Notes under the pieces: model-generated
The model's input: only the letters and a program-made list of their open reading frames with translations
Told to the model about the DNA's origin: nothing
The model's database searches: none
Origin: a virus
Strand: one strand, 5' to 3'
IMG/VR virus record: IMGVR_UViG_3300038558_000015
Location: 1-47,883 of that record
DNA length: 47,883 nucleotides
Shown here: positions 1-47,883 of the stretch, one piece after another
Numbering within the stretch: position 1 is the stretch's first letter
Layout: each line of letters starts with the position of its first letter
Program-made: the position numbers and the translations under genes

Positions 1-2
1 CT

Positions 3-320
3 CTCATTGTTAAAGACTTACAAGGTTATGCGCCACCGAATGTGATTTACCGCTCTCTCTTACAGAGAGGCGTCTTTAAGTGGCTGGCTGTCCGACGCGA
101 TATCATTAAACTAAAAGAAAAATGGAAGGCTCGTTTGAGATATATCCATGGCGCTTGGCGGGTTGCTAGCGGCTATGAGAAAGCCTATCTCAAGGGGTAT
201 AGAGCGGCATTAGAGGATTGCCGTAAGGAAGTCAGCGCCCTCTGTCACAGTGACCGATGGAGAGCCCCAGATTTCGATAGTCGCGCTAATCGCTGGCTTG
301 AAGATTTTACCGGAGATTAA
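3..320 (+). CDS. Hypothetical protein, 5' end outside the window
   Basis: The frame is open from base 3 to a TAA at 318-320, and the residues before the internal GTG at 42 (ending DLQGYAPPN) read as normal protein. The gene therefore probably begins left of the window. The visible part is basic, with a Lys/Arg-rich stretch near WKARLRYIHGAWR and a Trp-rich tail. I recognise no family. If the frame is not used upstream, GTG 42 would give 92 residues. It is followed closely by a small membrane-protein gene, suggesting one operon. Confidence 0.55.
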   Translation, partial: LIVKDLQGYAPPNVIYRSLLQRGVFKWLAVRRDIIKLKEKWKARLRYIHGAWRVASGYEKAYLKGYRAALEDCRKEVSALCHSDRWRAPDFDSRANRWLEDFTGD

Positions 321-324
321 CATC

Positions 325-603
325 ATGATCATCTTTATGATGGTTCTCGCATCCCTTTCCTTAGTTTGCTGCATTCTCTCTATCTTTAGTCGAATTGTTA
401 ATAAGAACGCAGAGGAAAATCTATCAGCTATTGTATATGCCGCCCTGGCCTGTGGTTTCTTCATTGCCGCTGGAATTTGGGGCATAAAGAAGGAACTAGA
501 TTCTCTTCCATGTCAGGGGGTTGTCCAGGCCCCGATCCCGCCACAAACAATCGACATTCAATCAGAAAGCTATGGCATTTCGTTTGTGGTTCCGATAGAC
601 TAG
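325..603 (+). CDS. Small membrane protein, two predicted helices
   Basis: This encodes about 92 residues from ATG 325. That start has a GGAG motif about ten bases upstream; an in-frame GTG at 250 would overlap the previous gene and is less likely. Two hydrophobic stretches are visible, at about residues 1-22 (IIFMMVLASLSLVCCILSIF) and 35-52 (AIVYAALACGFFIAAGIWGI). A short polar tail rich in Pro and Gln follows. I see no known domain. Function is unknown; a role at the inner membrane is inferred only from hydrophobicity. Confidence 0.6.
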   Translation: MIIFMMVLASLSLVCCILSIFSRIVNKNAEENLSAIVYAALACGFFIAAGIWGIKKELDSLPCQGVVQAPIPPQTIDIQSESYGISFVVPID

Positions 604-610
604 CGGCGCT

Positions 611-1171
611 ATGGCTGAAATATTTTTAATATCTGATACTCATTTTGGGCACGAAAAGACTTGTACCGTCTTCAAAAGAGACGATGGATCGCCCTTACGC
701 CCATTCAAGAGCGCGGAGGAGATGGATGAAGAGATGATCCGGCGCTGGAACAGCGTCGTGCGTCCATTCGACAAAGTCTATCATCTCGGGGACGTTGTCA
801 TTCGAAAAGAGAATATCCGAATTCTCGATAGGCTCAATGGCAAGAAGAGATTAATTCGGGGTAATCATGATATCTTCCCCCTCGATCTATACGCCGCCTA
901 CTTTGATAACATATATGGCGTGCGAGTACTGGACGAAGTCATCCTTTCTCATATCCCTCTCCATGCTGACTCAGTCACAGAGCGGTTCGGGACGAATGTC
1001 CATGGACATCTGCACGCCAACGACATTCCTAGTGGGCTATATCTCAACGTGTGCGTAGAACACCTTGACTATACCCCTATGCCTCTCTATCTAGCTAAGG
1101 AACGGATCGAAGAGAAGCGCAGACGCTTTCCGATTAAGAGGCAGAAGGCTGATCACTATGGCCCAGGATGA
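611..1171 (+). CDS. Calcineurin-like metallophosphoesterase
   Basis: The 186-residue product carries the ordered metal-binding motifs of this superfamily: DTHFGH near residue 9, HLGDV near 58, RGNHD near 84, SHIPLH near 113 and HGHLH near 131. These ligands normally hold two metal ions for phosphoester hydrolysis. The length and the DTHFGH form match small bacterial and phage phosphoesterases. Substrate cannot be read from sequence; nucleotides or RNA ends are possibilities. It overlaps the next gene by 14 bases, so coupled translation is likely. An unrelated second member of the superfamily lies at 3575-4387. Confidence 0.9.
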   Translation: MAEIFLISDTHFGHEKTCTVFKRDDGSPLRPFKSAEEMDEEMIRRWNSVVRPFDKVYHLGDVVIRKENIRILDRLNGKKRLIRGNHDIFPLDLYAAYFDNIYGVRVLDEVILSHIPLHADSVTERFGTNVHGHLHANDIPSGLYLNVCVEHLDYTPMPLYLAKERIEEKRRRFPIKRQKADHYGPG

Positions 1172-1391
1172 GCAACAATCCAAACTGACAAGGAGTCGGC
1201 GAATGTCTTTCGTTATAAAAGAGAGGACTCGCATCCAGGCGTCGCCCCCAACGGGGTTTGACGCCTCTTGGACGGAATTCCAAGTCTGGTCTGGAAAGAA
1301 GATCATTTCTCGCCACGACACAAGAGGGCAGGCCGAAGGAGCGATAAAAACGCTCGCTAAGGCGATCCCTGGGAGGCCCTTGTCCACGTGA
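1158..1391 (+). CDS. Hypothetical protein
   Basis: 77 residues starting inside the end of the metallophosphoesterase gene, with an AGAAGG motif upstream of ATG 1158. A second in-frame Met (MSFVIKE) at 1203 could be the true start. It is basic, with no motif I recognise and no hydrophobic segment. The tight overlap supports it being a real gene of the same operon. Confidence 0.5.
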   Translation: MAQDEQQSKLTRSRRMSFVIKERTRIQASPPTGFDASWTEFQVWSGKKIISRHDTRGQAEGAIKTLAKAIPGRPLST

Positions 1392-1409
1392 GAGAACCGC
1401 CGATGAGCA

Positions 1410-1679
1410 ATGATCGCAACGACGCCACGCTGCCATGTGTGGAGCGCTACGCACGCTCCAGGCTGCGCCTTGGTCGCTGAGACCGAATGGGAAGAGGCGC
1501 AATACGCGATAGTCGATCGAGAATGTCGCGAAGAGGAGGCGGCACGGCGCGGCTGGTTCATGCGGGCAATAAGGCGTCTTGCGCGCAGAATTCTTCCGTT
1601 TAAGCGGCGCGAGGGTGTGTGTAAATTATTACTGCATATGCGGCGAAGGATTCAACGTGGCCTTTGGAGCGCCAGATGA
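1410..1679 (+). CDS. Hypothetical basic protein, start or frame uncertain
   Basis: The convincing part is the second half (ETEWEEAQYAIVDRECREEE followed by an Arg-rich segment). The first 25 residues of this frame look poor, whereas ATG 1403 in another frame reads MSNDRNDATLPCVERYARSR and stops at 1480. Joining the two by a one-base shift near 1470 would give a more natural protein. Either a frameshift or an incorrect start is therefore possible. No family is recognised. Confidence 0.35.
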   Translation: MIATTPRCHVWSATHAPGCALVAETEWEEAQYAIVDRECREEEAARRGWFMRAIRRLARRILPFKRREGVCKLLLHMRRRIQRGLWSAR

Positions 1680-1680
1680 T

Positions 1681-1706
1681 CCTATCCTTTATGTAGAGAG
1701 GATAGG
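1681..1706 (+). other. Perfect 8-bp hairpin upstream of tRNA-Asn
   Basis: Bases 1681-1688 (CCTATCCT) pair exactly with 1699-1706 (AGGATAGG) around a 10-base loop. There is no T tract, so it is a poor terminator candidate. It sits just after the end of the preceding ORF and about 34 bases before tRNA-Asn, where it could mark an RNA processing site. Confidence 0.4.
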
Positions 1707-1739
1707 CAGATATGAATAGGCGATCTTTCCTAGCTTCAC

Positions 1740-1814
1740 TGGCGGCAACGTTCGGGGTGGACGATCCCGCTGTTAACGGGTTGCTGGCAGGTTCGACTCC
1801 TGCGCCGCCAGCCA
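1740..1814 (+). tRNA. tRNA-Asn (GUU)
   Basis: The acceptor stem TGGCGGC pairs with GCCGCCA, followed by discriminator G and an encoded CCA. The D arm is CGTT/GACG. The anticodon loop CTGTTAA is closed by CCCG/CGGG and gives anticodon GUU. The T arm is GCAGG-TTCGACT-CCTGC. All arms have normal size, so this looks like a functional tRNA. Confidence 0.92.
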
Positions 1815-1882
1815 AGGTTCAAAGTTCATACTTCCAATGCGTTCGATACAAAGCCACCGAACGAATAGCTTACGGCTTTATT

Positions 1883-1894
1883 GACTCTAGAGTC
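1883..1894. other. 12-bp perfect palindrome between two tRNAs
   Basis: GACTCTAGAGTC is a perfect inverted repeat without a spacer, located in the 92-base gap between tRNA-Asn and tRNA-Trp. It could be an operator-like site or a processing structure. I see no convincing protein-coding gene in this gap. Confidence 0.35.
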
Positions 1895-1906
1895 CATTAG
1901 TGGAAT

Positions 1907-1979
1907 ACCCGTGCGGCTGTGGTAGCCAGGAAGCCTCCAAAACTTCTGAGCGGCGGTTCGATTCCGCCCACGGGTGCCA
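1907..1979 (+). tRNA. tRNA-Trp (CCA)
   Basis: The acceptor stem ACCCGTG pairs with CACGGGT, followed by discriminator G and an encoded CCA. The loop CTCCAAA, as in bacterial tRNA-Trp, gives anticodon CCA. The T arm is GGCGG-TTCGATT-CCGCC. The D arm is slightly short, and the last anticodon-stem pair is C-A. The encoded CCA is followed by only two bases (AC) before the ATG of the next protein gene. Confidence 0.88.
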
Positions 1980-1981
1980 AC

Positions 1982-2566
1982 ATGAGTGGGAAAGACGCTT
2001 TAATAAGTGTGGCTGCTAGCCTAGAGGCTGCTATCTCCTTACTGGAGAGGGTGCCTCAGGCTAAGAAAGCAGTGGCTTCTGATCGTATGTTCGATCAGAT
2101 GATAAAGGACTATAAAGCTTCTCTTGAGAAAGCTAGAAAAGAGCTTAGGGATAGTTTGATGGAGCCATCTCCAATGAGCCCTAAAGAAGAGCTAGACTTC
2201 CTTCGAACATCTAATAGACTCCTCCGAGAAGAGGTAGTGAGACTGAGGAAAATGCGGGAAGACTCGGAGAATGGCCGTAAGATCGGCCGGCTCAAATACA
2301 TCGGGGAGCTGCCGAATGGCTGCGGCCTATGGGTCGCGCCAAATGAGGCCGGTGGACGCACCTATTGGTCTAATGAGTGCGGTATCGAGACCTTCATATG
2401 GGACACTGCCCTTGTATGCCGATCTTCTGTTCTGGCTGCACTCGTGGCCGAAGAGAAGATTGAGTATGCCGAAGCAATAAGGAAGCATTATGAAGCCAAG
2501 GGCGATCCCACTGAGCCTGTTTCGGGTAAGGGAAAAATGTCCGCTCCCGATCCTTCCATCCTCTGA
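1982..2566 (+). CDS. Hypothetical coiled-coil protein starting directly after tRNA-Trp
   Basis: ATG 1982 gives 194 residues. An upstream in-frame GTG at 1919 lies inside tRNA-Trp and is rejected. Residues about 45-105 are charged and heptad-like, which suggests a coiled coil. The second half contains a Gly/Trp/Cys-rich globular segment around GCGLWVAPNEAGG and YWSNECG. There is no room for a Shine-Dalgarno site, because the preceding bases are the tRNA acceptor arm. Translation probably uses a nearly leaderless mRNA or reads through from upstream. No known family is recognised. Confidence 0.75.
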   Translation: MSGKDALISVAASLEAAISLLERVPQAKKAVASDRMFDQMIKDYKASLEKARKELRDSLMEPSPMSPKEELDFLRTSNRLLREEVVRLRKMREDSENGRKIGRLKYIGELPNGCGLWVAPNEAGGRTYWSNECGIETFIWDTALVCRSSVLAALVAEEKIEYAEAIRKHYEAKGDPTEPVSGKGKMSAPDPSIL

Positions 2567-2690
2567 TGAGCATGCTGGAAGGCCATGGGACACGTCATTT
2601 ACCGGCCTTCCTAGCGGCGTTTCATGTCATGGCTGTCACAAGACTTGGGTCTATCGAAATGGCGTCCTGGAGCCTACGTGGAGCGATTAG
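2490..2690 (+). CDS. Small Cys-containing hypothetical protein
   Basis: 66 residues beginning inside the previous gene. ATG 2490 has an AAGGA site about seven bases upstream. The C-terminal half (GVSCHGCHKTWVYRNGVLEP) carries a CxxC pair and looks like a small metal-binding module. The alternative ORF 2566-2760, which has an ATGA overlap, lacks a ribosome site and reads poorly. The N-terminal part here is also weak, so a frameshift joining it to the preceding gene is conceivable. Confidence 0.5.
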   Translation: MKPRAIPLSLFRVREKCPLPILPSSDEHAGRPWDTSFTGLPSGVSCHGCHKTWVYRNGVLEPTWSD

Positions 2691-2774
2691 CGACACGATG
2701 CATCGCTACGTTGGCTCAACAGGCGGGCCTTCCTCCTTCCAAGCCATAATAACTGAATAGTAGCTATGATTACT

Positions 2775-2807
2775 GCCGGCTGGACCAATAACAATCCAGC
2801 CGGCTTT
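2775..2807 (+). terminator. Hairpin at the convergent junction
   Basis: Bases 2775-2784 (GCCGGCTGGA) pair perfectly with 2795-2804 (TCCAGCCGGC) around a 10-base loop, followed by TTT on the plus strand. It lies between the end of plus-strand genes and the end of the long minus-strand operon. A small second hairpin (TAGGC/GCCTA, 2830-2847) lies beside it. The 10-bp GC-rich stem could act in both directions, although the T tract is weak. Otherwise I see nothing in 2691-2850. Confidence 0.65.
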
Positions 2808-2850
2808 CAAATAGTCATCTATTCGCGAGTAGGCAACGTAGCGCCTATAG

Positions 2851-3186
2851 CTAACTGACATGCTCGATCGCTTTATCAGGGTCCTGATTGCGCCAGTCAG
2901 GCCATTTCCTAGCCTTATTCTTAGCCATCTTTTCCTTAAAAGCCCACGCTATTTCTTCTGGCTCATAACCAGCTCTCCAGGCTCCATCGAGAGCTAAAAT
3001 AGCCAGATCAACCCATTCGAATAGATCGTCAGGCTCTTTCTCAACTTCTTCTATTTCCTTTCTGATATGATCAAGAACACCCTTTGTCCTTTCACCGGGT
3101 CCGAATGTTCTTTGGCTAAATTCTCTCTGATCAACAAGGTGATTTACTAGATCATATTCGAATAATATGTAGCACTCTGTTTTCAT
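2851..3186 (-). CDS. MazG/DUF550-like dNTP pyrophosphohydrolase
   Basis: 111 residues with the pattern I know from the DUF550 dATP/dGTP pyrophosphohydrolase family: FSQRTFGPGERTKGVLDHIR, then KEIEEVE, then EWVDLAILALDGAWRAGYEP and a conserved tail KNKARKWPDW. The E-x-x-E and E-x-x-D groups are the expected magnesium ligands of the all-alpha NTPase fold. Members of this family (MazZ) remove dGTP in phages that replace adenine by 2-aminoadenine, but many relatives occur without that chemistry. No PurZ or DatZ gene is seen here. It is the last gene of the long minus operon and overlaps the upstream gene by four bases. Confidence 0.82.
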   Translation of the reverse strand: MKTECYILFEYDLVNHLVDQREFSQRTFGPGERTKGVLDHIRKEIEEVEKEPDDLFEWVDLAILALDGAWRAGYEPEEIAWAFKEKMAKNKARKWPDWRNQDPDKAIEHVS

Positions 3187-3578
3187 ACGAAATAGTCACT
3201 TCCTCTTTCCCAGGCAAGTCTCATCCTGAAACCTATGCCGTCGCCTTCGATAACCCATTTAGGTCGCAAGCGCCAGACCAAAGTGTCATAACCAGCTGGC
3301 CTTCTTGCTTTATTAAGAAGTTCATTGAGATACTTTTCCAGCTTCTCATTGAGATCGGGATCATCAATATCGAGGGTAAGACTCTTCCCTCCATCCTTCA
3401 TGAGTCCATTAAGATGATAAGTGTTATAAGGCGTGCAATTATCAGTCATTGAAGCGGCTGGACCGTCAATAACTTTTATTGCCATCTTCTCCAAGATTGA
3501 AACAAAATTAAAGAGAAGTTGTTCTCGCTGCCCCTCCTTAATTTCCTTCGTGGTTCGGATCGAAAGATAGTTACTCAT
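3183..3578 (-). CDS. Hypothetical protein
   Basis: 131 soluble residues, mixed charge, no transmembrane segment. It sits between a phosphoesterase and a pyrophosphohydrolase with four-base overlaps on both sides, so the three are almost certainly co-translated. The context suggests a nucleotide-related accessory role, but nothing in the sequence shows it. No family is recognised. Confidence 0.7.
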   Translation of the reverse strand: MSNYLSIRTTKEIKEGQREQLLFNFVSILEKMAIKVIDGPAASMTDNCTPYNTYHLNGLMKDGGKSLTLDIDDPDLNEKLEKYLNELLNKARRPAGYDTLVWRLRPKWVIEGDGIGFRMRLAWERGSDYFV

Positions 3579-4387
3579 CCATATTTCCTTTCTAGGTCGA
3601 TCATGCTGACAAAGTTTGTGCTCATGATTTCGCCATCCTTAACCGTCAATCCTAATACGCCATACCACCATCCAGTAGAAGCATGCTCGGCGTATTTTTC
3701 GACATGACCTTGAGGCAGGGCACATCCTGCGCTGATTGCAGTGACCTTATTGTTATCGCCGATCTTTGGACAGTCAACCATTTCTCTTAGGTGAGAATGT
3801 CCTTGAACAAAGGAGAATTTTGTGTCATTAGCTGCTCTATGCATTCCGGTCTTTCCGCCGTAAGGCTTATTGGCAGTGTTACAGACATGATGAACAAAAC
3901 CGACTCCTCCAATATAAACAATTACTTTGTATTCATAGAGGGTCCAATTGAAGGTGGAAAACTTCGCATTGAGTTGGCTGACATAACTTCCCCTACTTGC
4001 AACGTTAGGGTGACTATCTTCGAAACGATCGGCTCTGAATTCGTGGTTGCCTTTTACCATGAGTTTCCTGCATCTGAAACCACTCAGTCCAAAATCGATA
4101 GCTTCAAGAGCCTCCTCAAGGCTGTCCAAATCATCGCAGAATTGAGGTTGCAGGCGCGCCGTGAGAGTGTCTTGAGCGCTATGAGTGGACAGGCTATCTA
4201 GAGTTAAGAAATCTCCTAGATGAACAACATAGTCAGGTTTACAATCTGCTATCCAACGTCCTATCCATGTGAAACGACTCTTGTCTGGAATTCTAGGATC
4301 ATCATGCGTATCTGGGATGACACATATTCGATAGATTATTCCAGGTTGATTTTTAGGTTCCTTTCTAGTGGAGCTATTCTTATTCAT
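3575..4387 (-). CDS. Metallophosphoesterase, second copy in window
   Basis: 270 residues with calcineurin-type motifs in order: PDTHDDPR near residue 25, VVHLGDF near 54, VKGNHE near 110, HH near 165 and GHSH near 196. The insert sizes differ from the 186-residue plus-strand enzyme, so this is not a recent duplicate. Phage enzymes of this type act on phosphoesters of nucleotides, nucleic acids or proteins; the substrate is not evident. It lies directly downstream of the giant polyvalent protein with a 39-base gap. Confidence 0.88.
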   Translation of the reverse strand: MNKNSSTRKEPKNQPGIIYRICVIPDTHDDPRIPDKSRFTWIGRWIADCKPDYVVHLGDFLTLDSLSTHSAQDTLTARLQPQFCDDLDSLEEALEAIDFGLSGFRCRKLMVKGNHEFRADRFEDSHPNVASRGSYVSQLNAKFSTFNWTLYEYKVIVYIGGVGFVHHVCNTANKPYGGKTGMHRAANDTKFSFVQGHSHLREMVDCPKIGDNNKVTAISAGCALPQGHVEKYAEHASTGWWYGVLGLTVKDGEIMSTNFVSMIDLERKYG

Positions 4388-4426
4388 GGAATTCCGTGTG
4401 GGCGGATTTTCAACTAGAAGTCAAGA

Positions 4427-7400
4427 CTATCTTGATTCCATTGGCTGAGGCTCCGCTGGCGTTATTTCTCTTGAAAATTGAGACCCCTTTTCTCTCAGAA
4501 TAAAGCTCCTGATTGGCTCTGTGGAGGCTCTATATTCACGGACACGTCGTTGCCCGACCTTCATCTTCTCGCGATAAGTATCTTTAAGTCTTTCGTGGAA
4601 TTCACGTATACTTTGTATTTCCTGTTCTTTTTCTGCTTCTGATCTGTCAGAATCGGCTCTAATCGCTGCGATTTGTCTATTCATCTCAGCTTTAGAGTAA
4701 CCAAGTTGTCGTTTCATTTCATCAACGTCACGTTCCATCCGGCGTGCGTTGCGCTCCGTCTGATCAACCGGGTCCAGAGCCCACGTGTTGAAGCCAAGGG
4801 CTCGCGCCGCCAGGGCCGAATAATCCTCTACATACTTGCCGCTAGTCGTGACGCCGTCTCCGAAAGTCTTATCCAGGAAGCGGCCCATAAAGCCGCTGGA
4901 GCCAAACTGTGGTCGCTCATAGCCGCCAGCCAGAAGGTCAAGCTGTTGAAAGAGAGGGTCGACCATGCCGCGCATTATGGGGGGCATGTAATAATTAAAT
5001 GCATAGGAAAGGAAGCCGGCTAATTTCTGTGTGTTACTTGCTCCCTCAGGCCAAAGATCATAGCCAGTGAAACGATCTTTTCCGGTTGTATAAGCAACTA
5101 TGAAATCAATAAATGGACCACCAGCACCAAGGTCAAATGGTAATTTCATGACAAGATTTGGCAGAATATCCTGATGGCCGCCTTCGAACATATTACGTCC
5201 AGCTTGGGCCATTGGTGTCCATGGGAGATAGACGCCAAGATCAGTAAGAACGAAGTTTCCATGAGAATCCCGAATTGGTAGCGGAATGACCCCAACATTT
5301 CTGCGGAGTTCTTTGGACATTGAGGCCCGAAGCGCTTCAGCTTCATCTTCATCAAGACCCATTAGTAAAGCCACGACGCTCCAGAGAAGTCCAGAATAGA
5401 GCATAATAGGAACTGATAGTCGCGTAATGTCCGACACGCCAGAGGCTAATATTTTTGGATTAATTTGCATAAATCCATCTCTGATTTTAGCCAATCCTCT
5501 TGTGCCGAGATCAACCATCTTGGGGAAGAGCTTGTATTGCCAAGTAATGAATGGGAAGATAGTGTTTCTCAACAATCGAACAGCTGGAGGAACCAATGTA
5601 TAGTCAGGTATCCATTCGAAGCTTTCAATAATGGCGTCTCCAGGAGCCATCTTTGAATGTTTCGTGTGGAAGAAAAACATTGTATAGCGGGCCATTGTGT
5701 CGTAGAAGTTGTAGAGGTCTGCCGCCTTGCCGCCAGCCTTCGTGATAATTCTTTCAACTTCCTTATAGGCAGTCTCTAATCCAGAAAGTGAAGTATTTTT
5801 CCTCTTAAGTTCTCTGATCTTAAGCTCCGACAGAGCGTCAAGAGTTCTCCTGATTTCAGCCTCTGTAAACGTGCCTTGGATACCTCCGAGTTCCTTAAAC
5901 AGTTGCCACATGGCGCTGTTCTTTTTAGAGTCGATAAGCGCCCTAGCCGCCCAAACCGTTGTATCGGCACCTAATGTATAGGAAGACCCAACGCCCCCAA
6001 GATAAAGTGTCATTATGTTCTGCATGATCTGCCGAACATGCGTTGGCGGGTTGAGAGTTGTGACAATCCTTTTGAACCCGCGCATAAATCGGCCGGTCGC
6101 CTTATCCACTAGTTTTTCAATCTCTGGCTGATTGACTGATGCAGCTCCAGCCATCCCGACAATGTCGTTGTAAATTGCCTTATGGACGATTAATCCAGAG
6201 ATATCTCCATAAGCATATGTGGTCGGGAGCTTTCGATACGTATCTTTATCAAACTGGACAATGTTTTCGAATGAAGTTCCAACACCAACCTTCACATTAG
6301 CATTCTTGAAGATTGTTTCTATTTCATCTATGAGTTCTTGGTTGACCTTTCTCAAGAAGGGATTTTCAAGGGTCTCTCTGCTGGCGGAAAGTCTACGAAG
6401 TTCATTCCCAAGCGCATCAAAGGTCATCGTTCTGCCGTGATATTTGACGAATTGGTGCGGGATAACCCATCCCATATTATTAATACCGGACACATCTGCC
6501 ATATAGGCGATCTCTTCCATGAACCTGATGACAGAGATATCCCGACCCTGACGAATAATGCCAGCATAGGTTAAGAAGAATGGATCGGTAATGAGACCGA
6601 GCGTAGCATCTTGCTCATAAACTCTTCCCATGCTGGCCTTGTTATTTAGAGCCACACGGAATTGGTTCTGCATATAGTTATCGCCATAACGAGCGACAAA
6701 CGTACCATTTTTCTTCTTTGGCTTAATGAAGCCAGAAGCATCTATCTTCTGTTTTACTCTTTCAAGTTCACTACGTGCCCTTGCCGCCAAGTTTCTTAAA
6801 CCGTTGTGAGTAACTGAACTGAGTTGTTTCTTTGGGTTTCTAAGGAATTCAATGAATTCATCCTTCTGAGTGATATTGGCAGTGTCCCATATCGGCTGCA
6901 CGTCACGCCTCAATATCTCAACATTCATGGCCTCATCAACCACGTTAGAGGCGTTCCATATCTCCTGTCCGATGCTGTCTCCAAGACGCTGCTTGGTATA
7001 TGACTGTCTAGAGGCTTTCAGGCCCTGTTGCGTAAGCTCCCTTTGGACGTATTCCATTAACATCCGTGGAAGGTACATACCCATGTATCTGGAATACTGA
7101 GCTGTATCCAGTACGCCAGTCTGCTGAAACTTCTTTCCGAGCCTCATAAACAGGTCTTTAGCCTCGATTGCTGCCGCTCTAATTTCTGGATTTGAAATTC
7201 CGAGAGGGGCCGCATTTTTATGCGTCATGTAGTAATTAAATTCGTCACGATCCTTCTGGCTTGCCGTGTTCATGAAGTGAATAAACTTCTGAGCGAATTC
7301 TTCGAATTCGTTAATGTTTCCCCCAGTTCTTCCTCTCGAAACGAGATAAAGATTCTGATAAGGAAGATCATTCAGAGTGAAATACCATCGAGTCCATTTG

Positions 7401-10400
7401 CTTGTTTTAAGAAGCTGTTTTGGATTCATTGTTGGGGTTTGATTAATGATTTGTTTGATCGTATCGACTGAGTTAGTTCCAAGGACGCGACTTCCCGGAA
7501 CATTAGCCGGGGTTGGGATAGGTGCCCCAAGAGCGCCTATCTTAGCTGCCGCTCTTTTAGCTTTTGTTTGTTGCCTCAAATAACGCATCATCTTGCGAAC
7601 CTGATTAGGCGTCGCCATCATCATGGGTCTAGGCCCTTGATTCATGGACTTATCAAGTATCCTTTGGCTAATTAGATCGGCCTCGTTTTGAGCCTCAGTT
7701 GCTTTAGCTCCTGAATATGTCCTGCTTCCGACAACCCGAATTGTGCCAGTATCTTTATCTTTGATCAGATATCCAGCATTTTGAGGTGTAGGTTGCCTAA
7801 TGTCTCCAACAACATTATTTAATGGATCAACAAGCCCTGCCGCAGTGAAAATATATGCATGCAAAGGAACTTGTTCAGAGACATAGATATTTCCCTCTCT
7901 GTCAGTTGCGAACCTTACGTCACTATCTTCCGAGAAATCCATTCTAGAAACTTGCGTAGCGGTCGGATTGCGATGGACGTTTACAGGCGTAATAGTTCCT
8001 GTACGAGGATTCATAACTTTGGTAGGGATAATCGTGCTGCTCTTCATTGGAAGATCGGTTATAGACCGTCCATAAGGAGCCATTAGCATTGGGCCAATAT
8101 GATCAGCACCCTTTGTGTTGGACGGGTAGTAACGATCCATTACATCCTTCCAATCGACCTTCCCCTCTGTATTCTTGGGAAGGATGGCGTAGATAGGCCC
8201 GCCTACGAATGTCAGTCTCGTGCCCTCCCCTTCAATGATTGGCTCCATGTGTGGATTAGTTAGTACATGGAATTCATTGTTCATGGTCTTGCCTTCGTAG
8301 ACGCGCGCTGCCTCTTCCGACACGTTCACGTCTGAGACAAGTATCCGTCTCTTATTGGGTGGCAACCCTTGATTGTATTGCTGAACCTTCTTAGCAAGAG
8401 CTTGGTACATTTTTATTCCAAGACGCCTTCCCTGGTATTTTCCGTCGACGATCTTTCCTTGGAATTCTTCGGTTATTGCTGACCCATCTATCCTTACTGC
8501 TCTGTTGTTAGGCTGAACACGCCCTCTAATGAAGCCGATCTCCTTCCCTTCATGCATAAGGGAAACTCTATAATTCTCATCCTCACTTATGTTCCACTTG
8601 AACTCTATCCTGAACTCATTATCAAGCTTTGGAAAATTCTCATCGGCCATTTGAGCTACCCCGAAGAATTCAGAGATAGCTTCTGAATTGGCAATTTCTT
8701 TCTCAGTGTAGGGGAAATTTGCCTTCCTCTCTGCAAGAGTCATGTCCATACGTTCGGAGGCTCTTCTTGCCTCAAGCTCTCCATACAGATTCCAATACCG
8801 CTCGTAAGCAATCTCTTTCTTATACACAAGTTCCCTAAAGAGCTTCATCGTGTCAGGACCTATCTTTTTGCCTATATCTTCGAAGTGATGCATAAGCGCT
8901 CTGAGCGCATCATAGGTCTTGCTATCGCTTTCTGACATAAACTCATTCCACGATCCGCCGCGGGCAAGCATTTCATGATCTTGAATGAGATGTTGTATCT
9001 CATGAACAAGAACCTGCTTGACAGTATATCCGGGTTGTAATGTAGCCGTATTCGGGTTGTAGATGAATTCCTTCCTCGTGTAGTCAGGATTGATATAAAT
9101 AGTGCCCCCGGTAACAAAAGCTCCGCTAAGCGCCCTTGAGGGGAAGACATTAATGTTCTTAAGGTGAGGATATGCCTTATAGAGCTGAGGATGGTCAAGA
9201 ATTTCCCAAAGTTTATAGTAGCCTGCATCTAAGAGACCGCTCGCTCTTCCGAAATCTTCCAGAGCAACCCTGTATGGCAGAAGCTTTCTCTTCGTAGGTT
9301 CAGCTTTGAGTTTCTTAAGATCAATCTTGGCGTATTTGTCGCTTATCTCATAGCGCCACGATCCGTCCCTTCCCCTAAACCATCCGGTTTCCCGGAAGAT
9401 TTCCTCCATAGGAACGCCGCCTTTTTCCATGGCGTCGGCAGCCGCCAGATTGAGGCCGTTAGCCGTCAGCCCCCCCATACTACCAAAGAGAAATGACGCA
9501 CTAGAAGCCCGCCCAGAGGCCGTCTTAGCGCCGCGGGCGAGATTTCGAGCCACACGGGCCGCGTATCCCTCCTGGATCGCCATGAACACGTCCTCAGCAT
9601 TCACAATGAGATCGGAGTCGATCTTAATTCCGACACTGTTCAAGGCGGTGATGAGTCCTTCAATAAAGCGAGATATCCTATAGAGAGCCATCTTGACGGG
9701 ACCAGGAACGCCAACCCGCTTATTACGGGAAAATTCCCGGTATAGTTCGGCCGCCGCCTCTTCTTCTAGGGTTAATTCATCTAGACCTTGATAGGCTGGC
9801 GCGTTCCTTAATTCATCAACCTTTCCTGATTTATGGACGTATCTCTTGATCGCTTCTTGCTCTGTCTTATTGAGAACGCCAAGTTGATTAATTGCGTGAA
9901 ATAGTTCGTGATTGATCCTGTTTGTTGCAACCGCTATCTTCTCTTCTAGAGTCATTCCTGGATCAATCCGGCTATAGGCCAGTGTAACCGTTTTGGCAAA
10001 GTAAGAGGCGTATGCGTCTGCCACGCGGGCATGTTCAAACATACCCTCCCACGTTAGGATGTTCTTGGCTATCCTGACGCCAACATCCTTGAGGCCAATC
10101 TTGTTAAGATGCCCTCTGATAGCCATGGCGATCGTTGCGGCCTCAGCTACTGCCCTCTCTTCAAGGTTCGGCGTTGGAATATTGTTTCCATTCCGCATAA
10201 GCATCGGGCCGCCATCATTGTTCGCGGCAAGACGCTCAATAACAGAATTCATTGCATATTGCTTAAACGCAGCTCCTGTGGTTCCGGGCTTATAGGCCTT
10301 CTCATGTTTATCTATAATCTCAATTCTGTCGTTCTCATTAAGTCTTCTTAAATACGTGGCCGCTCGATATGAAGACCTTTCTAGCATTTCATTTGTATTT

Positions 10401-13400
10401 TCGACATTAATTTCAACTCTTCCCTGAGCTGCTAATAACAAATCGGCCGCTAGATTTTCCAGATGCGCCATTTCAGAATTGAAGTTGCTGATCGCTTCGT
10501 TAGTATCAGCATCGGTAATATCGTTCTGCGAGATGGAACTTTGTGTCTCCATGTAGTCCTTGAAGGTCATAGCCCTCTTGACTTCTGCCTCGCTAGAATC
10601 TGCGGAAAATTTATAGTTGGCCTTTACTTGCTCAGGGACATTCGTTTCATTACTTGGTTTATCGACGACTTCACGAGCCTTGATTATGAAGGCTTTTATC
10701 TGCGCGATCGTTTTGTTATTCAGACCCTTTGTGATTACTTCCGGCCAGAGGTTCGTTATGACCTCTACGTAAGGGGCCTTGCGTTTGAAATTCAACTTAT
10801 TGACAGCTGCCTCAAAAGCCTCTTTACTGTCATAGTTGTCCCGTAGGTGCGCCAGGGCCTCATCGACGTTCTTGATCGGAGCGGCGATCTGTTCTGGCGT
10901 GAGAACAGCTTTAGCAACTTCCTCAACGGTAGGCTCTTCGGCCTTTTCTCTGTATCCAGTTACAGCTTGAAGTCTTGCCTCAGTATCGTCTTCTGATTCT
11001 GGGACAAGTTTTTTCGAAGCCGCTATATCTTCTATCTCTTTAAGGAGAGCTTGCGCTTCGGAATCTTCTGGAAATCTAGGAAGCCATTTTCGAGCATCCC
11101 TAAGAGCCCTTGCGTAAATCTCGTCTTGATCAAAGCTGTCTTCCTTTTTTGTCTTTGCCAATTTAAGAGATTGACGTACTAGGTTTTTGGCTTTTTCTGC
11201 CTTATCGACTTCAGTTACTTTTTTTTTACCTGCCATATCACGAAGAGCGGCTATGGCTTCTTTCTTCGAAGAATAGGCTGTCCTGGTAACGGCCTCTGCG
11301 ACTTGTCTTACAAACGGAGACGGATCATTAACCAGCTCCCTGACTTCTCCAAGGAACTCTACCTCATCACCGATAAGGCTCTTCAGCCTCTCGACTGTAG
11401 CAGTGACATCATCTGTTGGCGGTGCAGTTACAGTATCTGACGCAGCTTCTTCCTGCTTTGTCTCATCCACTCTTCCAGCATAATCGGACTTAATTCTCTC
11501 TATGCCATTCTTCTTTGTGGCTGGTCTTCCAAGGTTCATCATAGAGTTGAGAGTGATGATCTGTTCCTTGGTCAGCTTTCCAAGGTTTTTATCAACCCAA
11601 TTGTTAAATTCCTCAACGCTCGGATTTGTTTTAATGAATTCTTTGACCGCCTTTCGGATTCCGACTGGACCTTCATCAGATATAGGAGTTTCCTTTTTTT
11701 CTACGGTAGGTTCTGGAGCCGTTATACCTCTGAAGGATTCGAACAGGTCCCTTACCTGACCAAGCCCTTTATTTCGTTCAGCAAACTGTCTAACAAACGC
11801 ACTAGGAAAGACGGACTCTGGTATATTAAATCTGGTCGGATCAAGAGAATCTTTGAATGTCCTAATCAAATCCTTTATGCCAATTCCTAAGGTTTTGGCA
11901 TGCCCTCGCATATCCTCAACTATTTTTAGCGCTTGCTCGGCAGAGGCTTCAGCCTTTTGGGCCTCTTGCTCAGACGGTCTAGGTTTAGCTTCGTAGTCGA
12001 AAACTTCCTCTAGTTTTTTTCTTTTTTCCTGTCTTTCTTCTTCATGTATCCTGGAACTGATCGCATAAGCTTCTTCCATAGGAACAAGCTCAAAATTGCC
12101 AGGAAGTACCCGTGCCATCCCCAATTTGCCAAGCGCTTCTACCTTCTTCAAATATTCTTGAGGCGTTTCAGGTTGAAGATTTTTCCCCATTAAGTTGCCC
12201 TTGTGAGCAAAGGCATATGCTTGATCTAAATCATGGATTCCTTCGCCAAGGGCATGGGCTTGTGAATCATAGAAGTCTTTGTCTGGATCGGGACTGTAAT
12301 AGCCATTGGGTCCACCCTCAGTATTGAAGGCAGACTTAACCTCATTCCAGACTTCCAGAAGGTTCTCAGGAACTGGAACCCTTACGCGCTCTTCTCTACC
12401 TCTTCGGCTCGGTCGGGCCATTGCTTTTGATTGACGGAGTGTTCGCACAGGCGCTGGAGCTTCCGCTTCTGGCTCTGGAGTCGGCGCAGCGCCCTCAGGA
12501 TATTTTTCTCTGATAGCTGCAAGTGCCGTATCCTTACGTTGTCGCGCAGCCTTAGAAGCTCCAACAAGTCGTGCTGCGATCTTCGTAACCGGGGCAGGGG
12601 CATCTTCTAGTTCCTTGTATCCTTCTGTACGCGTTTCGGTATTTTCAATTTTCGCAAGTATTTTTGCTGCGGTTTCACCGTGTTGAGTACGGGCTTCCTC
12701 ACGTTTGGCTTGAACCTGTCTTTGTTCTTCACTGACCTCTCCCCTCCGTCGTTTCTCGGCGGCTTCTTCCCTCTTGATATCTGCCGCTCGTTCGGTTTCC
12801 AATCCAAGATAAGTTTCGTAGAGACCGCCAAGAAGCTGTTCTCTATTAAGAATATTTAAGTTTTCTGAAACCTCATCTCTAATAGCTTCTTGTCTTTCTT
12901 CGCTTACTCCTTCCGGGTATTGAATACTATCGAGAATCGCTTCCTTAAGTTCATCGTCGCTGGCATCCTGCCATTCCCTCAAGAAGTCTTCTTCGCTGAC
13001 CGCAGTGACTTCCTCTGCCGCGACTTCACGATCTTCAATCTCTCTGGCTTCGCGTTCTGGTCCGCGAATATCCTCAGGCGCAATCTCTCCTGGTTTTGTC
13101 GGTTGGAGATTCTTAGCTGCCCGAATGATATCGTTGATCGATGCTCTTGCCCCCAGGATAGGTCTGTCCCTGGTCTTTTGGCCGTAGAGATTAACAAGCT
13201 GCCTTATTTTATTAGCAGCTGGAGTTGTATCCTTTTTGTAATAACGTTCAAGCTCAGCTTCTTGAACAAGACCCGCGATCTGATTGAGAATGTTCTGATA
13301 TTCTTGCGGAATCGGCTCGGCTTTGACGGGTTCAATCTTACGTCCAGTTAATTGCTGAGCTGTGCGAGGCGGGACAAATGTGGGCTCGGGTTTACCGGCC

Positions 13401-15394
13401 TCGACTTCCTCAGCCGTTTTTCGGCCCGGCCGTCGCTTTATATCTATGAGTTCATTATAACTTCTACGTAATGGATCAGTCGTGGGGATTGCGTCTCTGA
13501 GCCGTTTCAGAGTATCCAGGTCCGTTCGCGACGCGAGTTCTACATATTCCTCATCTGAAGCGTCTCTAGAATGAAGATCAGAAATCTCTTGACTAAGCTC
13601 TTGATCGGTCGGACCTTCCTTTTCCTTTACTGGAGGTTCTTCTGGTTCTGGCGCAGCTTCGGCCGTATCACTAACAGGTTCCGCTTCCTCCTCTACAGGC
13701 TGCTCGGCCGCCTCTGATTCTTCTACTTCCGTTGCGTAACGGACATAGGCTCCGGCCAAAGCAAAAGCTGCTTCTGGATCATTATATGATTGCGCTTCAT
13801 TAATTATTTCTTCTGCGATATTACTTAGACCGTTTTCTTCAAGGATCGAAGATAGTGCAATTACGTTCTGTGGAAGCGAGCTGCTTCTAACCATCTGAAC
13901 GGCAGATTGAATATCGCTTATTTGCTTTTTTGTTAATTCTACTGGATTTTCTTCGAAGTAACCCTCATACACTGAAGGGGTTAACTTAAACTCTTCCTCG
14001 CCATCCTCAAGCTCATCATCAATATCTTCTTGAGTCGCCGGCTCTTCATCATCTCTAAGTGTGCCTAGTCTATTCTCAGCATAGGCATTTCGTATTTGTT
14101 CGTCTGTATATCCATCTCTTTGCAGTCCTTCAGCAACGTCATTAATGTCCTGTGGCTGCTCAGCCTCCCCCGTTTCTTTCTCGATCGGCTCCGGCTGTAT
14201 CTGTGTTGGCTGTTGAATGGACGGCGGCGCTCCAGGAGCGGGCGTCGGTTCCGCAATAGCCCCGGTAGGCGAGATAATGGTTTGTCCAGACTCATCATAT
14301 AACTGTTCTTCTCTTCTCCTTAACTTTTCAATATTTTCTGCAAGTTGCTGTTCTTCTTGTTGTGGTTGTGTAAGACTTTCAATACCACCAAATCCAGCGC
14401 CACCTAACGTTCCTGCCGCAGCGCCCATAATGGCTGCCTCTGGTACGCCAGCTAACAATTGTTGTTCTGGATTAATTTGCGCTTGGGTAATATTTTGAGT
14501 AAGTTGTTCAACAACAGACTGAGGCAACTCTTCTACAATGCCCTCTTGTAGCCCTCTCTTGACAATGTTTCTAAATAGACCCTTAGCGGCTGTGCCGGCT
14601 GCCCCAGGGAGGCCAAGAGAACCGATAAGACCAACTATTGCGCCAGAACCGCCTGCCATTTGAGGGGCTAATCTCTGTGATACTAATTTTATAGCCGCAG
14701 CATAATCACCATTTGTTTCGGCAAGAGCCTGATTTCCTAAAGGAGAGTTTATAAATTCTTCTTGATTCTCTATTGCGTAGTTGGAGATTGCATCTTCTAT
14801 AGAACTTAATGTTTGAGCGCCTGAAATAAGACCCTCTAATCCTCCAGCCACTCCGGCAGACCTAGCTACCATGGCCGGACCCATTGTAGCGGCAACGGCT
14901 GGAGCGGATTCTGCTAATGTTCCAACTACAGTTTGAGGAGTGACGCCCGTCAGTTCAATAGGGCCTAGTTGAGTCCTCATTCTTTGCTGAGCCATATATT
15001 CAGGGCTCAGCGTCTCAAGTTCTTCTTCTGCTACTTGTCTTCCGTATTCTCTAGCGCCTCTACCAAAGCCTCTAATTGCCTCTGTGAGAGGAGATTTTAG
15101 AGACGGCAATGGCAGATCAACGCCAGCTGTAACGGCTCTCCACGGCCTTTCCGAGAAGCCTGCTACCAGCTCAGCGAGACCGCCGCCAGTTTCAGGAACA
15201 AGCCTTTTAGCGCCAGCGGCAAGAAGATCAGCAATATCTTCTCCAGAAGGAGCTAGTCCAAATGGAGTTATTGCTGGAGTTCCTACATTTATATCTTCAC
15301 CCTGTTGGCGGCGAACTTCTTGAGCAGCAACTTCTACAGGAGTGTCATCTTCAAATTCGTATTCTTTTCCTTGGCGACGAATAATATAGGTCAC
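4427..15394 (-). CDS. Giant polyvalent virion protein (3655 aa)
   Basis: A single uninterrupted frame fills almost 23 percent of the window. Residues 1-35 (RQGKEYEFEDDTP region) match a short N-terminal module seen on large phage proteins. Gly/Ala hydrophobic stretches follow at about 155-200, 250-270 and 320-340. Residues about 350-1500 are Glu/Lys-rich and probably coiled coil or disordered. HELFH at 1829-1833 and HEIQH at 2131-2135 are two separate HExxH zincin motifs. Residues about 1969-2018 (FRETGWFRGRDGSWRYEI) resemble the LPD23 polyvalent domain. About 2260-2400 resembles a GNAT acetyltransferase (GRRLGIKMYQALAKK). The last 600 residues resemble LPD38, with NPPTHVRQIMQN near 3110 and a hydrophobic helix near 3325-3350. 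Such proteins are thought to be packaged and ejected with DNA to counter host defences; that role here is inference. Confidence 0.88.
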   Translation of the reverse strand: MTYIIRRQGKEYEFEDDTPVEVAAQEVRRQQGEDINVGTPAITPFGLAPSGEDIADLLAAGAKRLVPETGGGLAELVAGFSERPWRAVTAGVDLPLPSLKSPLTEAIRGFGRGAREYGRQVAEEELETLSPEYMAQQRMRTQLGPIELTGVTPQTVVGTLAESAPAVAATMGPAMVARSAGVAGGLEGLISGAQTLSSIEDAISNYAIENQEEFINSPLGNQALAETNGDYAAAIKLVSQRLAPQMAGGSGAIVGLIGSLGLPGAAGTAAKGLFRNIVKRGLQEGIVEELPQSVVEQLTQNITQAQINPEQQLLAGVPEAAIMGAAAGTLGGAGFGGIESLTQPQQEEQQLAENIEKLRRREEQLYDESGQTIISPTGAIAEPTPAPGAPPSIQQPTQIQPEPIEKETGEAEQPQDINDVAEGLQRDGYTDEQIRNAYAENRLGTLRDDEEPATQEDIDDELEDGEEEFKLTPSVYEGYFEENPVELTKKQISDIQSAVQMVRSSSLPQNVIALSSILEENGLSNIAEEIINEAQSYNDPEAAFALAGAYVRYATEVEESEAAEQPVEEEAEPVSDTAEAAPEPEEPPVKEKEGPTDQELSQEISDLHSRDASDEEYVELASRTDLDTLKRLRDAIPTTDPLRRSYNELIDIKRRPGRKTAEEVEAGKPEPTFVPPRTAQQLTGRKIEPVKAEPIPQEYQNILNQIAGLVQEAELERYYKKDTTPAANKIRQLVNLYGQKTRDRPILGARASINDIIRAAKNLQPTKPGEIAPEDIRGPEREAREIEDREVAAEEVTAVSEEDFLREWQDASDDELKEAILDSIQYPEGVSEERQEAIRDEVSENLNILNREQLLGGLYETYLGLETERAADIKREEAAEKRRRGEVSEEQRQVQAKREEARTQHGETAAKILAKIENTETRTEGYKELEDAPAPVTKIAARLVGASKAARQRKDTALAAIREKYPEGAAPTPEPEAEAPAPVRTLRQSKAMARPSRRGREERVRVPVPENLLEVWNEVKSAFNTEGGPNGYYSPDPDKDFYDSQAHALGEGIHDLDQAYAFAHKGNLMGKNLQPETPQEYLKKVEALGKLGMARVLPGNFELVPMEEAYAISSRIHEEERQEKRKKLEEVFDYEAKPRPSEQEAQKAEASAEQALKIVEDMRGHAKTLGIGIKDLIRTFKDSLDPTRFNIPESVFPSAFVRQFAERNKGLGQVRDLFESFRGITAPEPTVEKKETPISDEGPVGIRKAVKEFIKTNPSVEEFNNWVDKNLGKLTKEQIITLNSMMNLGRPATKKNGIERIKSDYAGRVDETKQEEAASDTVTAPPTDDVTATVERLKSLIGDEVEFLGEVRELVNDPSPFVRQVAEAVTRTAYSSKKEAIAALRDMAGKKKVTEVDKAEKAKNLVRQSLKLAKTKKEDSFDQDEIYARALRDARKWLPRFPEDSEAQALLKEIEDIAASKKLVPESEDDTEARLQAVTGYREKAEEPTVEEVAKAVLTPEQIAAPIKNVDEALAHLRDNYDSKEAFEAAVNKLNFKRKAPYVEVITNLWPEVITKGLNNKTIAQIKAFIIKAREVVDKPSNETNVPEQVKANYKFSADSSEAEVKRAMTFKDYMETQSSISQNDITDADTNEAISNFNSEMAHLENLAADLLLAAQGRVEINVENTNEMLERSSYRAATYLRRLNENDRIEIIDKHEKAYKPGTTGAAFKQYAMNSVIERLAANNDGGPMLMRNGNNIPTPNLEERAVAEAATIAMAIRGHLNKIGLKDVGVRIAKNILTWEGMFEHARVADAYASYFAKTVTLAYSRIDPGMTLEEKIAVATNRINHELFHAINQLGVLNKTEQEAIKRYVHKSGKVDELRNAPAYQGLDELTLEEEAAAELYREFSRNKRVGVPGPVKMALYRISRFIEGLITALNSVGIKIDSDLIVNAEDVFMAIQEGYAARVARNLARGAKTASGRASSASFLFGSMGGLTANGLNLAAADAMEKGGVPMEEIFRETGWFRGRDGSWRYEISDKYAKIDLKKLKAEPTKRKLLPYRVALEDFGRASGLLDAGYYKLWEILDHPQLYKAYPHLKNINVFPSRALSGAFVTGGTIYINPDYTRKEFIYNPNTATLQPGYTVKQVLVHEIQHLIQDHEMLARGGSWNEFMSESDSKTYDALRALMHHFEDIGKKIGPDTMKLFRELVYKKEIAYERYWNLYGELEARRASERMDMTLAERKANFPYTEKEIANSEAISEFFGVAQMADENFPKLDNEFRIEFKWNISEDENYRVSLMHEGKEIGFIRGRVQPNNRAVRIDGSAITEEFQGKIVDGKYQGRRLGIKMYQALAKKVQQYNQGLPPNKRRILVSDVNVSEEAARVYEGKTMNNEFHVLTNPHMEPIIEGEGTRLTFVGGPIYAILPKNTEGKVDWKDVMDRYYPSNTKGADHIGPMLMAPYGRSITDLPMKSSTIIPTKVMNPRTGTITPVNVHRNPTATQVSRMDFSEDSDVRFATDREGNIYVSEQVPLHAYIFTAAGLVDPLNNVVGDIRQPTPQNAGYLIKDKDTGTIRVVGSRTYSGAKATEAQNEADLISQRILDKSMNQGPRPMMMATPNQVRKMMRYLRQQTKAKRAAAKIGALGAPIPTPANVPGSRVLGTNSVDTIKQIINQTPTMNPKQLLKTSKWTRWYFTLNDLPYQNLYLVSRGRTGGNINEFEEFAQKFIHFMNTASQKDRDEFNYYMTHKNAAPLGISNPEIRAAAIEAKDLFMRLGKKFQQTGVLDTAQYSRYMGMYLPRMLMEYVQRELTQQGLKASRQSYTKQRLGDSIGQEIWNASNVVDEAMNVEILRRDVQPIWDTANITQKDEFIEFLRNPKKQLSSVTHNGLRNLAARARSELERVKQKIDASGFIKPKKKNGTFVARYGDNYMQNQFRVALNNKASMGRVYEQDATLGLITDPFFLTYAGIIRQGRDISVIRFMEEIAYMADVSGINNMGWVIPHQFVKYHGRTMTFDALGNELRRLSASRETLENPFLRKVNQELIDEIETIFKNANVKVGVGTSFENIVQFDKDTYRKLPTTYAYGDISGLIVHKAIYNDIVGMAGAASVNQPEIEKLVDKATGRFMRGFKRIVTTLNPPTHVRQIMQNIMTLYLGGVGSSYTLGADTTVWAARALIDSKKNSAMWQLFKELGGIQGTFTEAEIRRTLDALSELKIRELKRKNTSLSGLETAYKEVERIITKAGGKAADLYNFYDTMARYTMFFFHTKHSKMAPGDAIIESFEWIPDYTLVPPAVRLLRNTIFPFITWQYKLFPKMVDLGTRGLAKIRDGFMQINPKILASGVSDITRLSVPIMLYSGLLWSVVALLMGLDEDEAEALRASMSKELRRNVGVIPLPIRDSHGNFVLTDLGVYLPWTPMAQAGRNMFEGGHQDILPNLVMKLPFDLGAGGPFIDFIVAYTTGKDRFTGYDLWPEGASNTQKLAGFLSYAFNYYMPPIMRGMVDPLFQQLDLLAGGYERPQFGSSGFMGRFLDKTFGDGVTTSGKYVEDYSALAARALGFNTWALDPVDQTERNARRMERDVDEMKRQLGYSKAEMNRQIAAIRADSDRSEAEKEQEIQSIREFHERLKDTYREKMKVGQRRVREYRASTEPIRSFILREKGSQFSREITPAEPQPMESR

Positions 15395-15412
15395 GGTTTC
15401 TCTATACTACTC

Positions 15413-16768
15413 TTAATCTATTTCGTAAACCCGTCTACCATCTTTTGGAGCTGCCGGACGTATTCTAGGATTATTCGTAGGAATATTGTATATATCACCT
15501 TGAAATCCATTTGTACTCATAGGAGTTGTTGTGGCTCTAGGTGCTGTTCCTGTACGTCTAGGAGAAGGCTCTATAACATCCCTGCCAGGAATAGTTGGAA
15601 TTCCAAATGATGGATATGGAGAAACTTCGCCAGTCTCTGGATCAACCCTAACAGATTCTTCAGGTTGCTCTTGTTGTGGAATATTAATGCCAAGCGGATT
15701 AATTTTTGCCACAGCATCTCTTGCATTCTGCGCTTGTTCGTTCCAGTATCTTGCTTCTTCAACCATTCTTTCTCCGGCCTCTCTTTTTGTTTCATCTTCA
15801 CTGTCAAGTAACTGAGTTCCTTGAGCATATAGTTGAGTAGCCATTGTAGCGGCTTGAGTCATCATGGTTCTGACAAGATCATATTCCTGTGCTCTAAGAG
15901 TAGCGCCAGCTTGAATACGAGCAACAGATATTTGATTTTGTCTATTAAGATCGGAATTTCTAAGATCAACAGAGGTTTTTATCATGTTCTGAGCCCTGTT
16001 AGCACCGACTTCAAACATGCGTCCGCCAAGACCGGCTATGCCTTGTTGACGTTGAGATTCCGCTTGGCCCAATGTCAGAGCATTTCTCAGTCCTCTCTCC
16101 TCTTCTCCCGATCTCCTCTGCCGCATTCCCCTGTAAGATTCTAATGCGGCAGGCCCCGCTCCGGCAAGGTTCGTTAGAAAGTTCGGAGATTTTCCGCCGG
16201 CTATCCCAGACCCAATAGAGAGAAGTAATTCTGTAATGTCCTGTTGCCTTCGTCTCGGCTCTTGGGCTTCATAGTTAGCAAGACGCTCCCTAATAGGCCC
16301 CATTACATCTGGTAAAAATTGCCCAGCTTGCGATATCATGTCAGCCATGCTAGGTTCCGGGAATGCCGCAGCGCCCTGACGAACCATATCTAAATAATCG
16401 TTTAGGCCGCCATCTGCCATTCGTATTGCGCCGCCCTTTTTCATTGGTACGGGGGCCTGTGGCTGCATTGGGGACGGTTGTGTGGCTGGCCCTTGCCCTG
16501 CTGGCATGGGTTGTGGGGCTTGTTGTGGTCCTGCTGTTGGTGGCATTAGACTTTGAAGTCCGCGACCGATCACGCGATCGGCAATAGTCTCTTGAGGATT
16601 AGCCTGCATCGCCATCATACGTTGCTTATCCTCATTTCTTCGTGAAATTTCTCCAAGGGCTATGATATTATCTGGAGCATTTCCGCTCTGAGATATTTCA
16701 ATAAGTTCAGGAAGCTCTCTTCCCTTCATACTCTCTTGTTTTTCGATTAAATTCATCGAAGCCGCCAT
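15413..16768 (-). CDS. Ejection or internal virion-type protein
   Basis: 451 residues. The N-terminal part is polar. About residues 75-110 are Pro/Gln-rich and are followed by the small motif MKKGGAIRMADGG. A hydrophobic Gly-rich segment lies near 185-205, and a Gln/Arg-rich helical region follows. The gene overlaps its upstream neighbour by one base. Composition and position between the giant protein and other Gly/Ala-rich virion genes suggest an internal or ejected virion protein. No catalytic motif is visible. Confidence 0.65.
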   Translation of the reverse strand: MAASMNLIEKQESMKGRELPELIEISQSGNAPDNIIALGEISRRNEDKQRMMAMQANPQETIADRVIGRGLQSLMPPTAGPQQAPQPMPAGQGPATQPSPMQPQAPVPMKKGGAIRMADGGLNDYLDMVRQGAAAFPEPSMADMISQAGQFLPDVMGPIRERLANYEAQEPRRRQQDITELLLSIGSGIAGGKSPNFLTNLAGAGPAALESYRGMRQRRSGEEERGLRNALTLGQAESQRQQGIAGLGGRMFEVGANRAQNMIKTSVDLRNSDLNRQNQISVARIQAGATLRAQEYDLVRTMMTQAATMATQLYAQGTQLLDSEDETKREAGERMVEEARYWNEQAQNARDAVAKINPLGINIPQQEQPEESVRVDPETGEVSPYPSFGIPTIPGRDVIEPSPRRTGTAPRATTTPMSTNGFQGDIYNIPTNNPRIRPAAPKDGRRVYEID

Positions 16769-17889
16769 TATCCGCCTCCGCCGCCTTGTCCTAGAGCCTG
16801 AGAAAGGGCATATGCATTAAGTCCAAGGCCCAACATTTGAGAATATGGATTAACATTTTCGTAAGTAGAAACATTTGCATTAGCATTGACAGGAACGCCC
16901 CTTAAGATTGAACTGAGAAAATTAAGGTTTTGTCTGTCAAAATCTCTTTGATTTATAAAATCCTCATAGGAAAGATCAAGAGATGCTTGTTCTCTTTGTT
17001 GTTGCTGAAGGCCAGTTTGGCGCATAGCATCAAGAATATCGAGATTTCCAGCTAGACCTTGCTGATTTACATCAGACAAGAGGCCGCCCAAGCCTCCAAG
17101 TGTTTGGGCTCTTGTTTCTGCCAGTTGCGCAGCTCTTTGCCGCGCTTCTTCATTCATACCAAAAGCTTGAAGCTCCTGTCCAAGAAGGCCGCGACGGCTG
17201 ACATCGGCTAACTCTTGACCCCTAAGACCCTGTTCAATATTAAATTGCTCAGCGCCCATCCTAGCGGCGCGATCTCTCTCGAATTGTTGTTGGGCATTTT
17301 CAAAAGCACTTTGCAGGCCGGTTCTATAAATATCTCCAGTTTGCTGGAGGTATCCCCTTTCAGCAATACCTTCTGAAACTCCGTGCCGTCCGCCTCCAAA
17401 GCCACCGGCCCTAGCCGCCGCTCCTTGTCTAGCAACGTTTTGCTCTGCAAAATCCCTTGCTAATCTATCCCTCTGAGCATCAAGAACTTGAGAGATATAT
17501 GGAGACATATATTGTTCCGATACTCCGGAATCAATAAACATCTGCGGAGTAACGGTACCAACATTAAATTCCGAAGGAGTGAAGTCGCCTTGAAACTGCC
17601 CCGCTTGATATGGACTAGCTTGCAGAAGTTCTTGACTTCCCTGTCCAATAAGTCCCTGAGCCTGCTCTTGGCCCGGTTGATAGAGACCGCTAAGGCCCCT
17701 AGCCATACCGAATGAAGTTTCTTGGTCAGGATTAAATCCAGCAATCCTAGGTCCTGGATAAAGGGCGTAAGGTTCATTAGACACGCCCTCTGCTCTTGCC
17801 ATAAGGCGCTCAAAGTACGGACGCGCATACTCAGGTAAGTTAGTCTGCGTTATACTTTGCTGTGAAGGACCGCTGTCTTTTCCGCCCAT
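16768..17889 (-). CDS. Virion-associated protein, Gln/Gly-rich
   Basis: 373 residues with an N-terminal block NLPEYARPYFERLMARAEGV and PGPRIAGFNPDQ that I know from structural genes of marine phages. The centre is Gln/Arg-rich and helical, with a Gly patch near GAAARAGGFGGG, and the C-terminus ends in a run of glycines. Its place beside other internal virion genes suggests a component delivered with the DNA or lining the tail. Function is not established. Confidence 0.65.
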   Translation of the reverse strand: MGGKDSGPSQQSITQTNLPEYARPYFERLMARAEGVSNEPYALYPGPRIAGFNPDQETSFGMARGLSGLYQPGQEQAQGLIGQGSQELLQASPYQAGQFQGDFTPSEFNVGTVTPQMFIDSGVSEQYMSPYISQVLDAQRDRLARDFAEQNVARQGAAARAGGFGGGRHGVSEGIAERGYLQQTGDIYRTGLQSAFENAQQQFERDRAARMGAEQFNIEQGLRGQELADVSRRGLLGQELQAFGMNEEARQRAAQLAETRAQTLGGLGGLLSDVNQQGLAGNLDILDAMRQTGLQQQQREQASLDLSYEDFINQRDFDRQNLNFLSSILRGVPVNANANVSTYENVNPYSQMLGLGLNAYALSQALGQGGGGG

Positions 17890-17894
17890 TTAAT

Positions 17895-18302
17895 CTAATA
17901 TTCTTTCTCCATAAACACCGCAGTCGGAGTCATGTCTGGAAACATCTTAACCCATCCTGCCCTTCCTAACCATTCCTGTCCGGCGCAATTTTCCCCTTTA
18001 CCAATCTTTTCTACGAGAGAATACATATTATCCTTCCAATCCTTTAGATCATTGCCGGCAAGAGATATGATTCTTAACATTGTTTTTCTAGGATATGGTA
18101 TGATTGAGAACGTTAGACATCCATGTATTTCACCATCATCATCAAATGCTATGAGAAGATTCTGTTCTCCATCAATACATTTATCGATGATATCATTTGC
18201 TGTGTATCTTCCTAATGTATATCTTTCTAACGTTCTTAAATGTTCAACACAAACTTCTCTAATCTTTTCTATATGCTCTCTAGGCACCATTGAAACGTGC
18301 AT
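17895..18302 (-). CDS. GNAT-like internal virion protein
   Basis: 135 residues. The pattern of a beta-strand with acidic turn (LLIAFDDDGEIHGCLTFSI), then LRIISLAG, a helix (DNMYSLVEKIGKG) and WLGRAGWVKMFPD fits a small N-acetyltransferase fold. The acetyl-CoA loop is not clear. Small GNAT-like proteins occur at this place in podoviruses; T7 gp13 is a comparison by position and size, not by shown homology. It overlaps the upstream gene by one base. Confidence 0.5.
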   Translation of the reverse strand: MHVSMVPREHIEKIREVCVEHLRTLERYTLGRYTANDIIDKCIDGEQNLLIAFDDDGEIHGCLTFSIIPYPRKTMLRIISLAGNDLKDWKDNMYSLVEKIGKGENCAGQEWLGRAGWVKMFPDMTPTAVFMEKEY

Positions 18303-19129
18303 TACTTTCTCCTTCGGATTAGCTCTTCCCTAATCCTGTCCATTCCTTCCGTTCCTATAGCATCAACAGCCTTCTTTGGCATCACATATTCTCCTGGCTG
18401 TAATAGGAATGGAACTTGTTCTCCCTTTCTATTCACTGAAAAGGCTTTTACCGTATCTCCATATCCTCTACCAGGGCCATAAACTGTACCGCCCATCATT
18501 TCATCGGATGTTCCTGAGGGAACAACCGGCATGGTTGATAATCCTTCTTCACGAGTTGGGAAGAAGCTGAATTCTCCTTCTTGTTCGGAGCCAGGGACAC
18601 CGTAATTTTGATAATTGCTAGTGGGCATATTAAGTGCTGAATAGCTAGAACGCGGTCCAGCCTCGTCGAATTGTTCGGGATACTTGCTCGGATCATATGT
18701 TTCTCCTGGGAGTCCTGAAGAGTCTCCTAACCCACCTAGGCCACTAACTAACATAGCTGTAACCATTGGATTATCTTTCATCCAACTCATAATGCCACTT
18801 AGGCCGCCACCTGTTCCGCTTGCGGCACCTTGACCTAAGGCGCTTGCTAAGTTTTCCTTAGCCACTGCCTGAGCTAACTGATCTGCACCCGTGGCGGCGC
18901 TACCGAGAACAGCCGCTTCTCCCGCACCCTTTGCCGCTTCGCCAGCGCCGCCGAACATTCCTCCCCCCAATCCGCCCGTAAGGCCGCCAATTGCACCGGA
19001 CAGTAGAGCGGCTTCAGGATCATCTGGATTCATAATGAGAGACCCAATGCCAGAGCCAAGCGCCCCAGCCAGCCACGGAGACAGTCCAAGTGCTGAGCCT
19101 AAAAACGGAAGAATGAGCGGAAGAACCAT
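18302..19129 (-). CDS. Gly/Ala-rich hydrophobic virion protein
   Basis: 275 residues. The first 130 are strongly hydrophobic and rich in Gly and Ala (ALGLSPWLAGALGSGIGSL and GGLTGGLGGGMFGGAG), a profile common to phage ejection or pore-forming proteins. The C-terminal part contains a conserved-looking block LLQPGEYVMPKKAVDAIG followed by a charged helix. I recall similar C-terminal blocks in virion proteins of other environmental phages. A membrane-active role during DNA delivery is inferred. Confidence 0.65.
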   Translation of the reverse strand: MVLPLILPFLGSALGLSPWLAGALGSGIGSLIMNPDDPEAALLSGAIGGLTGGLGGGMFGGAGEAAKGAGEAAVLGSAATGADQLAQAVAKENLASALGQGAASGTGGGLSGIMSWMKDNPMVTAMLVSGLGGLGDSSGLPGETYDPSKYPEQFDEAGPRSSYSALNMPTSNYQNYGVPGSEQEGEFSFFPTREEGLSTMPVVPSGTSDEMMGGTVYGPGRGYGDTVKAFSVNRKGEQVPFLLQPGEYVMPKKAVDAIGTEGMDRIREELIRRRK

Positions 19130-19131
19130 TA

Positions 19132-19326
19132 TTATCCAGGCAATATCTTAAATAGAAATGATACTACAGCAGCTGATATTGTAGCAATAATGAACGCAAC
19201 TATTCCTAGTTTTCCTCGCAACTCAGCATTTGCAAGTTCTAAAGTTCTTAATCTGTCTTCCCTATTTTCAAGTTTTTCTATACGACGCTCTAAAGCCTCT
19301 ATTTTAGTAGCAAGAATCTCAACCAT
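19132..19326 (-). CDS. Small coiled-coil protein with C-terminal membrane helix
   Basis: 64 residues: residues 1-40 form heptads (LATKIEALERRIEKLENRED), and residues about 42-60 form one hydrophobic helix (IVAFIIATISAAVVSFLF). This is the layout of XhlA-type holin or haemolysin accessory proteins. It may be a lysis protein or a small virion membrane protein. It is tightly packed between structural genes, with a one-base overlap upstream. The lysis role is inference. Confidence 0.65.
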   Translation of the reverse strand: MVEILATKIEALERRIEKLENREDRLRTLELANAELRGKLGIVAFIIATISAAVVSFLFKILPG

Positions 19327-19559
19327 TAGACCACCTTTACTGTTCCGGCGTCATTCCAGAATTCTCCCGTAGCCAAGCCTGCGGATGACGTGGGAAGTTG
19401 TGTTGCATTAATTGTAGTTGCTTCAACTCGACCTCTTGATTTCTGAGACAACAGATTTTGCTCAAGCACCTTATTCAATGCTCTAAGATAGGATTGAAGA
19501 TCGTGGTCCAAGTTTCTCGGGGGATCGGGTAGACGGATAGTTCTTGCTGTGTTGGTCAT
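19326..19559 (-). CDS. Small conserved-type structural protein
   Basis: 77 residues. An N-terminal helix around DLQSYLRALNKVLEQ is followed by a segment ending LPTSSAGLATGEFWNDAG. That ending is familiar to me from small genes next to tail genes in marine phage genomes. It overlaps both neighbours by one base. Probably a small tail or adaptor component. Confidence 0.65.
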   Translation of the reverse strand: MTNTARTIRLPDPPRNLDHDLQSYLRALNKVLEQNLLSQKSRGRVEATTINATQLPTSSAGLATGEFWNDAGTVKVV

Positions 19560-21439
19560 TATGAACTCTTTCTTCCATCGAGCCTAACTTCAAATCTGTT
19601 AATTCCCATTCTCCAATCCACTCCTACGGCACTTGAGCCAACTCTAAACGATAATGCACGGCCACGTAATCTAACACTTAGCTTCTTGGTGAACTGATCA
19701 ACAGTACCTGTCTTAGACACGGAAGAAGTTGAATCAGTAACCAACGTGGCTCCAGGGTATTCCTTCTCCTTGAAGGTGTAGGTGACGCTAGGGGTAATAG
19801 CTGTTGAATCTCTAAAGGTTATGTCTGGGATACATCTGTTACAGAACATGAAACGATCTCCCTTGCCCATGTCTTCTCCGCCGCTCAGCTCAATAGGGGC
19901 GCTCTCAATGAAGGCATTGATCGCTGTGACAGGGTTTGTAGACCCATCATCAAGTCCGAACTCATGATCGTAGATGAAGCCGTCTGTTGACGCTCCTGTC
20001 GGGAAGGCGTTTAGACCGATATCAAGCCAAGCTGATCTCTGGATAACGGTTCCAGTGACAAAGGTTCCTTCAAGAACGTTATATATGACATACCGATTGT
20101 TCTCATTGGAATCGGCCGTTGGGTAGAAGAAAACGATCTCATTGAAGAGCTGAATAGACCCGGCGCATATTTTGAATATCTGCTCTCTATTCATATCTCG
20201 AAAGACAAGGTCTCGAATGGGGCACGGTATGACGCTTGTCCGACCGTCATACATGAAGAAATTGTTACGACCCATCCAATAGGTTACGCCATTGAGGGCG
20301 CATCTAGCCTTAGGCCCAACGATGTCCACATTTGGATCGACCATATCGACTTGGTAAATGTCAGAGCCGCCCACAAACATGAACGACCAAAGTGATGTAT
20401 CTGTCCAGACCAAGATTTCCTTTGTCGTCTTAAGGCCAGTAATAATCGTCGAACCAGAGGATAACCGAATGAAGCCAGACCCATTCGTAGGAGCAGGAGT
20501 CCAGTCAAGGTAATCCTCATAATCCGACCATCTAACCAGAAGAGGATCAAGAATAGCTGAACCAATAGGATTCACTCCTAAGGCAAAGACAATCCTCTCA
20601 TTAGGGGATGTTAATATCTCAAGAGCTACGTCTGGAGTATCAGAGGCCCCTCCCTGAGTTCCGATCTCAACAGCCCGACCATAAGGAGTCGTGCCGCCAT
20701 CAAAATGATAGATGGCTCCGTTCCTGGGGTTTATTAGAAGGTCTTCGCCCCAATTATCCTGAGACCAAAGCCGAAGCTGGAGACCAACGCCGCCTGTATC
20801 GGCCGCGCTCCCCCACGTACCTCTGCCCCATGTGCCAGCGCCCCAACCAACGCCGATAACAAAATCGGCCAGACCCACGTTTATCTGGTAAGCGGCCACA
20901 ACAGCCGCGCCGCCACCGGCGCTTGAGGCATTGGCAGTACCGCCAGTATCAACAGTATAATTATTAGCGTCTACAATCGTGAGGATTTGGAATTCTTGGT
21001 TGAGCTGACCGGTCGTGAGGCCATTGAAGGCCGTAGCGCCTGAAATGGTGACGAAATCATCTTGGATAGCTCCGTGCCCCGTATCGGTTATTGTTACAAT
21101 GCCGCTTCCATTTACGGTTGTTATAGGATTGTTAGCTAGCGGGCTTGTTGTTTTCCTTATAGGCGTAATGTCGGTAAGGTCGCCGCCATCCTCTACGTAG
21201 AACTTTAAGTGCGTACCTATGCCAGTGAGTTTAGCGCCAGCTAAATTTACCCATGAGTGGAGACTACGACATATGCCAAGAAATGCCTCAAGAGTCGCCT
21301 TCTGCCAGCCTCCAATTTTTTCTACGAAGCCTGACTTAAAGCGAACTCCATCACTGTCGTACCAAGAACCATTGGAAGCATATGCAGTTAAATCTCTTAC
21401 TATTCCAGGACTTGGATTAACCTCAATCAAACGTCCCAT
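19559..21439 (-). CDS. P22 gp10-like tail accessory protein
   Basis: 626 residues beginning GRLIEVNPSPGIVRDLTAY, then SNGSWYDSDGVRFKSGF and EKIGGWQKA. This opening is characteristic of phage proteins annotated as packaged-DNA stabilisation or tail accessory proteins (P22 gp10 group). The rest is strand-rich with repeated Trp/Gly motifs (WSDYEDYLDW, YWMGRNNFFMYDG), consistent with a beta-propeller-like ring that closes the tail tube. The gp10 link is by recognition of the opening and by the P22-like adaptor set nearby. It overlaps the 119-residue gene upstream by 17 bases. Confidence 0.7.
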   Translation of the reverse strand: MGRLIEVNPSPGIVRDLTAYASNGSWYDSDGVRFKSGFVEKIGGWQKATLEAFLGICRSLHSWVNLAGAKLTGIGTHLKFYVEDGGDLTDITPIRKTTSPLANNPITTVNGSGIVTITDTGHGAIQDDFVTISGATAFNGLTTGQLNQEFQILTIVDANNYTVDTGGTANASSAGGGAAVVAAYQINVGLADFVIGVGWGAGTWGRGTWGSAADTGGVGLQLRLWSQDNWGEDLLINPRNGAIYHFDGGTTPYGRAVEIGTQGGASDTPDVALEILTSPNERIVFALGVNPIGSAILDPLLVRWSDYEDYLDWTPAPTNGSGFIRLSSGSTIITGLKTTKEILVWTDTSLWSFMFVGGSDIYQVDMVDPNVDIVGPKARCALNGVTYWMGRNNFFMYDGRTSVIPCPIRDLVFRDMNREQIFKICAGSIQLFNEIVFFYPTADSNENNRYVIYNVLEGTFVTGTVIQRSAWLDIGLNAFPTGASTDGFIYDHEFGLDDGSTNPVTAINAFIESAPIELSGGEDMGKGDRFMFCNRCIPDITFRDSTAITPSVTYTFKEKEYPGATLVTDSTSSVSKTGTVDQFTKKLSVRLRGRALSFRVGSSAVGVDWRMGINRFEVRLDGRKSS

Positions 21440-21782
21440 CGTCTCGTGCTTGCATCTCCGCGAAATCCATTTTCAATAACTCTAACATACCGATTGCTCC
21501 CGGAATATCCTTAAAGATACCAGGGCCGGCAATCATTGTTTCTGCCTTAATGTCTGGATTAGTGGAGAACATCACGATCAATACGCCGTCTATTTCTTTT
21601 GCCTCTGTTTTTAATTTAATAGTGTCGGCAGCTTCTATAAAGGCAGCATTCATCTCCGCCTCGAAAGCGTCTGTCTTTTCGGACTTCTCAGCTTCCTTCT
21701 TATAGGTCTTCTCACCAAAGAGACTGACTACCTTTCCGTCTGGTTCATCGTCTCTATTATCGCTTCCCGTGTCCTCAGCCAT
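21423..21782 (-). CDS. Hypothetical protein
   Basis: 119 residues: an acidic, Lys-rich N-terminal third, then a compact mixed alpha/beta segment (GVLIVMFSTNPDIKAETMIA). It overlaps the spanin gene upstream by 55 bases and the gp10-like gene downstream by 17. No motif is recognised. Confidence 0.65.
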   Translation of the reverse strand: MAEDTGSDNRDDEPDGKVVSLFGEKTYKKEAEKSEKTDAFEAEMNAAFIEAADTIKLKTEAKEIDGVLIVMFSTNPDIKAETMIAGPGIFKDIPGAIGMLELLKMDFAEMQARDDGTFD

Positions 21783-22012
21783 GACTTCACTTCCTCTAAC
21801 TTAGCGGCGCAATCATCGCCGCGATGCTTCAACCGAAGCAACAATTCTGCTATCTGATTGTCCGTTAATTGATCGCCGCGCTGTCCAGGTATTGGGACCT
21901 GAACCTCACAGTTTAGTAATCTATCAGGGACTTGTAGGTTCGGCTTCGTCGCGCATGAGATCAACAGCAGCGCGAACAGAAGGGCCGCAGCCCTGTGTTG
22001 TCGGTTGAGCAT
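21728..22012 (-). CDS. Outer-membrane spanin (Rz1-like lipoprotein)
   Basis: The best start is the Met at 22012, giving MLNRQHRAAALLFALLLISC. This is a short basic n-region, a hydrophobic core and a lipobox LISC with Ala following. An earlier Met at 22066 is possible but would spoil the signal peptide. The mature part is 75 residues with two further Cys and a helical C-terminus. The gene begins inside the inner-membrane spanin gene in another frame, the classic Rz/Rz1 arrangement. The product should be lipid-anchored in the outer membrane and disrupt it at lysis. Confidence 0.8.
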   Translation of the reverse strand: MLNRQHRAAALLFALLLISCATKPNLQVPDRLLNCEVQVPIPGQRGDQLTDNQIAELLLRLKHRGDDCAAKLEEVKSWLRTREAIIETMNQTER

Positions 22013-22268
22013 TAACAATCTGTATCTCTTTAACAAGGGTATGCCTTCTCGTAAGGGTTCCCTCAATGGAATTCCTAATCTCCTCTAGGCTAGAAGAGAC
22101 CGTCTGCTCTCTGAATGCAGCCCGATCAGCCCTGTTTTTCTCTTCTCGAACTTGTTGCTTAAGTTCGATAATGTCGGCAGAACTATCACCCAATTTCCAG
22201 CCTATAAACCCTGTGGATATGGCAAGAATTCCTGCGGCAATCCATCCGAAGTTATTCAGAATTCCCAT
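21924..22268 (-). CDS. Inner-membrane spanin (Rz-like)
   Basis: 114 residues: one N-terminal membrane helix at about 6-25 (FGWIAAGILAISTGFIGWKL), then a long charged helix (IELKQQVREEKNRADRAAFR) reaching into the periplasm. This matches i-spanin architecture. The lipoprotein partner starts within this gene 88 bases before its stop. Together they would span the periplasm and fuse the membranes in the last lysis step. The pair implies a Gram-negative host. Confidence 0.82.
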   Translation of the reverse strand: MGILNNFGWIAAGILAISTGFIGWKLGDSSADIIELKQQVREEKNRADRAAFREQTVSSSLEEIRNSIEGTLTRRHTLVKEIQIVNAQPTTQGCGPSVRAAVDLMRDEAEPTSP

Positions 22269-22437
22269 CTTTAACCTTCTGTTCCTCTTCTTTTTCTTTA
22301 TTGATTCTTTCTAGTTCAGATGCGAATGAAGTCTGTAAATGATTAACTATCTGAAAAACTTCTTTATATGGCTCTTTGGCTAGAGAATCTAAAATCTTCT
22401 GAAGATGAGGAAATGTAAACTTAATGTTGTATTCCAT
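22252..22437 (-). CDS. Small helical protein of the lysis cluster
   Basis: 61 residues, no membrane helix. A first half LQKILDSLAKEPYKEVFQIV is followed by a highly charged tail (ERINKEKEEEQKVK). It overlaps the i-spanin gene by 17 bases. Location suggests a lysis or tail-assembly accessory, but the sequence does not show which. Confidence 0.6.
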   Translation of the reverse strand: MEYNIKFTFPHLQKILDSLAKEPYKEVFQIVNHLQTSFASELERINKEKEEEQKVKDGNSE

Positions 22438-22481
22438 GTTATCAGTATCGGAACCTTTCTGCTCCTATGTCAATGCCATTA

Positions 22482-22889
22482 CTAGGATGAGTGCAGAACC
22501 TGCAATGTAACGCTACTACTTGCCAGTACAACGCTATCTGATGCGCGCCTTATTTCTAAAGTTCCACTCGCAGATTCGGTCCCATTATTGGCTGTTTCTA
22601 ACCACTGTCTTTCAATGGCTAAAGATAGCCACGTGTCGACCGTGCCAAAATCGAAGGCACCGGACGTGACCGTCATGCGTACTTCGTAGTCTCCGGGAGA
22701 CACGGCTGGCGTAAGCCAGTCAGGAACAGAAGAGCCAGTGACCAGCACGTCTCCATCAGTTTGTAGCGTGATTGACGCCGTTGCTGGATTTCCTGGCGGC
22801 TGATCATCTATACCGGAAATTGACGCCGGCAGCTGCACTGTCGCAAGTATGCCGGCAAGTTGCATATTTGCGACCATCGGTAAGGGCAT
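22482..22889 (-). CDS. Probable beta-rich tail protein
   Basis: 135 residues rich in Ser/Thr/Val with alternating polar and apolar positions. It includes PGDYEVRMTVTSGAFDFGTV and a strand-rich end, suggesting an immunoglobulin-like beta domain. It overlaps the tail-fibre gene upstream by one base and is probably co-expressed with it. Likely a tail or fibre component. Confidence 0.6.
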   Translation of the reverse strand: MPLPMVANMQLAGILATVQLPASISGIDDQPPGNPATASITLQTDGDVLVTGSSVPDWLTPAVSPGDYEVRMTVTSGAFDFGTVDTWLSLAIERQWLETANNGTESASGTLEIRRASDSVVLASSSVTLQVLHSS

Positions 22890-24289
22890 TAGGCCAAGCC
22901 TTTTACTAATGTTGCCTCAATAAACGTAGATGATCGCACCTTGTAATGAAGAGCATCTACCGCATTTGCAGTTGTCGTTAATGTCGGATCGGTACCGCCA
23001 GTAAACTTATAATTCGTGCCGTAGGCAAGCGTTCGCGAGCCTGTCGCATCTTGAATGATATAGATTGTTCCGGTCTGCCCGTTCTTCGTATTTGTTGGAT
23101 TATCAAGCGTTCTGTTCCCAGCAAGCGTTACGGTAAAATTGTATCCACTGTTCATGTCGACGGCTATGTTTACGCCATCAGTCAATGTCACATAATCAGC
23201 ACTTGACCACAGATCATCAATGACAATGGCCTTGTCCGCTGTATTATTGCGAATCTCAGCCGCTGTTGCTATTGCGGTTCCGCTTAATGTCCCGTTGAGA
23301 ACTGGACTTGTTAGAACTGGACTTGTTAACGTTTTATTCGTCAGCGTAAGCGTATTAGATTCTGTTGCGATCTCAACGCCCTCAATGGATGCGCGACCAG
23401 CGGCAATACGGGCAAATGTAGTGTCTGAAGCGTTGCCTAATTCAAAAGTACTTAATGCTGTCAGAACACCATCAAAAGTCGCGCCAAAGTCCCAATCAAA
23501 CAGGCCGGCGCTAGTTATTCTTCCGCGAACCGTTCCAGTCGCTGTATTGACTGCTCCAGCTGTATAAAATTCTATCGCAGTGGCTGCGTCATCCGCGCCT
23601 CCGCCGCCAATCCTTAAGGTATTGGCCGCGGCTTCTGCTAATCCCGTCAGATAGGTCCATGCACCATTAGCATTGGACCGTTGTTGTCCAGTAAGTCTCC
23701 CATTCTTGTCGGTCGCATCCGTAACGCTATCCGTAAGAATTAGCTGACCGCCAGTTGCTGTAGCATGGATTGTCTGAGGCCCGGTCCAAATATTGGAAGT
23801 TCCTAATCTTGGAACATCAGCATCTGCTAAGAGCAGAAGAGCATCAGCACTAATAGCCGTTCCGCCGATCGATATCCCAGAAGGAAGATCGGTGAACATA
23901 TCAACAACATTTGTCCCATCAGCATAAACTAATCTTTTCTTACCGTTTCCAACGGTGATACCTGTTCCAGCTGATGTCTTAATTACTATAGATTGACCGC
24001 CTGTCGTGTTATTAAATACTACATAAGGCTTTTCAATAGTTGGACAAATAACATTACGAGTAGCAGTAAGTGCTCCGGTAAGATGGAGAATAAAGTTTCT
24101 AGCTTCGTCGGCGGAAGCATCGAGAGCTGTGAGTGTATAGTCAGTGTCTGGAAGAGCTACACTTACGACGCCAGCAATAGCATCTTCAAGAAGCTCAAGA
24201 TTAGTATTAGTCTTCGTTCCCCAGGTTCCAGAATTCTCGCCTGTGGCCTGTATTTCGAGTCTTAATTCACTGCTATATGTGCTTGGCAT
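22889..24289 (-). CDS. Tail fibre-type protein
   Basis: 466 residues. The opening SSELRLEIQATGENSGTWGT followed by NTNLELLEDAI is a signature I know from tail-fibre or tail-appendage genes of environmental phages. The body is rich in Thr, Ala, Gly and Asn with short strand-like repeats, e.g. two successive LTSPVL units near residue 320 and AYGTNYKFTGGTDPT near the end. A trimeric fibre or receptor-contact role is likely. It abuts a repeat-containing gene upstream with no gap. Confidence 0.72.
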   Translation of the reverse strand: MPSTYSSELRLEIQATGENSGTWGTKTNTNLELLEDAIAGVVSVALPDTDYTLTALDASADEARNFILHLTGALTATRNVICPTIEKPYVVFNNTTGGQSIVIKTSAGTGITVGNGKKRLVYADGTNVVDMFTDLPSGISIGGTAISADALLLLADADVPRLGTSNIWTGPQTIHATATGGQLILTDSVTDATDKNGRLTGQQRSNANGAWTYLTGLAEAAANTLRIGGGGADDAATAIEFYTAGAVNTATGTVRGRITSAGLFDWDFGATFDGVLTALSTFELGNASDTTFARIAAGRASIEGVEIATESNTLTLTNKTLTSPVLTSPVLNGTLSGTAIATAAEIRNNTADKAIVIDDLWSSADYVTLTDGVNIAVDMNSGYNFTVTLAGNRTLDNPTNTKNGQTGTIYIIQDATGSRTLAYGTNYKFTGGTDPTLTTTANAVDALHYKVRSSTFIEATLVKGLA

Positions 24290-25357
24290 CTAACCTACAA
24301 TTTCTGTCCATATGTTAGATGAAGAATCATTAACTGGGAACCAAACAGACATATTAATGGGAATAGTACCCCATACATTGGAGCTTGAATCATCAACAGG
24401 AACCCATTGGCCGTGAATGATGACTTGCTGTGTAAAGAATGTTTGATCATTCTGAAAGAATGGAGCGCTTATTGTTCTCTCTATAGTTGGATTAAAGAAT
24501 GCCTGATCATTAATGAAAAACGGAGGCTCTAAAGTAACATTAAGGGCTAGTTGCTGTGTAAAGAATGTTTGACTATTGACAAAGAATGGTGCTGAAATAG
24601 TCCTTTCTATTTGCTGTGTAAAGAACGTGTTAGTGTTGGTAAATAGAGGCGGCTCTAATGTTTGAGCGCCGGATGGAGCTAAACTAAGGATAGTTAAAAA
24701 GGCATCATCCGTTGTTCCGCCAGCTGCCCATGTAGCATCTATATCGTCACTTCCTGCCGATAAAGCATTAGAGTGTCCAGCAACAATATTGTTGTTTGCA
24801 GACGATTCTTGAAAATCAGCATCCTCGGTAGATATGTTCGTTAAGGTACAGGTAATGTTAGCTGTTGAACTTATTCCACCAAGTAAGAGGTATGCTCCAC
24901 CACTAACTCTACTTAAAGTCGCTGCTAAAGTTCTATCATTTGTAGCTGTAGCCTCATCTGTCCCGGTATTCTCCGGTGTTTCACTAAAATCGTCACCCTC
25001 ATATATGACATATCCGGCACGAATCATGGTTGCGGCTGCGCCGCCGCCACCGTCAGCCGTGAAGGTGAAAGCTATAGTTTGATTTCCGCCAACAGAAACA
25101 TCCCCGACAAACCATCTAGCGCCGAATGAGGTGTTGTCTGTGCTTATATTTCCTACAACAGAAGAGCCTGAAACCGCAGTAAGAGACTCGCCACCAACAG
25201 AACACGTAGCCGGAATTCCATCTCCAGCACTATTTTTTCTACCCCAAATACCAACCCATCTTTTAGTGCCGGCTGTACCTGTTGGTTGAGTTGCTAAAGA
25301 ATATGAGGATGTATCAGACTGGTCTTCCCCGTGCCCTACATAAACAAGTGAAGCCAT
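24290..25357 (-). CDS. Virion surface protein with aromatic tandem repeats
   Basis: 355 residues. The first 220 are Thr/Ser/Gly-rich and strand-like. From about residue 231, four imperfect repeats of about 20 residues occur, each built on PxFFxNxxTFFTQQ with the alternating lead-ins TLEPP and TISAP. Two shorter units (VPVDDSSSNVWG and FPVNDSSSNIWT) end the protein. The repeats suggest a fibrous or modular surface element. I have seen such repeats in marine phage structural proteins, but I know no function. It lies among tail genes. Confidence 0.68.
   Translation of the reverse strand: MASLVYVGHGEDQSDTSSYSLATQPTGTAGTKRWVGIWGRKNSAGDGIPATCSVGGESLTAVSGSSVVGNISTDNTSFGARWFVGDVSVGGNQTIAFTFTADGGGGAAATMIRAGYVIYEGDDFSETPENTGTDEATATNDRTLAATLSRVSGGAYLLLGGISSTANITCTLTNISTEDADFQESSANNNIVAGHSNALSAGSDDIDATWAAGGTTDDAFLTILSLAPSGAQTLEPPLFTNTNTFFTQQIERTISAPFFVNSQTFFTQQLALNVTLEPPFFINDQAFFNPTIERTISAPFFQNDQTFFTQQVIIHGQWVPVDDSSSNVWGTIPINMSVWFPVNDSSSNIWTEIVG
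24419..24665 (-). repeat. Tandem coding repeats, four units
   Basis: DNA repeats encode the PxFFxNxxTFFTQQ units; the string ttgctgtgtaaagaa recurs at about 24425, 24551 and 24611. Units are about 60 bases. The DNA-level similarity suggests recent duplication and possible unit-number variation between strains. Confidence 0.7.
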
Positions 25358-25366
25358 GAAGCATTC

Positions 25367-25774
25367 CTATAGCTGGAATATACCAGAGGCGTTCCAATTG
25401 ATTGTTATATTCTCACCGTTTGGTGTTGCAGGAAGTCCGGTGACAGACGTATCGAGATATAAAACCAATCTTGAAGTTGCGGCGTTTCCAGTATCGATAT
25501 AAATAATAAGAGCCTCGATCGTATCTCCGGTTACTGCCGTAAAGGTTACGTTGTCTCCATCAAAAACCCCAGAAGCAACAGTAGTATTGGTAATTGTCTG
25601 CGCAGTTCCTACGATAGCAGCGCCAGCAACATCATCGAGGAAGTCATGCGCCGCCGAATAAGTGTAGTCCGCAGTATCAATGAGGGCAACTTTAACTGTG
25701 CCATCATTAAGGTCTATATTTGAATCGCCATCAAGTAGGGCTTGCTTATAGAGTGGATATACTGCGTTCGCCAT
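25367..25774 (-). CDS. Phage structural protein, paralogue of the next upstream gene
   Basis: 135 residues. The opening (NAVYPLYKQALLDGDSNIDL), the central FLDDVAG and the strand LIIYIDTGNAATSRLVLYLD parallel the neighbouring 139-residue protein in order and spacing, so the two are probably diverged duplicates. Such pairs occur in tail modules and are likely virion components. No catalytic motif. Confidence 0.65.
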   Translation of the reverse strand: MANAVYPLYKQALLDGDSNIDLNDGTVKVALIDTADYTYSAAHDFLDDVAGAAIVGTAQTITNTTVASGVFDGDNVTFTAVTGDTIEALIIYIDTGNAATSRLVLYLDTSVTGLPATPNGENITINWNASGIFQL

Positions 25775-25780
25775 TTGTTC

Positions 25781-26200
25781 CTATGCCAGTCTAATAATTG
25801 CGTTCTCTGCGTCCGGTATAGGAAATGTTACTATAAAGCTTCCGTTTACGGTAGGTCTTAGCATTCCAAAATCCAGAACAGCCACTGACCTATTAGCTTG
25901 TGTTGCATTATAAATAAGCGCTGCACGCGCGCTGAAATCAGCTGCCGCCCAAGTTACATCCAGAAAATCAACCAACGCTACATTGTTCAGGATCGTCGGT
26001 AGCGCGACTGTCAGCGTCTCGCCCCCCGCTACGTACCCTGTTCCAGAAACCTCTCCAGAGGCTGTGTAGGCCGTTGTAAGCGTGTTTAGAGTGGCGCTTT
26101 CTAGATAGAGCGCAATCTTGAATGTATGAGTTCCAAAGATGTGAACTCCTTGTAATAGTTCTTGCCTGAAAGAATTGGTTATTGCTTGGGTGATTGCCAT
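25781..26200 (-). CDS. Phage structural protein
   Basis: 139 residues opening AITQAITNSFRQELLQGVHI, then HTFKIALYLESATLN, GEVSGTGYVAGGETL, WAAADFSARAALIYN and a strand ending VTFPIPDAENAIIRLA. I recognise this layout from small structural genes of many phages. It is the probable paralogue of the gene just downstream, with a six-base gap between them. It overlaps the 82-residue gene upstream by 22 bases. Confidence 0.7.
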   Translation of the reverse strand: MAITQAITNSFRQELLQGVHIFGTHTFKIALYLESATLNTLTTAYTASGEVSGTGYVAGGETLTVALPTILNNVALVDFLDVTWAAADFSARAALIYNATQANRSVAVLDFGMLRPTVNGSFIVTFPIPDAENAIIRLA

Positions 26201-26427
26201 TTTGCGCGCTCGGTTGCCATGCCTATTCTTATATATTCAGCAATGATACTTTTGATGTTTTCTCGGAAGGCGTAGGCTTGCTCACGTATTTCCGGTATTG
26301 ATTTGTCTGAAACAAGTAGAATAGTATTAACTGCTTTTTCAGCAAGAAGCTCGGGCTCCCTACTGGATACAGACTTGATGACGATAACATTTCCGATCTT
26401 AACGTCATTATACTTCTTCCTGCGCAC
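26179..26427 (-). CDS. Hypothetical protein, GTG start
   Basis: The start is set by a perfect GGAGG at 26434-26438, six bases before GTG 26425-26427. The longer frame from 26511 would hide this site and overlap more of the upstream gene. The product is about 82 residues with strand-helix composition (KIGNVIVIKSV, then a helix EIREQAYAFRENIKSIIAEY). No family is known to me. Confidence 0.65.
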   Translation of the reverse strand: MRRKKYNDVKIGNVIVIKSVSSREPELLAEKAVNTILLVSDKSIPEIREQAYAFRENIKSIIAEYIRIGMATERAKWQSPKQ

Positions 26428-26620
26428 GCCGTTCCTCCAGCTCAAGGAGAAGGTCTCGTATCTTAGATAGGGCAGATTCCATAGGCTCTCCCATTTTAAT
26501 CTCCTTTCCAAGCTCCAAGCTTATATCTGAGATTTCACGAAACAACCTATTACAATAAGATTCTTTAGGCTGACCAAACATTCCTCCATCTTCTTGCATC
26601 TTCAGGTAATATTTGTTCAT
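26408..26620 (-). CDS. Small helical hypothetical protein
   Basis: 70 residues with GGAAG upstream of ATG. A helical C-terminal half (MESALSKIRDLLLELEERRA) overlaps the next gene by 20 bases. Acidic, no membrane helix. Unknown function within the adaptor/tail region. Confidence 0.65.
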   Translation of the reverse strand: MNKYYLKMQEDGGMFGQPKESYCNRLFREISDISLELGKEIKMGEPMESALSKIRDLLLELEERRAQEEV

Positions 26621-26621
26621 A

Positions 26622-27257
26622 TTATGTTCTTCCTATCTGTGGCTCAGGGGACTTAAATGCATCAGGCGGTCTATTCTGACCTTCTGCCATAAGTTTCAGT
26701 CTAACGATAGCTTCCTGATAATTTTCATTGTATGTTTGAAACATATCTGGATCGCCCTTTTCGTATCTATATGCCTCAATTAGAGAACCATAGAGAAGGG
26801 CGTTTTCTGCATTATCTCCAAGCCAGTTCGTTGAGCTAGTAACAATAGACTCCGGTTTATAAATATAATGAAGTTCTGTTGTATATGTGTTATCTGGAGT
26901 AGGTCCTACAATGAATGTGTTTTGATCGAACATAGCATAATAACGTGGCCTCCCCTGAACCGAAGCGCTTGGAAAAGCGGCCCGGATAAAACTCACGTCT
27001 TTAGGAAAAAGAAACGATTGAGAGCCAGAATCTGTGACACTCAATTCCAAAGGGGACCAAAAATCTGTAGGCAGGGTAAGATATTGATTGCCAGTAACGA
27101 AATTACTGGTCGCATTCTTTTGCAGGAATTGAAGCTGAACAGCTCTATAGATACGTTCTTCAGCTAACTTCACAATATTGGGAATATTAGCAACGAAAGT
27201 TGATTCGTTGTTCTCTAGGTAATCCTGAATAAGTTGCGAAAGCGTAGCATAATTCAT
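26622..27257 (-). CDS. Head-tail or tail adaptor protein
   Basis: 211 residues. The N-terminal helical part (YATLSQLIQDYLENNESTF) and IPNIVKLAEERIYRAVQLQF are followed by LTLPTDFWSPLEL, RPRYYAMFDQNTFIVGPTPD and a helix around NALLYGSLIEAYRYEKGDPD. This order is typical of phage adaptor/tail-tube-A-like proteins that sit under the portal. The closing helices AYRYEKGDPDMFQTYNENY fit as well. It overlaps the upstream gene by one base. A structural role is likely; the exact ring is not certain. Confidence 0.72.
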   Translation of the reverse strand: MNYATLSQLIQDYLENNESTFVANIPNIVKLAEERIYRAVQLQFLQKNATSNFVTGNQYLTLPTDFWSPLELSVTDSGSQSFLFPKDVSFIRAAFPSASVQGRPRYYAMFDQNTFIVGPTPDNTYTTELHYIYKPESIVTSSTNWLGDNAENALLYGSLIEAYRYEKGDPDMFQTYNENYQEAIVRLKLMAEGQNRPPDAFKSPEPQIGRT

Positions 27258-27910
27258 TATCGCTTCGGAGGCTTACCACCATGGATATAGCCGCCGCCTC
27301 TATATTTCTTAACCTTCCCGCCCTTACGAAGACCAACCTGGACTCCAGAACTAGGACCAGCTCTAGTTTTACGTTGTTCTGGATAATCCGCAGAGGTATA
27401 GACTTTTGGCTCATTTATTTGAGGATCAAGATAGCTTCTTAAGCCAAGCAATCTATGAGGAGTCATATTCAGGAGAAAGTCTCCAACGTCGCCACCTCTT
27501 TTCATTCTCATAGGAGCGCGCGGCCTCATCATTGGCATGCCGCCGCCAGCTGGCATAAGCGTAGAGATACCTTGCCGGCCCATTCGATTAACGCCAGAAG
27601 CAGGACCGCCCATCTGCATTCTTTTAGCCTTGCTTCTACTTGGCTTTGGATAATTTCTTGGTTCTTCTATAGCAAAATATTGACCATTGTCATTACTTTC
27701 CGCTATATCATACGTAGGTTTATCCCCTTTATTGTAACCTACCTTTCCGCCGCGGGCCAATCTTTTTGATTTTGATCCAACCTTACCGCCGCCCATCATT
27801 CTATGAGGTTTATAATTTCCTATATCTGATGCAGGTTTAGCACTAGGACTAATCTTAGTCTTGCTAATTCCTATCTTTCCTCCAGATTCCATTCTCTTCT
27901 TATGGGGCAT
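27257..27910 (-). CDS. Basic Gly/Lys-rich repeat protein
   Basis: 217 residues, strongly basic, with at least six copies of a short motif of form [KR]x(1-2)GGxV: RMESGGKIG, MMGGGKVGSK, LARGGKVGYN, RMKRGGDVGD, LRKGGKVKKY and GGGYIHGGK. One central segment is less repetitive (LLNMTPHRLLGLRSYLDPQ). The composition suggests binding to nucleic acid or to acidic protein surfaces. Related motifs occur in the 451-residue and 76-residue proteins of this operon. Function unknown. It overlaps both neighbours by one base. Confidence 0.65.
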   Translation of the reverse strand: MPHKKRMESGGKIGISKTKISPSAKPASDIGNYKPHRMMGGGKVGSKSKRLARGGKVGYNKGDKPTYDIAESNDNGQYFAIEEPRNYPKPSRSKAKRMQMGGPASGVNRMGRQGISTLMPAGGGMPMMRPRAPMRMKRGGDVGDFLLNMTPHRLLGLRSYLDPQINEPKVYTSADYPEQRKTRAGPSSGVQVGLRKGGKVKKYRGGGYIHGGKPPKR

Positions 27911-28230
27911 TAATATCTCACATTCGCTTGGCCTTGTTTGGCGCTTATGAGTGTAGCAGGGTTTCCAACAGGTTGAAACCCATTTAACGATCTCATTTGA
28001 TCAAATTCAACGCTGTCAGTACGTGGATCATAGACATTCTGAGGGTCTACAATTCTTACTTCACTAAGAAAGTTCTGAGGATGATCTACATCGAAGCATT
28101 CATCGCAGACGCGGTTATTTACCAACCTTCCTTGGATAGTTTCTGAAACTAACTCTCTTAATAATTTTTCATGTCCGCATCGGTCGCAAATACCTGGAAC
28201 ATAATGACCCTTAACATAAACTCTTGTCAT
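27910..28230 (-). CDS. Zinc-ribbon-type hypothetical protein
   Basis: The start at 28230 overlaps the upstream stop in a TAATG arrangement, giving 106 residues; the longer frame from 28254 is less likely. CDRCGH and CDECF form two CxxC knuckles about 33 residues apart, consistent with a zinc ribbon. The rest is polar. It stands between an adaptor gene and the basic repeat protein. It may be a small virion or assembly factor. Confidence 0.68.
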   Translation of the reverse strand: MTRVYVKGHYVPGICDRCGHEKLLRELVSETIQGRLVNNRVCDECFDVDHPQNFLSEVRIVDPQNVYDPRTDSVEFDQMRSLNGFQPVGNPATLISAKQGQANVRY

Positions 28231-28907
28231 TAGCGTCCCGGCCTTCTGTTCCAAAGACCAATGAAGAAAGATTCCCTTCCGCGATCCTCCGATTGAGCCC
28301 GTTGCAATTCTTCTTCATACATAAGCTTAAGGGCTGTAAGACGATCCATTGGAAGCTCAGGGTTTTTTAATGCAAGCTGATAGGCGAGCCCGGCTGTGAA
28401 CGCGTGAAGAAATCGGAACGGCAAGTCCATTGTGTTAAGCGGCGTGCCAGCGTCCTGTATCCGCCTGAGACGCCAGTAGACGAGTGTGTAGGCCCGATCT
28501 GGAACCGGCCATAGGTTAATCCTAGGAAAATCCACGAGCCTTTCCACCCATCCTTGTAGGGGGCGGCCCGTCTGTGTCTTGTTATGGATTTGCGCATATG
28601 TCCCGACACCTATTCTTTCCAGATAGTAATCTGTGCTGGAGTCGTCCCTAACAACAAACCGGATGACATCGACAGTGTCAGCCGGAAAATCATATTGAGC
28701 ATCATTGGCAACTAACGATATTGTTCCGCTATCAATCATCCAAAGGTTAATACCTCTGTTCGCCCATTCGCTTGTGAGAAAGTTCATGGAGCGAGAAGCA
28801 GAATCCCACTGATACCCTGATCTTAATTCGAAGCCAGCTCTAGAGGCTGCTTCTTCCATTATTTCTAGGACATTTGGAGAGAACGCAGTGGTGCCACTAG
28901 TTGTCAT
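28230..28907 (-). CDS. P22 gp4-like head completion/adaptor protein
   Basis: 225 residues. The helical start (PNVLEIMEEAASRAGFELRS), then GYQWDSASRSMNFLTSEWANRGINLW, FPADTVDVIRF and a strand-helix end with WPVPDRAYTLVYWRLRRIQD fit the tail accessory factor family that binds below the portal (P22 gp4 type). Its position between capsid and tail genes agrees. Assignment is by pattern recognition, not search. Confidence 0.75.
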   Translation of the reverse strand: MTTSGTTAFSPNVLEIMEEAASRAGFELRSGYQWDSASRSMNFLTSEWANRGINLWMIDSGTISLVANDAQYDFPADTVDVIRFVVRDDSSTDYYLERIGVGTYAQIHNKTQTGRPLQGWVERLVDFPRINLWPVPDRAYTLVYWRLRRIQDAGTPLNTMDLPFRFLHAFTAGLAYQLALKNPELPMDRLTALKLMYEEELQRAQSEDRGRESFFIGLWNRRPGR

Positions 28908-28921
28908 AGTGGCTCCTCATT

Positions 28922-29146
28922 TTACTTGCCAGCGGGCAAGATCGGTTTCGCCGTTATTCTACCAATAAGGACAAGGGCTGCGCCTACCGCCGTCATCAGT
29001 TGATCAAATATGCTGGCCGCCTCATCAGGAACAGTAGCATCAGCCTGAACTCCGAAGAGTTGAAGAACAAGAATAACGCCGCCCCAAAGAGTCTTTGAGG
29101 AAACTAGATTCTTTATAACTCCAAATATTTTACCAAAGTCTTTCAT
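28922..29146 (-). CDS. Holin-like two-helix membrane protein
   Basis: The Met at 29146 gives 74 residues; the frame also opens from 29338, but that would overlap the previous gene by 140 bases and add an unlikely basic leader. Two hydrophobic segments are visible, SKTLWGGVILVLQLFGVQ and FDQLMTAVGAALVLIGRITA, joined by an acidic loop. The KTLWGG start and GRIxAKP end are common in phage holins with two membrane helices. It could be the holin, with an endolysin encoded elsewhere. Confidence 0.62.
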   Translation of the reverse strand: MKDFGKIFGVIKNLVSSKTLWGGVILVLQLFGVQADATVPDEAASIFDQLMTAVGAALVLIGRITAKPILPAGK

Positions 29147-29198
29147 GCTGATCTTGTACCATAAATCCTCAGGCACGTCTATAGACGCAACTCTAAAG

Positions 29199-29429
29199 CT
29201 ATCTTCCTCGTTTGCGTCTGGGGACGCTTTCTCCAGCTTTTCTTGCTTCACTGAGGGCGATAGCAATAGCTTGATCTCTTGATTGGACTTTCGGCCCCTT
29301 TTTCGAGCCGGAATGGAGAGTTCCTTGTTTGAATTCATGCATCACCTTCTCTACCTTTCCGCCTTTCGCTCGCCTTTTCATAGGAGGCTTTGATATTTGA
29401 TTTCTCATTTGTGCTCTAGAGTATGCCAT
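29199..29429 (-). CDS. DUF6496-like small basic protein
   Basis: 76 residues. The core KVEKVMHEFKQGTLHSGS followed by VQSRDQAIAIALSEARKAG matches the short family I know as DUF6496, common in phages and bacteria and of unknown function. It is strongly basic and carries a RRAKGGKV motif like that of the 217-residue repeat protein. Directly adjacent to the upstream structural gene (end 29429, next gene 29430). Confidence 0.75.
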   Translation of the reverse strand: MAYSRAQMRNQISKPPMKRRAKGGKVEKVMHEFKQGTLHSGSKKGPKVQSRDQAIAIALSEARKAGESVPRRKRGR

Positions 29430-29774
29430 CTATGGAGCCTGTATATATTCGACAAATCCAGTCACTACGCTAGCGGCTGTAGCGCCGATCTGGAATGCTT
29501 CTCCATCCGCACCAATGAAATAGGGCTCGCCGCCGTCATAAGGGAACGGCAGAGTTTGGTTTTGTAGAATGCTGACAGAGGTTGTTAGGGCAGTCGTGGC
29601 TCTATAAAAGACAATAGCAGTCGCCGCAGTCACGCTCGTAATATACATACGATACACGCGGAACTTCTGACCCGCTACGCCGGCAATAACAGACAGAGGA
29701 TTTCCAATGCCTGTGCCAGTGACGTTCACCGTCCCTAAGGTGAAGTCCTTGTACCTTTTAGGCATCCAGGTCAT
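29430..29774 (-). CDS. Capsid-region structural protein
   Basis: 114 residues, strand-rich and low in charge (GTVNVTGTGIGNPLSVIAGV, FRVYRMYITSVTAATAIVFY). The composition and place after the capsid gene fit a decoration or head-tail component. No specific family is recognised. Confidence 0.62.
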   Translation of the reverse strand: MTWMPKRYKDFTLGTVNVTGTGIGNPLSVIAGVAGQKFRVYRMYITSVTAATAIVFYRATTALTTSVSILQNQTLPFPYDGGEPYFIGADGEAFQIGATAASVVTGFVEYIQAP

Positions 29775-29784
29775 GGCTTACCTC

Positions 29785-30237
29785 CTACGGAGTCAGGGCC
29801 ACAAGCGGCAGAATCATATCTGCAAAAAATGTCGCTGCGCCCACTGCGCTAGAGCCTCCAGTCTGTGTAATTCTGACGTGAAGTAACCCTCCGGCTGGAA
29901 ATGAAGTAAAATCAGCCGCAGCCGCGCTAACTAATGTATGATTATAAACGCCAATTGCTTTCACAGTAGTAGAAGCAACATATTGAGCGCCGCCGGCTAC
30001 GTTACCTACCGTAATCAATGCATCCGTAACGGCTTCGAATGCCGTTGTAGTATGAGTTCTTAAATGCTCGATTGAAGCTCCTTCTGGGACTTCAAGAGTA
30101 AAATCAGTCGTAGCCTGTGCCGGAACAGTAATCGTCAATCTACGAGCTACTTGTGCCGCGCAATTGATCGATTCCTCTCCCTCAACGGCCATACCCTGCT
30201 TAGAGCAAATAGGTCCTGACCAATGTGAAGCGCCCAT
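29785..30237 (-). CDS. Probable capsid decoration protein
   Basis: 150 residues with an Ala/Thr/Val-rich beta pattern (RLTITVPAQATTDFTLEVPE, then HVRITQTGGSSAVGAATFFA). It lies three bases downstream of the major capsid gene, a usual place for decoration proteins. Function is inferred from composition and position. Confidence 0.62.
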   Translation of the reverse strand: MGASHWSGPICSKQGMAVEGEESINCAAQVARRLTITVPAQATTDFTLEVPEGASIEHLRTHTTTAFEAVTDALITVGNVAGGAQYVASTTVKAIGVYNHTLVSAAAADFTSFPAGGLLHVRITQTGGSSAVGAATFFADMILPLVALTP

Positions 30238-30240
30238 CTA

Positions 30241-31143
30241 TTAACTCCCGCCGCTAGAACCATAACCCCCGAGAGGATCGGTCGCACCGAATGAATACCG
30301 CTCTCTAGACTTATACTTCATGTTGCCAGTATCGAAGTCCACCTCAGAGCCAGTCTTGATCGCCACTCTGTTGAACATCTTGAACCCGCCAGGAACATCG
30401 GTCAGAAGGAACCAAGCATTCGTATCCGTGAAGTAATGATTAACGCAGTAACCCTCAGGGATCGTGCCAAGTTGCCTCATTGCATTCGGATCATTGTCAG
30501 AAGTCGCAACCCGAAGTTTCGACGTGAGAATTCTTTCCGCCGTAAAGAGCAGAGCAGGCGGAACCGCCAACTTTCTTGGTCTAGCCGCAATAAGAAGCCC
30601 GCGTTCGTCCGTCCAGGCTGCAATTGCGATCGAAGCATTCTCAAGCGCCGTTTCGCTAAGGTCAGCCGCAACCCGATTGCTAAGCGTACCCCCAGAGATG
30701 AGCGGGTGGGCCGTGCTAAAGAGCGTGACGCCATCGCCCGTTTGGAAGGTCGTGAAGCCATCATTGAAGGTTGCCGCGGCCCTCACTTGCTTAGTGTGAG
30801 CCATAGACCGGGCCAACGCTTTGGTATATCTGCTAGAAAGACTTCCGTAGAGATTATCTTCGAACGCTTCCTCGGTTAGAGCGAAGCCTTGAGCAATCGT
30901 AACGTGCGTGTATCTAGCCGTCCATGCTTCCTGAGCGTTGTCATAATCAACCGGAGAGCCTTCAAGCTTAACTCCAGCCGCCTTAAATCCGCCTAATTTT
31001 TGCTCTTCTTCGAAGGCCCGTTCCGAACTATCCATTTCGTATAGTTCAGTATGCTCTTCGGTATATTTCTTGTATTCAAGACCAAAGAGTTTATTAAGTC
31101 CAGGAACAAGTTCTTTAAGTAATTGTGCTCTACTAATTGCCAT
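30241..31143 (-). CDS. Major capsid protein
   Basis: 300 residues. It opens AISRAQLLKELVPGLNKLFG. It contains an acidic E-loop-like region (SSERAFEEEQKLGGFKAAGV), the segment TIAQGFALTEEAFEDNLYG and SMAHTKQVRAAATFNDGFTT, and ends RERYSFGATDPLGGYGSSGG. These features and the position downstream of scaffold and portal match HK97-fold capsid proteins of environmental phages. It should form the head shell. No protease gene is seen, so maturation may not need a separate phage protease. Confidence 0.85.
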   Translation of the reverse strand: MAISRAQLLKELVPGLNKLFGLEYKKYTEEHTELYEMDSSERAFEEEQKLGGFKAAGVKLEGSPVDYDNAQEAWTARYTHVTIAQGFALTEEAFEDNLYGSLSSRYTKALARSMAHTKQVRAAATFNDGFTTFQTGDGVTLFSTAHPLISGGTLSNRVAADLSETALENASIAIAAWTDERGLLIAARPRKLAVPPALLFTAERILTSKLRVATSDNDPNAMRQLGTIPEGYCVNHYFTDTNAWFLLTDVPGGFKMFNRVAIKTGSEVDFDTGNMKYKSRERYSFGATDPLGGYGSSGGS

Positions 31144-31146
31144 CTA

Positions 31147-31758
31147 TTATATCCCCGTCGCCGTTCTCCAGGTGGGGATATTGAAGACCACAATCAGATT
31201 AGTGAACGCATCCCCAATCGCGTCACCGGCACCTCTAGAAAAGTCCACAACCTTAACAGGAAGAGTAGCAGTAGCCGCCTCAGTCGCAGTATCAAGTTGA
31301 AGACCGGAATTACCTATCGTTCCCGTAGGCTCGGCCGTTTGAATAATACCCGCATTGTTAAAGAGGAACGTTTGAGCCGCGGCACCATTAGCCTGAAGTA
31401 AATATCTTTGGTCAGGATCGGCCGTCACAAAAGCATCAATGTTCTCAGAGTTGGGAGGCGTAATGCCTCCAGGGTAATAATGGTTCCAAGTTGGCTGTCG
31501 AGTATTCGGGTCCGTGTATTGGACACCCACAAGAACACCTAACCAACCATTTGCCGGAGCAGTAACCGTACTAGTCGTTGCCGTTCTAGTCGCATTAAAT
31601 CTTTCGATAAAACCAGTCGCTACGCCAATAACAGGATCGCCATTATCAATTCTAGTTGCATATCCTGCGGCGATCGTAAAATGATAGACCCCATGAGAAT
31701 AGGGCGCTCCCGTTACTCCAATAGGCTCAAAGCCGCGAGGTGCTGAAGTTAAAGCCAT
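31147..31758 (-). CDS. Capsid-associated protein
   Basis: 203 residues opening SAPRGFEPIGVTGAPYSHG, a head-gene signature I recognise from marine phages. The body is strand-rich, with GDPVIGVATGFIERFN, VLVGVQYTDPNTRQPTWNHY and a compact end. It sits between the scaffold group and the capsid gene with three-base gaps. A decoration or capsid-stabilising role is likely. Confidence 0.68.
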   Translation of the reverse strand: MALTSAPRGFEPIGVTGAPYSHGVYHFTIAAGYATRIDNGDPVIGVATGFIERFNATRTATTSTVTAPANGWLGVLVGVQYTDPNTRQPTWNHYYPGGITPPNSENIDAFVTADPDQRYLLQANGAAAQTFLFNNAGIIQTAEPTGTIGNSGLQLDTATEAATATLPVKVVDFSRGAGDAIGDAFTNLIVVFNIPTWRTATGI

Positions 31759-31761
31759 CTA

Positions 31762-32334
31762 TTAGTCTCTGCTCGATCCACTCTGTCTTACTGTTTGTTC
31801 CGAAAACAACGGCATACGTTTATCATTAAGTGTAAAGAGTGTTCTGTCAACTGCATCTATCTGATTTTGGTTCTTTCTTTTGTAGTATTCTTCGCGAGCT
31901 ATAATTATCTCTTCTGGAATTCTACAAAGAACTAAATCCCCAATTTCTATTGCATCTGATGTCTCAGATTCATAAACGCTCAATTCAGCTATTGCGCTAT
32001 AGGTAGGATCACTTGCTAATACAGGTCTCCAGCCCTCTCTCATCCTTGCGCCCCAATTAGTTGGATTCAGAACTCCCATAGTTGACTTAGCAACCCATCT
32101 ATGACGCCATCCAGGTATCATAGGAACGTCAGGAAGAATATTAGGCTCCTTGTAAGTCGCTACTCTAATATCTGACTTTCTATCATCATACTCACGTGGC
32201 TTTCTATTAACTTCATCTCTTTCTTCGGCATCTTCTAGATCAGTAACCTCATACGTATTGGTATGCCTTACGGACGTGGTTCTAGTTTGTTCCGCGCTTC
32301 TTTTCTCAAACGTCACTAAATCATCCTTACTCAT
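31762..32334 (-). CDS. Conserved head-region protein
   Basis: The Met at 32334 (MSKDDLV) has GGAG nine bases upstream and overlaps the scaffold stop by eight bases; a Met at 32349 is also possible. The product is about 190 residues. The best-looking block is PMIPGWRHRWVAKSTMG followed by NPTNWGARMREGWRPVLAS, a Trp/Arg pattern I recall from head genes of marine phages. The N-terminal third is charged. Role unknown; probably assembly related. Confidence 0.65.
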   Translation of the reverse strand: MSKDDLVTFEKRSAEQTRTTSVRHTNTYEVTDLEDAEERDEVNRKPREYDDRKSDIRVATYKEPNILPDVPMIPGWRHRWVAKSTMGVLNPTNWGARMREGWRPVLASDPTYSAIAELSVYESETSDAIEIGDLVLCRIPEEIIIAREEYYKRKNQNQIDAVDRTLFTLNDKRMPLFSEQTVRQSGSSRD

Positions 32335-33307
32335 CTTCACTTTCTCCATGAACTCTTACATATTCTTTTGCGTATTCTTTTGGATCAATTTTATTCTTTT
32401 CCAAGAACTTCACTGTCTGAGCGCTAATCTGAATAGAACGCGGTTTCTTGACCGTATTCCTGCTAACAGGAGCGACATTGCTTTTCCCTCCGCCCTTTCC
32501 AGCTGACTTCTTAAATTTCTCTGGAAATCTGGTTTTCATCTCAGCATCAATTCTTTTGTAATATTCATCTGATCCAGGATGAACTCCCTCATTACGCTCA
32601 ATATTATTAGCAAACAGAAGGGCATAGTTCGTCATATTGGGATCAACATCCTTACTTGCTCTAGGATCGCCGAACCAAGGATTATTTTTAGCCCAAGCCA
32701 CAGCCTTAGGGTCAGGTTGCCTTACGTTTGTTTTAGTTTCTCTTTTTTCTTCCTTATCGTCTGTTGCTATTTTGTTCTGAGTCTCAGAAGCTTGCTCAAG
32801 GAAGGCGTCAACTTTAACAAGTTCAGCAGTTAGCTTCCCGATGGCGGCATTGGCCTTAGCTAGAGCCTTTCCATCTCCCTCATCGTAGGCGCTAGCGACC
32901 GCCTCCTGAGCTGCCTCAAGCTCGGCCTCAATGCGCTTCTTATCATTTTCGAGGGCTTTCTTTTTAGAGTCAGAAACGCCGGCTCTGAGCTTTTGGTTCT
33001 CCTCGATAGCGTCTTTAGCTATCTTGGCAACCTTCATCATTTCCTCGTCGCGATCAAACCTTGCGCGGTCCTGAGCTGCTAGCTTTTCTTCTAATTCCTT
33101 AATCTTAGCTTTAGCTCTACGAGAGTATTTAGCCATCTCTTCTTCAAGAGATTCATTTTCGCCATCATCGTCTATTTCATCTTCTTCGTCGTTCGTAAAC
33201 TTACCAGTATCTGTATCAATTTCGAACATTTCCTCATCAATCTCAGTAACTTCTGGATCGATATCATCCTCAAAGAAAGTCTTATTTCCTCTCTGAACTC
33301 CTGCCAT
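32327..33307 (-). CDS. Scaffold-type assembly protein
   Basis: 326 residues, very rich in Glu, Asp and Lys. An acidic N-terminus (DPEVTEIDEEMFEIDTDTG) is followed by a long coiled coil at about 55-185. A more globular part contains AWAKNNPWFGDPRA, and a basic C-terminal helical tail (TVKFLEKNKIDPKEYAKEY) follows. Coiled coil, basic end and location directly before the capsid genes are the usual marks of phage scaffold proteins. Confidence 0.75.
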   Translation of the reverse strand: MAGVQRGNKTFFEDDIDPEVTEIDEEMFEIDTDTGKFTNDEEDEIDDDGENESLEEEMAKYSRRAKAKIKELEEKLAAQDRARFDRDEEMMKVAKIAKDAIEENQKLRAGVSDSKKKALENDKKRIEAELEAAQEAVASAYDEGDGKALAKANAAIGKLTAELVKVDAFLEQASETQNKIATDDKEEKRETKTNVRQPDPKAVAWAKNNPWFGDPRASKDVDPNMTNYALLFANNIERNEGVHPGSDEYYKRIDAEMKTRFPEKFKKSAGKGGGKSNVAPVSRNTVKKPRSIQISAQTVKFLEKNKIDPKEYAKEYVRVHGESEDE

Positions 33308-33672
33308 TAAACTCTCCTTATCATGCTTGCGTCTTCAATAACTGCATCAATGGCATCATCGTTTATCAAACGAAACTCCTGCCCAGCCAACTTAAATCTT
33401 GTTCCAGTATAACTTCTAAACATAACAAAATCTCCTACCTTGCACCATGGCCCGTTTGGAAATCTCTTAGTATCTGTATAGCAATCACTTCCTAACTCTA
33501 TTACCCTAGCAACAAGTTGAGCAACTTCTTCCCTACTTACGTGTTCATCGGGAAGATAAACGCCCTTCTCAGTAATTGCCGCCATGGTTGGTAATGCCAC
33601 GAGGATTTTGTATCCACATGGTTTTGGTATGTGCTTATCCTCTAATACTTCTTCATCACTATCAGACATCAT
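33307..33672 (-). CDS. GroES-like co-chaperonin
   Basis: 121 residues. PCGYKILVALP, then GVYLPDEHV, a small beta domain around VARVIELGSDCY, KVGDFVMFRSYTGTRF and a final INDDAIDAVIE follow the order of the GroES fold. The mobile loop that contacts GroEL would lie about residues 28-40 (MAAITEKGVYLPD). It sits between portal and scaffold/capsid genes. As with T4 gp31, it may adapt the host GroEL chamber for folding the capsid protein; that function is inferred. Confidence 0.8.
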   Translation of the reverse strand: MMSDSDEEVLEDKHIPKPCGYKILVALPTMAAITEKGVYLPDEHVSREEVAQLVARVIELGSDCYTDTKRFPNGPWCKVGDFVMFRSYTGTRFKLAGQEFRLINDDAIDAVIEDASMIRRV

Positions 33673-33853
33673 CTTCTTCGTCTTCTCGTTTCTTCTCTGC
33701 TTCTATAATTGACCTTATTATCCTAAAAGCCTCTAGTCGTCCAGCTATTCTCCTGTAGTCTTCCATGTTTCCGCAGATACCGTACACCATAGTGTGTTCG
33801 TCTCTGGAAATCTCATAATCCATAGACTTTAGTATATTATCAAGTTTTGTCAT
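33662..33853 (-). CDS. Small hypothetical protein
   Basis: 63 residues, mostly helical and acidic at the end (EAEKKREDEEDDV). It overlaps the portal gene upstream by 14 bases and the co-chaperonin gene by 11, which supports translation. No motif is known. Confidence 0.65.
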   Translation of the reverse strand: MTKLDNILKSMDYEISRDEHTMVYGICGNMEDYRRIAGRLEAFRIIRSIIEAEKKREDEEDDV

Positions 33854-36773
33854 TCTTCTTTGGTTTCTTGGCAGCTGACTTTATTTTCTCTTTCTCAAGC
33901 TTATTCTTATCCTTAGCCTGATTTTCTGAAGACTCTCTGTCCTTATCCGACTGAGAAACCTTTGCGGCCCTATCCTTATTTGCCTGAGATTCCTGTGAAG
34001 TTCGATCTTTGTCAGAGTTGATCGCATCCATAATCATTTGTTTAACAGCCGTGCGCTCTTGACTTGACAGGGTATCCTTGCTTATCTGCCTCTTCGTTGC
34101 TTCACTTTGGGATGCTGTCTGACGTTTCGTAGCATCGTCTCTAGAAGATTGCCGTTCTTTTTGTGCCAAGTCTCTGGATGATTGACGTTCCTTAGAAGCC
34201 GTATCTCTTTGAGACTTCCGGTCCTGCGCCGTGAGACTAGCCATCGTTGTACGACGTTTTGTTTCATCATCTCTCTGAGATTTCTTTTCTCCGGCCGCAA
34301 TTTGCCTATCACTCGTATAACGCTTAGTAGCATCATCTCTTTGAGACTTACGATCACCAGCCAATATCTGAGCGTTACCTTGCCGAATCTTATTTTCTTC
34401 AGCAAGACGCTTGGTTTCATCATCCCGTCTAGATTTACGATCTGCCGAGGATAACTTAACTCCTTCAATAATCTCCTTAGACCGTATATCCTGGGCATGC
34501 ATTCTCTCCTTGGCAGCTAGTTCTTCTCTAGCAAGTTGAGCATCAATGAGTTTTGCATCTTTTCTTTGCTCTATTTCCATGATATCAACCTGGATTTGAG
34601 GGTCCATGAGGGCTTGTTTTTGCTTAGCCATCTGAGCCTCAAGAGCATGTTCCTTAAGAATCTCTTCTCCTGCCTCCGCGGCCAATCTGGAGATAGATGC
34701 TTCCATATCCTCAGGTAGCGGCTCTCCCGGAGGAGGAAGTTGCATTCCAATCTTACGTTCTATATCTCTCCTATATCCGAAAGCTAAATGCTCCTGGACG
34801 TGAGAAGCCAGAGCCCCCATAACCACGTTGGCATTTGGACTTTGACCAACCAATTCTGCAATCTTCGGGTCTTGAGCGGCGGCGACGTGAGCCCGTATGT
34901 GGGCCTCATGATCTTGCCAAAGAAACGCCTTAACCGGCTTGCCAGTGAGCATCGCCATGTTCTCACTAATCGGGTCCATAGGTTGAACTTCGTCAGCTAA
35001 TGGAACAATCCTTTCGGGGTTTTTAATTCCAAATATCTCTAGGGCGTCCCTATGGAGCTGCGCCATATTATAGACATTCGGGGCATTTTGGGCTAATTGC
35101 AGGATCGCATTGTAAACAATAGCTCGTTGCGCTTGCGTAGCGCTATTCGGATCACTAACAGGAATAATATCTCGATTATCTGCGAAGTCATCTTGTCGAT
35201 TGAATTGTAACTCCTGATCATATTCATATTCGGGAGGCATGAAGTTCCCAATGATGAAAGATATAGTCTGGAGTTCTTGTCCAAGGGACGCATGAAGCCT
35301 TGCGTGAACAGCGCTCATAACCCTCAGGGAGCGCTCAAGAAGGGCCATCATTGTTCCAACTGGAGCATTGGCGCTCGTATCGCCTAGCTTCATATCGGCA
35401 GCAGACGCCACGCGCCTAATCTCCCCAACGAAGCTTTCCATCATATTTGCAACAACGACGTTAGGTTCTTTTGTGGGCAGAAACGATATACCTTTATTAA
35501 TATCGTCACTTCCTATATCTACATCTCTAAACTCTCCAGGAGAAAGTGGCGTATCGTCTCCTACAATTCTAAATGATCTTGTTTTGAAACCACACGGAAC
35601 AATTGAAAGAGTTCCAGCATCAATAAGTTGTCTGAGCATTGAAGTGACTGCTTCTGTTGGGCCTCCTATTAGATGAATAAGCCCTACACCATAAAACCCA
35701 AATCCAGGCATATACCGATAAACCGTAAAATGGACAATCTTCGTATACGTGTCATCATCTTCAAGCCAATTGCGTCTGATAGACAGAACTCTTCCACTAT
35801 CGTAGTCCAATGTTATAACATAAGGAATTGGCCTTTCTGTTTCTGCGTTTGCCTCGTCAATGACATAGTCACAATGAACTTCTAGTATTAAATTTCTGTC
35901 ATCTTCAATGTAAGAAGCTTCTAAACCATCAAGCTTATTCATTTCTTCTTTTATTTGATCGCTTTCTGGCGTACCTGGGAGAATCGGAATGTTCCGATAA
36001 AAACCAGATTCTTGAAGGGCTAAAAGTTCAGATCGAAATAGTCTTTGCCTGTGCGTGTATCTCGGGCATGTCTCAAGATCGCTTGCGCCAAATTGAATAA
36101 CGAAATCTTCAGCCGGCACTAGACGAGCACAAGGGCGCTTCCGAACAGAGTCGAAATAAACCTTACGTAAGGCTACTCCTGAAAGTGGCAAACGGAACAG
36201 AAGATTATCAAGCTCAACTCTATATTCCGGCATACGGTACATCGTTTGGAAATTAAGCTCTTCCTTTTTTCTTCGCCCTCTCCTAAGTTTTTCTGTAGTT
36301 TCCTCTCCTATAATTTTATATTGCGCCGGCCCTCCTGGCGGACACAATTCCATAATTGCATTTGATTGGAATTGGACAACTGTCTCAGCTAAAATGGGAT
36401 GGTATACGCCACTAGCGCCCATCCAAGGTTCGGTTCTATCCTCTACCTCAAATCCAAGAAGCTGAAGACCATTTCTGTATCTACGTTCCCATTCCTTTCT
36501 GGAGCTTAGGTCAGCGTCATATCCTTGTCTGAGATCGCTTGATATTTCCATCAAACGCGTCTCAGACATACTCTCTGCTAAATTCTCAAAATGATCATAT
36601 TCGTATTCGACCAACTCCTGCGATTGAGGAGCGCCATCTAAAAAAACCGTTGTAGAACCATCTTCCCCTTTGACTATATCAGATGGTTCTTCATATTCGA
36701 CATCAATAACCATCCCATCTTCATCTGGAAAGATTACATTGTCTTCATATATAGTCTTTCTCTCTACTGGCAT
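33840..36773 (-). CDS. Portal protein with long repetitive C-terminus
   Basis: 977 residues. The core (about 65-700) contains RKEWERRYRNGLQLLGFE, WMGASGVYHPILAETVVQFQ, LPLSGVALRKVYFD, YMPGFGFYGVGLIHLIGG and MMALLERSLRVMSAVHARLH, which fit podovirus-type portal proteins. The last 250 residues are Lys/Arg/Asp/Gln-rich with about five copies of a KSQRDDATKR-type unit and look like one long helical bundle. The portal ring carries DNA into and out of the head. The tail is much longer than needed for a barrel and may enter the head. It directly abuts the terminase gene. Confidence 0.85.
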   Translation of the reverse strand: MPVERKTIYEDNVIFPDEDGMVIDVEYEEPSDIVKGEDGSTTVFLDGAPQSQELVEYEYDHFENLAESMSETRLMEISSDLRQGYDADLSSRKEWERRYRNGLQLLGFEVEDRTEPWMGASGVYHPILAETVVQFQSNAIMELCPPGGPAQYKIIGEETTEKLRRGRRKKEELNFQTMYRMPEYRVELDNLLFRLPLSGVALRKVYFDSVRKRPCARLVPAEDFVIQFGASDLETCPRYTHRQRLFRSELLALQESGFYRNIPILPGTPESDQIKEEMNKLDGLEASYIEDDRNLILEVHCDYVIDEANAETERPIPYVITLDYDSGRVLSIRRNWLEDDDTYTKIVHFTVYRYMPGFGFYGVGLIHLIGGPTEAVTSMLRQLIDAGTLSIVPCGFKTRSFRIVGDDTPLSPGEFRDVDIGSDDINKGISFLPTKEPNVVVANMMESFVGEIRRVASAADMKLGDTSANAPVGTMMALLERSLRVMSAVHARLHASLGQELQTISFIIGNFMPPEYEYDQELQFNRQDDFADNRDIIPVSDPNSATQAQRAIVYNAILQLAQNAPNVYNMAQLHRDALEIFGIKNPERIVPLADEVQPMDPISENMAMLTGKPVKAFLWQDHEAHIRAHVAAAQDPKIAELVGQSPNANVVMGALASHVQEHLAFGYRRDIERKIGMQLPPPGEPLPEDMEASISRLAAEAGEEILKEHALEAQMAKQKQALMDPQIQVDIMEIEQRKDAKLIDAQLAREELAAKERMHAQDIRSKEIIEGVKLSSADRKSRRDDETKRLAEENKIRQGNAQILAGDRKSQRDDATKRYTSDRQIAAGEKKSQRDDETKRRTTMASLTAQDRKSQRDTASKERQSSRDLAQKERQSSRDDATKRQTASQSEATKRQISKDTLSSQERTAVKQMIMDAINSDKDRTSQESQANKDRAAKVSQSDKDRESSENQAKDKNKLEKEKIKSAAKKPKKNDKT
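33850..34480 (-). repeat. Coding repeats in the portal C-terminus
   Basis: Degenerate 30-60 base repeats encode variants of DRKSQRDDATKR and SSRDLAQKERQ. The antisense strand shows recurring forms of catctctttgagactt. The repeats explain several open but meaningless shadow frames here. Confidence 0.65.
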
Positions 36774-38282
36774 TTAGTAATATTTAGCTTTCCTTATTCT
36801 CTTGTTTTCAAGTTCTTCGTCATCATTATCATCAGTTTCAGTCTTAACAAAACCCCCTCTTCTGAATCTAATCAATGCTTGCGTCGTAGTATCAACCAAA
36901 TCATCATTTTCACCGTTTGGGAAGGCCGCTAGTTGTTCAATTGTGTGCTCATTTTTCCGATCTTTAGTACTATCACTCTGAGCAAACCATATACATCTAG
37001 ACATAAACAAATCACTGACAGAATTAACTCTGACAATCTTATCATTACCTCTGCTTGGAATGAAGGCCAATACAGGAAGCCTTGTCTGTCTTAATTCGTC
37101 CAATAATGGCGATCCTGCGGCTTTTTCTTCTACAAGTATCTGATCGGCCTTTGTGTCTTTAAATATTTGAATAGCCTTTCTTTTAAGGTCAGGGAATGCC
37201 ATTCTTTCAAAGAAAGATTCAAGCAGAATAATACCGTATTCTCCTTCCTTCTCGAATATTCCCCATGTCGTACAGGCACAAAAGTCCGAAGTTTCTGTTT
37301 TTTTATAGGCCGTGTCCCAAGAGTTAATAATGTAAGAACAATGTGGCAGAGGTTGACCATCGGGCCATGGCTGCCACCATTCCCTCTTCACGAGAGCAGC
37401 TTCGTCTGAGGTTGGATTCTGTTGATAAATGCAATTCCAGAGGTTAAGTGGCATCTCCGACTTAAGGCCAAGCCAATAATCCATCGGCCTAAGTTCAGGG
37501 AATATGCAGTGAGCCTCATCCGGGAAAATCGCAGGAAACTCTATGATCTCGAATTTCTCAACGCCTGCCTTACCCATATTCTTCTTAATACGTCCGGTAA
37601 GGTCTCGCTCTCCCCATCGAGTCATAATGATGATCATCCTGGAGTCCGGCTCCATTCTTTGTCTAGGACCCTGGAGATACCAATCATAAACCTTGTCAAA
37701 GACTTCCGGCTTAAATGCAGCAATCTTGCCGTCTTGTTCTGAGACAGGATCATCAATTATAAACAGCTTAGAATTTCGGCCAGCAACATTACCCTCTGTG
37801 CCGACCGCGAAGTACTCCGCTCCATCTGTTGTCTTCCAGAAACCCGCCGCCTTCTGGGCGGGATTCAGCTTTACGTCTGGAAAGATATCAAGATATAAAG
37901 GCGTTTGAATTAGGTCTCTAACGTCCTTGGCCCACTTGAGACTGAATTCTGCCGTGTGTGTGGCTTGAATGACATGCTGACCTGGACATTTACCAAGGAA
38001 GAATGCCGGAAGATAAAGGGAACTCAGAAGAGACTTGCCCACGCGAGGGGGCATATTGAGGATGACCCTCTTCTTCTCTCCGGTCACGACCTTATCGAAA
38101 ATATCGCCAATAATCTTATGGTGCGCAGAGATCGTACCTCCGGGATATACATACCGGACGAAATCTACGAACTTCTCTCTTGCCTTAACCTTAGTGTTTG
38201 ACTTTTCATAAGCCGAGACAAGACGGAGTATTTCCTGTTGCTCGTACAGAGGTAGGCGTGCTATATCGTCTAAATTCAACAT
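36774..38282 (-). CDS. terL: Terminase large subunit
   Basis: I chose Met 38282 (LNLDDIARLPLY follows), giving 502 residues, because a GTG extension to 38324 reads poorly and would cover a TATAAT box. ATPase motifs: Walker A PPRVGKS at 78-84, Walker B LFIIDDP at 173-179, and MTRWGERD near 220. Nuclease motifs of the RNase H fold: SWDTAYKK at 321-328, the acidic pair ILVEEKAAG near 383, and DDLVDTTTQA near the end. It packages DNA through the portal and cuts it. Gene order TerL-portal is standard, but TerS is not adjacent. Confidence 0.93.
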   Translation of the reverse strand: MLNLDDIARLPLYEQQEILRLVSAYEKSNTKVKAREKFVDFVRYVYPGGTISAHHKIIGDIFDKVVTGEKKRVILNMPPRVGKSLLSSLYLPAFFLGKCPGQHVIQATHTAEFSLKWAKDVRDLIQTPLYLDIFPDVKLNPAQKAAGFWKTTDGAEYFAVGTEGNVAGRNSKLFIIDDPVSEQDGKIAAFKPEVFDKVYDWYLQGPRQRMEPDSRMIIIMTRWGERDLTGRIKKNMGKAGVEKFEIIEFPAIFPDEAHCIFPELRPMDYWLGLKSEMPLNLWNCIYQQNPTSDEAALVKREWWQPWPDGQPLPHCSYIINSWDTAYKKTETSDFCACTTWGIFEKEGEYGIILLESFFERMAFPDLKRKAIQIFKDTKADQILVEEKAAGSPLLDELRQTRLPVLAFIPSRGNDKIVRVNSVSDLFMSRCIWFAQSDSTKDRKNEHTIEQLAAFPNGENDDLVDTTTQALIRFRRGGFVKTETDDNDDEELENKRIRKAKYY

Positions 38283-38301
38283 GATTAATAAATCATGGAG
38301 A

Positions 38302-38307
38302 ATTATA
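38302..38307 (-). promoter_or_regulatory. Candidate -10 box for the late minus-strand operon
   Basis: On the minus strand the six bases read TATAAT exactly. They lie 20 bases before the TerL start codon, so transcription would begin near 38295 with a very short leader. No good -35 is seen at 16-18 bases upstream, so an activator or an alternative sigma factor may be needed. Confidence 0.45.
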
Positions 38308-38311
38308 CATC

Positions 38312-38340
38312 TTGACACACCCACTAGGGGAGTCTACTTA
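38312..38340 (+). promoter_or_regulatory. Candidate promoter for the tRNA-led plus-strand operon
   Basis: A perfect TTGACA at 38312-38317 is followed, 17 bases later, by TACTTA at 38335-38340. Initiation would fall near 38347, just before tRNA-Met at 38350. The -10 is imperfect. The box lies next to the oppositely directed TATAAT, forming a compact divergent control region. Confidence 0.5.
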
Positions 38341-38349
38341 TGGAGATAT

Positions 38350-38423
38350 AGCGGGGTAGATTAACGGCAGATCAGTAGGCTCATGCCCTACGCGTGTAGG
38401 TTCAACTCCTTCCCCCGCTCCCA
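38350..38423 (+). tRNA. tRNA-Met (CAU)
   Basis: The acceptor stem AGCGGGG pairs perfectly with CCCCGCT; the discriminator is C and CCA is encoded. The D arm is GATT/GATC. The anticodon arm GTAGG-CTCATGC-CCTAC gives CAU. The T arm GTAGG-TTCAACT-CCTTC has one mismatch. A normal A-T first pair argues against an initiator. CAU could instead be a lysidine-modified isoleucine tRNA. The C discriminator is unusual. Confidence 0.88.
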
Positions 38424-38449
38424 TCTCTTCTTGACAATGGATTATCAAA

Positions 38450-38601
38450 TGGCTAGAAAAAAGCCCGAAGAAAGCCGCGACGATTACGTAAACCGTAAGG
38501 TCGCCCACATGAATCGGATGGGCATTCCGGCGGTAATTTACCGTGGCGCAGCCTGTCCAGTTTGGCTGAAAGAGCAGCTAGAGAAGGACGAAAACAAGTG
38601 A
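38450..38601 (+). CDS. Small hypothetical protein
   Basis: About 50 residues from ATG 38450 (ARKKPEESRDDYVNRK follows); ATG 38438 would add four residues. The frame is open through tRNA-Met upstream, but that part is not coding. Basic, with AHMNRMGIPAVIYRG in the middle. It overlaps the GTG of the VWA gene by four bases, which supports real translation. No clear Shine-Dalgarno site is visible. Confidence 0.55.
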
Positions 38602-39353
38602 ACCAAGAAGACCCCGTTATGAAGACGGCCGGCTGGCTAGTCCCACAAGGGCAGTTGGCCGTCTATATGCTTCTGGACCGCAGTGGCTCGATGGCGCATC
38701 GTTGGGAAGAGACAATTAGCTCTCTCAATGCCTATGTCAGAGAACTTGCCGAAGGTGGTCAGGGCGATGCAGACATTACGATTGCTCTGTTTGACGAACA
38801 TTGCGGTCTCCAGTTTGAGCTTGTCAGAGACAAGACGAAAGCCAAGGACTTCGTTCCTATAGACTTTCAACTCACGAGACCGAGAGGTTCAACGCCGCTC
38901 TATGATGCTTGCGGTAAGATTTATTCTCTTGCTGCCGAGAGGAATGAGCCAAAGACCGTTATGGTCATTCTCACTGATGGGCACGAAAACGCCTCCAAAG
39001 AAATGACCAAGAGTTTGGTCAAGAAGCTTATTGAAGACTTCAAGGCTAAGGTCTGGCAGACTGTGTTCCTTGGCGTTGACTTTGACGCCTATGGAGAGGC
39101 TGGCGCAATTGGTGTTCGCGCCTCCAATACCCTGAACACGCAATCAGCTTATGCTGGTCAAACGATGCGGTCTATGGCCTCCCGCACTGTAGCTTATGCT
39201 GGAGCGGCGACTCAAGACTTCGCAGAACAGGCCATGTGCTTCGATGTTGATGATACCGATCTTGGAAGTGGAAAACTTTCGATCGAAGAATGGTCAAAGC
39301 GCTACGAACAGAAGATGAGGACTCAGAAAAAGGATGACAAAACCGGGCAATAG
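38598..39353 (+). CDS. VWA-domain protein with intact MIDAS
   Basis: The GTG at 38598 overlaps the previous stop (GTGA) and has AAGGA nine bases upstream, giving 251 residues. A longer frame from 38562 is rejected. The metal-ion-dependent adhesion site is complete: D27-x-S29-x-S31 in LLDRSGSM, T99 in RGSTPLYDA and D127 in ILTDGHEN. No signal peptide or membrane helix is present, so it is a cytoplasmic VWA protein, perhaps binding a phage or host partner through a metal bridge. No AAA partner gene is nearby. Confidence 0.87.
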   Translation: MNQEDPVMKTAGWLVPQGQLAVYMLLDRSGSMAHRWEETISSLNAYVRELAEGGQGDADITIALFDEHCGLQFELVRDKTKAKDFVPIDFQLTRPRGSTPLYDACGKIYSLAAERNEPKTVMVILTDGHENASKEMTKSLVKKLIEDFKAKVWQTVFLGVDFDAYGEAGAIGVRASNTLNTQSAYAGQTMRSMASRTVAYAGAATQDFAEQAMCFDVDDTDLGSGKLSIEEWSKRYEQKMRTQKKDDKTGQ

Positions 39354-39600
39354 TCCCGGTAACTTTTGGACGGATGAAAAGTTAACGCTAACTGTAAATT
39401 TCTATTCTCAAGGGATTCCGGTCAAGACGATCCGGGAGATTATCGGAGCAAAAACCGATAATCTAATAGTTTGTAAAATGTGGAGCCTCGGCGTAATATG
39501 GGGCGGCGGTATACGCCGCCGCGATAAAGAGCCTGAGCCAATCTATAAGCCCAAGTTCTTTACCGGCGACCGAGATGAAAGGAAGAGCATGCGTGTGTGA
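39334..39600 (+). CDS. GcrA-like DNA-binding protein
   Basis: 88 residues. The segment FWTDEKLTLTVNFYSQGIPV followed by IREIIGAKTDNLIVCKMWSLG has the W-T-D/E start, helix spacing and final short helix of the N-terminal helix-turn-helix of GcrA, the alphaproteobacterial cell-cycle regulator. The rest is basic and short. If correct, it may redirect host transcription at methylated sites. It overlaps the VWA gene by 20 bases, and its last ten bases form the 5' acceptor strand of the tRNA-like element. Confidence 0.6.
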   Translation: MTKPGNSPGNFWTDEKLTLTVNFYSQGIPVKTIREIIGAKTDNLIVCKMWSLGVIWGGGIRRRDKEPEPIYKPKFFTGDRDERKSMRV

Positions 39601-39750
39601 GCCAGTAGGGACCGGGGACGCCCGGCGACTCCTGGGGTGGCTCTATTGTCAAGAAGTCCGGGCTGCGTCCATAGTGAAATACCTATAGCAGGCAGTGATC
39701 ACACCGGATGCCACTTGACTTTTCTGGTTCGATTCCGGACACACGCTCCA
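39591..39750 (+). ncRNA. 160-nt tRNA-like RNA with enlarged arms
   Basis: Ends are fully tRNA-like: 39591-39597 GCGTGTG pairs with 39740-39746 CACACGC, then T and an encoded CCA. The T arm is TCTGG-TTCGATT-CCGGA at 39723-39739, with exact spacing. Inside, a 6-bp stem 39599-39604/39638-39643 carries a nested CCGGG-GACG-CCCGG hairpin at 39612-39625. A second 6-bp stem, 39648-39653/39714-39719, extends by TCCGG/CCGGA (39657-39661/39704-39708), CTGC/GCAG and ATAG/CTAT around loop TGAAATAC. No ordinary anticodon loop is visible. It resembles a cloverleaf with swollen D and anticodon arms. An intron-bearing tRNA is an alternative. Confidence 0.72.
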
Positions 39751-39771
39751 TTCCTTATTTAGGAGAAAGAA

Positions 39772-40191
39772 ATGACCAAGAAAATAACCGTAGTGATTCC
39801 AAAGCGCACGGCTGAAAACACTGTCGATGCAAAGGAACCACTGACAGTTAATATAACTGCTAGCGATATCCATGGCGCAACTCTTCTCAATCCAGAAAGT
39901 TGCGCCGCCGCCCGATCCGTTAAGAGAACGCTCCATTGCCAGCGCGTGGAGATTTATCGTTCCAGAACTTATGTCTTCAATGGAAGAGGAAAATGGGTCA
40001 GATATAAAACCCCACGATCTCTGAGAGAAGAAACGATTGTTCTGGACAGAGGCGGAAAATTCCAATCCGGCGAATACACATTCGATCAGCCGGAAGTCAG
40101 GACCTATAGGCCGGCGACTAAGGCCACAAAAACTACCAACAAAAAGTCTAAAGTCAGACGAATTTTAGCTGACGTTAGGCCAAGAGCCTAA
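39772..40191 (+). CDS. Hypothetical basic protein
   Basis: 139 residues with a strong AGGAG site before ATG, located 22 bases after the CCA end of the tRNA-like RNA. The middle contains RVEIYRSRTYVFNGRGKWVR, and the tail is Lys/Arg/Thr-rich (KATKTTNKKSKVRRI), suggesting nucleic-acid contact. No family is recognised. The stop is three bases before tRNA-Arg. Confidence 0.72.
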   Translation: MTKKITVVIPKRTAENTVDAKEPLTVNITASDIHGATLLNPESCAAARSVKRTLHCQRVEIYRSRTYVFNGRGKWVRYKTPRSLREETIVLDRGGKFQSGEYTFDQPEVRTYRPATKATKTTNKKSKVRRILADVRPRA

Positions 40192-40194
40192 AGC

Positions 40195-40269
40195 GTCCCC
40201 TTAGCTCAATGGATAGAGCAGGAACCTTCTAAGTTCAAGATACGGGTTCGATTCCTGTAGGGGACGCCA
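40195..40269 (+). tRNA. tRNA-Arg (UCU)
   Basis: The acceptor stem GTCCCCT pairs perfectly with AGGGGAC; G discriminator and encoded CCA follow. The D arm is GCTC/GAGC. The anticodon loop CTTCTAA gives UCU, for AGA codons. The T arm around TTCGATT is normal. The CCA is followed by AC and then the ATG of the next gene, exactly as at tRNA-Trp. Confidence 0.93.
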
Positions 40270-40271
40270 AC

Positions 40272-40505
40272 ATGGGCATAAGGATAAAACCAAAAGACCT
40301 TAGAGAAGGAGATGTAATAGTCTCCAATAAAGACAGTATGTGCATGACCAAGGGAGAAAAATTCACAGTCTACAAGATTAACGACAAACCTTTTATCGTA
40401 TGCTTCTATAGATGGGTTCATAAGCAATGGTGTTTAGAATCTCATCCTATCGGAAAAAGGCTTGATGATGAAGGATTTCTCGCTAACTTCTCGTGGCTAA
40501 CGTGA
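40272..40505 (+). CDS. Small hypothetical protein starting two bases after tRNA-Arg
   Basis: 77 residues. The start codon is only two bases from the encoded tRNA CCA, so the mature mRNA after tRNA release would be nearly leaderless. The pattern GIRIKPKDLREGDVIVSN and EKFTVYKINDKPFIVCF suggests a small beta-barrel. No catalytic motif is seen. Unknown function. Confidence 0.68.
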   Translation: MGIRIKPKDLREGDVIVSNKDSMCMTKGEKFTVYKINDKPFIVCFYRWVHKQWCLESHPIGKRLDDEGFLANFSWLT

Positions 40506-40714
40506 ATAAACGTGTCTGCATAGACGGAACAACATCAGCAGGCTCTATATTAATAGACGGTAAGTTGTTCTGTTCTCTTCATCCAACTATAGAGGAACAA
40601 TTAAACTCCAAGCCGGCTAGCAACGAAGCTGTTCGGGAAATGAAAATGCTACATTGCGTAGCAGACGCATTAGAAAAGTTCCTGGAGGAAGAGAGTAATG
40701 CAAGTCGTACATAA
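40502..40714 (+). CDS. Small hypothetical protein
   Basis: About 70 residues from GTG 40502 (NKRVCIDGTTSAGSILIDGK follows); GTG 40493 adds three residues. LFCSLHP and LHCVADALE contribute two of its Cys residues. It overlaps both neighbours. No strong ribosome site. No family is known to me. Confidence 0.6.
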   Translation: MNKRVCIDGTTSAGSILIDGKLFCSLHPTIEEQLNSKPASNEAVREMKMLHCVADALEKFLEEESNASRT

Positions 40715-40988
40715 GTATAAAGTCGCGCCGGATGGGTTCAATCACGGCATGTTCAAGATTCCTATGCCTGAGCACGCCGAGATCGTCCATGTGGACATAA
40801 TCGATGGTCATCTTTGCTTCTGGGCAGAGATTACCAAAGAGAATAAGATGGAAGATAAACCCTTCCGTGTCTTCATGACTGGACAAGACGTAACGGATGG
40901 CGACGAATCCGAATGGCTAATCTACCATTTGAGAACGGTAGTTAATCATGATACGGGCGTTGTCATGCACGTCTACGAATACGTATGA
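40698..40988 (+). CDS. Small conserved-type phage protein
   Basis: 96 residues with GGAGG and GAGAG upstream of ATG. The order of strands (VVHKYKVAP, then IPMPEHAEIVHVDIIDGHLC, FWAEI, FRVFMTGQDV) matches small phage proteins of unknown function that I recall, beginning with a strand and an MPxxAEI turn. It ends ten bases before the tRNA cluster. Confidence 0.68.
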   Translation: MQVVHKYKVAPDGFNHGMFKIPMPEHAEIVHVDIIDGHLCFWAEITKENKMEDKPFRVFMTGQDVTDGDESEWLIYHLRTVVNHDTGVVMHVYEYV

Positions 40989-40998
40989 GATAATGGTT

Positions 40999-41104
40999 GG
41001 TTCCGTAGCTCAGTAGTAGAGCGGCGATTAATAATCGCGTCAACACGTAGGATCGGCCGGTTTTATGTGTTATGCCCTCGGTGCAATTCCAGGCGGAACC
41101 ACCA
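40999..41104 (+). tRNA. Atypical tRNA-like gene with long variable arm
   Basis: The acceptor stem GGTTCCG pairs with CGGAACC, followed by A and an encoded CCA. The D arm is GCTC-AGTAGTA-GAGC. The anticodon-like hairpin GCGA-TTAATAA-TCGC would give AAU, an unusual anticodon in bacteria. Then come about 37 bases containing an 8-bp stem AACACGTA/TATGTGTT. The T arm CTCGG-TGCAATT-CCAGG has an A-C mismatch and TGC in place of TTC. Total 106 nt. It may be a degenerate tRNA, an intron-bearing tRNA or a relative of the 39591 element. Confidence 0.55.
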
Positions 41105-41108
41105 ATAT

Positions 41109-41182
41109 AGGCCGGTAGCTCAGCTGGTTAGAGCGCACGACTGATAATCGTGAGGTGGAGGGTTCGAATCCCTCTCGGCCTA
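41109..41182 (+). tRNA. tRNA-Ile (GAU), CCA not encoded
   Basis: The acceptor stem AGGCCGG pairs with TCGGCCT (one G-T), with discriminator A. The anticodon arm CACGA-CTGATAA-TCGTG gives GAU. The T arm is GAGGG-TTCGAAT-CCCTC. The next tRNA begins at the very next base, so CCA must be added after processing. Confidence 0.92.
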
Positions 41183-41259
41183 GAGCTAGTAGCCCAACGG
41201 CAGAGGCAGCGGTGTTAAGCTCCGTTCAGTGATGGGTTCGAATCCCTCCTAGCTCACCA
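41183..41259 (+). tRNA. tRNA, probably Leu (UAA); isotype uncertain
   Basis: The acceptor stem GAGCTAG pairs perfectly with CTAGCTC, then A and an encoded CCA. The anticodon hairpin GCGGT-GTTAAGC-TCCGT gives UAA by position, but has a T-T mismatch next to the loop. Reading the loop differently would give GUU. The T stem has only three good pairs around TTCGAAT. The variable region is short for a leucine tRNA. Confidence 0.65.
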
Positions 41260-41263
41260 TAAT

Positions 41264-41349
41264 CGACGGGTGGATGAGTGGATGAAATCGCCAGACTGTA
41301 AATCTGGCCCTTAAAAAGCACGCTGGTTCGAATCCAGCCCCGTCGACCA
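41264..41349 (+). tRNA. tRNA-Tyr (GUA)
   Basis: The acceptor stem CGACGGG pairs with CCCGTCG, then A and an encoded CCA. The anticodon arm CCAGA-CTGTAAA-TCTGG gives GUA. A long variable arm of about 15 bases, as expected for bacterial tyrosine tRNA, precedes the T arm GCTGG-TTCGAAT-CCAGC. Confidence 0.93.
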
Positions 41350-41350
41350 T

Positions 41351-41422
41351 AGACCCGTAGCTTAACGGTAGAGCGCGCGCCTTATAAGCGTTAGATGCAG
41401 GGTTCGATTCCCGCCGGGTCTA
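41351..41422 (+). tRNA. tRNA-Ile (UAU), CCA not encoded
   Basis: The acceptor stem AGACCCG pairs with CGGGTCT, with discriminator A followed by CTTG. The loop CTTATAA gives UAU, which reads the rare isoleucine codon AUA. The T stem has three good pairs. It starts one base after the CCA of tRNA-Tyr. A TTG that extends the RNR frame lies two bases after its end. Confidence 0.82.
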
Positions 41423-41459
41423 CTTGCGTTACCCTAGAAATCAGAGATATTCTGGTCGA

Positions 41460-42485
41460 ATGACTCCCGGCCTTTTGATCCCATCTAAAACGTATAAGCC
41501 CTTTAGATATCCTTGGGCATTTGAATTCTGGCAACGCCAACAGCAAATTCACTGGCTCCCTGAAGAAGTTCCGCTTGGGGATGACGTTAATGATTGGAAC
41601 AATAATATAACACAAGAGGAGAAGAACTTACTTACTCAGATATTTCGTTTCTTTACACAATCTGACGTTGAAGTCAACGATAACTATATGGAACGATATT
41701 CCCGTGTGTTCGTGCCAACAGAGATTAAGATGATGCTCGCGTCATTCTCAAACATGGAGACCGTTCATATAGCAGCCTATGCTCATCTCTTAGAAACAAT
41801 CGGCATGCCAGAAGCTGAATTCGCAGCCTTCCTCGATTATGAAGAGATGCGAGCCAAACATGAATACATGAACACTTTCACGATAAAAAACCGCACAGAG
41901 ATCGTGAAAACTGTCGCTATGTTTGGAGCCTTTACAGAAGGATTGCAACTCTTTGCCAGCTTTGCCATGCTTCTAAACTTCCCTCGGTTAAACAAGATGA
42001 AAGGAATGGGCCAGATCGTAACTTGGAGTGTCAGAGATGAAAGCCTTCATTGCGAAGGCATGATCAAACTTTATCACACATTCGTGCGTGAGATTGGCGG
42101 CATCGACGACAAGACCAAAGATGAGATTGTTCAAATGTGTCTCAAGGTGGTCGAGATGGAAGATCGCTTCATTGACCTAGCATTCAGGTTGGGCGCGGTC
42201 CAAGGTATGACCCCGCTTGATATTAAGAACTACATCCGTTATATTGCTGACTGGCGCTTGCGCCAGCTCGAATTGCCGCCGATCTTTGGAATCAAAGAGC
42301 ATCCCCTGCCCTGGCTCGCGTTGATGCTCAACGGCGTGGAGCATGCCAACTTCTTTGAAGCGCGTGCTACCGAATATTCCAAGGGGGCGACAAAAGGCGA
42401 ATGGCACGGCGAGAATGGCGTGTGGGCCAACTTCGATAGTTTCATGAAGAAAAGGACAGATTTCAGTGTATCGAGTGCAGCCTGA
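41460..42485 (+). CDS. nrdB: Class I ribonucleotide reductase beta subunit
   Basis: From ATG 41460 the product has 341 residues; a TTG at 41424 would add 12. The core motifs are LIPSKTYKPFRYPWAFEFW, LLTQIFRFFTQSDVEVNDNY, SFSNMETVHIAAYAHLLETI (Glu and His iron ligands plus the expected radical Tyr) and SVRDESLHCEG (Glu and His). This is the short R2 type that makes the radical for the alpha subunit, supplying dNTPs. No alpha gene lies in the window, so it lies outside or comes from the host. It is followed by an overlapping Fic gene. Confidence 0.93.
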   Translation: MTPGLLIPSKTYKPFRYPWAFEFWQRQQQIHWLPEEVPLGDDVNDWNNNITQEEKNLLTQIFRFFTQSDVEVNDNYMERYSRVFVPTEIKMMLASFSNMETVHIAAYAHLLETIGMPEAEFAAFLDYEEMRAKHEYMNTFTIKNRTEIVKTVAMFGAFTEGLQLFASFAMLLNFPRLNKMKGMGQIVTWSVRDESLHCEGMIKLYHTFVREIGGIDDKTKDEIVQMCLKVVEMEDRFIDLAFRLGAVQGMTPLDIKNYIRYIADWRLRQLELPPIFGIKEHPLPWLALMLNGVEHANFFEARATEYSKGATKGEWHGENGVWANFDSFMKKRTDFSVSSAA

Positions 42486-42969
42486 CAAGAAGGTCTGGAC
42501 GCCTGAATATTTCAGCGCCGAAGACTTTGTTCGTGAATCTAACGCGATTGAAAATATCTATCGTGATCCAACTCCAGAGGAAATAGCAGAGCATGAGCGC
42601 TTCCAGCGCTTAGAGAAAGTTACCTTATCGGACATGGAGCAATTCGTTTCTATCTACGCTCCAAATAATGTCCTGCGTCGACAGAGGGGATGGGACGTTC
42701 GAATCGGGGGCTACATAGCCCCGAGAGGCGGCCCCGAGATCGAGACGCGTCTTCAATCTATCCTGGATAGGTGCGTTAGTCGCAATCCATATGCCTACGA
42801 TAATGCATGGACAATCCACGTGGATTATGAAAAACTCCATCCCTTCACGGATGGCAATGGTCGCTCCGGGCGAGCCCTCTGGCTATGGACAATGAATAAT
42901 ATGGCTCCGCTTGGGTTCCTACGTCATTTCTATTATCAAACTCTCAGCAAGCAAAGTTCGATCGGATGA
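42466..42969 (+). CDS. Fic-family enzyme with built-in inhibitory helix
   Basis: 167 residues from GTG 42466, with AAGGA upstream, overlapping the RNR gene by 20 bases. The Fic core motif HPFTDGNGRSGR is complete at 125-136, including catalytic His125 and the phosphate-binding loop. SNAIEN at 25-30 fits the (S/T)xxxE(G/N) inhibitory helix of autoinhibited Fic proteins, with Glu29 the likely ATP-blocking residue. The usual activity is AMP transfer to Thr, Ser or Tyr of a protein. The host target is unknown. No separate antitoxin gene is seen. Confidence 0.87.
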   Translation: MYRVQPDKKVWTPEYFSAEDFVRESNAIENIYRDPTPEEIAEHERFQRLEKVTLSDMEQFVSIYAPNNVLRRQRGWDVRIGGYIAPRGGPEIETRLQSILDRCVSRNPYAYDNAWTIHVDYEKLHPFTDGNGRSGRALWLWTMNNMAPLGFLRHFYYQTLSKQSSIG

Positions 42970-43520
42970 ACAAAACACCAGTCGTTTATGATAAAGTCTC
43001 CATGTCTGACAGGATTGAAGACTTTATGGACAGTTTGCCGCTACCGCGCTTTGTCCGTTATCCTTTAACGGTAGCAAAGGATGTAAAATGGTGGCTCCTT
43101 CATAGATTCCATCCAAAACATAGATATCATGTCCTTAATACCGGGCTTAAGCCAAACTATTATGACATAGATACGATCATGCTTCATGGATGCATGAAGC
43201 TCCTTGACCGCTATATTGAAATAGAACGTAACGGAGAGGATAGGTTTGCAGCCTATGTTGTGGGTCTAGAGGAAGACCTGAAAAACCAAGAACTTTCCGA
43301 ATATGAAAAACCCCTAGCGGAACAAGTGGAAAATGAAAGAATCGCCCTCGACATTTATCGTTGGTGGCATGATCGCGAGGCAGCCTGGAACAAGAATGAC
43401 GAAGATTACGAAAAAAACCACGATATCAAGGCCCACCTTGAAAGAGAAAGAGAACTCTGGAACGAAGACGAAAAAAGGCTCACACAACTCGTTAAGATCA
43501 GAACTTCTCTGTGGACCTAG
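42966..43520 (+). CDS. Hypothetical phage protein
   Basis: 184 residues, starting with an ATGA overlap with the Fic gene. SLPLPRFVRYPLTVAKDVKW and WWLLHRFHPKHRYHVLNTGL lead to a helical Asp/Glu/Trp-rich second half (RWWHDREAAWNKNDEDYE). I recall similar phage proteins of unknown function with a metal-ligand-like DYE/H spacing. No activity can be assigned. Confidence 0.7.
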   Translation: MNKTPVVYDKVSMSDRIEDFMDSLPLPRFVRYPLTVAKDVKWWLLHRFHPKHRYHVLNTGLKPNYYDIDTIMLHGCMKLLDRYIEIERNGEDRFAAYVVGLEEDLKNQELSEYEKPLAEQVENERIALDIYRWWHDREAAWNKNDEDYEKNHDIKAHLERERELWNEDEKRLTQLVKIRTSLWT

Positions 43521-43689
43521 ATATCCAATATTTCTAGCTCCAGATGATCCTAGAATCAACCATCCTGGGATAGGGCCGTCTATGATTCAGACCGCGAAAA
43601 AAACATCTCAGGCTGGAGAGGAACCTAAACCCGGAAAGGCATGGTCGTTCCGTAGCGAACAACACGGATACAAGAAGAGAGCAAAATGA
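43333..43689 (+). CDS. Hypothetical basic protein, start uncertain
   Basis: The last part (GPRYPIFLAPDDPRINHPGI, then SQAGEEPKPGKAWSFRSEQH) fills the 166-base gap after the previous gene. It ends in an ATGA overlap with the SLOG gene, so translation of the end is likely. The first 60 residues overlap the previous gene in another frame and look like an antisense-type artefact. A start at Met 43582 would give 35 residues. Confidence 0.4.
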   Translation: MKESPSTFIVGGMIARQPGTRMTKITKKTTISRPTLKEKENSGTKTKKGSHNSLRSELLCGPRYPIFLAPDDPRINHPGIGPSMIQTAKKTSQAGEEPKPGKAWSFRSEQHGYKKRAK

Positions 43690-44063
43690 TTCCAGTACTA
43701 GTCTGTGGCGGGAGGCGATACGATAATCGGAATCTCGTATTCAAAACCCTCTACAAGGTACATGAGGATCATGGAATTTTCTATCTTATCAATGGATGGG
43801 CTAGGGGAGCAGACGAGCTAGCACGGGATTTTTGTTGGCAGGCAAAGATTCCGTGCTGGAACTTTCCGGCTGATTGGGACAAAGAGGGGCTTAAAGCTGG
43901 TTTTCTAAGAAACATTAAGATGTTGAATTTAGGAAAACCTAAGTTAATAATAGCATTTCCAGGTGGACCCGGCACAGCTGACATGATACGACGTGGCAAG
44001 CAAGCTGGGGTAACAGTACAGGAAATCAATGACCCAACAGCCATACAAAATAATTTTTCTTGA
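43686..44063 (+). CDS. SLOG-superfamily protein (DUF2493/YspA type)
   Basis: 125 residues. VLVCGGRRYDN at the start, INGWARGADELARDF in the middle and AFPGGPGTADMIRRG near the end are the nucleotide-binding glycine motifs of the SLOG Rossmann-like family. Relatives bind or cleave nucleotide-derived signals such as ADP-ribose or N-glycosides. Phages often carry a DUF2493 member; its role is not established. It overlaps the next gene by 35 bases. Confidence 0.85.
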   Translation: MIPVLVCGGRRYDNRNLVFKTLYKVHEDHGIFYLINGWARGADELARDFCWQAKIPCWNFPADWDKEGLKAGFLRNIKMLNLGKPKLIIAFPGGPGTADMIRRGKQAGVTVQEINDPTAIQNNFS

Positions 44064-44523
44064 CGTTGACGGCGTTCTCAACCGGACCAGCGGTCCTAGT
44101 TTCCTGACAGTTCCTGGCCTCATGATGGCTCCGCCATTCATTGTCGAGCGGAACATTGTTGAGTACTTCGTAGAGACAATTAGTAAATATCCAGACATTC
44201 GTGTTGTCGTGTCATCAACGTGGCGATTTCATTGTGACAGTCCAGAAATGTTTAGCGATGCTACAGGCGTCCCTCATAGACTCCTGCATCCTGACTGGCG
44301 TCTCCAGACCCTAGGAGGAGAGGATCGTCCAGAAGATGTAAAGCAGTGGCTTACACTTCATCCCGAAATCACTGAATACGTGATAATTGACGATACTAAA
44401 TACGCCTTCACACTCGTACTTCAAAGGGAGCCTATTTTTGTGAGAACGAGAGAGGATCGGGGTTTAACTCAACAAAATCTACATCAGGCCCTTACAATCC
44501 TGGGCCTAGACCCACGGAAGTAG
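44029..44523 (+). CDS. HAD phosphatase-like protein (RNA-repair-associated type)
   Basis: 164 residues. FLDVDGVLNRT gives the HAD nucleophile Asp12 and Asp14. VVVSSTWRFH supplies motif II and YVIIDDTKYAF the acidic motif IV. The SSTWR form is what I recall from the HAD domain found in Swiss-Army-Knife RNA repair proteins and in stand-alone phage copies. It probably removes a phosphate, possibly from RNA ends. Located just downstream of the tRNA cluster operon. The RNA role is inferred from family naming only. Confidence 0.82.
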   Translation: MTQQPYKIIFLDVDGVLNRTSGPSFLTVPGLMMAPPFIVERNIVEYFVETISKYPDIRVVVSSTWRFHCDSPEMFSDATGVPHRLLHPDWRLQTLGGEDRPEDVKQWLTLHPEITEYVIIDDTKYAFTLVLQREPIFVRTREDRGLTQQNLHQALTILGLDPRK

Positions 44524-44860
44524 AAGAGCAGCAATACTGTCCCTTGTATTCCTCTGGCAGACCCACCTCTTGCCGGCTCCTTACGCCATACAGAAGCCAT
44601 TGCTCATAGCGGTAGCCGAAACACCAAAGAGCATGAGAGTACGACGAACGGCCATGGGGATTGCGACTGACCGACCTTCTCAGACGAGCTGCTATTCTTC
44701 CACGTTGAAACGCCTCCTTATCGCCCAGCCTTCCAAAGGCTGGAGTTCTTTTCTTTTTGTCATTTTCCTGTTTCTGGCGGCGCTCCTGCGCCGCTACCCG
44801 GATAGCCTCCAGTTCTGTATCCGCGCATTGATCCTCCTCACCCAACAGTACTGCTCCCAA
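44492..44860 (-). CDS. RMF-like small protein
   Basis: Up to 122 residues from TTG 44860; TTG 44845 has a better ribosome site (GGGAG). After a Glu/Gln-rich helix comes EAFQRGRIAARLRRSVSRNP followed by ALWCFGYRYEQW. The GRxAA, NP and W-x-x-GY spacing recalls ribosome modulation factor and related phage proteins. The C-terminus overlaps the HAD gene on the other strand by 32 bases. The assignment is tentative. Confidence 0.55.
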   Translation of the reverse strand: MGAVLLGEEDQCADTELEAIRVAAQERRQKQENDKKKRTPAFGRLGDKEAFQRGRIAARLRRSVSRNPHGRSSYSHALWCFGYRYEQWLLYGVRSRQEVGLPEEYKGQYCCSSTSVGLGPGL

Positions 44861-44922
44861 GTGAGATCATCCCTATAGTTTCTCATGATCCGACCGCATG
44901 AGCAACGATAAACTCTGATCAT
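44794..44922 (-). CDS. Very small CxC protein
   Basis: 42 residues from ATG 44922 with AGGA eight bases upstream. It opens IRVYRCSCGRIMRNYRDDLT. It fills the gap between its neighbours, overlapping the RMF-like gene. The longer frame to 45120 overlaps the next gene and reads poorly. No function can be given. Confidence 0.5.
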   Translation of the reverse strand: MIRVYRCSCGRIMRNYRDDLTWEQYCWVRRINARIQNWRLSG

Positions 44923-44932
44923 CCATCGCTTC

Positions 44933-45181
44933 CTACCAGTCGGGCCAGTCACTTCCTTGCGGCTTGGTCTGCACAAATGATCGACTGGCAAGCCATTCGA
45001 GAGGATCGTTGTTTCGCTGGAGCCAAGCAACCTTGCTATCAGCTCCAGATCGCCAGGAAGGAAAGAAATCGTCAGGAACGTGCTCGATACAGTACCATCG
45101 CTGTAAACCATTCTGGACAACTCCTAGGCCACCGAACTCGCCACAGTGACAATAATGACCCTTAATCATCTCCTTGGTCAT
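44933..45181 (-). CDS. Small Cys/His hypothetical protein
   Basis: 82 residues if started at Met 45181 (TKEMIKGHYCHCGEFGG follows); the frame is open to 45262. CHCG and a later RWYCIEHVPDDFFP form a likely zinc site, a pattern I recall in small phage proteins. It overlaps the winged-helix gene by 20 bases. Function unknown. Confidence 0.62.
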   Translation of the reverse strand: MTKEMIKGHYCHCGEFGGLGVVQNGLQRWYCIEHVPDDFFPSWRSGADSKVAWLQRNNDPLEWLASRSFVQTKPQGSDWPDW

Positions 45182-45512
45182 CAGCTGGACGGATGAATCC
45201 AAGCCTGACGGCCTCCGCGTAGTAGCCATTGGTATTCCTATGATAGGCCAACTCGCCTGCATCTGTCAGGCGAAAGCCGCCCTCTCTCTTTATCTTGCCT
45301 CCTGGCGGGCCTCCAGAGGATCGGGGCGGACGATGAATAAAACCCTTATCGGCCAATTCTTGCATCGTGCGACTAATAATCTGTCTGCGAATGCCAATCA
45401 GCTTCTCAAGATCAAACGTAGTCGGAATGCGGTTATATTTAAGAAAATAATAAATGACAGCTGTAATAAGCCTTATTTCACTGCCATTTAGTTCAGATTT
45501 TTCTGTTCCCAT
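45162..45512 (-). CDS. Winged-helix DNA-binding protein
   Basis: 116 residues. The segment NRIPTTFDLEKLIGIRRQII followed by RTMQELADKGFIHRPP is a clear winged helix-turn-helix, with the wing and a final strand FRLTDAGELAYH. The layout is MarR/PadR-like. It may regulate the small minus-strand operon or the early genes. It overlaps both neighbours. No sensor domain is present. Confidence 0.72.
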   Translation of the reverse strand: MGTEKSELNGSEIRLITAVIYYFLKYNRIPTTFDLEKLIGIRRQIISRTMQELADKGFIHRPPRSSGGPPGGKIKREGGFRLTDAGELAYHRNTNGYYAEAVRLGFIRPADDQGDD

Positions 45513-45736
45513 TTCTTAAATTGATCAATTGTAAATGCCTCAAAATCCTTCTTAATTTCAGGCCACATTACTCTCGCCTGTTCCTCAGACAGAAATCCAT
45601 GCGCCGAATGAAATAGTATCAAGTGTCCTAAGGCATAAGCAGTTCCATGGATAGCATCTTCCGGGTTCTCATTTTGGAGAGCCTGGATCATGTTCATGGC
45701 GATCAAATTGGATTTGAAACTTGGTTTTTCCAGCAT
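45488..45736 (-). CDS. Hypothetical helical protein
   Basis: 82 residues. HGTAYALGHLILFHSAHGFL has several His and is followed by a charged helix (QARVMWPEIKKDFEAF). It overlaps the winged-helix gene by 25 bases. Soluble. No family is recognised. Confidence 0.65.
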   Translation of the reverse strand: MLEKPSFKSNLIAMNMIQALQNENPEDAIHGTAYALGHLILFHSAHGFLSEEQARVMWPEIKKDFEAFTIDQFKKWEQKNLN

Positions 45737-45747
45737 GGCTCCATTGT

Positions 45748-45882
45748 CTAGCGATTGATTGGGGCAGTCAAGATTGTTTCTTTATCACACCTCTCGCTCT
45801 TTGATGCCGAAGCAATCATGCTTGTAATTGCGAGACACATAACGGCAAAGATAGCAACTATTTGCCAGCCTGACAGTTTCAT
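45748..45882 (-). CDS. 44-residue single-helix membrane protein
   Basis: A compact ORF in the gap between two genes: ATG at 45882 with a GAGGGGG ribosome site about eight bases upstream, stop at 45748. The helix WQIVAIFAVMCLAITSMIAS spans residues 6-25 and is followed by a charged tail with one Cys. The spacing on both sides (5 and 11 bases) supports it. Function unknown; a small lysis or superinfection membrane protein is possible. Confidence 0.6.
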   Translation of the reverse strand: MKLSGWQIVAIFAVMCLAITSMIASASKSERCDKETILTAPINR

Positions 45883-45887
45883 AGATT

Positions 45888-46490
45888 CTACCCCCTCGAT
45901 TCTTCGATGACACATTCTCTTGCCCCTGCCGAAATTTGGGCGGCAAAAGCCAGTTCAGATTCCTCACCTTCCTCTTGAATATCCTGATCTTTGGCTTTAG
46001 GTTCACACGAACGGGCTTTAGCTTCAACTCCAAAGTCAATAAGCCTTTCCAGGGCCTCACGAGCGCTCTCTTCCAAGACCCTGATCCTGTCTTGGAGGGT
46101 ATCTACGTAGTTCCCATCGAACGGGACGCGCTTAAGCGCTTCGTTAAGGTCTTCCGTCGCTTTGAGAGCTTCTGTCTCAAAGTTTGCCGCATCTGACAGG
46201 AGCGAAAATGCCTCTGTGTTGTTAGATATTTCTTCTAATACAACACCTATCGCTTCAACAATATCTGCCACAGACAGAATATTATAGAAAAGTGTGCTGA
46301 TCACGAAGACAGCATTGACCTTTGATTGGTCTTTCTCTTCTGTTAAGAATGATTCATTGATTTTATTGTCAAAATTATGCTCATAAGCAATCCCGGTCGT
46401 GTTCATATTGAACTCTACCGCAAGCTTACGTATGAGAGTGGCCGTTTCCTTGGCTTGAAGCGCTATTTTGGCATTGATTTGGGTTTCCAT
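45888..46490 (-). CDS. Hypothetical helical protein
   Basis: 200 residues, acidic and mostly helical. A somewhat hydrophobic middle segment (VNAVFVISTLFYNILSVADI) may be buried rather than membrane spanning. Later heptads (LQDRIRVLEESAREALERLI) suggest a coiled coil. It is divergent from the TerS-like gene with a 29-base gap, so promoters there must lie partly in coding sequence. No family is recognised. Confidence 0.65.
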   Translation of the reverse strand: METQINAKIALQAKETATLIRKLAVEFNMNTTGIAYEHNFDNKINESFLTEEKDQSKVNAVFVISTLFYNILSVADIVEAIGVVLEEISNNTEAFSLLSDAANFETEALKATEDLNEALKRVPFDGNYVDTLQDRIRVLEESAREALERLIDFGVEAKARSCEPKAKDQDIQEEGEESELAFAAQISAGARECVIEESRG

Positions 46491-46519
46491 TTGCCTTACA
46501 TTCCCTTAAAATTGAAGTT

Positions 46520-47158
46520 ATGGACGAACAAAGACCAGAGAGTGAAGTTAGCGACAATATCGTTCGCTTTCAACTACCTCCTAAGCCCGGTTCTACTGGT
46601 AGAGCTGGCCGTAAACATCCTCATCTGGCCGACAGAAGTACGGAAAACGCCCTTAAAAAGGTGCGCCAACGGGCCGAGAAGCTGAATACCGGCTCTAAAC
46701 CCGCAGACGAAAGCGGCACGACGGAGCTTGAGACGCAAGATGAAGATTTTTGCCAGTATATTGTGGCAGGATTTAGCATCGCCGGAGCCTATAGACAAGC
46801 GTATCAACCAGAAGACCCCCACAATCCTAGGATTGCAGTACGCGCCTATGAGAAGGTCCGCAAGAATATAAGCATTATTCAGAGGATTAACTGTCTCTTA
46901 ATAGAGAAACGCAATACTCTGGTCGATGAGGCGGAAAGAATCCGCTTTCTCATCCGTCATAGACTTGAGCATGAAGCCACGACGGCCCATGACGGTGGAA
47001 CCAGACTCAAGGCTTTGGAGCTTCTTGGCAAAATCCCAGAAGTGGCAGCTTTCGAAGAGCGCCGAGTGAACGTCAGTATTGACGAGAACAGTTCGCCAGA
47101 GAAGATCAAGGCTGAGCTGGAGCAGAGACTTAAGAGGCTCGGTATTTCACCGAAGTAA
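46520..47158 (+). CDS. terS: Terminase small subunit-like protein
   Basis: 212 residues. After a basic, Pro-rich N-terminal 70 residues comes CQYIVAGFSIAGAYRQAYQP, a helix-turn-helix-like segment of terminase small subunits, then AVRAYEKVRKNISIIQRIN. The end has TRLKALELLGKIPEVAAFEE and a Lys/Glu-rich tail, an arrangement usual in this family. It would recognise the packaging start and load TerL. The gene is about 8 kb from TerL and on the opposite strand, which is uncommon. Confidence 0.75.
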   Translation: MDEQRPESEVSDNIVRFQLPPKPGSTGRAGRKHPHLADRSTENALKKVRQRAEKLNTGSKPADESGTTELETQDEDFCQYIVAGFSIAGAYRQAYQPEDPHNPRIAVRAYEKVRKNISIIQRINCLLIEKRNTLVDEAERIRFLIRHRLEHEATTAHDGGTRLKALELLGKIPEVAAFEERRVNVSIDENSSPEKIKAELEQRLKRLGISPK

Positions 47159-47377
47159 TCTCATCTTCTTCCGGTATCTGTTCAAGACAGCGCCGACAGT
47201 GTGAGCAGTTATTTCCTTGTAACCGAGGAAATACATAATCTCAGCGATCTTCACACGACCAACAGAATTTCCAGATTTGTACTTTACTGATTTATAAATG
47301 TTAATGATCATATCATTGCGGTCAGGCAATGCCGCCACGGCCGCTTCTCTTACGGAAGAGACGTTCGCAGATCGCAT
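47147..47377 (-). CDS. Small HTH-like protein
   Basis: The Met at 47377 gives 76 residues; the frame opens from 47572, but that part overlaps the next gene and reads poorly. RVKIAEIMYFLGYKEITAHT followed by a basic helix (VLNRYRKKM) looks like a helix-turn-helix. Its end overlaps that of the TerS-like gene by 12 bases, tail to tail. A regulator is possible. Confidence 0.52.
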   Translation of the reverse strand: MRSANVSSVREAAVAALPDRNDMIINIYKSVKYKSGNSVGRVKIAEIMYFLGYKEITAHTVGAVLNRYRKKMRLLR

Positions 47378-47657
47378 CAACGCCCTCTCCCTTCTTTTGA
47401 TTGACGGCAATAGCGATTGCCAAGCACGCCATCCTGTGAACCGACCTTGCCGGATGTTCCCATAAATCGTCAAAGAGTTCCCTCGATATACATTTGTTTG
47501 CAATGGACACCTCTTCCCAAGTAACCTCTTCCTCTTCAAGAATAAACTCCAGTGAGGGACGAATTTCAACATCCTCAGGTCCTGGATGTTGGAAGAGGAA
47601 GAGACTACCTTGGGGGTCTCTCTTAAGGGGTATTAACCGACCCTTTTGTGCGCCCAT
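47322..47657 (-). CDS. Hypothetical protein
   Basis: 111 residues: a basic start, an acidic stretch (LEFILEEEEVTWEEVSIANK), then helical FDDLWEHPARSVHRMACLAI and a basic end. No family is known to me. It overlaps both neighbouring genes, which supports coupled translation. Confidence 0.6.
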   Translation of the reverse strand: MGAQKGRLIPLKRDPQGSLFLFQHPGPEDVEIRPSLEFILEEEEVTWEEVSIANKCISRELFDDLWEHPARSVHRMACLAIAIAVNQKKGEGVDAICERLFRKRSGRGGIA

Positions 47658-47848
47658 TGAACAAGCTCAGCCATGAACTTCTTCTTCATCTTCAGCTTGG
47701 CCGGGTCCAGCTGCTTCAGCAACGACTCGTATGAAGAGACCGTCATCTGGTCCAGTGATCTCGCCAGACTGTCCAGTCGTTCCGAAACGACTGTGGACTC
47801 TTTCTGTGGCAATTCCACGACCTTGTTCTCGTGATTGAGAGGGAACAT
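47633..47848 (-). CDS. Hypothetical coiled-coil protein
   Basis: 71 residues with AAGGAG nine bases before ATG. Heptad-like leucines run through VVSERLDSLARSLDQMTVSS. A basic end (KLKMKKKFMAELVQWAHKRV) suggests a DNA- or membrane-facing helix. A frame at 47667-47876 covers the same stretch but lacks these features. The last 35 bases of the window hold only its leader. Confidence 0.62.
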   Translation of the reverse strand: MFPLNHENKVVELPQKESTVVSERLDSLARSLDQMTVSSYESLLKQLDPAKLKMKKKFMAELVQWAHKRVG

Positions 47849-47883
47849 TCTTGCTTTCTCCTTTAGGGAGGGCCATCTGCCCT

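Follow-up and report, generated by a model that had tools for sequence, protein, structure and literature searches.

Junctions, gene starts and Shine–Dalgarno-like letters in the window

The window, which is the whole 47,883-nucleotide stretch of the viral record IMGVR_UViG_3300038558_000015 analysed here, carries two tRNA genes that are each followed at a distance of two bases by the ATG of an open reading frame (Table 1). At tRNA-Trp, the discriminator G (position 1976) is followed by CCA at 1977–1979, AC at 1980–1981 and ATG at 1982–1984. The CCA-AC-ATG order, with a protein gene two bases behind the CCA, had been described in the initial annotation and was confirmed from the letters and by ARAGORN, as was its reported recurrence at tRNA-Arg. 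Both tRNAs score above the Rfam gathering score of 29, and tRNA-Trp is fairly degenerate, with several non-standard pairs in the D and anticodon arms in the Rfam comparison. The gene upstream of tRNA-Arg ends with its stop codon 3 nt before the tRNA, which is therefore sandwiched between genes.

Table 1. Features at the two tRNA–gene junctions of the window.
Feature	Position	Strand	Basis
tRNA-Trp, anticodon CCA, CCA end encoded	1907..1979	+	ARAGORN; Rfam RF00005, 34.8 bits
GGGTG, acceptor 3' strand and discriminator of tRNA-Trp, weakly SD-like	1972..1976	+	duplex −3.8 kcal/mol
First CCA-AC-ATG junction, behind tRNA-Trp	1977..1984	+	sequence
Protein gene, 194 aa, N-terminal domain common to other phage proteins	1982..2566	+	codon usage; phrog_29865; BLASTP
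Gene upstream of tRNA-Arg	39772..40191	+	ORF list; codon usage P < 0.001
tRNA-Arg, anticodon TCT, CCA end encoded	40195..40269	+	ARAGORN; Rfam, 63.8 bits
AGGGG, acceptor 3' strand of tRNA-Arg, SD-like	40259..40263	+	duplex with anti-SD −6.4 kcal/mol
Second CCA-AC-ATG junction, behind tRNA-Arg, ATG at 40272	40267..40274	+	sequence
Short ORF of 77 aa, a probable gene	40272..40505	+	codon usage P = 0.048

The octamer CCAACATG is present in two copies in the window, each at a tRNA–ATG junction. Its bare recurrence is not significant, since chance alone would give 1.12 copies of the octamer; where the copies stand says more. Among viral tRNAs sampled outside the patterns used for scanning (see below), ACATG stood right behind the CCA in 3 of 733, and in the whole sample it did so in 5 of the 1739 listed tRNAs. 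The window has seven CCA-ended tRNAs, five called by ARAGORN and two read from the sequence (1739–1814 and 40999–41103), and the occurrence of ACATG behind two of the seven is unlikely by chance (about 3e-4 by our own estimate). The junction layout is real and rare.

The frame opened by ATG 1982 has coding-like codon usage relative to the wrong frames (P = 0.001), with P = 0.001 for codons 21–60 and P = 0.081 for the first 20 codons alone. Residues 5–57 of its product match phrog_29865 (E = 4e-11), and BLASTP alignments begin at residue 1 with a protein of Rhizobium phage RHph_I4 and at residue 5 with a Pseudomonas phage protein of the KPP25 type. The gene very probably starts at ATG 1982, because the domain begins at residue 1–5 and later starts would cut it; the internal candidates GTG 2009, GTG 2051 and ATG 2087 were rejected on this ground. 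Upstream, GTG 1919 inside tRNA-Trp is the only other in-frame start. The frame is indeed open through the tRNA, giving 221 aa in place of 194. Nevertheless, the in-frame tRNA stretch does not look clearly coding (P = 0.091), an open run of 27 codons is nothing unusual, and a start of the gene anywhere other than ATG 1982, whether inside the tRNA or at one of the internal codons, is considered highly improbable.

Domain searches returned 21 viral and 3 genome loci, and 23 of the 24 were examined; L361, where the match starts right at the edge of the locus, was left out. An in-frame ATG lies 4–6 codons before the matched stretch in three of them (L354, L355 and L357), as it does here, with an additional in-frame ATG 20 codons before it in L354; in most of the remaining loci the domain sits deeper within the open frame. 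No tRNA was found in the 23 loci.

The ORF behind tRNA-Arg is probably a gene and is less certain than that behind tRNA-Trp. It had no Pfam match at E ≤ 0.001 and only weak matches to PHROGs (E 0.04–0.09).

The initial annotation had further held that the junctions leave no space for a Shine–Dalgarno (SD) site. As to a separate leader this was borne out, with ATG 1982 two bases behind the CCA, and both SD-like sites of the window lie inside a tRNA. As to the site itself the claim was wrong at tRNA-Arg, where AGGGG lies 8 nt before ATG 40272, and overstated at tRNA-Trp, where GGGTG lies 5 nt before ATG 1982. Random 22-mers of the window gave a mean of −2.3 against the anti-SD, and 17% of them reached −4.5 or lower. 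An SD-like site about 4–11 nt before the start is present at tRNA-Arg and marginal at tRNA-Trp. Among 42 other starts, which were assigned from ORF lists and may include misassigned ones, the SD was equal to or weaker than that of the Trp gene in 15 and that of the Arg gene in 31. A weak SD is ordinary in the window.

The tRNA-Arg transcript has a strong predicted fold (z −2.9) in which AGGGG is paired in the acceptor stem; use of these bases as an SD and folding of the tRNA would therefore be mutually exclusive. An acceptor arm can itself hold an SD site in an unfolded or uncut transcript. Because the end of tRNA-Arg holds a ribosome-binding-like site, the layout alone is no proof that tRNA cutting is required.

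Tight junctions in other viruses and the search for relatives

The placement of genes behind tRNAs was surveyed in at least 304 viral loci collected by three tRNA-3'-end patterns. Of the 2061 tRNAs in these loci, 1739 were kept once those lacking a CCA end, those repeating a 100-nt context and those lying too close to the edge of a locus had been removed. The patterns favor tRNAs with an ATG shortly behind the CCA and the listed tRNAs are a sample, so that the counts serve as ratios and not as prevalence.

Among the listed tRNAs, an ATG 0–5 nt after the CCA opened an ORF of 50 or more codons in 38 of 392 cases, compared with 128 of 520 for an ATG at 9–20 nt (p = 4e-9). For ATGs located within the final 60 nt of tRNAs, which served as the null, the count was 46 of 798 (p = 0.016 against the tight junctions). 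A random-codon null (about 9%) makes the tight junctions look like pure chance and was rejected in favor of the in-tRNA ATGs. Tight junctions are rare; most are ATGs that stand there by chance, and a minority belong to real genes. Across unrelated viruses in the listed loci the gap varies and is longer in most cases; with the usual start 9–20 nt after the CCA, an SD can be accommodated outside the tRNA.

The tight ORFs of 100 or more codons among the listed loci number 11 (12 as counted, L081 appearing twice). Family checks against Pfam or PHROGs took in nine of these, with L295 and L315 left out, and six matched known families; L220, L081 and L289 had no match where tested. Two of the six have a strong SD-like stretch embedded in the tRNA. 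In L200, an epimerase whose Pfam match runs from residue 4 starts 3 nt behind a tRNA-Arg with AGGTGG in its acceptor strand (−7.2), and in L314 a 2OG-oxygenase-like protein, matching phrog_2297 from residue 1, starts 1 nt behind a tRNA-Ile with GAGG in the same strand (−7.2). No embedded SD was present before the other four, namely a dCMP deaminase (L035, gap 5), an HNH endonuclease (L302, gap 0), an HNH protein (L343, gap 3) and PTH2 (L214, gap 4).

SD-like tRNA ends were found before 9 of 38 tight ORFs of 50 or more codons and before 39 of 354 other tight ATGs (one-sided p = 0.029). The enrichment is weak: it was gone at ORFs of 100 or more codons (2 of 12), and the three thresholds of 50, 70 and 100 codons gave uncorrected p values of 0.029, 0.032 and 0.40.

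In L314 and L302 a tRNA also follows 1–2 nt behind the stop codon (1 nt in L302). The genes at L302:4804-5460 and L314:7722-8365 thereby lie between tRNAs with gaps of 0–2 nt on both sides, a mitochondria-like layout. A PTH2-like (peptidyl-tRNA hydrolase) ORF at L214:5150-5449 is likewise located between tRNA genes, 4 nt after tRNA-Thr.

Relatives of the window were sought by protein and DNA. Its terminase shares about 40–44% identity with the terminases of Pelagibacter phages HTVC027P and HTVC023P and phage DSL-LC04, and 43–50% identity with the terminases encoded in 35 viral contigs, in whose loci ARAGORN found no tRNA. In viral contigs, neither the genes behind tRNA-Trp and tRNA-Arg nor a 270-aa phosphoesterase retrieved a close relative. 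Against phages, the full Trp-gene protein had no match at E ≤ 0.01 and its first 70 residues gave seven weak records, while the 17 records for the Arg-side protein (best E about 1) were set aside. DNA of the Trp region had no phage match. The phage matches listed for DNA of the Arg region were all on tRNAs, and the CCA-AC-ATG junction was not repeated beside those examined: the annotated gene after tRNA-Arg begins after a 13-nt gap in Enterobacter phage KKP_3711, and 48 nt separate the matched tRNA from the next annotated gene in Serratia phage BF. DNA of L314 and L302 gave short phage matches covering 10–13% of the query, mostly annotated tRNAs, and that of L200 gave none.

Several of these observations bear on the possibility that the junctions reflect plain genome packing, in which tRNAs were inserted or moved before existing genes that are translated weakly and independently of an SD, the gap having no regulatory meaning. 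Such packing would fit the 15 of 42 other starts with an SD no stronger than that of the Trp gene, the domain relatives that can have their start at the same point without a neighboring tRNA, and the modest excess of ORFs at tight ATGs over in-tRNA ATGs (38/392 vs 46/798). Nevertheless, ACATG at both junctions, as against 3 of 733 tRNAs elsewhere, exceeds what loose packing would be expected to give, unless one of the two arose as a copy of the other. We regard plain packing as an unlikely explanation, though one of some weight.

Possible initiation on tRNA–mRNA transcripts

Building on what the analysis gives directly, namely the layout of both junctions, the codon at which the Trp gene starts and the SD-like bases with their pairing in the predicted fold, we tentatively favor a reading in which the two genes are tightly packed tRNA–mRNA co-transcripts, with initiation possible on uncut RNA and tRNA maturation competing with it; this may well be correct, but we hold it with less than even confidence. 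Each tRNA and its downstream gene would be on one transcript, the gene starting at the ATG two bases behind the CCA, and ribosomes would start on transcripts in which the tRNA is not, or not yet, folded or excised. At tRNA-Arg, initiation would use the AGGGG of the acceptor 3' strand; at tRNA-Trp, an SD would contribute little or nothing, as holds for many further starts in the window. Maturation and translation would compete for the same bases, and maturation would not be required.

The short distance between the upstream stop codon and tRNA-Arg supports co-transcription. A scan for sigma-70-type promoters found no promoter-like site in 1400–2700, and in 39400–41500 a single plus-strand 9-of-12 site (39646–39675), no more than shuffled sequences give. 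The scan covered sites of this type only, so that co-transcription is an inference.

The embedded SD has parallels in L200 and L314. Against it, the site is marginal at tRNA-Trp, buried at tRNA-Arg and missing in L035, L302, L343 and L214. A stronger version of the idea is that the 3' strand of the acceptor stem doubles as the SD of the next gene, forming a switch of folding and processing by which tRNA supply and the expression of that gene are coupled; it would operate at tRNA-Arg, L200 and L314, and SD-less tight junctions would use cut, near-leaderless messages. We consider this version doubtful and quite improbable.

Another alternative, raised in the initial annotation, is that translation depends on processing, with a cut after the CCA leaving a near-leaderless mRNA with an AC-AUG 5' end and an SD-free start. 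The leader of two bases behind the CCA and the lack of a strong SD at the Trp gene are in line with this, as are the SD-less, family-supported tight genes elsewhere, including that of L302 with its gap of 0 and another tRNA 1 nt behind its stop. Tight junctions are nevertheless rare among the listed viral tRNAs. Moreover, the E. coli tRNA 3' end is described as arising by cleavage a few nucleotides downstream followed by trimming (PMC4681348), which would here run into the start codon. For some tRNAs of S. coelicolor (PMC4681348) and of P. acnes (PMC3848588), the cut is reported to fall within the CCA itself. The model needs a cut exactly at the CCA; the E. coli pathway, which may not be that of the host, is a weak argument against it and no refutation. 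We rate dependence on processing as rather unlikely.

The arrangement resembles mitochondrial tRNA punctuation, in which protein genes abut tRNAs with almost no leader and excision could release the mRNA. According to the account of the mitochondrial model in PMC8601606, tRNA excision makes most mRNA ends. Near-zero gaps between tRNA and gene, a trait of punctuation, occur in the window only as the 2 nt at both junctions and the 3 nt before tRNA-Arg. Unlike mitochondria, the phage has just two such junctions and many genes with an SD.

If the RNA were cut right after the CCA, the messages would also resemble bacterial leaderless mRNAs, defined by a leader of less than 10 nt, of which 264 are reported in S. 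coelicolor and only five in E. coli (PMC4681348). Those described in PMC3848588 and PMC4681348 differ in origin: transcription begins at the AUG or close to it, or MazF cuts the message, and the passages on them name no origin by tRNA cutting. Ordinary junctions of tRNA-rich phages likewise have tRNA and gene on the same strand and probably on one transcript, but the start usually lies about 9–20 nt after the CCA, so that an SD fits between tRNA and gene. Among the papers listed in literature searches we recognized no description of tRNA-cut leaderless phage mRNAs or of acceptor-stem SD sites, which is not to claim that none is in print. On present evidence the arrangement is rare and recurrent and is not a new system.

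If the cutting or folding of a tRNA decides whether the next gene is translated, phage tRNA genes would act in regulation in addition to aiding decoding, and bacterial viruses would have a punctuation like that of mitochondria. Clean test cases are offered by the window and by L200, L314 and L302 from other viruses.

Further tRNA-like and coding features of the window

A tRNA-Asn-like sequence at 1739–1814 (anticodon GTT and CCA end by our own reading) was missed by ARAGORN and scored weakly in Rfam as tRNA-Sec (29.1 bits); it overlaps a 62-aa ORF (1712–1900) whose codon usage is not clearly coding. A second tRNA-like sequence missed by ARAGORN, at 40999–41103 (Rfam, 36.7 bits), has a long insert between the anticodon and T arms, possibly an intron or a sign of a damaged tRNA. 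In the ARAGORN call, tRNA-Ile(gat), which has no encoded CCA, shares base 41183 with tRNA-Leu(taa), the last base of one being the first of the other. In the stretch 41351–41460, a tRNA-Ile(tat), also without encoded CCA, is directly followed by an in-frame TTG of the ribonucleotide reductase ORF; ATG 41460 is the likelier start, and the 12 codons preceding it are not coding-like. Finally, the 3655 codons of 4427–15394 form one ORF, which weakly matches several families, a DarB-like antirestriction family among them.

Follow-up and report, generated by a model that had tools for sequence, protein, structure and literature searches.

The stretch of DNA analysed here (hereafter the window) is a virus contig of 47,883 bases. 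The terminase and portal of this phage are distantly related (approximately 30-44% identity) to those of the Pelagibacter phages HTVC023P and HTVC027P, phage DSL-LC04 and Planktothrix phage Pag-Yong1, and the phage is here termed podovirus-like. ARAGORN and Rfam delineated a compact cluster of small genes and tRNAs on the plus strand at 38350-41423. The tRNAs of the cluster are, by start position, Met (38350), Arg (40195), Ile (41108), a Leu-type tRNA (41183), Tyr (41264) and Ile (41351), and an odd tRNA-like gene is found at 40999-41104. Within this cluster lies a 160-nt RNA gene at 39591-39750 (+), which is cloverleaf-like in its sequence and predicted fold.

An ORF of 88 aa (39334-39600, +) in the ORF list is located directly upstream and runs into the RNA: its final codons and stop codon cover the first 10 nt. 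Searches of Pfam and PHROG gave no match for this ORF, which may resemble the GcrA-type regulators. On the other side, an ORF with an AGGAG Shine-Dalgarno-like site begins 22 nt downstream of the RNA. A promoter search near the RNA found none above chance. Because the ORF overlaps the 5' end of the RNA, the two may be transcribed together and the RNA then freed by processing; the result of the promoter search would make both steps likely.

Irregularities are also seen in several further tRNA genes of the phage. The gene at 40999-41104 (+) is likewise oversized and tRNA-like (fold z of -4.1). Its acceptor stem is an exact 7 bp (GGTTCCG/CGGAACC), its D arm is normal and CCA is encoded, but the variable region contains a 13-bp hairpin and the anticodon hairpin is irregular. 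The gene was missed by ARAGORN and by the default whole-window Rfam scan, and scored 36.7 bits in a smaller Rfam scan. The gene at 41183-41259 (+) was called Leu(TAA), but it is without a long variable arm and its anticodon stem is irregular; the call is doubtful. Outside the cluster, 1740-1813 (+) is likely to be a tRNA-Asn (anticodon GTT, G73, CCA) with an irregular D arm, below the Rfam cut-off and missed by ARAGORN.

Structure of the RNA at 39591-39750

All elements of the RNA lie on the plus strand. The acceptor stem is formed by GCGTGTG (39591-39597) and CACACGC (39740-39746); all seven pairs are Watson-Crick, with pair probabilities of 0.99-1.0 in the absence of flanks. The next nucleotide (39598) is U8-like and also opens the TGA stop codon of the 88-aa ORF. 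Arm 1, in the position of the D arm (39599-39643, 45 nt), is composed of the basal stem GAGCCA/TGGCTC (39599-39604/39638-39643) and the inner stems GGGA/TCCT and CCGGG/CCCGG, closed by GACG. Its fold energy is -24.0 kcal/mol (z of -1.7), with pair probabilities of 0.89-1.0. The junction TATT (39644-39647) leads to arm 2 in the position of the anticodon arm (39648-39719, 72 nt). In arm 2, the basal stem GTCAAG/CTTGAC (39648-39653/39714-39719) is followed by GTCCGG/CCGGAT, GCTGC/GCAGT and, at the tip, an ATAG/CTAT hairpin whose loop is 8 nt long. The fold energy is -23.4 kcal/mol (z of -2.2), and the pair probabilities of the three main stems are 0.94-0.98. The T arm, TCTGG-TTCGATT-CCGGA (39723-39739), has 5 bp including one G-U pair and a canonical T loop. 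The 3' strand of the acceptor stem is followed by the discriminator U73 (T at 39747) and an encoded CCA (39748-39750).

The ends of the RNA are those of a canonical tRNA (RF00005), namely a 7-bp acceptor stem, a 5-bp T arm with a TTCRA loop, and NCCA. The core has neither a D arm of usual size nor a 7-nt anticodon loop on a 5-bp stem. The first-pass annotation had placed an exact acceptor stem, T arm, discriminator and CCA, and two basal stems with further stems nested in each, at these positions; the coordinates of the ends agree exactly with the sequence, and the stems were found as described. Its remark that the usual anticodon loop is absent was also confirmed, arm 2 ending in the 8-nt loop. 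Three further departures from tRNA did not appear in that annotation: the spacer between the acceptor stem and arm 1 is one nucleotide (U8) instead of two, the spacer between the two arms is four nucleotides (TATT) instead of one, and the canonical D loop is missing.

The predicted fold is a four-way junction. The minimum free energy was -66.5 kcal/mol (163 nt folded), compared with a mean of -55.0 kcal/mol for shuffled sequences, and 3 of the 200 shuffles folded equally well. The resulting z-score of -2.4 is graded as moderate. Pair probabilities of approximately 0.9 or more were predicted for the acceptor stem, the basal stems, the main inner stems and pairs 2-5 of the T stem, whether 0, 50 or 100 nt of flank was included. 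The outermost pair of the T stem is weak (approximately 0.2), one of its bases being able to pair with U8 instead. In first-order Markov random sequences with the dinucleotide make-up of the window, the combination of acceptor stem, T arm and CCA over a span of 95-300 nt is expected 0.0025 times per window.

Oversized tRNA-like RNAs in other phages

A precedent for this architecture is found in phage T4. The T4 species 1 RNA, rnaC, is a 139-nt RNA (NC_000866, 70908-71046) encoded inside the T4 tRNA cluster, and its sequence and fold show a canonical T arm, acceptor-like strands and two enlarged arms. It is a late RNA that is visible on Northern blots and has no assigned function (PMC9697503, PMC3014915), and of all these RNAs it alone has been documented as a discrete, stable, processed RNA in infected cells (PMC9697503). 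To judge by the citation in PMC11143913, the "transfer RNA-like molecules" of the T-even phages were catalogued in 1978 by Moen et al. A paper on SegB amplification in T6 makes no mention of rnaC or rnaD (PMC13096335). When T4 rnaD was folded, no tRNA-like ends were seen.

DNA similar to rnaC was found in 720 phage records, in 692 of them over most of the rnaC length, and relatives occur in Tequatrovirus, Mosigvirus, Gaprivervirus, Winklervirus and Karamvirus. An alignment of the rnaC sequences of T4, N2, VR7, C120, Kc304, SonariX and EnC15 showed two-sided changes in 14 of the 46 pairs, a number matched by none of 500 shuffles. The covarying pairs comprise one acceptor pair (A-U to G-C), pairs in both arms and pairs in the T stem. 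Pieces of rnaC are mistaken by ARAGORN for tRNA-Met or tRNA-Lys. In rnaC relatives it is the 3' part (L126:454-548, L128:359-452) that tRNA finders call tRNA-Met, as the SonariX record also has it, or tRNA-Lys; these calls are annotation artefacts.

A survey of tRNA-rich phages with an acceptor/T-arm descriptor yielded two further cases, both unannotated. One is a 123-nt RNA in the T5-like Pantoea phage AAS21 (MK770119, 77137-77259; L148:23827-23949), and an RNA of the same type lies at about 32880-33003 in T5 (AY587007), again unannotated. DNA similar to the AAS21 RNA was found in 471 phage records, mostly T5-like, of which only two match at least 80% of the query and some perhaps match the T-arm part alone. 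On nine sequences of this T5-like RNA, 18 of the 35 pairs showed two-sided changes, and none of 500 shuffles reached 18. All seven acceptor pairs covary, as do pairs in the D, anticodon and T stems. The other case is a 121-nt RNA in the Erwinia jumbo phages pEa_SNUABM_9 and Asesino (L149:10083-10203, L159:310-430), in which seven compensatory pairs were found between just two sequences of 77% identity. In both the T5-like and the Erwinia RNAs, the D arm is normal and the anticodon arm is enlarged. Rfam scans of six records gave, beyond tRNA and chance-level matches, no family covering either RNA as a whole. The fold z-scores of single T5-like and Erwinia sequences were between -0.4 and -1.0. 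Since these RNAs covary and are still not separated from shuffles, a z-score from a single sequence counts for little in either direction.

Three other phage groups show the same plan with covariation, and in many of the records examined rnaC, the T5-like RNA and the Erwinia RNA adjoin genes annotated as tRNAs. The window RNA shares with rnaC the location in a tRNA cluster, the canonical T arm, acceptor-like ends, two enlarged arms, a four-way junction, U73 and the absence of a usual anticodon loop. The acceptor stem of rnaC, however, has a conserved double U-U mismatch, whereas that of the window RNA is a perfect 7 bp; rnaC ends in UACA without an encoded CCA, which the window RNA has; and the first arm is the longer one in rnaC, the second in the window RNA. 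The T5-like RNA resembles the window RNA in its acceptor stem, T arm, enlarged anticodon arm, location in a tRNA cluster and escape from ARAGORN and Rfam, but its D arm is of normal size and only some members encode CCA. The Erwinia RNA shares the acceptor stem, T arm, encoded CCA, enlarged anticodon arm and tRNA cluster, but has a normal D arm and an unrelated inner sequence. What sets the window RNA apart is that its D and anticodon arms are both enlarged while its acceptor stem is perfect and CCA is encoded. The plant-virus 3' tRNA-like structures are a further example of tRNA mimicry by viral RNA (PMC5723415). Those structures form the 3' ends of RNA genomes and are often pseudoknotted, whereas the window RNA is a gene inside a DNA phage.

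Searches for homologues of the window RNA

The rnaC covariance model (R1) found no match in the window at E <= 10, and the T5-like model (R3) matched ordinary tRNAs of the window and not 39591-39750. Homology of the window RNA with rnaC and with the T5-like RNA was rejected on these results. Since the window RNA matches neither model, its membership of the class rests on architecture.

In viral contigs, neither the exact T-arm/acceptor pattern nor a gapped acceptor and T-arm pattern found a homologue, and all seven matches of an inner junction pattern were without tRNA-like ends. In one genome each for 84,980 species, the gapped pattern gave seven matches, mostly neighbouring ordinary tRNA genes and none of them the window RNA. 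A covariance model built on the sequence of the window RNA alone (R2) matched nothing elsewhere but ordinary tRNAs, apart from weak matches of a generic tRNA type. No relatives were found for the neighbouring VWA, 139-aa and DUF7352 proteins, and blastn against phages gave short weak matches only. The loci of relatives of the terminase and the ribonucleotide reductase (RNR) are nearly tRNA-free (6 tRNAs in 1.17 Mb) and contain no oversized tRNA-like gene with CCA. Thus no homologue was found across the pattern, model, protein and blastn searches, in collections that may lack very near relatives. The inner stems of the window RNA are therefore without covariation support of their own.

Interpretation of the window RNA

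The normal acceptor and T arms could be explained by a tRNA with introns, which would be spliced to a normal tRNA; the first-pass annotation had named such a model as the finding that would overturn its reading. ARAGORN, intron modes included, made no call over 39591-39750. Deletion of one segment gave 5 tRNA calls from 1,235 variants (0-258 with shuffled interiors), and deletion of two segments gave 3,806 calls from 32,831 variants (191-9,813 with shuffled interiors). Since calls appeared at the rate of shuffled interiors, no splice model stands out. The inserted sequence is also far below the size of a group I intron, and to our knowledge bulge-helix-bulge splicing is not expected in a bacterial host. 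An intron-containing tRNA was therefore rejected and seems very improbable. Ends like those of tRNA joined to other domains would also fit a tmRNA of reduced size, or one of the other known RNAs of this type, such as YrlA. No Rfam family, however, overlapped 39591-39750 even at E <= 10, no tag reading frame was seen, and the 160 nt of the RNA are too few, being under half the length of tmRNA. The tmRNA was rejected on these grounds, and we give this explanation as a whole hardly any credence. The same results uphold the earlier statement that the RNA is neither a tmRNA nor an ordinary tRNA.

Decay deserves more weight, although we consider it unlikely. The RNA might be a decaying or insertion-damaged phage tRNA gene, in which the D and anticodon loops took insertions and the acceptor and T arms have not yet decayed. 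The failure to find a homologue, the irregular tRNA genes of the same phage (41183-41259, 1740-1813 and 40999-41104) and the pseudo-tRNAs listed in the T5 record are consistent with this explanation. On the other hand, two separate insertions would be needed, the acceptor stem, T arm and CCA are exact, the inner arms are nested and strongly paired, and compensatory changes keep similar arms in T4-like and T5-like phages. It is also conceivable, though we think it rather improbable, that the RNA is a cis processing signal (tRNA punctuation), marking RNase P and 3' nuclease cuts in a polycistronic transcript and protecting mRNA ends, with no role in trans. The overlap of its first 10 nt with the 3' end of the upstream ORF, the AGGAG-preceded ORF 22 nt downstream and the lack of a promoter above chance would fit such a signal. 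However, a plain tRNA would serve equally, large arms of this kind are not needed for RNase P, and T4 rnaC is a discrete small RNA.

We favour, with a probability of roughly 0.7, the reading that the window RNA is a stable, processed, non-decoding tRNA-like RNA of the rnaC architectural class, which engages tRNA-binding proteins in trans as a mimic or decoy. The analysis shows the predicted fold, the exact ends, the location in a tRNA cluster and the covarying plan of the three other phage groups. Transcription, processing, stability and charging of the RNA are plausible inferences; a decoy role, and the target of such a decoy, are speculative. Weighing against this reading are the failure to find a homologue, the lack of a match to the rnaC and T5-like models, the moderate fold z-score, the variation of discriminator and acceptor sequences across the class and the promoter search. 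The earlier interpretation is thus supported in part: its exclusion of tRNA and tmRNA stands and no intron model rescues a tRNA, but T4 rnaC and the other phage precedents had been overlooked. The window RNA is best called a member of a known but poorly understood kind, and the recurrence of the plan with covariation in unrelated phages is the more interesting result.

The following course of events may be proposed for this non-decoding RNA. It would probably be co-transcribed with the neighbouring genes and tRNAs. Host RNase P would probably cut its 5' end, and its 3' end would be matured at the encoded CCA, because the RNA offers the acceptor/T-arm helix that those enzymes recognise. It would then accumulate as a stable RNA presenting a normal acceptor/T-arm helix, and would be unable to decode because large rigid arms replace the D and anticodon arms. 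It would most likely act in trans by engaging a tRNA-binding protein, whether the CCA enzyme, EF-Tu, GlyRS or another synthetase, or a defence nuclease that targets tRNAs.

With regard to charging, the determinants of bacterial glycine acceptors are U73, G1-C72, C2-G71 and G3-C70 (PMC9976931). The acceptor of the window RNA carries all four of them, but C35/C36 are absent. Charging by GlyRS is therefore possible but unproven. The discriminator is U, A or G depending on the member of the class, and acceptor sequences vary too; this variation makes a shared charging function, with one common amino acid, unlikely. With regard to defence, phage tRNAs can oppose systems that cleave tRNA: PARIS AriB cuts the anticodon stem, and cells are rescued from it by the tRNAs of T5 (PMC12409363). 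An RNA shaped like a tRNA but lacking the normal anticodon arm would be a natural candidate for a decoy or inhibitor.

T4-like, T5-like and giant Erwinia phages carry oversized tRNA-like RNAs, mostly unannotated, among their clustered tRNA genes, and the window RNA seems to be one example of a class that has been neglected. The occurrence of the same plan in unrelated phages would turn a T4 curiosity into a testable class, of which the T5-like RNA is unannotated in the records examined. A broader proposal, which we put forward tentatively and regard as doubtful, is that unrelated lineages (the T4-like, T5-like and Erwinia jumbo phages and the phage of the window) independently built or kept oversized, non-decoding tRNA mimics within their tRNA clusters as a general device of counter-defence or translation control that tRNA finders overlook. 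If their partners are tRNA nucleases, synthetases or EF-Tu, such RNAs would constitute an RNA-based tool for these purposes that standard tRNA finders miss.

Two protein genes near the tRNA cluster are also worth recording. The gene at 44029-44523 (+) encodes a HAD domain of the "Swiss Army Knife RNA repair" family, and that at 42466-42969 (+) encodes a Fic/Doc-family protein. A setting of RNA repair or translation conflict is possible for these neighbours. Elsewhere in the window, a single ORF of 3,655 aa occupies 4427-15394 on the minus strand, which is unusually long for a 48-kb phage.
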